From contig CAMFLL010000025.1 of NCBI GenBank assembly GCA_945957405.1, forward strand, positions 1 through 38,004: 38,004 bases of DNA, given 5' to 3'. The position numbers and the translations under genes were made by a program. The notes under the pieces were generated by a model, which was not told where the DNA came from, did not search any database, and was given only the letters and a program-made list of their open reading frames with translations. The stretch comes from an uncultured Mycolicibacterium sp. Its GTDB lineage: Bacteria > Actinomycetota > Actinomycetes > Mycobacteriales > Mycobacteriaceae. This document shows, piece by piece, positions 1 to 38,004 of the stretch (position 1 is its first letter; each line of letters starts with the position of its first letter).

Positions 1-2
1 GT

Positions 3-104
3 AAGCCGGACAGAACAGAGCTGAGCCTCGAGGTCCGAACTCCATCTATCGCGCTGGTGGCCGCCGTCGAGAACGGACGAATGCCGGTGGAACGCGGAAT
101 CTAG
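3..104 (+). CDS. possible 3' end of an unidentified gene (partial)
   Basis: An open frame enters the window at its left edge and runs 33 codons to a TAG at 102-104. That stop interlocks with the stop codon of the convergent aminotransferase gene (CTA at 101-103). Third positions are only moderately GC-rich and no domain is recognisable in so short a tail. The main support is that compact convergent gene ends of this kind occur several times elsewhere in the window. It could equally be a chance frame in an intergenic region. Confidence 0.3.
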   Translation, partial: KPDRTELSLEVRTPSIALVAAVENGRMPVERGI

Positions 105-1462
105 GGCTTGTCAACGACTTCGGCGAGGAAGTCGTCGAGCACCTCGAGGTACCGGTCGACGTGTTCAGCCGTGGTCTGGATGCCCGCCGCCGGTCCGGCC
201 GACGAGATTGCTTCCCAGACACCGCGGTTGGCCATGAAGACCCGCTGAAGCTCGAACAGGTCCGTGTCGAAGGAGGCCGACGCATCGGTGGCGTTGCGGG
301 GCAGTCGCGGGCCATGCGTGTAGCCGCTGCGGTTGAACAATCGGTGCGCGCTCCACTCCACGCCATGATCGCGGGCGACAGCCTCGATACCATTGGCGAG
401 GCGCCCACCCAACCTCGCAGCGTGCGCGTAGGCGTGATCGGTGAGGACGTCCTCGAGCGTCACCCGGGCCGCGGCCATCGACAACGCATTGCCGAACAGC
501 GTTCCGCCGGTCGCCACGCCGTCGCCCCAGTCGGCCTCGGGATCATCGACGAAGACATCGGCGACGTCGGCGGTCATCCCGTAGGCGCCCAGCGGTAGGC
601 CGCCGCTGATCGATTTCCCGAGCACCAGGATGTCGGGCTGGAGACCCCAATGCCGGGTGAGGCCGCCGGGACCGGACACCAGGGTGTGCGTCTCGTCGAT
701 GACCAGCAGCGCACCCGCGTCGCTGACCAGTCGCCGCAGTCCTGAGTGAAAACCGGGGTCCGGCATGATGACGCCGGCGTTGGTGATGGCCGCCTCGGCG
801 ACCACACAGGCGATGTTGCCGCCGGCCAACTCGTGAGCGACAGCATCGAGGTCGTTGTAGGGGACCAGATGGACGTGGCGGGTGGTGTCACGCAGCACAC
901 CGCGACCCTCAGGCACGACGTTGCCGGATGCGTTGCGGACGGCAAGCAGTTCATCGGCATGTCCGTGGTACTTGCCGTCAAACATCAGCACGCCGTCGCG
1001 GCCGGTGACAGCTCGGGACACCCGGATGGCTTCGGTATTCGCCTGTGTCGCAGACAAAGTGAATTGCCACAGCGGAAGCTGGAATCGCTCGGACAATTGG
1101 CCGGCGACCCGGCTCGCATCAGTGGTGGGCAGCAGGAACTGGGGTCCGGCGGTGATCCGTTGCGCGACGGCCTCGGCGATGGCCCGCACGCCGTAGCCGG
1201 TGAACATGCTGGTGTCGGCCAGGTTGAAATCAATGTAGGAGTTGCCGTCGACATCGGTGAACACCGCGCCCATGCCGCAGTCGACGACGAAGGGTGGATG
1301 GGTGTAGAGCGTCGACATCCAGGACATCGGGACACCGTTGGGCATGTGCGCCCTGGCCCCGTCGATCTGTTGGCAACCGCGCGGCCGTGCGTCGACGAAC
1401 CGCTGCTGCTCGCGGTCACTCAGCGCCTGCACCCTGGCAGCCGAGATCGCGTCTATAGACAT
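101..1462 (-). CDS. class III PLP-dependent aminotransferase, glutamate-1-semialdehyde aminomutase-like
   Basis: A 453-residue fold-type I PLP enzyme of the class III (ornithine/GSA) aminotransferase family. Visible marks are the N-terminal VDCGMGAVFTDVDGNSYIDF strand motif, MFDGKYHGHADE, the DETHT acid motif that contacts the cofactor nitrogen, and the Schiff-base lysine in LVLGKSISGGLPLGAYG (about K283). The ATG at 1460-1462 is chosen because a GAGGGGG-type ribosome site lies just upstream and the family's N terminus begins there. The longer open frame to 1720 only adds sequence that overlaps the divergent gene. It closely resembles HemL-like transaminases, but the neighbours are not haem genes, so a role in amino acid or amine catabolism beside the DUF1445 protein and transporter is more likely. 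The substrate is unknown. Confidence 0.9.
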   Translation of the reverse strand: MSIDAISAARVQALSDREQQRFVDARPRGCQQIDGARAHMPNGVPMSWMSTLYTHPPFVVDCGMGAVFTDVDGNSYIDFNLADTSMFTGYGVRAIAEAVAQRITAGPQFLLPTTDASRVAGQLSERFQLPLWQFTLSATQANTEAIRVSRAVTGRDGVLMFDGKYHGHADELLAVRNASGNVVPEGRGVLRDTTRHVHLVPYNDLDAVAHELAGGNIACVVAEAAITNAGVIMPDPGFHSGLRRLVSDAGALLVIDETHTLVSGPGGLTRHWGLQPDILVLGKSISGGLPLGAYGMTADVADVFVDDPEADWGDGVATGGTLFGNALSMAAARVTLEDVLTDHAYAHAARLGGRLANGIEAVARDHGVEWSAHRLFNRSGYTHGPRLPRNATDASASFDTDLFELQRVFMANRGVWEAISSAGPAAGIQTTAEHVDRYLEVLDDFLAEVVDKP

Positions 1463-1504
1463 GACACATCGCCCCCTCGCCGCCCCGACGCGACTCAGGC
1501 CAGT

Positions 1505-1520
1505 GTGCGCCGGGGCGCAC
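1505..1520. promoter_or_regulatory. perfect dyad in the aminotransferase/YcsI divergent promoter region
   Basis: GTGCGCC-GG-GGCGCAC is a perfect 7-bp-arm inverted repeat lying 43 bases upstream of the aminotransferase start and about 77 bases upstream of the DUF1445 start. The location fits an operator for a regulator outside the window. No regulator gene is adjacent. In a GC-rich genome a dyad of this length could arise by chance. Confidence 0.35.
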
Positions 1521-1596
1521 GAGATGTCGAGACGTTTTGACCGCAGCAAAGTGTGCCCATCGAGGTGTGACGCGGTGCTATCGCGGGTACGCGGTC

Positions 1597-2418
1597 GTGG
1601 TGGAGACCAGCCAGGTCGAAACACCTGATGCTGACCAGGCGCGCATTGCGCGGGCCTCCATTCGTTCTGGGCAACACACGGGCCCAACCCGCGGTATGGC
1701 GCCGGGATTCGCGCAGGCAAATTTGGTGGTCCTGCCTGAATTGGAAGCGCCGGACTTTCAGCGGTTCTGTGCCCTCAACCCGAAACCGTGTCCGCTGCTC
1801 GAAGTGACGGAGATAGGGTCGCCGTTCCTTGCCCTGATGGCCGACCGTGCGGATCTGCGCACCGACATCCCGCGCTACCGCGTGTTCCGTAACGGCAACC
1901 TGGTCGCCGAACCCGTCGATATCGTCGACTGGTGGCGCGGTGACCTCGTCGCGTTTCTGCTGGGCTGCTCGTTCACTTTCGAGTGGGCGCTGACACAAGC
2001 GGGGCTGCTGCCGGCACAGCACCTCAACGTGCCCATGTACATCACCAGGTGGCAGTGCGCGTCCGTTGGGCGATTCGCCGGACCCATGGTCGTGACCATG
2101 CGGCCGTTCTGGCCGAGGGAGCTGCAACGCGCGACACAGATCACCGAACGGTTTCCGGCCATGCACGGCGGGCCGGTGCACGTCGGGGATCCCGACGAGC
2201 TGGGCATCACCGCCCTGGAACACCCGGACTTCGGTGATCCACCTGTCGTCGAGCACGGGCAGGTGCCGGTCTTCTGGGCGTGTGGAGTCACACCGCAGGT
2301 GGTGATCCAGCGGGCGGCGTTGCCATTGGCGATCTTTCACGCGCCGGGCCACATGTTCATCACCGATTGGTCGCACACCGAGTTCGACATGGAGGAGGCC
2401 TCCGATGGCCAGGACTGA
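1597..2418 (+). CDS. DUF1445 (YcsI family) putative hydro-lyase / D-glutamate cyclase-like
   Basis: About 273 residues, the usual length for the YcsI/DUF1445 family. Family blocks are visible in order: [40 protein letters not shown], a [10 protein letters not shown] segment, and a C-terminal [10 protein letters not shown] followed by [10 protein letters not shown]. Mammalian and some bacterial relatives convert D-glutamate to 5-oxo-D-proline; the bacterial family is otherwise annotated only as putative hydro-lyase. GTG codons at 1597 and 1600 are the best starts because family similarity begins about ten residues later; the open frame to 1537 has no support. Its stop overlaps the next gene by 14 bases, so it is translationally linked to the transporter. 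It is divergent from the aminotransferase, suggesting an amino-acid-like substrate (inference). Confidence 0.8.
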
Positions 2419-3769
2419 CAACCAGGACCCGAATATGCTGCGCCGAGCGGTGGCCGGCGCAGCCGTCGGCAACGCCGTCGAATGGTTCGACTTCGCGGTC
2501 TACGGCTTCCTCGCCACGTACATCGCCGACCAGTTCTTTCCCTCTGAGAATGAAACCGCTTCACTGCTCAGCACATTCGCAGTGTTCGCGGCGGCGTTCT
2601 TCATGCGGCCACTGGGTGGCTACTTCTTCGGTCCGCTCGCCGACCGGATCGGTCGCCAGAAGGTCCTCGCGCTCGTGATCCTGCTGATGTCCGGATCGAC
2701 ATTCCTGATCGGCCTGCTGCCGACATATCAGGCGATCGGCGTGTTCGCGCCGCTGGCCCTGCTGCTTCTGCGCTGTCTGCAAGGCTTTTCAGCCGGTGGT
2801 GAGTACGGCGGCGGGGCCTGCTACCTCGCCGAGTTCGCCCCCGACAAGCGCCGCGGTTTCATCGTGTCGTTCCTGGTGTGGTCCGTGGTGGTCGGTTTCC
2901 TGCTCGGGTCGGCGACCGTGACCGCGCTGGAAGCGATGCTGTCCGAGCAGGCCATGAACTCCTACGGCTGGCGGATCCCGTTCCTGCTGGCCGGGCTGCT
3001 GGGCCTGGTGGGGCTGTACATCCGGCTGCGGCTGTCCGACACCCCGGAGTTCGAGAAGCTCCGCGCCGCCGGCGAAGTCGCGAAGTCACCCCTGAAGGAG
3101 GCTTTGACCACCGCCTGGAAGCCGATCCTGCAGATCGCCGGGCTGGTCGTCATTCACAACGTCGGTTTCTACGTTGTCTTCACCTACCTCCCGACGTACT
3201 TCACCAAGACACTGCAGTTCACCAAGACCGACGCCTTCGTGTCGGTGACCGTCGCCAGCCTGGTCGCGATCGTGCTGATCCCACCGCTGGGTGCACTGTC
3301 GGACCGCATCGGCCGGAAACCCTTACTGCTGACCGGATCCATCGGGTTCGCGTTGTTCACCTATCCGCTGTTCCTGTTGCTGAACTCGGGCTCATTGGCC
3401 GGCGCCATCGCCGCGCATGCCGGGTTGGCCGCCCTGGAGTCGGTGTTCGTCTGCGCCTCGCTGGCCGCCGGTGCTGAACTGTTCAACACGCGGGTGCGTT
3501 CCAGCGGCTACTCGATCGGCTACAACACCTCGGTCGCCGTATTCGGCGGCACGGCGCCCTACGTCGCGACGTGGCTGGTGGACCGCACCGGCAGCAGCCT
3601 GTCGCCGGCCATCTACGTCGTGGTCGCCGCTGTCGTCACGCTGCTCACCGTGCTGACCATGCGGGAGACGGCCCGGCAACCGCTACGGATGTCGGGGAAC
3701 GATCAGCGCCCGCCCCGCGTGCAGTTGGGCTCGTCGGGCTTTGTCGGCCAGGCACACACGTCGATGTAG
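2405..3769 (+). CDS. MHS-family (ProP/ShiA-like) MFS proton symporter
   Basis: A 454-residue, 12-helix major facilitator of the metabolite:H+ symporter family. Diagnostic features are [15 protein letters not shown] in helix 1, the inter-helix 2-3 motif [26 protein letters not shown] in helix 4, [11 protein letters not shown] at helix 6, and the repeated loop motif [11 protein letters not shown]. It would import an organic acid, betaine or similar solute with protons across the plasma membrane. The start overlaps the DUF1445 gene by 14 bases, so the solute is probably the substrate of that enzyme and of the divergent aminotransferase. Its last 67 bases overlap antisense with the secreted-protein gene that converges on it, giving an unusual hydrophilic C-terminal tail. 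Confidence 0.92.
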
Positions 3770-4170
3770 GTGGTGGTGTTGAAACCGCCGCCGTCGAACA
3801 CGCCGTAGGCGTCACCGTTGGTTCCGGTGTACGTCCCGCCACCGCCGCTGTCGCCGGTCGACGACACGATGGTGGTGACGTCCCAGCCCTTCTGCTCGAG
3901 CGCGGCCTTGTAGGCGGCCAGCGTCGCATTGGGTCCCCCGTTGGCCTTGAAATGCATGTGGATGCCGCCGTTGGGAATGGTGTCCGGGCCGCCCGGCTCA
4001 CTGTTGGGGGGCGCGGGGATCAGCGCCGCCAGTGCGCCGGTGTCGAGGGCGGGCGCCGGAGGCGGCGTGGGTTCGGTGGTGTCCGCGCTGGACACCGGAC
4101 TGGCGCACACCGCAGCAATCACACCGAACGCCACCGCCATGGTCGCCAAGCCTCGAGAAGTGCTGATCAT
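3703..4170 (-). CDS. secreted protein of unknown function
   Basis: 155 residues with a clear Sec signal peptide ([20 protein letters not shown], cleavage probably near SSADTT), then a proline-rich linker and a compact domain with [22 protein letters not shown] and a C-terminal [16 protein letters not shown]. It has two cysteines late in the mature chain. The ATG at 4168-4170 is preferred to the one at 4227 because it starts the signal peptide exactly and has AAGGGTGG upstream. I do not recognise the function; similar small exported proteins are common in mycobacteria. It lies 73 bases downstream of the SDR gene on the same strand, and its end overlaps the transporter by 67 bases. Confidence 0.8.
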
Positions 4171-4243
4171 GACCCACCCTTTCGTCAGGTGGAACGGTAT
4201 AGCAAAGAGCGCGGTGGGCTGCGGCAAATGCGAAAGTGTGCGC

Positions 4244-4978
4244 TCACGTGATCGCGTACCCGCCGTCCACCGGCAGCACGACGCCGGTGATGTATCGCGC
4301 CGCGGCCGACACCAGGAATCCGACGGTCTCCGCCACGTCGTCGGGATCGGCGAGCCGGCGCAGCGGAATGCGTTGCAGGACGCGGTCTCTGAAATCCTGT
4401 TGCTCGAGCAGGGGTTGGGTCATGGAGGTCAGCACATAGCCGGGCGCGACGAGATTGGCCCGGACGCCTCGCGGACCGAGTTCGGCGGCCAGGCCCTTGG
4501 TGAGCTGTTCGACTCCCGCCTTGGTTGCGCCATACGGCACGATGCCCGGCATGGCGCGGTCGGCGGACAGCGAGGTGATGTTGACGATGCTTCCGTGCGC
4601 CGCGGCCAGCGCGTCGACCGCGCGCCGGATCAGCGCATACGTCGCGCTCAGGTTGACGTCCACCAGCCTGGCCCAGTCGTCGTCATCGATGTCGATCGCC
4701 GACGTCCGGACCTGAATTCCGGCGGCGTTGACCAGGATGTCGAGCCGACCGGTACCCGCCGTGGCTTCCGTCAACGCCCGTTCCTGCACCGCGGGCGACC
4801 GGATGTCGCCCGCGACGGCGTTGGCGCCGATCGTGCCGGCCAGCGCAGAAACTGCAGGGGACGCGTCGGTCATGGTCACGCGGGCACCGCGCGTGGCGAG
4901 GTGCTGCGCTATCGCGCCGCCGATCCCGCCGGCGGCACCGGTGACCAATGCGGTTCGGCTGCCGAGATCGCCTGTCAC
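4244..4978 (-). CDS. short-chain dehydrogenase/reductase (FabG-like)
   Basis: A 244-residue classical SDR. Visible are the cofactor loop TGAAGGIG, DILVNAAG, the catalytic serine in NITSLSAD, the YGATK Tyr/Lys pair, and the C-terminal YITGVVLPVDGGYA. It would reduce or oxidise a hydroxyl/keto group using NAD(P). Its ATG overlaps the MaoC stop by four bases (ATGA), so both are translated from one message. This message leaves the divergent promoter that carries the GTAACCGGTTAC operator, placing the enzyme in the LacI-controlled locus. The MaoC-SDR pairing resembles hydratase/3-hydroxyacyl-CoA dehydrogenase steps, so its substrate may be an acyl-CoA or a free hydroxy acid (inference). Confidence 0.9.
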   Translation of the reverse strand: MTGDLGSRTALVTGAAGGIGGAIAQHLATRGARVTMTDASPAVSALAGTIGANAVAGDIRSPAVQERALTEATAGTGRLDILVNAAGIQVRTSAIDIDDDDWARLVDVNLSATYALIRRAVDALAAAHGSIVNITSLSADRAMPGIVPYGATKAGVEQLTKGLAAELGPRGVRANLVAPGYVLTSMTQPLLEQQDFRDRVLQRIPLRRLADPDDVAETVGFLVSAAARYITGVVLPVDGGYAIT

Positions 4979-5445
4979 GGCGCGGTTTTCGGTTGTGCCG
5001 GTGCGTGCAGAAGGAGGGCCTTTCGGCCGGACTGGACGACCCGGTCGTGCTGGTTGAGGATTTCGACGGCGAAGGTGGCGATGCCCTGATCGGCGGTCGA
5101 TCTGCGGAGCCGGAGCTCGGCCACTTCGAACTCGGCGTGAATGGTGTCGCCGAGGAAGATCGGAGCGCGAAAGTTCCAGTCGGACAGGCCGAGAAACGCG
5201 ATGGCGTTCTGGCCCAGCAGGCCGCCGCCGAACATCAGGCCGTGGGCGATGGACAGACCCAGCAGGCCGTGCGCGATCACCTGACCGAATTGCGAGGCTT
5301 CCGCGAACTCGCGATTGGTGTGCATGGGGGAGTAGTCACCGGTACGTCCGGCAAACGACACGACGTCTGATTCGGTCACCGTCCGCGCCGGCGAGGCCAG
5401 CTTCATCCCCACCGAGAGGTCCGACCAGGCCAGTCCGCTAGTCAT
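4975..5445 (-). CDS. MaoC-family (R)-specific enoyl-CoA hydratase
   Basis: A 156-residue single hot-dog domain. The hydratase 2 motif is present: GDYSPMHTN with the catalytic Asp/His pair, followed by QVIAHGLLGLS. DWNFRAPIFLGDTI and the C-terminal VVQSGRKALLL strand fit the family. It would hydrate a trans-2-enoyl-CoA, or dehydrate the hydroxy form, in the cytoplasm. ATG at 5443-5445 has a GGAG upstream. It is the first gene of the leftward operon and shares the 67-base promoter region, including the perfect dyad at 5487-5498, with the DUF993 gene. The presence of both a MaoC hydratase and a crotonase hydratase in the same regulon suggests two different CoA-ester steps or opposite stereochemistry. 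Confidence 0.9.
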   Translation of the reverse strand: MTSGLAWSDLSVGMKLASPARTVTESDVVSFAGRTGDYSPMHTNREFAEASQFGQVIAHGLLGLSIAHGLMFGGGLLGQNAIAFLGLSDWNFRAPIFLGDTIHAEFEVAELRLRRSTADQGIATFAVEILNQHDRVVQSGRKALLLHAPAQPKTAP

Positions 5446-5485
5446 CAGGCTTTACTCCTGCCTTCGATTGTTGCTACGGTATGAA

Positions 5486-5499
5486 TGTAACCGGTTACC
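5486..5499. promoter_or_regulatory. LacI-type operator of the MaoC/DUF993 divergent promoter
   Basis: TGTAACCGGTTACC contains the perfect 12-bp dyad GTAACCGGTTAC with the central CG typical of LacI-family operators. It directly follows a -10-like TATGAA (5480-5485) for the rightward gene. The flanking 17 bases are an exact reverse complement of the sequence upstream of the crotonase gene at 13085-13096. A LacI regulator gene lies between the two sites at 7498-8511. The assignment of regulator to site is inference; the sequence identity is direct. Confidence 0.85.
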
Positions 5500-5512
5500 T
5501 AAGGTGTTCACA

Positions 5513-6661
5513 ATGTCATTGAAGCTTCCCGGCCCCGACGGGGCCCTCACCGAGATCGCGCTGTCGCCACGGCCCGAACTCGACGTGCTGGCCAACCCTC
5601 CTGAATCACGGTCGGCCTTCGCCGCGAGCCATGTGGTGATGGATCCGTTGTGCGGTAGCACGGCGCACGCAGCGATCGACTGGGAGTCGACGATGGCGCT
5701 GCGGCGTGAGATCTGGGGTCTGGGACTGGGCGTCGCGGAATCCATGGACACCGCCCAACGCGGTATGGGACTCTCAGCCGCCGATGCCATGACATTGGCC
5801 GCGCTGACGCTCGCCGAGGACCCCCGCGGTGGCGCGGGAACGGTGGTCGGCATCAACACCGATGACCTCGATCCAGGCCCGGCCACGTTGGCGCAGGTCA
5901 CCGCGGCGTACCTACGTCAGCTGGAGTTCGTGGCCCAACGCGGCGGCACCCCGGTGATCATGGCCAGCAGGCATCTTGCCCAGGCCGCGACCGGCCCCGA
6001 GGACTACCGCGCCGTGTACGAGCGGCTGTTGCACGAGGTGTCGCAGCCCGTCATTCTGCATTGGCTCGGTGAGGTTTTCGATCCGGCGCTGGCGCAGTAC
6101 TGGGGCGACCCGGACCCGGCGCGCGCCATGGACACCGTCGTCGGCCTCATCGACGCATACAGCGACAGGGTCGCCGGTATCAAGATCTCGCTCCTCGATC
6201 CGGCCTACGAGGTGCAGTTGCGCCGGCGCCTACCTGCGGGCGTCGCGGTGTTCACCGGCGACGACTTCAACTACACCGAGATGATTGCCGGTGACGACGA
6301 CGGGCACAGCCATGCCCTGCTGGGCGCTTTCGCCGCGTTGGCGCCCTGGGCCTCGGCTGCGCTGAAACAACTCGATGCCGGCGACGAAAAGCAGTTCCGC
6401 GCAATCCTCGAACCGACGCAGCCGCTGAGCCGGCACGTCTTCAGCGCCCCGACGCAGTACTACAAGGTCGGCATCGTGTGGCTGGCCTATCTCACCGGCA
6501 AGCAGAGTCATCCGCGCATGCTCGGAGGTCTGGACGGCGGACGGGATCTGCTGCATCTGGCCGATGTCATCCGGCTCGCGGACGAGATCGCCTATTTCCC
6601 GGACCCGGAGTTCACCGAAGCGCGAGCCCGTACGTTTTTCGCCGCCAACGGGATCGGCTGA
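5513..6661 (+). CDS. DUF993 dihydrodipicolinate synthase/aldolase-superfamily protein
   Basis: 382 residues of the DUF993 family, a distant branch of the DHDPS/N-acetylneuraminate lyase class I aldolases. A candidate Schiff-base lysine is K224 in RVAGIKISLLD, followed by FTGDDFNY at the strand where the family places its substrate loop. Other marks are VMDPLCG, GTVVGINTDD and PVILHWLGEVF. ATG at 5513 is chosen since the homologous region starts with LKLPGPDG; the open frame from 5468 would run through the operator. The likely reaction is reversible aldol cleavage or dehydration of a keto acid, but no DUF993 activity is known to me. The stop is followed two bases later by the next gene, so they are one operon. 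Confidence 0.85.
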   Translation: MSLKLPGPDGALTEIALSPRPELDVLANPPESRSAFAASHVVMDPLCGSTAHAAIDWESTMALRREIWGLGLGVAESMDTAQRGMGLSAADAMTLAALTLAEDPRGGAGTVVGINTDDLDPGPATLAQVTAAYLRQLEFVAQRGGTPVIMASRHLAQAATGPEDYRAVYERLLHEVSQPVILHWLGEVFDPALAQYWGDPDPARAMDTVVGLIDAYSDRVAGIKISLLDPAYEVQLRRRLPAGVAVFTGDDFNYTEMIAGDDDGHSHALLGAFAALAPWASAALKQLDAGDEKQFRAILEPTQPLSRHVFSAPTQYYKVGIVWLAYLTGKQSHPRMLGGLDGGRDLLHLADVIRLADEIAYFPDPEFTEARARTFFAANGIG

Positions 6662-6663
6662 GC

Positions 6664-7479
6664 GTGGACGCATCAGCGGTGAGCCTGAACTCGGCGACCA
6701 TGCCCGGGCTGGGCGTACCGGAGCTGGTCGACGTGGCCACCGCGAATTCCTTTGGTGGAATCGGATTGTGGCGCGATGCCTACGCGGCAGACGGTGCGGT
6801 CGCCGCGGCGCGGCGCACTGCCGATGCCGGGCTGCGGATCAGTTCGGTGTGCCGGGCCGGCATGTTCCCGGTCGACTCGCCGGCCCAGGCAGCTCAGGTG
6901 CGTGATGACAACCGTCGCGCGGTGGACGAAGCGCACACCCTCGCCGCGGAATGCCTTGTCATCGTGTGCGGCGCCGCGCCCGGTCGTGACCTGGCGGGCG
7001 CACGCCGTCAGGTGGCCGATGGTATCGCCGAACTCGCCGAATACGCTGCATCTGCGGCCATTCCGCTGGCAGTCGAACCGATGCACCCGATGATGATCGC
7101 CGACCGGTCGGTGGTGACCTCGCTGCGCGAGGCGATCGACCTGATCGACAACCTCGTGGGCCCCGACATCGGCGGGGTCGGGATAGCCCTCGACGCCTAC
7201 CACGTCTGGTGGGATGTCCGGTACCCGGACGAGATGCAGCGACTCGCCGACCGGATACACACGGTGCAGATCAGCGACTGGGTGACACCGATCCAGCACC
7301 AACTGCGCAGCAGGGGCATGCCCGGCGAAGGCGTCATCGACCTCCGGCAGTTCATGGCCTATGTTCACGCCACCGGCTACCGCGGCCTGGTCGAGGTCGA
7401 AGTGCTCAGCGACGCATGGCAACAGCGCACGCCGGATGATGTCGTCGATGCCATCCTCACGGGCATCGCCGACCTGTGA
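6664..7479 (+). CDS. sugar phosphate isomerase/epimerase family TIM-barrel protein
   Basis: About 271 residues, AP-endonuclease-2/xylose-isomerase-like TIM barrel. Metal-ligand positions of the family are visible: PLAVEPMHP (Glu), GIALDAYHVWWD (Asp/His), IHTVQISDW, PGEGVIDLRQF and the terminal GLVEVEVLSD (Glu). Such enzymes isomerise, epimerise or dehydrate hydroxylated substrates such as inosose or ketoses. The GTG at 6664 is chosen: it lies two bases after the DUF993 stop, while the longer frame from 6478 overlaps that gene. DUF993 plus this family is a pairing I associate with actinobacterial sugar or cyclitol catabolic operons (from memory). It converges on the LacI gene with 18 bases between stops. 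Confidence 0.85.
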   Translation: MDASAVSLNSATMPGLGVPELVDVATANSFGGIGLWRDAYAADGAVAAARRTADAGLRISSVCRAGMFPVDSPAQAAQVRDDNRRAVDEAHTLAAECLVIVCGAAPGRDLAGARRQVADGIAELAEYAASAAIPLAVEPMHPMMIADRSVVTSLREAIDLIDNLVGPDIGGVGIALDAYHVWWDVRYPDEMQRLADRIHTVQISDWVTPIQHQLRSRGMPGEGVIDLRQFMAYVHATGYRGLVEVEVLSDAWQQRTPDDVVDAILTGIADL

Positions 7480-7481
7480 GC

Positions 7482-7496
7482 CGAGCTCTGAGCTCG
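7482..7496. terminator. weak bidirectional hairpin between convergent gene ends
   Basis: CGAGCTCTGAGCTCG is a 7-bp-arm inverted repeat with a single central base, so at most a 5-6 bp stem can form in RNA. It occupies the 18-base gap between the isomerase and LacI stop codons. There is no T tract, so a role in termination is only a possibility. Confidence 0.3.
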
Positions 7497-7497
7497 A

Positions 7498-8511
7498 CTA
7501 GGCCGGTGCGGGGCCGGCCGAGTCCCGGAACACGGCATCGGCATGGAAGGTCCGCTCGGTCCTGACCGGTTTGGCTGACATCAGTTGTTTCATGGCGTCC
7601 CAGGCGGCCTGGCCGAGTTGTTCCTCGTGCATCCGGGCGGTGGTCAGCCTCGGCGTCACCCACCGCGCCAAGGGGGTGTCGTCGAATCCGGTCACCGAAA
7701 CATCGTCGGGCACACGAAGTCCCAATTCGGACAACGAGTAGATGATGGCTGTCGCCGTGATGTCGTTCGACGCAACCAGCGCGGTGCACCCGCGCTCGAC
7801 GAGCGTGCGCACTTCGTTGGTGACATCGCCCAGCGGTTCGGTGAGCGGTGTCAGTACCGCGGTACCGCCGGCCTCGGTGACGCGGCGCTGCGTGACATCC
7901 CACCGAAGCGCGCTCTGCTGCGAACCACCCTGGGCGACAACGAAGGCGAACGACCGATGACCGAATTTCAGTAGGGCGTCGACGATCTGGGTGGTGGCGT
8001 CGACGACATCGGTCTGCACCGACGATGTCCGGCCCGGCTCGGTGAAGCGGCGGTTGACGGTGACCACCGGCTTACCCGCATCCAGAATGGTGTTCAGGCC
8101 CTCATCGGAAGACCTCGGGCTGCACAGGATCAGCCCGTCGGAGCGTTGCAGCATCTCGGTGGCCAGGGTGACCTCGAGGTCAGGGGAGTTGAGGGTGTCG
8201 CCGACGAACACGTGCATCGCGTCGCCGGTCGAGGAATGGATCAGGGACTGCACGATGGTGGTGAAGTGCTGGTTGCCGAGGTCGGGTACCAGGACGGCGA
8301 CATTTCCGTGGCGGCCCGTGGCAAGGGATTTCGCCGCGATGTTGACCTCGTACCCTAGCCGGCGGGCGGCGTCGAGTACGCGCTTCTGGGTGCGGTCGGT
8401 CACCTGCTTCGGTGCGCCGGCGAGCACCCTCGAGACGGTCGCCACCGACACGTTTGCCTCCGCCGCAACGTCTCGAACGGTGGGCTTTCTCGCCTCGGGT
8501 CGCACGGTCAC
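7498..8511 (-). CDS. LacI-family transcriptional regulator, probable repressor of this locus
   Basis: A 337-residue LacI/GalR protein. The N-terminal helix-turn-helix and hinge are clear: PTVRDVAAEANVSVATVSRVL, then DAARRLGYEVNIAAKSLATG. The periplasmic-binding-protein-like effector domain starts with NVAVLVPDLGNQHF and includes ALVASNDITATAI and VSVTGFDDTPLARW. A GTG start at 8509-8511 is used. It is the last gene of the leftward operon, 16 bases after the SDR. Two LacI-type dyads in the window flank it, one at the promoter of its own operon (13085-13096) and one at the MaoC/DUF993 divergon (5487-5498), so it is probably autoregulated. The inducer is presumably the transported substrate or a metabolite (inference). 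Confidence 0.93.
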   Translation of the reverse strand: MTVRPEARKPTVRDVAAEANVSVATVSRVLAGAPKQVTDRTQKRVLDAARRLGYEVNIAAKSLATGRHGNVAVLVPDLGNQHFTTIVQSLIHSSTGDAMHVFVGDTLNSPDLEVTLATEMLQRSDGLILCSPRSSDEGLNTILDAGKPVVTVNRRFTEPGRTSSVQTDVVDATTQIVDALLKFGHRSFAFVVAQGGSQQSALRWDVTQRRVTEAGGTAVLTPLTEPLGDVTNEVRTLVERGCTALVASNDITATAIIYSLSELGLRVPDDVSVTGFDDTPLARWVTPRLTTARMHEEQLGQAAWDAMKQLMSAKPVRTERTFHADAVFRDSAGPAPA

Positions 8512-8527
8512 CTCTGAATGTTATGGG

Positions 8528-9304
8528 TCAGTACATGACCCCACCACCATTGACATGCAATGTCTGCCCATGCAGTAGCGTTGCGGCCGCCGAGGCGAGG
8601 AACACCGTCGTCGGTGCGACATCCTCCGGGCGGGCCAGCTCACGCGTGACCGAGCCGCCGGTGCGTTCGGCGACCCACTGGCCATCGCCGGCGAGGTCCT
8701 CGATCAGCGGTGTGAGCACCGGGCCCGGGGCGATCGCGTTGACGCGGATCGCCGGCCCCAGTTCGCGTGCCAGGGCACGCGTCAGGCCGACGACGCCGGC
8801 CTTGGCGGCGGAGTAGGACACGAAGTTGTGGGCCCCTTTGAAACCCAGCTGCGACGACACGTTGACGATCGCGCCGCGCGCGCCGGGCTGGCGGGCGAAG
8901 CGCTGCGATACCAGCATGGGTCCGGTCAGATCGGCGCGGACGGTGCGGTTCCACTGCTGCAGCGACATGTCGACGAACGGCACCTCCTCCATCATGCCGG
9001 CGTTGTTGACGAGGATGCTGCACCCGCCGAACTGCGCGGTGATCCGCTCGAACATCGCGTCGACGGCCGCCTCGTCGGTGACGTCGGCCTCCACTGCCAG
9101 CGCGTCGGACCGGCCCGCCACCAACTCGTCGACGAGATGCTGCGCCCGCTTCCCGTCGTCGAGGTGGTGGACGATGACGGCGGCGCCCGCGGCGGCGAAC
9201 GCCCGGCACATGGGTGCACCGAGCCCGCCGGTCCCGCCCGTGATCAGTGCGACTTCGCCGTCCAGCCGGAAGGGGCTGCCGACGGCCGTTGTGGTAGGCC
9301 CCAT
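8528..9304 (-). CDS. short-chain dehydrogenase/reductase
   Basis: A 258-residue classical SDR with ALITGGTGGLG for cofactor binding, ILVNNAGMM, the catalytic serine in VNVSSQLGF, YSAAK as the Tyr/Lys pair and a C-terminal LHGQTLHVNGG. Its ATG lies one base after the transporter stop, and the LacI gene begins 16 bases downstream. With the leftward SDR at 4244 this gives the regulon two dehydrogenases, so at least two redox steps are expected. The HH in place of an acidic residue after beta-2 (VIVHHLDDGKR) may favour NADP, but that is a weak inference. Confidence 0.9.
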   Translation of the reverse strand: MGPTTTAVGSPFRLDGEVALITGGTGGLGAPMCRAFAAAGAAVIVHHLDDGKRAQHLVDELVAGRSDALAVEADVTDEAAVDAMFERITAQFGGCSILVNNAGMMEEVPFVDMSLQQWNRTVRADLTGPMLVSQRFARQPGARGAIVNVSSQLGFKGAHNFVSYSAAKAGVVGLTRALARELGPAIRVNAIAPGPVLTPLIEDLAGDGQWVAERTGGSVTRELARPEDVAPTTVFLASAAATLLHGQTLHVNGGGVMY

Positions 9305-9305
9305 C

Positions 9306-10661
9306 TCAGATGGCCGATGCGGCGATCAGGCCGGCGTCGGGTGAATCGGCGTTCCGGCGGATGCGGGCTTTCGCGATGATCAGCGAGACCACGGTGACCG
9401 CGCAGCAGCCGGCCAGTAGCGCGGCCACCAGCCAGGGCTGCCCACCGCCGACGATCACGAGGCTTGCAGCCACCAGGGGCGCCGGCCCGCCGATCAGCGT
9501 CCCGGCGAGTTCGCGGCACAATGCCACGCCTGAGAACCGGACGTCCGCGGGGAACAGGTCGACCAGGAAGGCGCCCTGCGAGCCGGCCATCGCGCCGAAG
9601 GAGATGGAGTAGGTCAGCAGCAGGGCAAGACCGATCAGTAGCGGTGTGCGGGTGTCGAGCAGCGCGAACATCGGGAACGCCATGAGCATGCAGTACGCCG
9701 CGCCCAGCATGAAGACCCGCGGCGCGCCGATGCGGTCGGCCAGCAGCCCGAAGCATGCCGCCAGTACGGCGCCCACGAGCGACGCGATCAGCGAGGCAGT
9801 CAACGCGACGCTTTTGGGCATGGTCAGCGTGGTGGTGATGTAGCTCAACGCGAACGTCGTGGTGATGTAGGACATGGCCTGGTGGCCCACCATCACACCG
9901 AAACCGAGGACCACGCTGCGCCAGTGGCCACGCAGCAGTTCGAACACCGGGATACGCCGCTCGGCCTTGCGCTCGGCGCGTTGCTTGGCTGCCAGGAACT
10001 CAGGCGCTTCCTCGACGCGCTTACGGATGAACACCGCGACCAACAGGATGACGGCACTGAACAGGAACGGGATGCGCCAGCCCCAGGTGAGCAGGATGTC
10101 GCCGGGCAGCATCGCCACGATCAGGAAGGTCACCACACCGAGCGCCGAACCGATTGCCGTGGCGCCGTTGGGAACTGCGGTGCCGAACGCCCGCCGGCTG
10201 GGTCTGATGGTCTCGGAGATGATCGTCATGGTTCCGGCGAGTTCGGCGCCGGCGCCCGCACCCTGGCACAGGCGCAGGAACACCAGCAGTGCCGGTGCCC
10301 ACAGGCCGATGTGTTCGTAGGTGGGCAGGCAGCCCATCAGGAACGTCGATGCACCCATCAGCACCAGCGTGAAGATCAAGGCGGGCTTGCGACCGAACTT
10401 GTCGCCGAAGTTGGCGATCAGCATGCCGCCCACCGGTCGGGCGAAGAATCCGACGGCGAACGTGGCGAACGCTGCGAGCGTCGCGGCCGACGGGGACAGG
10501 TCCTTGGAGAAGAACAGCGGGCCGATGATCAGCGCCGATGCAGCGCCGAACAGGCCGAAGTCGTACCACTCGACGACGGAGCCGACGGTGCCGGCGACCA
10601 GCACCCGGCGTTCCTGTACGGGGTTCACGCCGGGCGGCGGTGTGTTCGGATTTTCAGACAT
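9306..10661 (-). CDS. MHS-family MFS proton symporter
   Basis: A 451-residue, 12-helix transporter of the metabolite:H+ symporter family: VVEWYDFGLFGAAS in helix 1, ANFGDKFGRKP between helices 2 and 3, RLCQGAGAGAELAGT in helix 4 (GAEL in place of the more common GGEW/GGEY), WGWRIPFLFS, and FGLLADRIGAPR in the second half. It sits between the CoA-transferase (72-base gap) and the SDR (one-base gap) and is expected to import the substrate of the LacI regulon. The substrate cannot be named from sequence. Confidence 0.9.
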   Translation of the reverse strand: MSENPNTPPPGVNPVQERRVLVAGTVGSVVEWYDFGLFGAASALIIGPLFFSKDLSPSAATLAAFATFAVGFFARPVGGMLIANFGDKFGRKPALIFTLVLMGASTFLMGCLPTYEHIGLWAPALLVFLRLCQGAGAGAELAGTMTIISETIRPSRRAFGTAVPNGATAIGSALGVVTFLIVAMLPGDILLTWGWRIPFLFSAVILLVAVFIRKRVEEAPEFLAAKQRAERKAERRIPVFELLRGHWRSVVLGFGVMVGHQAMSYITTTFALSYITTTLTMPKSVALTASLIASLVGAVLAACFGLLADRIGAPRVFMLGAAYCMLMAFPMFALLDTRTPLLIGLALLLTYSISFGAMAGSQGAFLVDLFPADVRFSGVALCRELAGTLIGGPAPLVAASLVIVGGGQPWLVAALLAGCCAVTVVSLIIAKARIRRNADSPDAGLIAASAI

Positions 10662-10733
10662 GAGTTGCGTCCTTGTCTCTGACAGTCTGGCGGGTTGGTT
10701 GGTGGACGGGGTGATCGGGGTCGGTTCGGGGGC

Positions 10734-12269
10734 TCAGTAGGACTGGTCGAACAGCGAGCGGTCCATTTCCTTCGGCTCATGCGGGATCGTCACGGGGAAC
10801 GCGATCTGGGCGAGGACATCGCGCTCGATGTCGATTCCCGGCGCGATCTCGATCAGCTCGAGTTGGCCGAGCGGATTGAGTTCGAGCACCGCACGTTCGG
10901 TGATGAAGACGACCCGCTGACCACGTTCGGCGGCCAGCATGCCGTTGAAGGAGATCTGTTCGACGGCGGCGACGAACCGCTGGGAGCGGCCTTCTACAGC
11001 CACCGAGAGCCGGCCCGTCGCCCGATCCCATGTGGTCTGGAGTCCACCGGCGGTCAGGGTGCCGCTGAACACCGCGGTTTTGGCGCCCTGGCTGATGTTG
11101 ACGAATCCGCCCACCCCGACGATGCGGCCGCCGAACCGGGAGATGTTGACGTCACCGCGCGGCGAGACCTCGGCGAAGGACAGAAATGCGATGTCCAGAC
11201 CACCGCCGTCGTAGAAGTCGAACTGGTAGGGCTGATCCACCATGGCGTCGTAGTTGACCGCCGCGCCCGCGTCGAGGCCGCTCATCGGCAGTCCGCCGAC
11301 GAGTCCCTGCTCGTTGGTGAGGACGACGTCGTCGAGCACGCCGAACTCAGCCGCTGCCATCGAGACTCCGGTCGAGATTCCGGAGCCGAGGTTACAGACC
11401 GCGCCCCGGAACAGTTCCTGGGCGGCGCGGCGGGCGATCAGTCCGCGCGGTCCTTTCGGCAATGGTTCGAGCGTGTCGACGGCGACCCGCTCCTGGCCGG
11501 CATAGCCGGGGTTGGATGCGGACTGGTACGTGGTCGGCTGGGTTTCGTCGACGACGACGAGGTTAACCAGAAAGTGCGGGATCTTCACGGACTTCGGCGG
11601 CAGGCTGTGGGCTTCGACGACACGTGCGACCTGCACGATCACCATTCCGCCGTTGTTGTAGACGGCCTGCGCCATGGACAACATCTCACCGAAGTAGGCC
11701 TCGCCGTCCATCGAGATGTTGCCCAGGGTGTCCGATGTGGTGCCGCGTAGCAGTGCCACCTGCGGGACGACGGGCTTGTAGTGGATGAGTTGCCTGCCGT
11801 CGATGTCGATCGCGACGGATGGCCCATCGGCACTCGGTGCACCCTGGCTGCCACCGCCCTGACGGGGGTCGACGTAGGTGCCGACGCCGACGTCGGTGAA
11901 CAGTCCTGGCCGCTTGGCGGCCGACTCGCGCATCAGCTGAGACAGGGAACCCTGTGGGACGGTGAATAATTCGATCTCACCGCGGGTCGCGGCTTCGGCG
12001 ATGCCGGGGGCGTCGACGACAGTGCCGCACACCATCCGCTTGAGCAGCCCGGGATGCCGGAGTCGGTGCACACCTTTGGTGGCTTTGTCCCCGATACCGA
12101 CCGGGTGAATGGTGGTGAGCGCAGTGGGCGCATTCTCGGCGAGGAAGCGGCGCTCCAACGCCTCGATGAGCAACTCCGGCACCGCGTGACCGCCGCCGGA
12201 CCCGCCGATGACGATGGTGTCGGAGTCGGCGATGGAGCGCACGGCCTGGTCTGCGTCGACGATCTTCAT
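10734..12269 (-). CDS. family I acyl-CoA transferase (acetate/propionate CoA-transferase-like)
   Basis: A 511-residue protein with alpha and beta CoA-transferase halves fused in one chain, as in YdiF and propionate CoA-transferase. The N-terminal half has the glycine-rich GGSGGGHAVPELLIEAL. The C-terminal half has AVCNLGSGIS and VVLTNEQGLVGG, whose glutamate is in the position of the residue that forms the glutamyl-CoA thioester. It would activate a carboxylic acid using a CoA donor. The start overlaps the crotonase stop (ATGA) and an AAGGAG sits 8 bases upstream. With the crotonase and MaoC genes it indicates that the regulon's substrate is processed as a CoA ester. Confidence 0.92.
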   Translation of the reverse strand: MKIVDADQAVRSIADSDTIVIGGSGGGHAVPELLIEALERRFLAENAPTALTTIHPVGIGDKATKGVHRLRHPGLLKRMVCGTVVDAPGIAEAATRGEIELFTVPQGSLSQLMRESAAKRPGLFTDVGVGTYVDPRQGGGSQGAPSADGPSVAIDIDGRQLIHYKPVVPQVALLRGTTSDTLGNISMDGEAYFGEMLSMAQAVYNNGGMVIVQVARVVEAHSLPPKSVKIPHFLVNLVVVDETQPTTYQSASNPGYAGQERVAVDTLEPLPKGPRGLIARRAAQELFRGAVCNLGSGISTGVSMAAAEFGVLDDVVLTNEQGLVGGLPMSGLDAGAAVNYDAMVDQPYQFDFYDGGGLDIAFLSFAEVSPRGDVNISRFGGRIVGVGGFVNISQGAKTAVFSGTLTAGGLQTTWDRATGRLSVAVEGRSQRFVAAVEQISFNGMLAAERGQRVVFITERAVLELNPLGQLELIEIAPGIDIERDVLAQIAFPVTIPHEPKEMDRSLFDQSY

Positions 12270-13072
12270 CGGGAGGCTCCTTGCAGGCCGAGGCGGTGAG
12301 TGAACGTCGGCGGGCGCTTCTCGATGAAGGCCGCCGCGCCCTCGCGGGCGTCATCGGTGCTGTAGACCTCGGCGATCGACTCGATCTCCGCATCGCGGCC
12401 TGCCTCCCTGCCGCGGGTGAGTCCGGTGTTCACGCAGTGCTTGGTGGCCCGCAGTGCCGCCTGCGGCAACTCGGTGAGTCGCTCGGCGATGCGCATCGCC
12501 TCGTCCTCGCCGACGCCGTCGGGGACGACCGACGTGACCAGTCCCCACGCCAGCGCCGTCGTCGCGTCGACGCTGTCACCGAGCAGCAGCATGTGCCGGG
12601 CCCGGCCGGCGCCGATGATCTGCGGAAGTCGTTGGGTGCCGCCGCCGGACGCGAACACGCCGACCTTGACCTCGGGTAGCCCGATGGATGCCGTGTCCTC
12701 CGCGACGCGGATGTCGGCGACCAGCGACAACTCCAGGCCACCACCGAGGGTGTGGCCACGAAGCACCGCGACCAGCGGTTGCGGGATGTTCTCGAGCGCG
12801 TCGTATGCGGCGTGCTCCGATGCCGACACCGCGCGCCCCGCCTCAGGGTTGGTGGGAAAACCCTTGATGTCCGACCCGACCGACAGTGACTTCGGGCTCC
12901 CGGACGTCAGCACCACCGCACGCACATCCGTGCGCTCCGCAATGTCCAGGGCGACGTCGCGCAATTGGCTGCGCATGTCGTTGGTGAGTGGATTCAGTGG
13001 CGGGTTCACCAGCCGGATCACGCCCACCGCTCCTACGGTCGCGAACTCCACGCGGGCCGTCTTGTCAGTCAT
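12266..13072 (-). CDS. enoyl-CoA hydratase/isomerase (crotonase family)
   Basis: A 268-residue crotonase. The oxyanion-hole segments are SVGSDIKGF and GHTLGGGLELSL, and both catalytic glutamates are present (GGLELS and SIGLPEVKVG), so hydratase activity is plausible. ATG at 13070-13072 is preferred over the TTG just before it because GGAGG lies at a normal distance. It is the first gene of a five-gene leftward operon (hydratase, CoA-transferase, transporter, SDR, LacI). The promoter just upstream carries the same dyad as the MaoC/DUF993 promoter. The acyl chain processed is unknown. Confidence 0.92.
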   Translation of the reverse strand: MTDKTARVEFATVGAVGVIRLVNPPLNPLTNDMRSQLRDVALDIAERTDVRAVVLTSGSPKSLSVGSDIKGFPTNPEAGRAVSASEHAAYDALENIPQPLVAVLRGHTLGGGLELSLVADIRVAEDTASIGLPEVKVGVFASGGGTQRLPQIIGAGRARHMLLLGDSVDATTALAWGLVTSVVPDGVGEDEAMRIAERLTELPQAALRATKHCVNTGLTRGREAGRDAEIESIAEVYSTDDAREGAAAFIEKRPPTFTHRLGLQGASR

Positions 13073-13083
13073 CAAACCTCCGA

Positions 13084-13097
13084 GGTAACCGGTTACA
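13084..13097. promoter_or_regulatory. LacI-type operator of the crotonase-CoA-transferase operon
   Basis: GGTAACCGGTTACA has the perfect dyad GTAACCGGTTAC. It lies 12 bases upstream of the crotonase start codon and 11 bases downstream of the -10 box, a position that should block RNA polymerase. The 17-base extended sequence is the reverse complement of the one at the MaoC/DUF993 divergon. Confidence 0.87.
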
Positions 13098-13107
13098 TTT
13101 GTGAGGT

Positions 13108-13137
13108 AGGCTACATCTGGAATCGGGCGTGATGCAA
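13108..13137 (-). promoter_or_regulatory. sigma-70-type promoter of the leftward catabolic operon
   Basis: On the minus strand TTGCAT (13132-13137) and TAGCCT (13108-13113) are separated by 18 bases, a plausible -35/-10 pair for the mycobacterial housekeeping sigma factor. The operator at 13085-13096 follows directly. Prediction is by eye only. Confidence 0.5.
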
Positions 13138-13242
13138 GACCGGATGCTCAAGTTCTCCCGAACGGGGCGCGGCCCGCGGGCATCATGTGTCGAAAAGAGT
13201 TATCCGGCAACAGATGTCATCGAAGGGCAGGTTCCGATATCG

Positions 13243-14679
13243 TCACGCGATACCCGACCGCATCAGCCCGCCCGCGTCATAGGCCTGGCGGACCGCATCG
13301 AACCGACCGAGATTCGGGCCGAGGTAGCGGCTCAGCGGTTGCCCCGGTTCGACGTAGTTGATGTAACCACCGACCGAGCTGGCGGCCACTGCGGTGTGCG
13401 CGTCGGCCAGCCACGTCGACGCCACGTCGAAAGGCGCCTCGGTGTACCACTGCACGGAGGCCGCCGACTGCCGCCACGGAAAGGCGCTGTCCGCGGGGGC
13501 GACATCGTTCACGGCCCCCGAGAGTGACTCGATCACCGCCGTCGCCGACCCGGCGGCCGTCGGCCAGGCCGACGTCGCTGCGATAATGGAATTGGCTGCG
13601 GCAGCGTTCATTTCGCCGATGACGTCGGAACCGGCAGTGAACTGCCGCGGTACCCTGGCCTGCGCCCCGCCCTCGAAATAGTGGATGAAGTCCAGGCGGT
13701 TCTTGGTCCTGATACTCGTCGAGGACGGCGCCACACCCACCGCCGCGTTGAGTGCCCCGGCCAGGCCCTGCCCGGTTCCGGGCGGGGTCGCCAGAATGAC
13801 GGTGCACCGCGACGGGCCGCCACCGACGGTGACGTTGACCATGCCCCAGACGGCGCGGTCGGCGGCGCTGAGCCAGTTGTGCCAGCCCGCGATCACCTGG
13901 GCCGCCGATGCCGGCGGGTAACCCAACGTGACCACGTCGCGGTCGGTGGTCGGGAACGTCCGGAAGGTCAGCGACGTCACCACACCGCAATTGCCGCCGC
14001 CGCCACCGCGCAGCGCCCAGAACAGGTCGTCATGGTCACCCGCGGACGCCGTCACGACATCGCCCGACGGCAACACCACCGACGCCGATACCAGCGCGTC
14101 GCACGTGAGCCCCGCCGACCGGGCATCCGAACCCAGCCCGCCGCCCAGCGCCAGACCGGCGACACCGACGGTGGGGCAACTGCCGGACGGGATCGAACGG
14201 CCCTGCGCGGCAAGTATGGTCTGCACCGAATCGAGATCTGCCGCAGGCGAAATGGTCACCAAGCCGGATATCGGATCGAGGGTCGTGCCGCCCGGTAACT
14301 GCCGTAGATCGATGACCATCACCCCGTCGGCGGTGGAAGCCCCGATGTAGGAATGTCCGCCGCTGCGCGCGCTGACGCCGAGGCCGTTCTGGCCGGCGAA
14401 GCCCATCGCCTTCTGCACATCGGCCACCGAGGTCACGCTGACGACCGCCAAGGGTGCCGACCCGGCGAACCGCGTGTTGAACACCCCTTTGGCGGCGGCG
14501 AAGTCGGGCGCCGACGGCAGGACGACACGGCCGTCGACCATGCCGTCCAACGCATTCCAGTCAGGTCCCTGTGAGGCTGCTTCGGGCAGCACCGACCGGC
14601 AGGACCCCAGCAGGGCGGCGCCGACCACCCCACCGAGTGCCCGGCGGACGAACGCCTGCCGGGAAATCTCGCCTGACAT
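13243..14679 (-). CDS. exported berberine-bridge-type FAD oxidoreductase, probable Tat lipoprotein
   Basis: 478 residues. The N terminus (SRQAFVRRALGG, hydrophobic stretch, LLGSC) reads as a Tat-type signal with a lipobox, so the enzyme is probably anchored outside the membrane. The FAD-binding PCMH domain has ARSGGHSYIGAS, whose histidine is the usual 8-alpha FAD attachment site, and SCPTVGVAGLALGGG, whose cysteine is the 6-S attachment site of bicovalent flavoproteins. The C-terminal BBE segment ends with YINYVEPG and YLGPNLGRFDAVRQAYD. It would oxidise an alcohol, sugar or phenolic compound with O2 or another acceptor. The ATG at 14677-14679 is chosen at the signal peptide; the long open frame to 15690 is antisense to two other genes. 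Confidence 0.9.
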   Translation of the reverse strand: MSGEISRQAFVRRALGGVVGAALLGSCRSVLPEAASQGPDWNALDGMVDGRVVLPSAPDFAAAKGVFNTRFAGSAPLAVVSVTSVADVQKAMGFAGQNGLGVSARSGGHSYIGASTADGVMVIDLRQLPGGTTLDPISGLVTISPAADLDSVQTILAAQGRSIPSGSCPTVGVAGLALGGGLGSDARSAGLTCDALVSASVVLPSGDVVTASAGDHDDLFWALRGGGGGNCGVVTSLTFRTFPTTDRDVVTLGYPPASAAQVIAGWHNWLSAADRAVWGMVNVTVGGGPSRCTVILATPPGTGQGLAGALNAAVGVAPSSTSIRTKNRLDFIHYFEGGAQARVPRQFTAGSDVIGEMNAAAANSIIAATSAWPTAAGSATAVIESLSGAVNDVAPADSAFPWRQSAASVQWYTEAPFDVASTWLADAHTAVAASSVGGYINYVEPGQPLSRYLGPNLGRFDAVRQAYDAGGLMRSGIA

Positions 14680-14736
14680 GGGCAAAGCGTAGATGCTCAG
14701 GCGCGGCCCCTTGACTCGATCTGCCACAGTTGACGC

Positions 14737-15387
14737 ATGACATGGCGGGTCGGGGTGGTGATCACGGCGGTGGTTCTGTGCGGGTGCTCCAGCACCGCGA
14801 CGGGCGCGGGCGCCCCCGCCGCGACCCGGCTCGACGACATGCTCGCCGACGAGTCCGCCGTCAACGCCATCATGGGACCGCCGCCGCTGACCGCCACCCA
14901 CACCTACCGGGCACTCGAGCAGTGGCCCGACGGCTACAACTATGCCCCGGCCGACTGCCTGGCCGTCAGTGGGAACGCGATGGCGTCGGTCTATCAGGGC
15001 GCTCACAGCGGGGATATGCGCGGAATGCTGTTCGGCAACGAGCAGACCGGAACCGAGGTCGACGAGGCGGTGGTCTCTTTCGACACCGCAGCGCATGCGC
15101 GCGACTTCATCACGGCCACGGTGGGTACCTGGCAGCGCTGCTCCGACGACGTCCTCACGATCAGTTCGGCAGGTCGCGCGCCTCGGACGTTCACCATCGA
15201 CGCGCCTCGGGCCGTCGGCGGCGATGAGGTCACCGACTGCCAGTCCCAGTCTTACGAAGGCTGGGGCACCGTGCACGCGATGCGCGCCGACGGTGACGTC
15301 GTCATCGATGTGCGGGTCACCGGAGAGCGCCTGGCCGACCAGGCCGTGCGGGTGGTCACTGCCATCGTCGACCACACCCGGATCTGA
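14737..15387 (+). CDS. PknH-sensor-domain-like lipoprotein
   Basis: 216 residues with a lipoprotein signal (MTWRVGVVITAVVLCGCSS; lipobox LCGC). The mature domain resembles the mycobacterial PknH extracellular sensor-like domain: it contains cysteines in PADCLAV, WQRCSDD and EVTDCQSQ, spaced for disulfides, with AVVSFDTAAHARDF and a VRVTGERLADQAVRVV terminal helix. It would sit on the outer face of the plasma membrane and bind an unknown ligand. It is divergent from the flavoprotein, 57 bases apart, and the next gene starts two bases after its stop. Confidence 0.85.
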   Translation: MTWRVGVVITAVVLCGCSSTATGAGAPAATRLDDMLADESAVNAIMGPPPLTATHTYRALEQWPDGYNYAPADCLAVSGNAMASVYQGAHSGDMRGMLFGNEQTGTEVDEAVVSFDTAAHARDFITATVGTWQRCSDDVLTISSAGRAPRTFTIDAPRAVGGDEVTDCQSQSYEGWGTVHAMRADGDVVIDVRVTGERLADQAVRVVTAIVDHTRI

Positions 15388-15389
15388 CA

Positions 15390-15929
15390 TTGAGCGACGC
15401 CGACCGGATCCGCTGGGACGACAAGTATGCCCAGCGTGATGAACCCGACTCGGTAGGCCCGCCTGACATGCTGGCACCGTTCCAGCATGTGGTTCCGGAG
15501 TCGGGCCTCGCGCTCGATCTCGGCTGCGGGCAGGGCCGCCACAGTGTCTGGCTGGCGCTTCGCGGACTGGCTGTCTGCGGTGTCGACATCTCCTTGGTCG
15601 CGATCGAACGTGCGCGAGAATTGGCTCGCCGCAACGGTGTTGGCGAGCACTGCGTCTTCGACGTGCTCGATCTCGACGACGGTCTGCCACCGAGCGCCGC
15701 GGTCGATGTCGTGCTGTGTCACCGGTTTCGCGACCCTCGCCTGGATCAGGCGATCGTCGAGCGGCTCACGCCGGGCGGGCTGCTGGCGATGGTGACGCGC
15801 AGCGAGGTCGGTGATGCGCCCGGACACTTCCGGGCGCGGCCGGGTGAGCTGGTGGCGGCGTTCGCGGAGCTCGACATCATCGATGCGGGGGAGGGCAACG
15901 GGCAGGCCTGGTTGTTGGCGCGGCGCTGA
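15390..15929 (+). CDS. SAM-dependent methyltransferase, TehB-like
   Basis: 179 residues of a class I methyltransferase. Motif I is LALDLGCGQGRHSVWLA, motif II is VCGVDISLVAIERA, and DVLDLDDGLP precedes a VDVVLCHR motif IV strand. Length and order resemble TehB/thiopurine methyltransferase-like proteins. The start is a TTG at 15390, two bases after the lipoprotein stop, so the two are co-translated. The substrate is unknown. It ends 78 bases before the TIR-STAND gene; whether these genes share a transcript is unclear. Confidence 0.85.
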   Translation: MSDADRIRWDDKYAQRDEPDSVGPPDMLAPFQHVVPESGLALDLGCGQGRHSVWLALRGLAVCGVDISLVAIERARELARRNGVGEHCVFDVLDLDDGLPPSAAVDVVLCHRFRDPRLDQAIVERLTPGGLLAMVTRSEVGDAPGHFRARPGELVAAFAELDIIDAGEGNGQAWLLARR

Positions 15930-16007
15930 TCAAATTGACCGCGAAGCCATCCGCCGGCTGCGATCATCAGCTGAGTCCTCACGGGGGAGGATTATGGGGG
16001 GTGCATC

Positions 16008-19000
16008 GTGTCGCGCGTTTTTGTCAGTCATTCCCGCTGGAACAATCGTCAAGCAAAGGCGGTCAAAGCCTGGCTGATTCAGCACGAGCCGGGGCTCGTC
16101 GACGATATCTACCTGGATGTCGACCCGCTGACCGGTATTCGGCCCGGCGTGCGATGGAAGCAGGCTCTGCAGCAGGCCAACAGTCGCTGTGAAGCCGTGA
16201 TCTGCCTGCTTTCACAACACTGGCTGGACTCAGCCGAGTGCCAGACCGAGTTCCGGTATTCCGAGACGCTGAACAAGTCGATTCTGGTTGGCCGACTCGA
16301 GCCGCTGCCGGACACCAACATCACCTCGGAATGGCAGCGCTGCGATCTGTTTGCGGATGACGGTTCGGTTGTCCATGTCGATATCGGTGACGGGGGACCG
16401 GTCGAGTTGGCCGGTGACGGTCTGAAGCGACTGCTCGCGGGTCTGCGCGCGCTGGGAATTGGCGCTGAGTATTTTCCGTGGCCACCGCCGAACGACGTCG
16501 AGCGCGCCCCTTATCGGGGTTGGGCCCCACTCGAAGAAGCTGATGCGGCGGTCTTTTTCGGTCGCGACGCCCAAATACTGCGTGGTCTGGATCTGCTCCA
16601 CGGGATGCGTATCTCCGGGGTGGAGCAGATGTTCGTCGTCCTCGGGCCGTCGGGGGCGGGCAAGTCGTCGTTCTTGCGGGCCGGGTTGATGCCACGGCTG
16701 CGCCGCGATGACCGCCGATTCCTGCCTTTGCCGATGGTGCGTCCCGAACGGGCAGTGCTCAGCGGAGAAATCGGGCTGGCGCGATCGATCCACGGGTTAC
16801 GCACCGAGCTGGGTCTTCGTCATCCCGTGCTTGGTGAGATCAAGAGCGCTTGCCGTTCGCAAGACGTTGACCGACTTCGGGATTGGCTGCAGGAGTCGCG
16901 TGACGCCGCGGGCAGCCGATCGCTGGCGGAGCCGGCAGGGCAGCCCGGTCCCACTCTGGTGCTGCCGGTCGACCAGGCCGAGGAGTTGTTCAACGTCGAC
17001 GCCGGCCCCGAAGCTGCTCGCTTTCTCGAACTGATGGCCGCGCTCACAGGCAGTAAGGCGGGATTTACGCCGATGATGATCTTGGCGCTGACCATCCGCG
17101 CCGACCGGTACGAACCCCTGCAGGTCGCACCTCAGCTGACCGCGGTCCGCAGCATTGTGTTCGACGACCTCAAACCCATGCCGGCGGCTGGCTATGCCGA
17201 GGTGATCACCGGCCCGGCCCGCCGTGCCACCGCGGCCGGCAGGCGACTCACGGTCGAGCCGGCACTTCTCGAACGGCTGTTGGCCGAGACCGCCGATGGC
17301 GCCGACGCGCTGCCGCTGCTCGCGTTGACCCTGGAACGGCTTCACGGCGACTACGGTGCCGACGGCGATTTGACCCTGGCCGAATTCGAAGCCATGGGCG
17401 GCATGGAAATGGTGGTACAGAATGCGGTGGTAACCACACTCGACAGCGATCCCGCCGAGCGGCGGGCACAACTCAACACCTTGCACGATGCTTTCATTCC
17501 GTGGCTAGCGACGATCAATCCTCTCAACAACGAACCGATGCGACGCCTGGCCCGCTGGGAGGATCTACCGGTCGCGAGTCTTCCGCTGATCCAATCGATG
17601 GTCGATAAACGACTCCTGGTCAAGGACGCCCGCGGCGGTGACGTGGTCGTGGAGGTGGCGCTGGAAAGCTTGCTGCGCCAATGGCGTGAGCTCGCGGCGT
17701 GGCTGCGTGATGAAGCGCAGGACCTCAAGAACGCGGATTCCCTTGAACGTGCAGCTGCTGATTGGCAGGGCAGCGGGCAAGATCGCTACTGGCTGCCGCA
17801 GGGCACCCGGTTGGTCGAAGCCGAAACCCTGGCTGCCAAACCTCATTTCCGTAGCCGGCTCGCTACGATTCGCGACTTCCTGCAATCTGCTCGGACGCGC
17901 GAGAACGAGCGGACCGATGCCGAGAAGGAGCGCCAGCAGGCCGAACTGCACGCCGCCAAACAACACGCTGCGGCGCTGCGAAAGCGGTCACGAATACTCG
18001 CCGCGGTATCGGTGGTCACGGCCGTTGTCGCTGTTGTGGCAGTTTTTCTGGGTGTAGAGGGCTATTCGCTCCGGCGAGAAGCCAACGAGCGTCTTCGCGA
18101 GGCAGTCAGCATCCGCCTGGACACCGAGACGCCTTTGATGCTCACGGGGTATCGCCCCGGCGGGCCGGTCCGCGCATATCAACAGTTGGTTACCGCGCGC
18201 CAACTCCTGAGCTCGCCAGATGATGGCCCGTTGCTTGACGTGCTGCCCAAACTGGTCAACCTGGTCAAGATCATCGGCACACCAGCGGCAGTGGGCAGTG
18301 TCGCGATGAGCCACGATGGTCAGCGGATCGTCGCGGGCGGCAGCGATCAGGTGATCCGGGTTTGGGACGCCAACACCGGCGAACTCGAGTGGGAGTCTCC
18401 ACCGGCTTACACGAATGCGCTGAACAGCGTCACGTTCAGCCCCGATGGAACACGCATCGCCTCTGCCGGAGACCGGTCGGTGCGACTCTGGGATGCGGGT
18501 ACAGGGCAACCGATCGGCTCCTCGATGTTGCACTCCGATTTTGTACTCTGCGTCGCCTTCAGTCCTGACGGGACGCGCATTGCTTCCGGCGGACGCGACG
18601 ACGTGGTGCGGTTGTGGAATGCGGAGACTGGTGCGGCAGTTGGCGAGTTGACGGGACATACGAGTGACGTCGACAGCGTGGCATTCAGCCCCGACGGAAA
18701 GCGGATCGTGTCCGGCAGCGACGACAAGACCTTACGTCTGTGGAACACCGACACCGGTCACGCGATCGGTGATCCGCTGGTTGGACATGAAAGTGCCGTC
18801 ACCAGTGTGGCATTCAGCCCTGACGGACGACGAGTGGTGTCTGGCAGTTGGGATAAAACTGTGCGGCTCTGGGATGTAAGCACCCTCAAACCGCTGGGTA
18901 AACCAATGGCCGGTCCGGCGGACTACGTCAGCAGTGTGGCTTTCAGCCCAGATGGTCGTCGAGTTGCAGCGGGCAGTTGGGACAAGACAGTCCGGCTGTG

Positions 19001-20210
19001 GAACGCCGACAACGGGCAGCCTATCGGCCTGCCGCTCACTGGTCAGGCGACCGACCCCCTCAAAGGGGTGACCGGCATAGGGTTCAGCCCAGACGGAAAT
19101 CACTTGTTATCAGGCAGTTTCGACACCACAATCAGAATCTGGGATGTCGATACCGCTCGGCCATTCGGCCAGTCTTTGATGCCTGACGGTACCGGAGTGA
19201 CGTCGAATAACGCGCAACGTGGTGTGGCGGACGTTGCCTTCAGTCCCGACGGGGAGCGCATCGCGTCTGCCAGTTTCGACGGTGCGGTGCGGGTGTGGAG
19301 TGCCAACACGGGAAAACAGATCGGACCGCCATTGATCGGCCATACTGATGCTGTCACCAGCGTGGCCTTCAGTCCCGATGGCAAGCGACTTGCGTCCAGT
19401 AGTGGTGATGGCACGGTGCGGTTCTGGGATGTGGTTGCAGGCAGGCAGATTGGGGCTCCGCTGACCGGTCACTCGGGCGCGGTGTACACCGTGGCCTTCA
19501 GTCCGGACGGCCAGCGTGTCGTGTCCGGTGGTGGTGATGGCACGGTGCGGTTCTGGGATGTAAATACCCACACGCAGATCGGAACCGCGCTGGCCGGTAG
19601 TACGAGCTCGGTCAACGCGGTCGCGTTCAGTCCGGATGGCGAGCGTGTCGTGACGGGTGCGGGTGACGGGGTGGTGCGGTTGTGGGATGCCCATACCCGC
19701 AAAGCGATTGGCGAACCCCTATCCGACGCCCCGGACTGGATACACAGTGTGGCGTTCAGTCCCGACGGCACACGAATAGTTGCCGGCAGCTCGAGCAATA
19801 TGGTTCGGCTGTGGGATGCAAACACAGGCAAGCTGATCGGAGAACCACTGGTTGGTCACACCGGATATGTGTTCGGTGTGGCCTTCAGTCCCGACGGCAA
19901 GCGGATTGCTTCGTCGGGGAACGACAACACCATTCGGCTCTGGAACGCCGAGAACGGTCGACCCTTGGGGGCGCCGCTCTCGGGTCATGTGGAACCTGCT
20001 TATGGCTTGGCGTTCAGCCCCGACGGCAGCACGTTGGTTTCGGGCAGTATCGACGGTTCATTGCGGCTGTGGCCGATGTTCGCCGAACCGTTGGCAGCGT
20101 TGTGCTCCAAGCTGACCACCAACATGAGTCACAAGCAGTGGCGCGACTGGGTGTCACCAGACATTGGCTATGAAAAAGCGTGCCCGGATCTTCCAATTGC
20201 TGCCGACTGA
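16008..20210 (+). CDS. TIR-nSTAND ATPase-transmembrane-WD40 protein (14 blades)
   Basis: 1400 residues. An N-terminal TIR domain (about 1-140) begins VFVSHS and has W72-x2-S75-x2-C78-x2-E81, E81 matching the catalytic glutamate of NAD-cleaving TIRs. A STAND NTPase follows with FFGRD, Walker A GPSGAGKSS (213-221) and a Walker-B-like VDQAEELF (D322). A charged coiled coil (about 627-661) precedes one membrane helix (663-684). Fourteen WD40 repeats run from about 762 to 1365, most with the core FSPDG and RLW. A longer linker between repeats 7 and 8 suggests two seven-bladed propellers. The tail has the CSKLTTN and KACPDLP signature common in nSTAND1-WD40 proteins. The GTG at 16008 has a G-rich site six bases upstream. 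Such proteins are predicted immune or cell-death sensors; no partner gene is evident. GC looks lower than in neighbours, hinting at acquisition. Confidence 0.9.
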   Translation: MSRVFVSHSRWNNRQAKAVKAWLIQHEPGLVDDIYLDVDPLTGIRPGVRWKQALQQANSRCEAVICLLSQHWLDSAECQTEFRYSETLNKSILVGRLEPLPDTNITSEWQRCDLFADDGSVVHVDIGDGGPVELAGDGLKRLLAGLRALGIGAEYFPWPPPNDVERAPYRGWAPLEEADAAVFFGRDAQILRGLDLLHGMRISGVEQMFVVLGPSGAGKSSFLRAGLMPRLRRDDRRFLPLPMVRPERAVLSGEIGLARSIHGLRTELGLRHPVLGEIKSACRSQDVDRLRDWLQESRDAAGSRSLAEPAGQPGPTLVLPVDQAEELFNVDAGPEAARFLELMAALTGSKAGFTPMMILALTIRADRYEPLQVAPQLTAVRSIVFDDLKPMPAAGYAEVITGPARRATAAGRRLTVEPALLERLLAETADGADALPLLALTLERLHGDYGADGDLTLAEFEAMGGMEMVVQNAVVTTLDSDPAERRAQLNTLHDAFIPWLATINPLNNEPMRRLARWEDLPVASLPLIQSMVDKRLLVKDARGGDVVVEVALESLLRQWRELAAWLRDEAQDLKNADSLERAAADWQGSGQDRYWLPQGTRLVEAETLAAKPHFRSRLATIRDFLQSARTRENERTDAEKERQQAELHAAKQHAAALRKRSRILAAVSVVTAVVAVVAVFLGVEGYSLRREANERLREAVSIRLDTETPLMLTGYRPGGPVRAYQQLVTARQLLSSPDDGPLLDVLPKLVNLVKIIGTPAAVGSVAMSHDGQRIVAGGSDQVIRVWDANTGELEWESPPAYTNALNSVTFSPDGTRIASAGDRSVRLWDAGTGQPIGSSMLHSDFVLCVAFSPDGTRIASGGRDDVVRLWNAETGAAVGELTGHTSDVDSVAFSPDGKRIVSGSDDKTLRLWNTDTGHAIGDPLVGHESAVTSVAFSPDGRRVVSGSWDKTVRLWDVSTLKPLGKPMAGPADYVSSVAFSPDGRRVAAGSWDKTVRLWNADNGQPIGLPLTGQATDPLKGVTGIGFSPDGNHLLSGSFDTTIRIWDVDTARPFGQSLMPDGTGVTSNNAQRGVADVAFSPDGERIASASFDGAVRVWSANTGKQIGPPLIGHTDAVTSVAFSPDGKRLASSSGDGTVRFWDVVAGRQIGAPLTGHSGAVYTVAFSPDGQRVVSGGGDGTVRFWDVNTHTQIGTALAGSTSSVNAVAFSPDGERVVTGAGDGVVRLWDAHTRKAIGEPLSDAPDWIHSVAFSPDGTRIVAGSSSNMVRLWDANTGKLIGEPLVGHTGYVFGVAFSPDGKRIASSGNDNTIRLWNAENGRPLGAPLSGHVEPAYGLAFSPDGSTLVSGSIDGSLRLWPMFAEPLAALCSKLTTNMSHKQWRDWVSPDIGYEKACPDLPIAAD
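19402..19561 (+). repeat. 31-nt identical repeat inside WD40 blades 9 and 10
   Basis: The 31 bases at 19402-19432 and 19531-19561 are identical, 129 bases (43 codons, one blade) apart and in the same frame. They encode the SGDGTVRFWDV / GGDGTVRFWDV strand of adjacent blades. Most other blades differ at synonymous positions, so this pair points to a recent blade duplication or gene conversion. Confidence 0.85.
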
Positions 20211-20217
20211 TACTGAC

Positions 20218-21048
20218 TTATTCCACGGCAGCGAGCCGTCGCTGCGCACCGAGAGTGCGGGCGGCCGCGTCGAAGAAATCCCGCACGGCGCGCTCCCGCC
20301 GGCCCTTCGCCATGGCGACACACGTCTCGACCGGGTCAAGGTCGGTGACCGGCAGATTCACCAGGTCGGCCCGCGAGTAGGACTCGGCGACGGTGCGGGG
20401 CACCAGCGCGATGCCGTGCCCGGACGCGATGAGCTCAAACTTCTCCTCGACCGATGATGTCCGACGGGTCTGCGCGTCGAGGATGAATTCGCCGTCCAGG
20501 TCGGCCATCCGCAGCTTCTTGCGCCGCGCCAACGGATGGGTCACCGGCAGGCAGGCCACCTTCGACTCGCAGCCGATCGTGACGGTACGCAGCCCGGCGT
20601 CGTCGAACGGCCTCCGCAGGTATCCGACGTCGGCACGGCCGTCACGCAGCGGCGCATCCTGCTCCCACCATTTCGATTGGAACAGTTCGATCTGCACGTC
20701 GGGATGCAGCGTGCCGAATTCGCGGATCGCGGGAGAGACGTGCAACCCCGGGGTGAACGCGACGACGAGCCGCTGCACACCACGATCAACCTCGTGCACA
20801 CGGCGGACGACGGAGTCGACGCTTGCCAGCACGCCGTGTGCTTCGTCGAACAATTTCTGCCCCGCCGGTGTGAGTTCCACACTGCGCGTGGTCCGGACGA
20901 ACAGTGTGCAGCCGAGATCGCGCTCCAGGGAACGGATCTGGCGACTCAGGACGGGCTGGGCGATGTAGAGCTGCTCGGCGGCCCGGCCGAAATGCTGATG
21001 CTCGGCGACTGCGACGAAGTACCGCAGCTTGCGCAGGTCGAGATCCAT
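20218..21048 (-). CDS. LysR-family transcriptional regulator
   Basis: 276 residues. The N-terminal winged HTH is typical: LRYFVAVAEHQHFGRAAEQL, then QPVLSRQIRSLERDLGCTLF and RTTRSVELTPAG. The effector domain follows, with LVVAFTPG and the terminal IASGHGIALVPRTVAE. It is divergent from the NmrA-like/SDR pair, 68 bases away, and very probably controls that pair. Its end converges on the TIR-STAND gene with seven bases between stops. Confidence 0.92.
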   Translation of the reverse strand: MDLDLRKLRYFVAVAEHQHFGRAAEQLYIAQPVLSRQIRSLERDLGCTLFVRTTRSVELTPAGQKLFDEAHGVLASVDSVVRRVHEVDRGVQRLVVAFTPGLHVSPAIREFGTLHPDVQIELFQSKWWEQDAPLRDGRADVGYLRRPFDDAGLRTVTIGCESKVACLPVTHPLARRKKLRMADLDGEFILDAQTRRTSSVEEKFELIASGHGIALVPRTVAESYSRADLVNLPVTDLDPVETCVAMAKGRRERAVRDFFDAAARTLGAQRRLAAVE

Positions 21049-21061
21049 ACCCGAAGCGTAT
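21047..21061. promoter_or_regulatory. LysR-type box between the regulator and the NmrA-like gene
   Basis: ATAC-N7-GTAT is a short dyad with the T-N11-A spacing of LysR binding sites. It overlaps the regulator's own start codon, consistent with autorepression. A second GGTAT (21077-21081) is spaced downstream and could be an activation half site. Confidence 0.45.
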
Positions 21062-21116
21062 CAATTCTCGACCAGAGGTATTGGACGCCGGGGCAAACCG
21101 GGCGCAGGGTGGAGTC

Positions 21117-22007
21117 ATGATCGTCATCACGACGCCCACGGGCGATATCGGCAGCCAAGTGCTGCGGCTGTTGTTGGATCAGGACGAGGAGGTCCGCGTG
21201 ATCGTCCGCGACCCCGCAAAACTGTCCGATGACATCCGCGACCGCGTCGACGTGGTGGCGGGAAGTCACGGTGACGCCGCCGTTGTCGACCGCGCGTTCG
21301 ACGGCGCCGACGCGGTGTTCTGGCTGCCGCCGCCAGACCCCAGGGCCGTCAGCCTCGAGGCCGCCTTCTCCGGGTTCACCAAGCCTGCCGCCGACGCCTT
21401 CGTCGCGCGTGGCATCGGTCACGTGGTCGGGGTGTCGGCGCTGGGGCGGGGCACCGCGGTCGCCGACCGCGCCGGCCTGGTTTCGGCATCGCTGGCCATG
21501 GACGACGTGATCGCCGCCAGCGGGGTCGCCTACCGGGCGCTGGCCAACCCGTCGTTCATGGACAACCTGCTGCGACAGGTTGACGCGATCCGCGACAACG
21601 GCGTCTTCGTCGACACGGTGATCGCCGACCGCAAGGCGCCGTCGGCCGCCACCCGTGACATCGCGGCCGTCGCCGCGACGCTGCTGACGGACCGGTCCTG
21701 GACGGGCGTGGACAGCGTCGCAGTGCTCGGCCCCGAGGACATCTCGGCCGACGACATGGCCGCCATCATGTCCGATGTGCTGGGTAGCCCGATCCGCTAT
21801 GTGCGGGTGTCACACGATGACCTCGGGGCGCGGATGCGCAGCTTCGGCTGGAGTGACGCCGAGGCTGACGGCATGGTGGACATGATGCGCGCCAAGGACG
21901 ACGGCCTGGATGCCGGTGTGATTCGCACGCCGGAGAACTCGACCCCGACAACGTTCCGGCAGTGGTGCCAAGAGGTACTCGAGCCGGCCATCAGAGGAGC
22001 GAAATGA
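21117..22007 (+). CDS. NmrA-like NAD(P)-binding protein
   Basis: 296 residues of the NmrA/atypical SDR type. The dinucleotide loop is TPTGDIGSQV, followed by EVRVIVRDPAKL, the FDGADAVFWLPPP strand and HVVGVSALGRG. Members act as NAD(P)H-dependent quinone or isoflavone-type reductases or as redox sensors. The ATG at 21117 is chosen because the Rossmann fold starts at once and GGTGGAG lies upstream. It overlaps the following SDR in an ATGA junction and is divergent from the LysR gene. Confidence 0.88.
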   Translation: MIVITTPTGDIGSQVLRLLLDQDEEVRVIVRDPAKLSDDIRDRVDVVAGSHGDAAVVDRAFDGADAVFWLPPPDPRAVSLEAAFSGFTKPAADAFVARGIGHVVGVSALGRGTAVADRAGLVSASLAMDDVIAASGVAYRALANPSFMDNLLRQVDAIRDNGVFVDTVIADRKAPSAATRDIAAVAATLLTDRSWTGVDSVAVLGPEDISADDMAAIMSDVLGSPIRYVRVSHDDLGARMRSFGWSDAEADGMVDMMRAKDDGLDAGVIRTPENSTPTTFRQWCQEVLEPAIRGAK

Positions 22008-22702
22008 CCGACAGCACAACGAAATCACTGCTTCTGATCGGCGCGTCAAAAGGTTTGGGCCTGGCGCTGGCCGGCGAATACCTCAAACGCGGCTGGCATG
22101 TCACCGCCACCATACGCGGCGACAACCGCACGGGTCTGCATGACCTGGCCGACTCGTCGGAGGGCCGGCTTGTCATCGAGAGCATCGACATCACCGATCC
22201 GGAGCAGATTGCGGCCCTGCGCGACCGGCTCACCGGCCAGAGTTTCGACATGCTGTTCGTCAACGCCGGTATCACGCGGGGTGACATCCCCGTCGGTGAC
22301 GTGCCCACCGACATGTTCGTCGACGTCATGGTGACCAATGCGCTCAGCCCCATGCGGGTCATCGAGTCGCTGAAGGACCTGGTGCCGGCAACAGGCACGC
22401 TCGCCATCATGTCGTCGAGCCAGGGCAGCGTCAGCCTCAACACCAACGGCGGGCACGAGGTCTACCGAGCCAGCAAATCTGCGCTCAACCAGTTGATGAG
22501 GTCCTATGCCGCCCGCAATGCCGACGACACGCGCACCCTGCTGCTGATCAACCCGGGCTGGGTGCGCACCGACCTCGGCGGACCCAGCGCCGTGCTGTCG
22601 ATCGACGAAAGTATCCCCGGCGTCGCGGACACTCTGGACCGCCACGCCGGGGACAGGGGTTTACAGTTCCTCGACTACAAGGACGAGGTGGTGGCCTGGT
22701 AG
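22004..22702 (+). CDS. short-chain dehydrogenase/reductase
   Basis: 232 residues with LLLIGASKGLGLAL for the cofactor, MLFVNAGITRGD, the serine in LAIMSSSQGSV and YRASK as the Tyr/Lys pair, then INPGWVRTDLGG. It belongs to the C-factor/CsgA-like SDRs by overall shape. The ATG overlaps the upstream NmrA-like stop, and AGAGGAG precedes it, so both genes are one LysR-linked unit. Substrate unknown. Confidence 0.9.
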   Translation: MTDSTTKSLLLIGASKGLGLALAGEYLKRGWHVTATIRGDNRTGLHDLADSSEGRLVIESIDITDPEQIAALRDRLTGQSFDMLFVNAGITRGDIPVGDVPTDMFVDVMVTNALSPMRVIESLKDLVPATGTLAIMSSSQGSVSLNTNGGHEVYRASKSALNQLMRSYAARNADDTRTLLLINPGWVRTDLGGPSAVLSIDESIPGVADTLDRHAGDRGLQFLDYKDEVVAW

Positions 22703-22718
22703 ATCAGGCCGATCCGGA

Positions 22719-23138
22719 TCACTCCAGGACGAAGACTGGGATCTGCCGCGTCGTCTTGGTCTGGTACTCGGCGTACGGCGGGTAGGCCTCGACGGCCAGT
22801 TTCCACCAGTGCTCGCGCTCGTCACCCGAGATCTCGCGGGCGGTCAGGTTGACCACCTTGTCGCCGTCCTGGGCCGTCACCTCGGGGTGGGCCTTCACAT
22901 TGAAGTACCACGAGGGGTGCTCGGGGTCGCCGCCCTTGGAGGCGACCATGGCGTAACGGCCGTTCTCCTCGACGCGCATCAGCGGCACGTAGCGCTTCTT
23001 ACCGGACTTGGCTCCGGTGGTGGTGAAGAGGACCACGGGGCGGTCGAGAATCTCGACACCGTCGGTCGTGCCCTGTTCCAGGATCTTTTCGGTCTGCTCG
23101 CGCACCCAATCAGTTGGGCTCAGTTCGGCATCAGTCAC
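22719..23138 (-). CDS. F420H2-dependent Ddn-family nitroreductase/quinone reductase
   Basis: 139 residues of the deazaflavin-dependent nitroreductase (Ddn) family, a split beta-barrel. Signature segments are VVLFTTTGAKSGKKRYVPLM (F420 phosphate binding), YAMVASKGGDPEHPSWYFN and HPEVTAQDGDK. Mycobacterial members use reduced F420 to reduce quinones or nitro compounds near the membrane. It converges on the SDR with 16 bases between stops, and follows the ALDH gene on the same strand after a 124-base gap that holds a large hairpin. Confidence 0.93.
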   Translation of the reverse strand: MTDAELSPTDWVREQTEKILEQGTTDGVEILDRPVVLFTTTGAKSGKKRYVPLMRVEENGRYAMVASKGGDPEHPSWYFNVKAHPEVTAQDGDKVVNLTAREISGDEREHWWKLAVEAYPPYAEYQTKTTRQIPVFVLE

Positions 23139-23174
23139 GGGCTGCTCAACACCTCCTCGACGGGTTTCATTCCC

Positions 23175-23264
23175 GACCCATTGTTGGCGAGCAGCCGCGA
23201 ACTCGCATGAAATGGGTCCCGATTGTGCGAGTTTGCGACTGCTCGCGGGGGATTGTTGGGGGTC
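23175..23264. repeat. long intergenic hairpin with 18-nt loop and alternative pairings
   Basis: Arms 23187-23207 and 23226-23246 match at 19 of 21 positions (one mismatch and one G-U in RNA) around an 18-nt loop. GACCCATT at 23175-23182 is perfectly complementary to AATGGGTC inside the loop (23211-23218), and its GACCC can alternatively pair with GGGTC at 23260-23264. The octamer ATTGTTGG occurs at both sides (23180-23187 and 23252-23259), like a target duplication. It begins 16 bases beyond the ALDH stop on the minus strand, so it may end that transcript. Similar palindromes exist in other mycobacterial genomes to my recollection. Confidence 0.8.
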
Positions 23265-24639
23265 AGGCCCCGACCCAGACGGTCTTGGCGTTCATGAACT
23301 CGCGCATGCCGAGGTCCGACAGTTCCCGGCCGTAACCGCTGAGCTTCACCCCGCCGAACGGGATCTCCGGGTAGCTGGTGGTGTTGCCGTTGATGAACGC
23401 CATCCCGGACTGCACGTCGCGGATGAAAAGGTCGCGCTCGGCCTGGTCCTCACTCCACAGGTTGGACCCCAGCCCGTAGGGATGTGCGTTGGTCAACTGC
23501 AGCGCCTCTTCCAGCGACGCCACGCGGAACACCTGTGCGACCGGGCCGAAGACCTCCTCGTGGTACATCCGGGCGTCGGTCGGGACCTCGGTCAGCACCG
23601 TGGGCGGGTAGAACCAGCCGGGTCGGTCGGGGCGGTCGCCGCCGACGCGTGCGGTGGCTCCCTTGCCGACGGCGTCGTCGACGTACGCAGCGACCTCGTC
23701 GCGGCCGGATTCCGTTGCCAGCGGTCCGATATCGGTGTCCGGGTCCATCGGATCGCCGACCACCAGCGCGCCCATCTTGGCGACGAACTTCTCCAGGAAG
23801 GGCTCGTAGATGTCCTCGTGGATGAAAAAGCGCTTGCCGTTGATGCACGACTGCCCGTTGTTCAGTGTCCGCGCCCTGACCGCGACGTCGCTGGCCCGCT
23901 CGAGGTCGGTCGACGGCATGACGATGAACGGGTCCGACCCGCCCAGTTCGAGGACCACTTTCTTGATCTCGTCACCGGCAATTCCGGCCACCGACCGTCC
24001 CGCCGGTTCGCTGCCCGTCAGGGTCGCGGCCTTGACCCGGTGGTCGCGCAGCACCTGCTCGACCCGGCCCGACGAGATCAGCAGTGTCTGGAAGACGTCG
24101 TCGGGGAAACCGGCCTCGCGGAACAACTGCTCCATGTACAGCGCGGTCTGCGGGACATTCGAGGCGTGTTTGAGGATGCCGACATTCCCGGCGGTCAGGG
24201 CGGGCGCGGCGAACCGCATCGCCTGCCACAGCGGCAGGTTCCACGGCATCACCGCAAGGACCACACCGATGGGCTGATAGCTCACGAAGGTCTGCTGGGC
24301 ACCGACCGCGGCGGCATCGCCGGGCTGTGGTGTCAGGAATGCTGCGCCCTGGGCGGCGTAGAACCTGAGCCCACGGATGCATTTGGCCACCTCCTCCTGG
24401 GCGGAGCGGTACGGCTTGCCCATCTCGGTTGTGATGAGTTCGCTGACCGAATCGGTGTCCTTTCCCAGGTTCTCGGCCGCCTGATTGAGCCACTTCGCTC
24501 GGTCGTCGATGCTGGTCAGGCGGTATTTGTCGGCCGCGGCGGCGGCTCGTGCGAGTTTGTCCTCGAGCTCGTCGGGGGTCAGTTCGGTGAAACTCTTGAG
24601 GACCTCACCTGTCACAGGGCTCACTGTCGCGATGGCCAT
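23263..24639 (-). CDS. gabD1: NAD(P)-dependent succinate-semialdehyde dehydrogenase, GabD1-like
   Basis: 458 residues of the aldehyde dehydrogenase superfamily, close in sequence to mycobacterial GabD1. The N terminus MAIATVSPVTGEV, YQPIGVVLAVMPWNLPLWQA, LKHASNVPQ, the catalytic glutamate in VVLELGGSDPF, the cysteine in NNGQSCINGKRF and EVFGPVAQVF are all intact. It oxidises succinate semialdehyde, or a similar small aldehyde, to the acid. The ATG at 24637-24639 matches the family's start; the frame to 24720 adds an unsupported extension. No gabT lies nearby, so the exact substrate is inferred from similarity only. Confidence 0.88.
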   Translation of the reverse strand: MAIATVSPVTGEVLKSFTELTPDELEDKLARAAAAADKYRLTSIDDRAKWLNQAAENLGKDTDSVSELITTEMGKPYRSAQEEVAKCIRGLRFYAAQGAAFLTPQPGDAAAVGAQQTFVSYQPIGVVLAVMPWNLPLWQAMRFAAPALTAGNVGILKHASNVPQTALYMEQLFREAGFPDDVFQTLLISSGRVEQVLRDHRVKAATLTGSEPAGRSVAGIAGDEIKKVVLELGGSDPFIVMPSTDLERASDVAVRARTLNNGQSCINGKRFFIHEDIYEPFLEKFVAKMGALVVGDPMDPDTDIGPLATESGRDEVAAYVDDAVGKGATARVGGDRPDRPGWFYPPTVLTEVPTDARMYHEEVFGPVAQVFRVASLEEALQLTNAHPYGLGSNLWSEDQAERDLFIRDVQSGMAFINGNTTSYPEIPFGGVKLSGYGRELSDLGMREFMNAKTVWVGA

Positions 24640-24705
24640 GCCGAGGACGCTACGACGCCGGTCTGCGGGGCGCCGGCTGCCGACCATAGTCAGTTGGTCT
24701 GCGAC

Positions 24706-24728
24706 ATAACGGGATTGCAATGCGTTAT
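24706..24728. promoter_or_regulatory. candidate operator dyad upstream of the ALDH gene
   Basis: ATAACG and CGTTAT flank an 11-base centre that itself contains the palindrome ATTGCAAT. It lies in the 204-base divergent gap between the ALDH and lipoprotein genes. A related GCGTTAT recurs near 24780. No cognate regulator is next to it. Confidence 0.35.
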
Positions 24729-24843
24729 CGGCACCCGAACGGGCAAATTCCAGGTTGGAATGCGATATTTCTACTGAGGCGTTATAAAGCGCTGTGCGGC
24801 ATCATTCAGATGTTGCGACCCCCAGGGTGAAAGGGCCCCGAAC

Positions 24844-25104
24844 ATGAACACTGCCCGTCGGCGGAAATTTGCAGCCAGCTTCGTGCTCCTCGCGGGAATG
24901 TCGGGAGCCATCCTGGCGGGCTGCTCCAGCGAGAAGGGCACCGAGGAGCCCACCACCACGACGACCACGACCACCACCTCGCCGTCGCCGACCGAGAAGG
25001 CCATCGACCCGACCGGCGGCAACAAGTTCACGCCGGACGTCAAGGCACCCGGCCCGCAGACGGCTGCCCCCGGCAACCTGCCTGGTAACGCTCCGAAGAA
25101 CTGA
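24844..25104 (+). CDS. small threonine/proline-rich lipoprotein
   Basis: 86 residues. The signal peptide (MNTARRRKFAASFVLLAGM...) ends in the lipobox LAGC, so the mature protein should be lipid-anchored on the outer membrane face. The mature part is low complexity: a run of nine threonines encoded by mixed ACC/ACG codons, then proline- and glycine-rich sequence with no recognisable fold. GAAAGGG lies upstream of the ATG. The stop overlaps the aldo/keto reductase start by one base (TGATG), so the two are co-translated although one is exported and the other cytoplasmic. Confidence 0.85.
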   Translation: MNTARRRKFAASFVLLAGMSGAILAGCSSEKGTEEPTTTTTTTTTSPSPTEKAIDPTGGNKFTPDVKAPGPQTAAPGNLPGNAPKN

Positions 25105-25970
25105 TGTCTGCTTCGACGGCCGGCGCAGCGGCATCGGGTTCGCTCGCCATCGGTGATCTGAGTGTGCATCGGCTCGGCTTCGGGTCGATGCAGCTGACGG
25201 GCAAGGGTGTCTGGGGGGCACCCGCCGATCACGACGAGTCGATCCGGGTGCTGCGCCGCGCCGTCGAGTTGGGTGTCAACTTCATCGACACCGCTGACTC
25301 CTACGGCCCGTATGTGGCCGAAGACTTGATCCGTGAGGCCCTTCATCCGTACGCGGACGGTGTGCTCATCGCCACCAAGGCGGGCCTGCTGCGCACGGGA
25401 CCCGATGTCTGGGTCCCGTTGGGTAACCCCAGCTACCTGCGTCAAGAGGTCGAGATGAGTCTGCGGCGCCTTGGGGTGGAGCGGATCGACCTGATGCAGT
25501 TGCATCGGGTCGACCGGAACTTCCCGCTCGAGGATCAGGTCGGGGAGCTGGCCAAGATGAAGGACGAGGGCAAGATCGGGCACATCGGGTTGTCCGAAGT
25601 CGATGTCGATCAGCTCAAGGCCGCACAGAAGGTGACGCCGATCGCGTCGGTGCAGAATCTGTACAACCTGGCCAATCGATCCGCCGAAGCGTTGCTGGAT
25701 GAGGCTGAGGCGCAAGGCATTGCGTTCATCCCGTGGTTCCCGCTGGCGGCCGGTCCGCTGGCGGCCAGCGACGGGCCGTTGCATCAACTAGCTGTCGACC
25801 ATGACGCGGCACCGTCGCAGTTGGCGTTGGCATGGCTGCTCAAGCGGTCACCGGTGATGCTCCCGATCCCCGGCACCTCCAAGGTGAGCCACCTGGAACC
25901 CAACGTCGCTGCCGCCGAGATCGAGCTGAGCGACGCCGAGTTCGACGCGATCAGCGCCGCGGCTGGATAG
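25104..25970 (+). CDS. aldo/keto reductase
   Basis: 288 residues of an AKR TIM barrel. The catalytic tetrad is visible: Asp and Tyr in NFIDTADSYGPY, Lys in LIATKAGLL and His in LMQLHRVDRN. NADPH-binding marks are PIASVQNLYN and the late LPIPGTSKVSHLEPN. It would reduce aldehydes or ketones. Translation is coupled to the upstream lipoprotein through a one-base overlap. It converges on the potassium channel gene. Confidence 0.93.
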   Translation: MSASTAGAAASGSLAIGDLSVHRLGFGSMQLTGKGVWGAPADHDESIRVLRRAVELGVNFIDTADSYGPYVAEDLIREALHPYADGVLIATKAGLLRTGPDVWVPLGNPSYLRQEVEMSLRRLGVERIDLMQLHRVDRNFPLEDQVGELAKMKDEGKIGHIGLSEVDVDQLKAAQKVTPIASVQNLYNLANRSAEALLDEAEAQGIAFIPWFPLAAGPLAASDGPLHQLAVDHDAAPSQLALAWLLKRSPVMLPIPGTSKVSHLEPNVAAAEIELSDAEFDAISAAAG

Positions 25971-26020
25971 GTTTGGTGCGTGCGTTGTGACGTGCCCTGT
26001 CGAGCGCGGCGCATCGCTTG

Positions 26021-26779
26021 TCAGTGCTGGCTTTCGACGATCTCTTCCAGCCGTTTGATCTCGGCGCGCAGCGCGGCGTTCTGCGCTTCCACGTCGTGCC
26101 GCAGCGCGTCGATCTGTGCTGCCGTCGCGGCCTGATTGGCGGAGTCTTCTTCGGCGACCCGCTGGATGATCCACGACGCGAGCGTCGCGGTGACGACGCC
26201 GACGAGGCTGATACCGCCGATCATCAACACCACGGCGATCACCCGTCCGGTGCCGGTGACCGGTGACAGATCGCCGTAGCCGACAGTGGTGATGGTCGTG
26301 ACCGACCACCACAGCGCGTCGCCGAAGGTCTTGATTTTGGAATCGGGCTCGAACCGCTCGGTTTCGAGGATCGCCAGTGACGCGACGTAGACGAGCAGGA
26401 CGACGGCGACGGCGGTGTAGACGACGACGCGACCGCGGATGGCCCCGCCGATGGCCTTCTGCAGCGCCGCGACCAGGACAACCAGCCTCAACAGGCGAAG
26501 CGGACGCAACAGGGGTAGCGCCACGACGGCCAAGTCGACCAGATGACGCACGAACCACCGCGAGCGATCCTCGGCGAGCCAGAGGCGAGCGACGTAGTCG
26601 ACGAGGAACACACCCCAGGTCGCCCAGATGACGGCGTTCAGCACGGTGTCGGCGGTGCCGTGCGGCATGGCCAGGACTCTGATCGAGAATGCGGCAAGGA
26701 AGACCAGGGCGACCGAGGCGAGGGGCCACTCGGTGCGCTTCTCCCACCCCGGTAGATCTCGCTGTCTGCGCTCTGCCAC
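26021..26779 (-). CDS. voltage-gated-like potassium channel (Kv/KvAP type)
   Basis: About 252 residues with six membrane segments. The S4-like helix carries spaced arginines (LLRPLRLLRLVVLV), the pore loop has TTVGYGD (about 164-170), the K+ selectivity filter, and S6 follows as VIAVVLMIGGISLVGVV. A C-terminal coiled coil (AQIDALRHDVEAQNAALRAE) probably tetramerises the channel. The GTG at 26777-26779 is chosen because GAAAGGAT lies at ideal distance; the ATG at 26819-26821 is in frame but has no ribosome site and abuts the tandem repeat. Only four regularly spaced S4 arginines are present, so voltage sensing is plausible but unproven. Confidence 0.88.
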   Translation of the reverse strand: MAERRQRDLPGWEKRTEWPLASVALVFLAAFSIRVLAMPHGTADTVLNAVIWATWGVFLVDYVARLWLAEDRSRWFVRHLVDLAVVALPLLRPLRLLRLVVLVAALQKAIGGAIRGRVVVYTAVAVVLLVYVASLAILETERFEPDSKIKTFGDALWWSVTTITTVGYGDLSPVTGTGRVIAVVLMIGGISLVGVVTATLASWIIQRVAEEDSANQAATAAQIDALRHDVEAQNAALRAEIKRLEEIVESQH

Positions 26780-26822
26780 CCGTGATCCTTTCTTCCGTAG
26801 GACCGGATCTAGCGCGGACATT

Positions 26823-27001
26823 AGCAATAGTTGGGCCGCGGTAGACCCCGGGCGCTGACTCTGCCCGCGGATGGGTCCGCGGCTCTGGAGACTGCGATGC
26901 CGATGTGCCCAAGCAATAGTTGGGCCGCGGTAGACCCCGGGCGCTGACTCTGCCCGCGGTTGGGTCTGTGGCCCGTGGAGACTGCGATGCCGGTGTGCCC
27001 A
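26823..27001. repeat. tandem direct repeat of an 89/90-bp intergenic unit
   Basis: Two copies lie head to tail: 26823-26911 (89 bases) and 26912-27001 (90 bases). The first 48 bases are identical, and the rest differ by a handful of substitutions and one inserted base. The unit has no convincing ORF of its own. This makes up the left part of the 441-base gene-free region between the channel and the next gene. Confidence 0.92.
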
Positions 27002-27088
27002 CCCATGCGCGACAAATCGCGACTTGAGCGACAAACCATGGTGGTCGAACGTGTCGCTCGAGTCGCGAGTTGTCGCTCTGTGGTGGGC
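26997..27088. repeat. long intergenic hairpin with 18-nt loop and outer stem
   Basis: Arms 27009-27033 and 27052-27076 match at 23 of 25 positions around an 18-nt loop (27034-27051). A further 7-bp outer stem, GCCCACC (26997-27003) with GGTGGGC (27082-27088), is separated by symmetric 5-nt internal loops. CCACC in the 5' flank can instead pair with GGTGG in the loop (27040-27044). It has the same loop length and alternative-pairing layout as the hairpin at 23175. The remaining 27089-27220 holds only the ribosome site of the next gene. Confidence 0.8.
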
Positions 27089-27220
27089 GGAGGCATTACC
27101 CTTCCTGGCCGGCGACGGACACCCACCACGGCGGCGCCCCTATCAATGTCATACCCCGGGCGCACACTCGGCCCATCGACGCGTAATAAGACTCGCGTCC
27201 CGGCCACCCAAGGGGCTGAC

Positions 27221-28210
27221 ATGGGCAACAGGGCGAACCTGGTCATTGTCGAGAATCAGGACTGGGACCTCTATTACGACCACTGGGCGGGTTGCCGCAT
27301 CCTCGACTCGCTGATCGGCGGGCCAGAACTCGCGCTGCGGTACATCAGGTCGCAGCGGCACTGCGAGAAGACCGAATGGACCGACCCGATCTGGGCCGAC
27401 GGCGGCGCGGTTGTCGATCTGGACCGTCGCAGGCTGTTGTTCTTCGGGGACGAACTGATGGTGGAACTGCCGGAACGCCGCGCGCTGATGGCGGTGCTCG
27501 AGCAGCTGTGGCCCGGCTACGCGATCTGCTGGGCGTTCGACGGCACCGTCGAACTCGCCGGTTATGTCGGCGCAGATCTACGCCCGTACGCGTGGGACAA
27601 ACAGCCGCCGGTCGAGCTGACCCGCGACCGGGACGCCTTGTGTCATCTGGTCTCGGTCAAGGACATCGCCGGCGGTGTCCGCCTGTGGCCGCTGCACTGG
27701 GAACTCAGCTCGGCGTGGCGCGGCCCGGAGCTACTCGACGCACTACCCGGTCGCGGTGTGAAGTCGTTGACGCTCAACAAGATTCCCGAAGGGGGAGTGC
27801 ACATCGACCTGGCGGAGCAGATGGTGGGAGTGTGGCAGACCGCAGACACGCTCGGTATCTTCCATGAGCTCCATGACCTGTGGCCCGGCTGGCACACAGA
27901 GTGCTGGGAGGACCGGTTCGAGGAACAACTGAAGCACTGCGGTGCAGCGTTGCGTGTTCCCGAGGTGGACCTCGTGGCCGGGATCGACAGCGCACAATCG
28001 TGGATCTCGAAGCGGGTGTTCCAGAGCTTCGAGGACAGTCCGGCGGGGCACATCGCACAACTGGCCGGACTGCTTGGGCCCCTGCATCCTGGAATGACGG
28101 TCAGCCACGATGCCCTAGCCGACTGTCGCACGCGCCCCCTCCCGGAGGAATGGACACGGTTCACCGCGGCGTGCGATCAACTTCGAGCCCGCCGCGCAAA
28201 GTCGGCATAG
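27221..28210 (+). CDS. conserved actinobacterial protein of unknown function
   Basis: 329 residues without signal peptide or membrane segments. It begins GNRANLVIVENQDWDLYYDH and contains many Trp residues (for example YDHWAGCRIL, WADGGAVVDLDRR, LWPGYAICWAFDG, WPLHWELSSAWRGPELLDAL, LHDLWPGWHTECWED). ILFFGDELMVELPERR-like segments look familiar from other actinobacterial hypothetical proteins, but I know no function. The ATG at 27221 has AAGGGG upstream; the frame opening at 26960 runs through the repeat and hairpin. It stands alone, with its stop 11 bases from the convergent FMN oxidase stop. Confidence 0.8.
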   Translation: MGNRANLVIVENQDWDLYYDHWAGCRILDSLIGGPELALRYIRSQRHCEKTEWTDPIWADGGAVVDLDRRRLLFFGDELMVELPERRALMAVLEQLWPGYAICWAFDGTVELAGYVGADLRPYAWDKQPPVELTRDRDALCHLVSVKDIAGGVRLWPLHWELSSAWRGPELLDALPGRGVKSLTLNKIPEGGVHIDLAEQMVGVWQTADTLGIFHELHDLWPGWHTECWEDRFEEQLKHCGAALRVPEVDLVAGIDSAQSWISKRVFQSFEDSPAGHIAQLAGLLGPLHPGMTVSHDALADCRTRPLPEEWTRFTAACDQLRARRAKSA

Positions 28211-28221
28211 GGCATCTGAGT

Positions 28222-29514
28222 TCAGATCGGCTCGCCCGGCAAACGGATGTGATGACGCCCGATCTGGGCCGTTGACCGCACACCGAGAAGCTGCATGCCG
28301 CGCTGGTAGCCATCGCGCAGGATCTGCACGGCGCGCTCCACGCCGCGTTCGCCGCCGGCCATCAATCCGTACAGATAGGCGCGGCCGATCATCACCGCGT
28401 CGGCACCCAGCGCCACCGCGGCAATGATGTCCTGCCCGTGCGTGATGCCACCATCGATCAGCACGGTGGCCTCGGTGCCCACCGCGGCGCGTACGGCGGG
28501 CAGGGCCTCGAGTGTCGACGGCGTGCGATCCAGTTGCCGGCCACCATGGTTGGACACCACCACGCCGTCGGCGCCCATCTCGACCACTGTGCGCGCATCC
28601 GCAGGGTTCAGGATGCCCTTGACCAGCAGCCGGTGCGGCCACCGGCGGCGCAGCCATTGGAGGTTCTCGAACGCCAGCCCGGGATCGAACACTGTCGCGG
28701 GCACATCGACGGCCTTGATCGCCGAGCCACCGATACCCTGCATCGACGCGAACGTGATCCCCGGCGTCGTCAACTTGTTCACCCACCAATAAGGGTGACG
28801 CGCCATGTCCAGGAACGTCTTCGCGGTCAACGCCGGTGGGATGGTCAGGCCATTGTGGATGTCACGCAGGTGATGCCCGGCCACCGCGGTGTCGACGGTG
28901 AGGACCACCGTCGAGAAGCCCGCCGCCAACGCACGATCGATGAGCGCATCGTTGATCGCCGGGTTGTTCGTGAGATAGAGCTGGAACCAGTTGTCACCGA
29001 AGGGTGCCGCCTCCGCGATCTGTTCCACGGTCGACGTGCCCACCGTGGACAGCGCGTACGGCAGACCGTGCCTGGCGGCGACGCGCGCAACGGCCACCTC
29101 GCCTTCGTGGTGCATCATCCGCGTGTAGCCGGTGGGCGCGAATACCAGTGGAAAGGCGATCAGGCTCCCGAGGACGTCGGTCGACAGATCGGGGTCTTTG
29201 ACCGAGCGCAGCACCTCCGGGACGAACCTGATGTCACTGAAGGCGGTGCGGTTGCGGTCCAGGGTGGCCTCGGCGTCCGAGGCCCCGTCGACGTAGTCGA
29301 AGACGCCGCGCGGTGTGGTCCTGGCCGCGATCCGACGCAACTCGTCTATCGACAGAGCACCCTGCAGCCGTCGCGTGACGGGGTTGAGCGTGGGGGAGCG
29401 GAACTGCAGGAGCTCGCGCAGTTCGGCGGCCTTGGGCAGTCGGCGTTCGACTGGCGGCCGACGGTCCGCCGGCGTTGGGCGGGTGGTGATTCGGGCTCGT
29501 CCCATGGTGGTCAT
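28222..29514 (-). CDS. FMN-dependent alpha-hydroxy acid oxidase/dehydrogenase
   Basis: 430 residues of the glycolate oxidase/L-lactate/mandelate dehydrogenase family. Visible are GVFDYVDGASDAEATL, the FMN motif FAPTGYTRMMHHEGE, WFQLYLTN, the catalytic His/Arg segment VVSNHGGRQLD and the phosphate-binding IDGGITHGQD and GADAVMIGRAYLYG. It oxidises an (S)-2-hydroxy acid to the 2-oxo acid. The N-terminal 45 or so residues before the domain are basic and proline-rich, somewhat longer than usual. It is divergent from the SDR-transporter operon and carries an operator copy at 29535-29553 downstream of its -10 box, placing it in the IclR-linked regulon. Confidence 0.92.
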   Translation of the reverse strand: MTTMGRARITTRPTPADRRPPVERRLPKAAELRELLQFRSPTLNPVTRRLQGALSIDELRRIAARTTPRGVFDYVDGASDAEATLDRNRTAFSDIRFVPEVLRSVKDPDLSTDVLGSLIAFPLVFAPTGYTRMMHHEGEVAVARVAARHGLPYALSTVGTSTVEQIAEAAPFGDNWFQLYLTNNPAINDALIDRALAAGFSTVVLTVDTAVAGHHLRDIHNGLTIPPALTAKTFLDMARHPYWWVNKLTTPGITFASMQGIGGSAIKAVDVPATVFDPGLAFENLQWLRRRWPHRLLVKGILNPADARTVVEMGADGVVVSNHGGRQLDRTPSTLEALPAVRAAVGTEATVLIDGGITHGQDIIAAVALGADAVMIGRAYLYGLMAGGERGVERAVQILRDGYQRGMQLLGVRSTAQIGRHHIRLPGEPI

Positions 29515-29534
29515 CGGAAACCTTTCTGCGTCTT

Positions 29535-29553
29535 ATATTTCAGACGTTGTCTG
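29535..29553. promoter_or_regulatory. IclR-locus operator copy 1 (FMN oxidase promoter)
   Basis: ATATTTCAGACGTTGTCTG contains the dyad CAGAC-GTT-GTCTG. Its first 16 bases are identical to the reverse complement of the site at 33592-33610. It lies 11 bases downstream of the -10 box of the leftward promoter and 20 bases upstream of the start codon. Confidence 0.75.
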
Positions 29554-29564
29554 CAATTACAGAG

Positions 29565-29593
29565 ATCGTAGGTTCGTCGCGCATCTCGGTCAA
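29565..29593 (-). promoter_or_regulatory. promoter of the FMN oxidase gene
   Basis: On the minus strand TTGACC (29588-29593) and TACGAT (29565-29570) are 17 bases apart. The operator copy at 29535-29553 follows 11 bases later, the same distance as on the opposite strand at 29682-29694. Confidence 0.5.
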
Positions 29594-29619
29594 GGGCGCG
29601 GGCGATTGCTGATGCCTAT

Positions 29620-29665
29620 TGATCCGGTATTGACCTGCATCATGATCCGGTATTGACCTGCATCA
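29620..29665. repeat. exact 23-bp tandem duplication in the divergent promoter region
   Basis: The 23 bases at 29620-29642 are repeated exactly at 29643-29665. Each copy holds a TTGACC, so the -35 box of the rightward promoter is duplicated (29630-29635 and 29653-29658). Only the second copy has correct spacing to the -10 box. Confidence 0.95.
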
Positions 29666-29682
29666 CAAATCTCGGGCACAAT
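29653..29682 (+). promoter_or_regulatory. promoter of the SDR-MHS transporter operon
   Basis: TTGACC (29653-29658) and CACAAT (29677-29682) are 18 bases apart, a fair housekeeping-type promoter. The large dyad at 29683-29717 begins at the next base, so bound regulator would block initiation. Confidence 0.55.
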
Positions 29683-29717
29683 GTTCGAAACAACAGACAC
29701 TGTCTGAAATATCGAAC
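29683..29717. promoter_or_regulatory. IclR-locus operator copy 2, extended 35-bp dyad
   Basis: The core CAGACA-C-TGTCTG (29694-29706) is a perfect inverted repeat. GTTCGA (29683-29688) and TCGAAC (29712-29717) form a second pair of arms about exactly the same centre (29700). CTGTCTGAAATATCG is shared with the other sites. It lies just after the -10 box of the rightward operon. Confidence 0.82.
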
Positions 29718-29731
29718 AGGAGCCAAGTGAG

Positions 29732-30505
29732 ATGGATCTAGGTTTGACGGGGCGAACCGCACTGGTGTGCGCATCGACTTCAGGACTTGGAATGGCGACC
29801 GCGACTGCGCTCGCCGAGGACGGCGTGACCGTCGTCGTGACCAGCCGATCGGCGCAGCGCGCCGAACAGATCGCGGCATCCCTGCCCAATGCGGTGGGCA
29901 TCGGCAGCGACCTGGTGGCCCCGGGCGGGGCGGCACAACTGTTCGCGGCTGCTCGTGACCGCGTCGGAGATCTGGACATCCTCGTGCTGAACGGACCCGG
30001 GCCCGCCCCGGGGAGCGCGCGGGACACCGACGAAACAGGGATCGGGGCGGCGGTAGCGACATTGGTGACACCGCAGGTGCACCTGGTGCGGTCGGTGCTG
30101 CCCGCGATGCGCGCTCAACGCTGGGGCCGCATCCTGAGCATCAGCTCGACCAGTGTCGAAGCACCGATCCCCAATCTGGCGCTGTCGAACCTCGGGCGCA
30201 GTGCGCTGGCCAACTACCTGAAGACCCTCGCCACCGAGGTCGCCGGCGACGGCATCACCGTGAACTCGCTGCTACCCGGCCGGATCGCGACACCGCGGGC
30301 GCGCGCCATCGACGAGGCCGCCGCCGAACGCACGGGCAAGCCTCTGGCCGACGTGCAGCAGGCGTCGAGCGATCTGATCCCCGTCGGACGCTACGGCGAC
30401 CCCGACGAGTTCGGCGCGGTCGCGGCCTTCCTGTGCAGTGCCCGCGCCTCCTACATCACCGGCACCGCACTGCGGTGTGACGGCGGAATGATCCCGACGC
30501 TGTGA
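29732..30505 (+). CDS. SDR-fold protein lacking the usual catalytic Tyr/Lys
   Basis: 257 residues of SDR fold. The cofactor loop reads LVCASTSGLG (Ala-Ser replacing the first Gly positions). The catalytic serine region LSISSTSVEA is present. Where classical members have YxxxK, this protein has LALSNLGRSAL, that is Ser and Arg. This matches a known FabG-like subfamily with an altered active site, seen beside catabolic genes; its reaction is uncertain. The C-terminal YITGTALRCDGG is normal. AGGAG lies nine bases before the ATG. It is the first gene of the operon controlled by the 35-bp dyad, followed by the transporter. Confidence 0.88.
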   Translation: MDLGLTGRTALVCASTSGLGMATATALAEDGVTVVVTSRSAQRAEQIAASLPNAVGIGSDLVAPGGAAQLFAAARDRVGDLDILVLNGPGPAPGSARDTDETGIGAAVATLVTPQVHLVRSVLPAMRAQRWGRILSISSTSVEAPIPNLALSNLGRSALANYLKTLATEVAGDGITVNSLLPGRIATPRARAIDEAAAERTGKPLADVQQASSDLIPVGRYGDPDEFGAVAAFLCSARASYITGTALRCDGGMIPTL

Positions 30506-30552
30506 ACATCCCGAAGCCCACGACATCCACCGAACCCCATCAGGAGAACCCC

Positions 30553-31881
30553 ATGACCGCTGTCAACGATGTTCCTGCACAACAGACAGACACCGGGCCC
30601 GACACCAAACGGGTGGCGCTGGCCGGCATGATCGGCACCGCCGTCGAGTGGTACGACTTCTACATCTACGGTATGGCCGCCGCACTGGTCTTCGGACCAA
30701 AGTTCTTCCCATCCTTCTCGCCGGTCGCAGGCACACTGGCGGCCTTCGGCACGTTCGCGGTCGGATTCGTGGCCCGGCCGCTCGGCGGAATCATCTTCGG
30801 CCACTTCGGCGATCGGGTGGGCCGCAAGCGCGCGCTGATCATCACCTTGTTCCTGATGGGTGCCGCCACCGTGGCGATCGGGCTGTTGCCCACCTATGCG
30901 ACCGTCGGGGTCTGGGCGCCGCTCGCACTCGTGACGCTGCGTTTCCTGCAGGGCTTCGCCGTCGGCGGCGAATGGGGCGGCGCGGTGACAATGGTGGTCG
31001 AATCCTCACCTGCACACCGGCGCGGCTTCTTCGGCAGCCTCCCGCAGATGGGGGTACCGCTGGGCTTGGTGCTCTCGACATTGATCTTCGCCGCGCTGGC
31101 AATGCTGCCCGACGACGCGTTCAACAGCTGGGGCTGGCGAATCCCGTTCCTGCTCAGCGCGTTCCTGATCGCGGTCGGGCTGTTCATCCGCGCCCGGATC
31201 AACGAAACCCCGACGTTCTCGGAGCTGAAGAAGACCGGTAACGAGGCCAAGCTGCCCGTCAAGGAGGCGTTCCAGACACAATGGCGGTCCATCGCTATGA
31301 CGGTCGGCTTGTACGTGTCGGCGGGTATCCCGTTCTACATCGTCACGGTCCTCGTGCTCGCCTACGGCTCGAAGGAGCTGGGCATCGCCAAGGGCGTGCT
31401 GTTGACCGGCATGCTGATTGCCGCTGTGCTCGAGGCCGTCGCTGTCCCGTTCTTCGGGGCACTGTCGGACCGCGTGGGGCGGCGACCTGTCTTCATCGCG
31501 GGTGCAGCGTTCGCCCTGGCGTTGGCGTTTCCGTTCTTCTGGATGCTGGCCACCGGGACCACCGGTCTGGTCTGGTTGGCCATCGCGATGGCTCTGGCAG
31601 TGGCGCACGCCGCCATGTACGGGCCGACGGCGGCTCTCTATGCCGAGCTGTTTCCGCCGGCCGTCCGCTACACCGGCACGTCGGTCGGCTACCAATTGGG
31701 CGGTGTGGTGGCCGGATTCGTGCCGCTGACGGCGGGAGCCCTGGTCTCGTGGGCCGGCGGTGCGAGCTGGCCGATCGCGACGATCTGGGCGGTGGCCGCC
31801 GTGATCGGTCTGGTCTGCGCGCTGATCGTGCGGGAGACCCGCGGCAGCGACCTGTCGGACACGGAGACCGCCCCGGTCTGA
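30553..31881 (+). CDS. MHS-family MFS proton symporter
   Basis: 442 residues, 12 helices: [53 protein letters not shown] and GALSDRVGRRP are the standard MHS marks, with the acidic/Arg motif complete in both halves. The ATG at 30553 is chosen because AGGAG precedes it; a GTG at 30502 overlaps the SDR stop and is also in frame. It lies in one operon with the SDR and probably imports the substrate of the IclR-linked pathway. A strong hairpin follows the stop. Confidence 0.92.
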   Translation: MTAVNDVPAQQTDTGPDTKRVALAGMIGTAVEWYDFYIYGMAAALVFGPKFFPSFSPVAGTLAAFGTFAVGFVARPLGGIIFGHFGDRVGRKRALIITLFLMGAATVAIGLLPTYATVGVWAPLALVTLRFLQGFAVGGEWGGAVTMVVESSPAHRRGFFGSLPQMGVPLGLVLSTLIFAALAMLPDDAFNSWGWRIPFLLSAFLIAVGLFIRARINETPTFSELKKTGNEAKLPVKEAFQTQWRSIAMTVGLYVSAGIPFYIVTVLVLAYGSKELGIAKGVLLTGMLIAAVLEAVAVPFFGALSDRVGRRPVFIAGAAFALALAFPFFWMLATGTTGLVWLAIAMALAVAHAAMYGPTAALYAELFPPAVRYTGTSVGYQLGGVVAGFVPLTAGALVSWAGGASWPIATIWAVAAVIGLVCALIVRETRGSDLSDTETAPV

Positions 31882-31898
31882 GGATGACCGAGCGCGAT

Positions 31899-31937
31899 AC
31901 CGAGGTAGCCCGCGGCAAAGCCGCGGGCTACGTCGGT
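31899..31937 (+). terminator. strong hairpin terminator after the transporter
   Basis: A perfect 12-bp stem with an AAA loop (31905-31931) is extended by five more pairs after one G-G mismatch, reaching 31899-31937, and is followed by TTTC. The T tract is short, as is common in mycobacteria. It starts 18 bases after the transporter stop codon. Confidence 0.85.
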
Positions 31938-31977
31938 TTCGGAGACGGCGGCCTCGAGCGCCAGGCCCACAACGTAA

Positions 31978-32014
31978 ACCGCCGCCGACCCCTTCAGACG
32001 AGGCCGGCGGCGGT
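31978..32014 (-). terminator. hairpin terminator after the ALDH gene
   Basis: ACCGCCGCCG (31978-31987) and CGGCGGCGGT (32005-32014) form a perfect 10-bp stem with a 17-nt loop. On the minus strand it begins 12 bases beyond the ALDH stop codon. The convergent transporter has its own separate hairpin. Confidence 0.65.
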
Positions 32015-32026
32015 GAACGTCGTCGG

Positions 32027-33481
32027 TCAGTTGTCGATGCGCTGCGGGACCTGCATCGGGTTGGCGTCCTGCAACGCGGAGGGCAGCAGGTGCTCGGGCA
32101 TTCCCTGATAGGCCACGGGCCGCAGGAACCGCTCGATTGCTGCGCCCCCGACCGATGTGGACGACGGCGCAGTGGTGGCGGGGTACGGGCCGCCGTGCTG
32201 CTGGGCGTAGGTGACGGTGACACCCGTCGGCCACTGGTTCCACAGCACCCGGCCGGCCTTGTCGCTGAGCACCCGGATCAACTGGGGCGCAATGGCGTCG
32301 TCGTCGCTGCCCTGGACGGTGGCTGTGAGCTGGCCGTGCAGTGCGGTCGCGACGTCGAGCAACTGGCTTTCGTCGTCGTACTCCACCACCAGCGCAGTGG
32401 GTCCGAAGACCTCGGTGATGAGGTGCTCTGGGTCGGCCAGCACATGGTCGACGGAGGTCAGCACGAGCGTCGGAGCAGGCGGATCGTCATGGCTGGCGGG
32501 GTGCAGAACAAGGGGCTGCACGGCGTCGTGCTGCAGGATCTCGGTCAATGCGCCGACATAGCCGGCGTGGATGCGCGTGTTGAGCAGTGATGCGGCGCTG
32601 GGTGTTTGCGCGTCGCGCAGGCGCTGCACCAGGTCGCTGTCGACGGGCACGAAGAGCACGCCGGGTTTGGTGCAGAACTGTCCGGCGCCCAGGGTGAACG
32701 AGTCGACGAAGCCGCCGACGATCTCATCGGCGCGGCGCGCGGCCGCTGATTTCGTCACAAAGGTGGGATTGACGCTGCCCAGTTCGCCGAAGAACGGGAT
32801 GGGTTCGGGCCGTCCGCACGCGAGGTCGAACAGCGCACGCCCGCCGGGGATGGACCCCGTGAAGGACGCCGCCTTCACGCGGGGATCCACCAGCGCTTGT
32901 CTGCCGGTCTCGGTGCCGGTGATGACGGAGAGCAGCCCGTCGGGTCCACCGGCCTCCTGAATGGCCTGTGCCACAACCGCACCGGTCTGTACCGACAGTT
33001 CCGGGTGCCCGGAATGGGCCTTGACGATCACAGCGCACCCGGCCGCCAGCGCGGAGGCGGTGTCGCCGCCGGCGACACTGAACGCGAACGGAAAGTTGCT
33101 GCCCGCGAACACCAGGACAGGGCCGACGGGTTGGTTGACGCGGCGGATGTCGGGGCGCGGACCCATACCCCAATTGGGATCCGCATGGTCGATACGGGCA
33201 TCCAGGTAGTCACCCGTCTCGACGATGTCGGCGAAGAACCTCAGCTGAAAGGTGGTCCTCAGCAATTCGTTGCGCAGCCGCGGAACCGTGAGATGGGTTT
33301 CGGTGGCGGCGGTCTCGATGAGCTCAGCGGCGCGGTCGTCCAGTCGGTCGGCGACGGTGCGCATCACCGCGGCACGGAACGTCGCAGGGCTGTTCGCCCA
33401 GACCGCCGATGCATGTGCGGCGGTGTCCAAGATGTCGTCGAGGGTGGCGTGCGGGTGAGTGTCAGCGATGTCAATGCTCAT
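32027..33481 (-). CDS. aldehyde dehydrogenase, 2-oxoglutarate semialdehyde (2,5-dioxovalerate) type
   Basis: 484 residues of the KGSADH-type ALDH branch. Features are NQPVGPVLVFAGSNFPFAFS, VKAHSGHPELS, the catalytic glutamate in PFFGELGSVNPTFV and the cysteine in LGAGQFCTKPGVLF, with the branch-specific AYQGMPEHLLPSALQDANP C terminus and NQWPTGVTV. Relatives oxidise 2-oxoglutarate semialdehyde at the end of oxidative pentose, glucarate and hydroxyproline pathways. ATG at 33479-33481. It is divergent from the Zn-ADH and shares its promoter region, which carries two operator variants. Its presence suggests that the pathway ends at 2-oxoglutarate or a similar dicarboxylate (inference). Confidence 0.9.
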   Translation of the reverse strand: MSIDIADTHPHATLDDILDTAAHASAVWANSPATFRAAVMRTVADRLDDRAAELIETAATETHLTVPRLRNELLRTTFQLRFFADIVETGDYLDARIDHADPNWGMGPRPDIRRVNQPVGPVLVFAGSNFPFAFSVAGGDTASALAAGCAVIVKAHSGHPELSVQTGAVVAQAIQEAGGPDGLLSVITGTETGRQALVDPRVKAASFTGSIPGGRALFDLACGRPEPIPFFGELGSVNPTFVTKSAAARRADEIVGGFVDSFTLGAGQFCTKPGVLFVPVDSDLVQRLRDAQTPSAASLLNTRIHAGYVGALTEILQHDAVQPLVLHPASHDDPPAPTLVLTSVDHVLADPEHLITEVFGPTALVVEYDDESQLLDVATALHGQLTATVQGSDDDAIAPQLIRVLSDKAGRVLWNQWPTGVTVTYAQQHGGPYPATTAPSSTSVGGAAIERFLRPVAYQGMPEHLLPSALQDANPMQVPQRIDN

Positions 33482-33492
33482 GTATGTCCTAA

Positions 33493-33513
33493 ATATCAGA
33501 CGGAAGACGATAT
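33493..33513. promoter_or_regulatory. IclR-locus operator variant at the ALDH promoter
   Basis: ATATCAGACGGAAGACGATAT has ATATC/GATAT outer arms about one centre and one good half site, ATATCAGAC. It is the weakest member of the set. It lies 11 bases upstream of the ALDH start codon on the minus strand. Confidence 0.5.
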
Positions 33514-33552
33514 GTAGATCATGCTTTCACGGCGCGGTGACTCGGTCAACTC

Positions 33553-33582
33553 TTGACGCGGCACAGGTAGCCGCGACATAAT
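33553..33582 (+). promoter_or_regulatory. promoter of the zinc alcohol dehydrogenase gene
   Basis: TTGACG (33553-33558) and CATAAT (33577-33582) are 18 bases apart. A minus-strand TTGACC lies close by (33544-33549), so divergent -35 boxes nearly touch. The operator variant at 33592 follows nine bases later. Confidence 0.55.
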
Positions 33583-33591
33583 TCAAAATAT

Positions 33592-33610
33592 CGAACAACG
33601 TCTGAAATAT
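33592..33610. promoter_or_regulatory. IclR-locus operator copy at the alcohol dehydrogenase promoter
   Basis: CGAACAACGTCTGAAATAT has the half site GTCTGAAATATCG in common with 29694-29712, and its reverse complement shares 16 consecutive bases with the site at 29535. It sits between the -10 box and the ribosome site. Confidence 0.72.
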
Positions 33611-33624
33611 CGATCGGAGTGGAC

Positions 33625-34803
33625 ATGAAAGCCGCAGTCCTTCATCAAGTCGGCGCACCGCTGGAAATCGAAGATGTGCAGATCGGCCAGTTGCACCCAG
33701 GTGATGTGCTGATCCGCGTGCTCGCCGCCGGCGTCTGCCACAGCGACCTGCACTACATCAACGGCGACCTCACGGCGAAGCTACCGGCCGTCCTGGGTCA
33801 CGAGGGCGCGGGCGTCGTCGAGGCTGTCGGTCCCGGCGTCACCAGGGTGAAGCCCGGCGACTCGGTGATCACCACGTGGCGCCCGCGCTGCGGCGAATGC
33901 GAATTCTGCACCACGGGGCGTCCCGCGTTGTGCGCGCTGGGACGGGTGCAGGCCACCGGCGGCGGACTGATCGATGGCCGGACCCGACTCACGCTACGCG
34001 GCAAGCCTGTTCACCACCTGATGGGTGTTTCGTGTTTCGCCGAGCAGTGCGTGGTGTCGGACCGGTCGGTGATCCGCATCGACCCGACGGTACCGCCGGA
34101 GATCGCGGCGATCGCCGGTTGCGCTGTAGTGACCGGCGTGGGGACCGTGTTGCACCACATGGCCGAAGCCACCGGCGAGCCGGTCGCGGTGATCGGCGCC
34201 GGCGGTGTGGGGCTGAGTGCGGTGATGGGATTGCAGCTCACCGGCGCTCACCCGATCATCGCTGTCGACACCATCGATTCCCGGCTGGACCTGGCCCGCA
34301 CGATGGGTGCCAGTCACGTGGTCAACGCAGCGACGGTCGGTGATGTCGGCGAGGAAATCCGTCGCATCTGTGGTGAATCCCCGCGCTGGGCCATCGACGC
34401 GGTGGGGGCACCCGCCACCCTGCGTCAGGCAATCGACCTGGTGGGTACCGGCGGTACCGTCGTGGCGGTCGGGCTCGGAAAGGTCGGCGCCGCGACCACC
34501 ATCGAGATCAACCCCCTTGTGCAACAGGAGAAGCGGATCGTCGGCAGCCTGTACGGCTCGGCCAACACGCCGCTGGACATCCCGAAGATCCTGCGCCTCT
34601 ACCAGGCGGGGCGGTTGCCGCTCGACCGCCTGCTCGGTGCCGGCTACGAACTGTCTCAGATCAACGAGGCCTACCGCGCACTGACCGACGGCGCCACCGG
34701 CAGGGCCGTCATCACCATGGGCCAGCGCGGCACCTACGGCCTGGCCACCGAGCCCAGGCTGGCCGACATCTCGGCCGCTCCCTCCAACACCAGCTTGACG
34801 TAG
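33625..34803 (+). CDS. zinc-dependent alcohol dehydrogenase (MDR, class III-like)
   Basis: 392 residues of a medium-chain dehydrogenase. Catalytic zinc ligands are in AAGVCHSDLH and VLGHEGAGVVE; the structural zinc loop has CGECEFCTTGRPALC; the NAD fold shows VIGAGGVGLSAVMG followed by an acidic VDT. It oxidises a primary alcohol or hydroxymethyl group to an aldehyde, which the divergent ALDH could then oxidise. The ATG at 33625 has GGAGTGG upstream; a GTG two codons earlier is also possible. The last 70 bases overlap the convergent IclR gene, so the C-terminal tail beyond about residue 370 is probably not part of the fold. Confidence 0.92.
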   Translation: MKAAVLHQVGAPLEIEDVQIGQLHPGDVLIRVLAAGVCHSDLHYINGDLTAKLPAVLGHEGAGVVEAVGPGVTRVKPGDSVITTWRPRCGECEFCTTGRPALCALGRVQATGGGLIDGRTRLTLRGKPVHHLMGVSCFAEQCVVSDRSVIRIDPTVPPEIAAIAGCAVVTGVGTVLHHMAEATGEPVAVIGAGGVGLSAVMGLQLTGAHPIIAVDTIDSRLDLARTMGASHVVNAATVGDVGEEIRRICGESPRWAIDAVGAPATLRQAIDLVGTGGTVVAVGLGKVGAATTIEINPLVQQEKRIVGSLYGSANTPLDIPKILRLYQAGRLPLDRLLGAGYELSQINEAYRALTDGATGRAVITMGQRGTYGLATEPRLADISAAPSNTSLT

Positions 34804-35510
34804 CGGGCCTTGACGGTCTTGTTCCAGCGCGGGGTGGGAACCGAAATGCTCATCGCAGCAACACAATTGCCGGCCCGGTCGTATACCGGCGCCGAGACGC
34901 AGGCGATCGAGGTGTTCGATTCGCTGTTCTCCTCGGCCCAGCCGCGCTTACGCACCGCGGCGAGCTCGTCGAACAGCCGCTCCCGGTTGTCGATGCTGTT
35001 GTCGGTCATGGGAGCCAGGGCGTCGTCGTCGGGGAACAGCTCGTCGATCTCGGCATCTGACAGTGCCGCGAGCATTGCCTTGCCGCCCGCCGTGCAGTAC
35101 GCCGGGAGGCGGCTGCCGACATGAGACACCAGTCGGAGGGTGTGCGTGCTGTCGATACGCACGATGTAGACGACGAACGCCCCTTCACGGATCACGATCT
35201 GGACGGTCTCGCCGCACTTGGCGGCGACCCGACTCGCGTGCTCGCGCCCCACCGACAGCAGGTCCAGCTCGCGCTCGTAGGCGGCGCCGAGCCGGAAGGC
35301 GTTGACGCCGAGCGTGTATCGGCTCGGCGGTTCGGAGACCGCCTGCAGATAACCGCGGTCGACCAGTGTGGCCACCAGTTCGTGGGCACTGGCGCGGGGC
35401 AGGTCGAGACGCGCCGTGATGTCGGGGACCCGCAATCCCTCGTTGGATTCCAGGAACAGTTCGAGGATGTCCAAGCCGCGGCGAAGGGCGGGAGCGCTGA
35501 TCCGGGTCAT
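34734..35510 (-). CDS. IclR-family transcriptional regulator, probable regulator of this locus
   Basis: 258 residues. The N-terminal winged HTH is LRRGLDILELFLESNEGL, VPDITARLDLPRASAHELVATL and YLQAVSEPPSRYTLG. The IclR effector domain follows, with LVSHVGSRLPAYCTAGGKAMLA and the C-terminal ACVSAPVYDRAGNCVAAMSISVP. It is divergent from the hydratase gene, and a perfect TCGGAC-GAT-GTCCGA lies in that promoter. The same family of dyads is found at the other two divergent promoters of the locus, so it is the likely regulator of all of them. Its 3' end overlaps the alcohol dehydrogenase gene by 70 bases. Confidence 0.92.
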   Translation of the reverse strand: MTRISAPALRRGLDILELFLESNEGLRVPDITARLDLPRASAHELVATLVDRGYLQAVSEPPSRYTLGVNAFRLGAAYERELDLLSVGREHASRVAAKCGETVQIVIREGAFVVYIVRIDSTHTLRLVSHVGSRLPAYCTAGGKAMLAALSDAEIDELFPDDDALAPMTDNSIDNRERLFDELAAVRKRGWAEENSESNTSIACVSAPVYDRAGNCVAAMSISVPTPRWNKTVKARYVKLVLEGAAEMSASLGSVARP

Positions 35511-35567
35511 CGATATCCGTTCTGCCGTACCGGTCGTGCGGGCCGACCCGCCGACCCATTCATGTTA

Positions 35568-35582
35568 TCGGACGATGTCCGA
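35568..35582. promoter_or_regulatory. IclR-locus operator at the regulator/hydratase divergent promoter
   Basis: TCGGACGATGTCCGA is a perfect 6-bp-arm inverted repeat with a 3-base centre, followed by AAAAATCAGAC, which repeats the AAATAT-like extension and a half site seen at the other copies. It is 23 bases upstream of the hydratase start. Confidence 0.75.
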
Positions 35583-35605
35583 AAAATCAGACACCAGGAG
35601 ATGCA

Positions 35606-36364
35606 ATGCCGACACAACTGACAGGGCGGACCGCATCGCGGCTGCACACCGCGGCGACCATGGCCGACCCGGTTGCCGCCACTCCCGCCGAAGCGGCGAT
35701 GAATCTCGACACGGCTTATGCCGTGCAGCGCGAACTGGCGCAGCTGTCGGGGCAGCGGATCGCAGGCTACAAGATCGGACTGACGTCCGCGGCGGCGCAG
35801 GCACAATTCTCTGTCGACCACCCGATCGCCGGGTTCCTCACCGACACAGCCGTGATCGCGAGCCACGACACTGTCTCGTTGACCGGGATGATCGACCCCA
35901 AGGTGGAGATCGAGTTCGGCTTCCTGCTGGCCGAAGACGTCGACGGTAGCGCCACCGCAGCCGACATCCTGGCGGCCACTCGCACGCTGATGCTGTGCCT
36001 GGAGATCATCGACAGCCGGTGGAGTGGCGGACCCGGCACCGTCGCAATGCTCGTGGCCGACAACTCGAGTGCCGCGCGAGCGGTGACCGTCCGCGAGATC
36101 GGCGTGCCCGACGGTTTGGCCGACGCCGCGGTGTCCGCGACCATCGGGAACACCGTGCTCAGCGGCAACGCCCGCGACGTGATGGGTCATCCCGCGCAGT
36201 CGGTGGCGTGGCTGGCCGGGCACCTCGCCACCGACGGACGGCGGCTGGCCGCCGGTGATCTGGTGCTCAGCGGCAGCCTCATCGCGCCGCAGCCCATCCG
36301 TCCCGGCGACCAGGTGGACGCCGACTTCGGACCCCTGGGTACCGTGAGCGTGCGCTTCGGCTAG
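35606..36364 (+). CDS. 2-oxopent-4-enoate hydratase-like protein (MhpD/FAH fold)
   Basis: 252 residues of the MhpD/DmpE/XylJ family. Marks are YKIGLTSAAAQAQF, the metal-ligand segment DPKVEIEFGFLL (Glu/Glu), CLEIIDSRW, the VADNSSAA motif and VMGHPAQSVAWLAGHLA, with VLSGSLIAPQPIRPGD near the end. Such enzymes add water to 2-oxo-4-enoic acids; related ones decarboxylate or dehydrate 2-oxo acids. The ATG at 35606 has AGGAG five bases before it. It is divergent from the IclR gene. No meta-cleavage dioxygenase or 4-hydroxy-2-oxovalerate aldolase is nearby, so a standard aromatic meta pathway is not encoded here. Confidence 0.9.
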   Translation: MPTQLTGRTASRLHTAATMADPVAATPAEAAMNLDTAYAVQRELAQLSGQRIAGYKIGLTSAAAQAQFSVDHPIAGFLTDTAVIASHDTVSLTGMIDPKVEIEFGFLLAEDVDGSATAADILAATRTLMLCLEIIDSRWSGGPGTVAMLVADNSSAARAVTVREIGVPDGLADAAVSATIGNTVLSGNARDVMGHPAQSVAWLAGHLATDGRRLAAGDLVLSGSLIAPQPIRPGDQVDADFGPLGTVSVRFG

Positions 36365-38004
36365 CCCTCCATGATCCGGCGCACCGTGCCGGCCGAGTCG
36401 GCCTCCAGCGCCCGTTGCGCGGCAACGGTGGCGGCGCCGAAGTCGACGGCGCGTAACGCCTCCTTGGTCCCGGGGATGGCCGGGGGAGTGACCGACAGCG
36501 CGTCGACGCCGAGCCCGAGCAGCAGACCCGCCGCGCGTTCGTCGGCGGCGAACTCACCGCACACCGATACTGACGCCAACCCCCGCGCACCGTCGCAGGT
36601 CGCCCGAATCAACTGCAGCAGACCGGGATCAAACGAATCGCCGATCGGCGCCACCGCGTCATTGCCGCGGTCGGCGGCCAGAGCGTACTGCGTCAGGTCG
36701 TTGGTGCCGATCGACATGAAGTCGACATACCGGGCAAAGCTCGCCGATTTCAGTGCGGCGGCGGGCACCTCGACCATCATCCCGACCTGCAACTGATCAG
36801 GCCGGCCGCGGCCCGCAGACGCCACGGCCTGATCCACCATGGCACGGGCGGTCAGCAGCTCATCGACTGTGCTGACCATCGGGAACATGATGCTCACGGG
36901 GGTGTGCTGGGCGACCAGTGCCATGGCCAACAGCTGATCGGCCAGCAGATCGGGATGCACGAGCGACAGCCGCAGCCCGCGCACCCCGAGGAACGGGTTG
37001 ACCTCGGCGGCGGTGGGCAGGAACTCCAGCGGCTTGTCGCCCCCCACGTCGAGGGTGCGCAACGTGACGCGCCGCCCGTCGAGCGACTCGGCGATCTTCC
37101 GGTACACGGCGACCTGTTCGTCGACTCCCGGCGCGTCCGGACGACCCAGGAACAGGAACTCGGTGCGCACAAGACCGGCGAAGTCGGCGCCGTGGGCGGC
37201 GGCCGCCCGGGCGTCGTCGACCGACCCGATGTTCGCGCCGACCCCGACGACCACCCCGTCGCACGTTACGGCCGGCTCACCCGCACGCAGCTGGGCGGCC
37301 TGCTGCCGACGGGCCAGCGCCTCGACTCGATCCCGGAATTGCTCTTGGTCCGCGGCCGGCGGGTCGACCAGGAAGTCTCCACGCGTACCGTCGACGGCCA
37401 CCACGGTGCCCTCGGTGATCGTCAGCACGGCCTGACCGGCACCCACCACGACAGGAATACCCTTGGCCCGCAACAGAATAACGTTGTGAGCATGCGGGCT
37501 GCCGAACGCCATCAGCACGGCGGCCACCTGGTCGGGAACCAGTTCGGCAGCCTCGGCGGGTGTCAGGTCATCGGCGATCAGCACACCGGAGCTCTGCGTG
37601 CCGGCGGCCGCCGAGCCCAGCATCGCCCGCAGCACCTGATCACCCACGGCGCGCACATCGGCGGCGCGGGCCTGCAGGTACGGGTCGGGCAGCGCGGCGA
37701 ACTCGGCGGCCAGCTCGCTGACCGCCGTCGACCACGCCGCCGGCGCCGACGCCCCGCCGTCGACGAGGTGGCGCGCCTTGTCGAGCAACTCGGCGTCGTC
37801 GAGCAGCAGCTGGTGGGCATCGAAGATCGCGGCCTCGGCCTCGCCGACCTCGCGGGCGGTTCGGGTGCGCAGCTGGCTGATGGTGCGCCGCACCGTAGCG
37901 ATCGCCTTCCCCAGCCGGCGGCCCTCGGTCGCCGGGGCGTCGGCGGGAAGGTCGGGAACCTCGATGGGGCCTGATCGCGCCGAGCGGGCCGGACCGATTC
38001 CCAA
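36361..38004 (-). CDS. PTS enzyme I domain (PtsI or C-terminal part of DhaM), 5' end outside window
   Basis: The visible 547 residues cover nearly all of an enzyme I. The phosphohistidine region reads MAFGSPHAHNVILLRAKGIPVVVG, with the second His (visible residue 173) in the active position; the usual GGxTSH is altered to GSPHAH. The PEP-binding barrel has RTEFLFLGR, LRTLDVGGDKPLEFL, FLGVRGLRLSL, MMVEVPAAAL, IGTNDLTQYALAADRGN and SVCGEFAADERA with the catalytic Cys. The open frame continues to the window edge, so the true start is upstream. It transfers phosphate from PEP to HPr; I cannot tell stand-alone PtsI from a fused DhaM. Its stop overlaps the convergent hydratase by four bases. Confidence 0.9.
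   Translation of the reverse strand: MGIGPARSARSGPIEVPDLPADAPATEGRRLGKAIATVRRTISQLRTRTAREVGEAEAAIFDAHQLLLDDAELLDKARHLVDGGASAPAAWSTAVSELAAEFAALPDPYLQARAADVRAVGDQVLRAMLGSAAAGTQSSGVLIADDLTPAEAAELVPDQVAAVLMAFGSPHAHNVILLRAKGIPVVVGAGQAVLTITEGTVVAVDGTRGDFLVDPPAADQEQFRDRVEALARRQQAAQLRAGEPAVTCDGVVVGVGANIGSVDDARAAAAHGADFAGLVRTEFLFLGRPDAPGVDEQVAVYRKIAESLDGRRVTLRTLDVGGDKPLEFLPTAAEVNPFLGVRGLRLSLVHPDLLADQLLAMALVAQHTPVSIMFPMVSTVDELLTARAMVDQAVASAGRGRPDQLQVGMMVEVPAAALKSASFARYVDFMSIGTNDLTQYALAADRGNDAVAPIGDSFDPGLLQLIRATCDGARGLASVSVCGEFAADERAAGLLLGLGVDALSVTPPAIPGTKEALRAVDFGAATVAAQRALEADSAGTVRRIMEG

Follow-up and report, generated by a model that had tools for sequence, protein, structure and literature searches.

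The cluster and its genes

The window, by which we mean the whole stretch of 38,004 nucleotides analysed from an uncultured Mycolicibacterium sp., holds a predicted catabolic cluster of seven genes with three divergent gaps (29515-29731, 33482-33618 and 35511-35605), and the same short DNA element is present in each gap, as the earlier note had proposed. One gene encodes an IclR-family regulator, the predicted binder of the sites, and the other six are its predicted targets, the transporter together with the SDR gene, whose reading frame it overlaps by 4 bases:

28222-29514, minus strand: FMN-dependent 2-hydroxy-acid oxidase/dehydrogenase-type protein (PF01070); predicted target
29732-30505, plus strand: SDR oxidoreductase (PF13561); predicted target
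30502-31881, plus strand: MFS metabolite/H+ symporter-type transporter (PF07690; TIGR00883 at 414 bits, cut-off 443); predicted target
32027-33481, minus strand: aldehyde dehydrogenase, ALDH (PF00171); predicted target
33619-34803, plus strand: zinc alcohol dehydrogenase, ADH (PF08240, PF00107); predicted target
34734-35510, minus strand: IclR-family regulator (PF09339 and PF01614); predicted binder of the sites
35606-36364, plus strand: 2-oxo-alkenoate hydratase/decarboxylase-type protein (PF01557); predicted target

Sequence matches in Pfam, NCBIfam and the PDB (the last compared for the cluster without the ADH and the transporter) give enzyme classes only and no pathway. The nearest full-length solved relatives of the FMN oxidase are mandelate dehydrogenases, ranked below two fused lactate-oxidase chains, and the ALDH lies nearest to 1eyy and 3v4c, both of the NADP type. 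The hydratase has solved relatives in the PDB and scores under the cut-offs of the DmpH, HpaH and DmpE models, while the ADH reaches 310 of 440 bits against TIGR03989, under the cut-off. The Pfam families of neighbouring genes in other loci (TetR, an F420-type oxidoreductase, an aldo-keto reductase, AurF, an amino-acid permease and others) do not name the substrate, and a literature search for the gene set gave no match.

The IclR protein has an N-terminal helix-turn-helix domain (PF09339, 57.6 bits, cut-off 22) and a C-terminal effector domain (PF01614, 151 bits, cut-off 24). It reaches the cut-off of no NCBIfam model, the best being BhcR (162 of 350 bits) and the second-best PcaR/PcaU/PobR (151 bits, cut-off 285). 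The source genome has at least 30 IclR-family matches, and among the matches listed by E-value the other IclR proteins are at most 34% identical to that of the cluster.

A candidate operator built from alternating boxes

The element consists of successive 7-base boxes, YGTCYGA, that alternate in direction. A pair of boxes flanking a 4-base A+T centre forms an 18-bp unit, YGTCYGA-W4-TCRGACR, a third box lies one base from the unit, and some promoters have a fourth. Because boxes follow one another after one base, unit centres are 19 bp apart and a second dyad, CNGAC-N3-GTCNG, arises at the junction where two units meet. This dyad is the core that the earlier note had described; the element, of three to four boxes, has two overlapping registers, of which the note had caught one. 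Among the half-sites used, position 2 is G, position 3 T and position 7 A in 99%, position 4 is Y in 89% and position 6 R in 76%, and position 5 has T in 61% and C in 38%. The candidate operators, with the promoters predicted by a promoter scan, are:

29529-29565, minus strand: FMN-oxidase operator, units 29529-29546 (CGTCTTATATTTCAGACG) and 29548-29565, one base apart
29565-29593, minus strand: predicted FMN-oxidase promoter, TTGACC-17-TACGAT
29653-29682, plus strand: predicted SDR promoter, TTGACC-18-CACAAT
29682-29718, plus strand: SDR operator of four boxes, units 29682-29699 and 29701-29718, one base apart
33485-33502, minus strand: ALDH operator, unit TGTCCTAAATATCAGACG
33553-33582, plus strand: predicted ADH promoter, TTGACG-18-CATAAT
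33580-33616, plus strand: ADH operator, units 33580-33597 and 33599-33616, one base apart
35557-35593, no strand assigned: shared IclR/hydratase operator, unit 35576-35593 (TGTCCGAAAAATCAGACA), third box 35568-35574, fourth box weak

The 19-bp tandem spacing thus occurs in the window at the FMN oxidase, SDR and ADH genes, and at IclR/hydratase with a weak second unit.

With up to two mismatches, the unit pattern YGTYYGAWWWWTCRRACR matches seven times in the window against 0.17 expected, and none of 100 shuffles reached seven. A matrix of 37 sites from other genomes, none from that of the window, ranks 29529 first (27.8 bits), followed by 33485 (27.1 bits), 29701 (23.9 bits), 35576 (23.0 bits) and 33599 (16.3 bits); the second units at SDR and ADH score 14.8 bits (29682) and 8.2 bits (33580). 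Five window positions thereby reach 15 bits or more, against 0.067 per Markov copy, with the fifth-ranked site, 33599, falling short of the 16.9 bits that the highest-scoring of 60 Markov copies attained. The site at 33493-33513, which had been called weak, belongs to the unit at 33485-33502 and hence to one of the two best.

The junction dyad fares differently when taken by itself. Related sites stand at all five places where it had been reported, but it is exact only at 29541 (core 29541-29553, the FMN-oxidase junction), 29694 (core 29694-29706, the SDR junction) and 35569, with one mismatch at 33592 and no right half at 33493. It occurs six times in the window, also at 8019, 12510 and 18919, against a mean of 2.42 expected, and 4 of 100 shuffles reach six. 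Since it is exact at only three of five sites and near chance, we dropped it as the only unit; both registers were kept because it is the better palindrome at the ADH promoters and at most FMN-oxidase promoters. Two further statements of the note were confirmed, namely the identity of two sites over an unbroken run of 16 bases, ACAACGTCTGAAATAT, which starts at 33592 and recurs in inverted form at 29535, and the position of the core, which begins 9, 11 and 11 bases past the -10 box at ADH, SDR and FMN oxidase.

A simple promoter scan of 29400-35700 found three promoter-like sites, those at ADH, SDR and FMN oxidase, where 0.5 would be expected in shuffles. At all three the boxes overlap the predicted -10 by its final one to three bases and span the expected start point. 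The -10 hexamers are poor (2-3 of 6) at ALDH and at orthologous SDR promoters, and no promoter of IclR itself was found in five IclR/hydratase gaps, of which one contains a hexamer resembling TTGCC or TTGAC, along with a poor -10.

Conservation and genome-wide distribution

Equivalent genes of other actinobacteria also carry the element. We compared 11 orthologous IclR loci (IclR 62-79% identical; 7 of the 11 from one genus), eight of which have all seven genes together. The unit precedes IclR in 11/11 loci, SDR in 8/8, ADH in 9/10 and ALDH in 9/10, and it recurs at FMN oxidase in 8/8, but there in weaker form. The extra box one base off the unit is conserved as well (z of 6.5 at SDR, 7.4 at ADH, 7.4 at IclR and 5.1 at FMN oxidase), more weakly at ALDH (z of 3.4). 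In five loci (L106, L107, L109, L110 and L111) IclR is parted from the hydratase gene, and the unit still lies 41-57 bases before IclR. One locus, L114, has no site directly before ADH or ALDH. Its gene set differs, with a CoA-transferase III, an acyl-CoA dehydrogenase, an AMP ligase and a glycosyl-hydrolase-88 match just under the cut-off.

Beyond the orthologues, motif scores upstream of IclR homologues 42-54% identical (57 loci) exceed those upstream of homologues below 38% (26 loci; p = 1e-8), a site of at least 10 bits being absent in 35 of the 57 and present in 2 of the 26. Apart from the window, searches at the order, class and family levels brought up a single locus over 60% (L067), and a plasmid search for close IclR relatives reached 49% identity at best.

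In the 7.8-Mb source genome, five of the seven unit sites with at most one mismatch fall in the three gaps of the cluster; allowing up to two mismatches gives 21 sites, where the reversed pattern gives 6. Three of the 14 sites outside the window were examined (C94:13912, C94:6449 and C132:10480), and since all lie within open frames they are probably chance sites. A site that overlaps the opening codons of a different transporter ORF in the window, at 10643-10660, has no third box by eye. The genome-wide concentration, the low identity of the other listed IclR proteins, the higher motif scores before genes of the same subfamily and the recurrence of the unit before the same genes all support the predicted regulon of the earlier note: FMN oxidase, SDR, transporter, ALDH, ADH, IclR and hydratase.

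Relation to described IclR operators

Three-box and tandem IclR sites have already been described (Suvorova and Gelfand 2021, PMC8222616), and the predicted operators here are a further case of that type. The tandem NGT-12-ACN subgroup of that survey resembles our element in its pair of 7-base boxes about a 4-base A+T centre, the spacing of 19 bp lies inside the 18-22 nt reported for 94 groups, and SDR (COG1028) and ALDH (COG1012) are reported as overrepresented targets of the subgroup; its half-site, NGTYCRA, differs in having C at the fifth base, where T prevails here. The operators of PcaU, PobR and HmgR likewise have three alternating boxes, with one pair in each of the two IclR arrangements (PMC8222616); the SDR site of the window has four boxes. 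A literature search with the motif strings returned no IclR paper among its matches, judged by title, and a search on IclR operators in Mycobacterium gave no match.

Predicted regulation of the cluster

Comparison of sequences makes it probable that the element is the operator of the adjacent IclR protein (34734-35510). This protein would repress the genes of the FMN oxidase, SDR-transporter, ALDH, ADH and hydratase as well as its own. Repression is likely, as suggested by boxes at or past the predicted -10: where they overlap its end and cover the start point, at SDR, ADH and FMN oxidase, bound IclR would block initiation. IclR dimers may sit on adjacent pairs of boxes, spaced by two helical turns, and so act as a tetramer. 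The cluster genes would be held off until substrate appears, when binding of a metabolite of the pathway, perhaps a hydroxy- or oxo-acid, to the C-terminal domain of IclR would release the promoters; the putative chemistry likely leads from an alcohol through an aldehyde and a 2-hydroxy acid to a 2-oxo acid.

In aromatic catabolism PcaU and PobR act as activators, and activators usually bind upstream of the -35 box. That the IclR protein here activates, or both activates and represses, its promoters as they do is rather unlikely: their model is the second-best match of the protein and three-box sites are described for both (PMC8222616), but the boxes here lie at or past the predicted -10, the unit starting 15-20 bases past the putative -10 at SDR, ADH and ALDH (27 in two ADH promoters) and overlapping it at orthologous FMN-oxidase genes.

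Binding of these IclR-type operators by another regulator, such as one of the many other IclR proteins of the genome or a HutR-like protein, appears improbable. The operator of HutR from Corynebacterium resistens, GTCTGWWATWCCAGAC (PMC8222616), is of equal length, shares the half-site GTCTG and agrees with an idealised unit, GTCTGAAATATCAGAC, at 15 of 16 positions, whereas HutR is reported for histidine utilisation, the target genes differ and the half-sites here end in A in 99%. Against a foreign regulator stand the divergence of the other listed IclR proteins and the constancy of the unit before the orthologues of this IclR, which it accompanies in the five loci where the gene has moved.

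Very improbable is a third alternative, that the operator is the TCRGACR-N-YGTCYGA dyad alone (the group-2 arrangement of the survey) with the A+T-centred repeat a mere flank: in a comparison of registers at 50 sites the junction dyad outscores the 18-bp unit at 21 (ADH 10/10, FMN oxidase 8/9, SDR 3/9), despite a matrix trained on unit halves, but the unit equals or outscores it at ALDH (10/10) and IclR (12/12), and the ALDH site of the window, its adjacent boxes being poor, has no usable third box.

A bolder and decidedly tentative proposal is that a single IclR protein would read the alternating boxes as a ladder with two registers, each promoter having its own: the A+T-centred dyad at IclR and ALDH and the junction dyad at ADH and most FMN-oxidase promoters, with SDR intermediate. 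The register would then set dimer or tetramer loading, and hence the order in which the genes of the putative alcohol-to-oxo-acid pathway are switched on. The cluster supplies natural promoters favouring either of the dyad registers predicted for IclR proteins, and so a direct test of alternative dimerisation. With a candidate operator in hand, the substrate can be sought by screening for compounds that release IclR from DNA, and a cluster common to several actinobacterial genera gains a defined, if predicted, switch, a box-level model of its operator and a testable list of genes.

The cluster and its predicted operator units

The window comes from a single contig of a 7.8-Mb draft genome, and seven genes of the window, within 28222-36364, belong to one cluster with three divergent gaps.

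28222-29514, minus: FMN-dependent 2-hydroxy-acid oxidase type protein
29732-30505, plus: SDR
30502-31881, plus, with SDR and overlapping its ORF by 4 bases: MFS transporter ORF
32027-33481, minus: ALDH
33619-34803, plus: zinc ADH
34734-35510, minus: IclR regulator
35606-36364, plus: 2-oxo-alkenoate hydratase-type protein
29515-29731, 33482-33618, 35511-35605: divergent gaps (449 bases in total)
29529-29546, 29701-29718, 33485-33502, 33599-33616, 35576-35593: 18-bp units, read with an A+T centre
29548-29565, 29682-29699, 33580-33597: second units, each exactly 19 bp away
35557-35574: weaker second unit

The enzyme classes suggest, as a guess from family names, a route from alcohol through aldehyde, 2-hydroxy acid and 2-oxo acid to hydration or decarboxylation. 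The stop of a PEP-utilising enzyme I-type ORF (36361-38004; PTS enzyme I family domains), which is cut by the window's end, overlaps the last 4 bases of the hydratase ORF. Elsewhere the window encodes a protein of 1400 residues with a STAND-type architecture (16008-20210; nSTAND1 NTPase domain and many-repeat WD40 propeller) and a DUF993 protein (5468-6661; 510 bits) upstream of a separate LacI regulator/SDR/MFS/CoA-transferase gene group.

All the sites named in the earlier note are present, the 16-base identity it reported between two of them holds, and its core does start downstream of the -10, by 9 bases at ADH and by 11 at both SDR and FMN oxidase, these being the three promoter-like matches (0.5 expected) in a scan of 29400-35700. 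Its common core CNGAC-N3-GTCNG, matched without error at three of the five sites, is barely above chance in the window (6 against 2.42 expected, with further copies at 8019, 12510 and 18919). Read with an A+T centre, the same sites are inverted repeats YGTCYGA-W4-TCRGACR, made of two 7-base boxes, and the core is the dyad at the junction of two such units that a single base separates. Seven units with at most two mismatches occur in the window against 0.17 expected, a number reached by none of 100 shuffles. A motif scan of the genome gave seven sites with at most one mismatch, six of them in the window and five in the three gaps, the seventh falling within an open frame of a different contig; with up to two mismatches allowed there were 21 sites against 6 for a reversed control pattern. 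The sixth window site, TGTTCGGATTTTCAGACA (10643-10660; one mismatch; 13.9 bits with the matrix from other genomes), overlaps the opening codons of an ORF for an MFS transporter (9306-10661, minus) about 19 kb from the cluster, and is possibly an extra target, or chance.

Conservation in orthologous loci

Close relatives of the IclR protein were found by database search in scattered actinobacteria (among 120 of 281 matches listed). Orthologues more than 60% identical are rare, occurring, with the window's own genome excluded, in 0/396, 1/393, 0/400, 7/372, 2/22 and 1/12 genomes in order, class, family and genus searches, the last genome being that of the 1/393 count again. We fetched eleven loci with IclR 62-79% identical: L035 (an actinomycetote MAG), L105-L111 from one large-genome genus, L112 and L113 from another, and L114. 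The complete seven-gene set is present in eight (identities: FMN oxidase 66-69%, SDR 72-76%, MFS 65-70%, ALDH 58-64%, ADH 69-73%, hydratase only 43-46%); L035 has four genes (hydratase, IclR, ADH, ALDH), L114 has IclR, ADH, ALDH and a distant transporter, and L108, a 4.7-kb contig, has IclR without the other six.

Comparison of the orthologous promoters places a unit before IclR in 11/11, SDR in 8/8, ADH in 9/10 and ALDH in 9/10, seven of the eleven loci coming from a single genus and not being independent. With the window's matrix, 37 of the 40 positions of at least 15 bits in the eleven loci precede one of these four genes; the units at FMN-oxidase promoters are weaker (12.2-13.7 bits; 8/8 loci). 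Both misses and the remaining three sites belong to L114, where other genes precede ADH and ALDH. Two of the sites (12587 and 12686, within 12568-12704) lie about the start of the gene preceding ADH and about a divergent gap next to an enoyl-CoA hydratase-like ORF, and a strong unit at 5343-5360 lies just before a membrane-protein-like ORF; given these extra units at other genes, the regulon seems to have been rebuilt there. In the reverse direction, a matrix from 37 sites of other genomes, scored on all window positions, ranks 29529 (27.8 bits), 33485 (27.1), 29701 (23.9), 35576 (23.0) and 33599 (16.3) highest. Four of these exceed every one of 60 Markov copies of the window, since the best copy reaches 16.9 bits (0.067 positions per copy at 15 bits or more).

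Link to the IclR protein

The recurrence of the unit before the same genes argues for the single regulon, IclR included, that the earlier note had proposed. In five loci (L106, L107, L109, L110, L111) other genes separate IclR from the hydratase gene, and the unit centre still lies 41-57 bases before IclR; the hydratase gene there follows ADH on the same strand and lacks its own 15-bit site (window's matrix). Of 87 loci that have an IclR match (the four with 60% identity or more left out; none lost to short upstream sequence), the 57 at 42-54% identity had better best upstream scores than the 26 below 38% (medians 8.3 against -1.9 bits, p = 1e-8), although 35 of the 57 scored below 10 bits and 2 of the 26 reached 10; many sites such as CGTTCGAAATATCGGACG occur in the closer set. 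All 42-54% members keep H43-E44-L45 in the helix-turn-helix, whereas R is commonest at position 44 in the distant ones. Other IclR matches in the window's own genome are at most 34% identical, among the matches listed. Two distant homologues (L013 and L030; 35% identical) have upstream palindromes of the CGTCTGGTATCCCAGACG and TGTCTGGGATCCCAGACG types, close to the HutR consensus as quoted in PMC8222616.

Two registers and promoter overlap

With a half-site matrix made of unit boxes only, a further box of alternating direction lies one base from the unit at SDR, ADH and the IclR side (6.5, 7.4 and 7.4 SD above flanking offsets), at FMN oxidase (5.1 SD) and at ALDH (3.4 SD, with a fourth box at 4.6 SD); the window's SDR operator has four boxes with positive scores. 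The A+T-centred unit scores at least as well as the junction dyad at IclR (12/12), ALDH (10/10) and SDR (6/9), and the dyad scores better at ADH (10/10) and FMN oxidase (8/9, the exception being the window), giving 29/50 and 21/50 for sites chosen by the unit matrix, a bias favouring the unit. Because the dyad is better at 21 sites, the register of the earlier note is real at some promoters.

Boxes begin within the last 1-3 bases of the -10 hexamer at the window's SDR, ADH and FMN oxidase promoters. In the orthologues the unit starts downstream of the putative -10, by 15-20 bases, at SDR, ADH and ALDH (by 27 at two of the ADH promoters), and at FMN oxidase the two overlap; putative -10 hexamers are poor at ALDH and at orthologous SDR promoters, and a promoter of the IclR gene itself was looked for and not found. 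The -35 hexamer TTGACC occurs twice at SDR because of a 23-bp tandem duplication (29613-29665), which gives two copies of GATCCGGTATTGACCTGCATCA. Bound IclR protein would cover the transcription start point, from which we infer that it would repress the cluster promoters; dimers 19 bp apart would form a tetramer, and a pathway metabolite would release the protein.

Relation to known IclR operators

The survey by Suvorova and Gelfand (PMC8222616) describes two arrangements of the same boxes for IclR proteins, with three-box sites in 32 orthologous groups and tandem sites, spaced by 18-22 nt, in 94. Its subgroup NGTYCRA-W4-TYGRACN is enriched in SDR and ALDH targets; the unit found here shares that geometry but prefers T where the subgroup consensus has C, and is nearer to the HutR consensus quoted there. 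The group is possibly already in that survey, and on sequence comparison the operator may be a well-bounded addition to the known IclR types, its apparently promoter-specific register being the less expected part.
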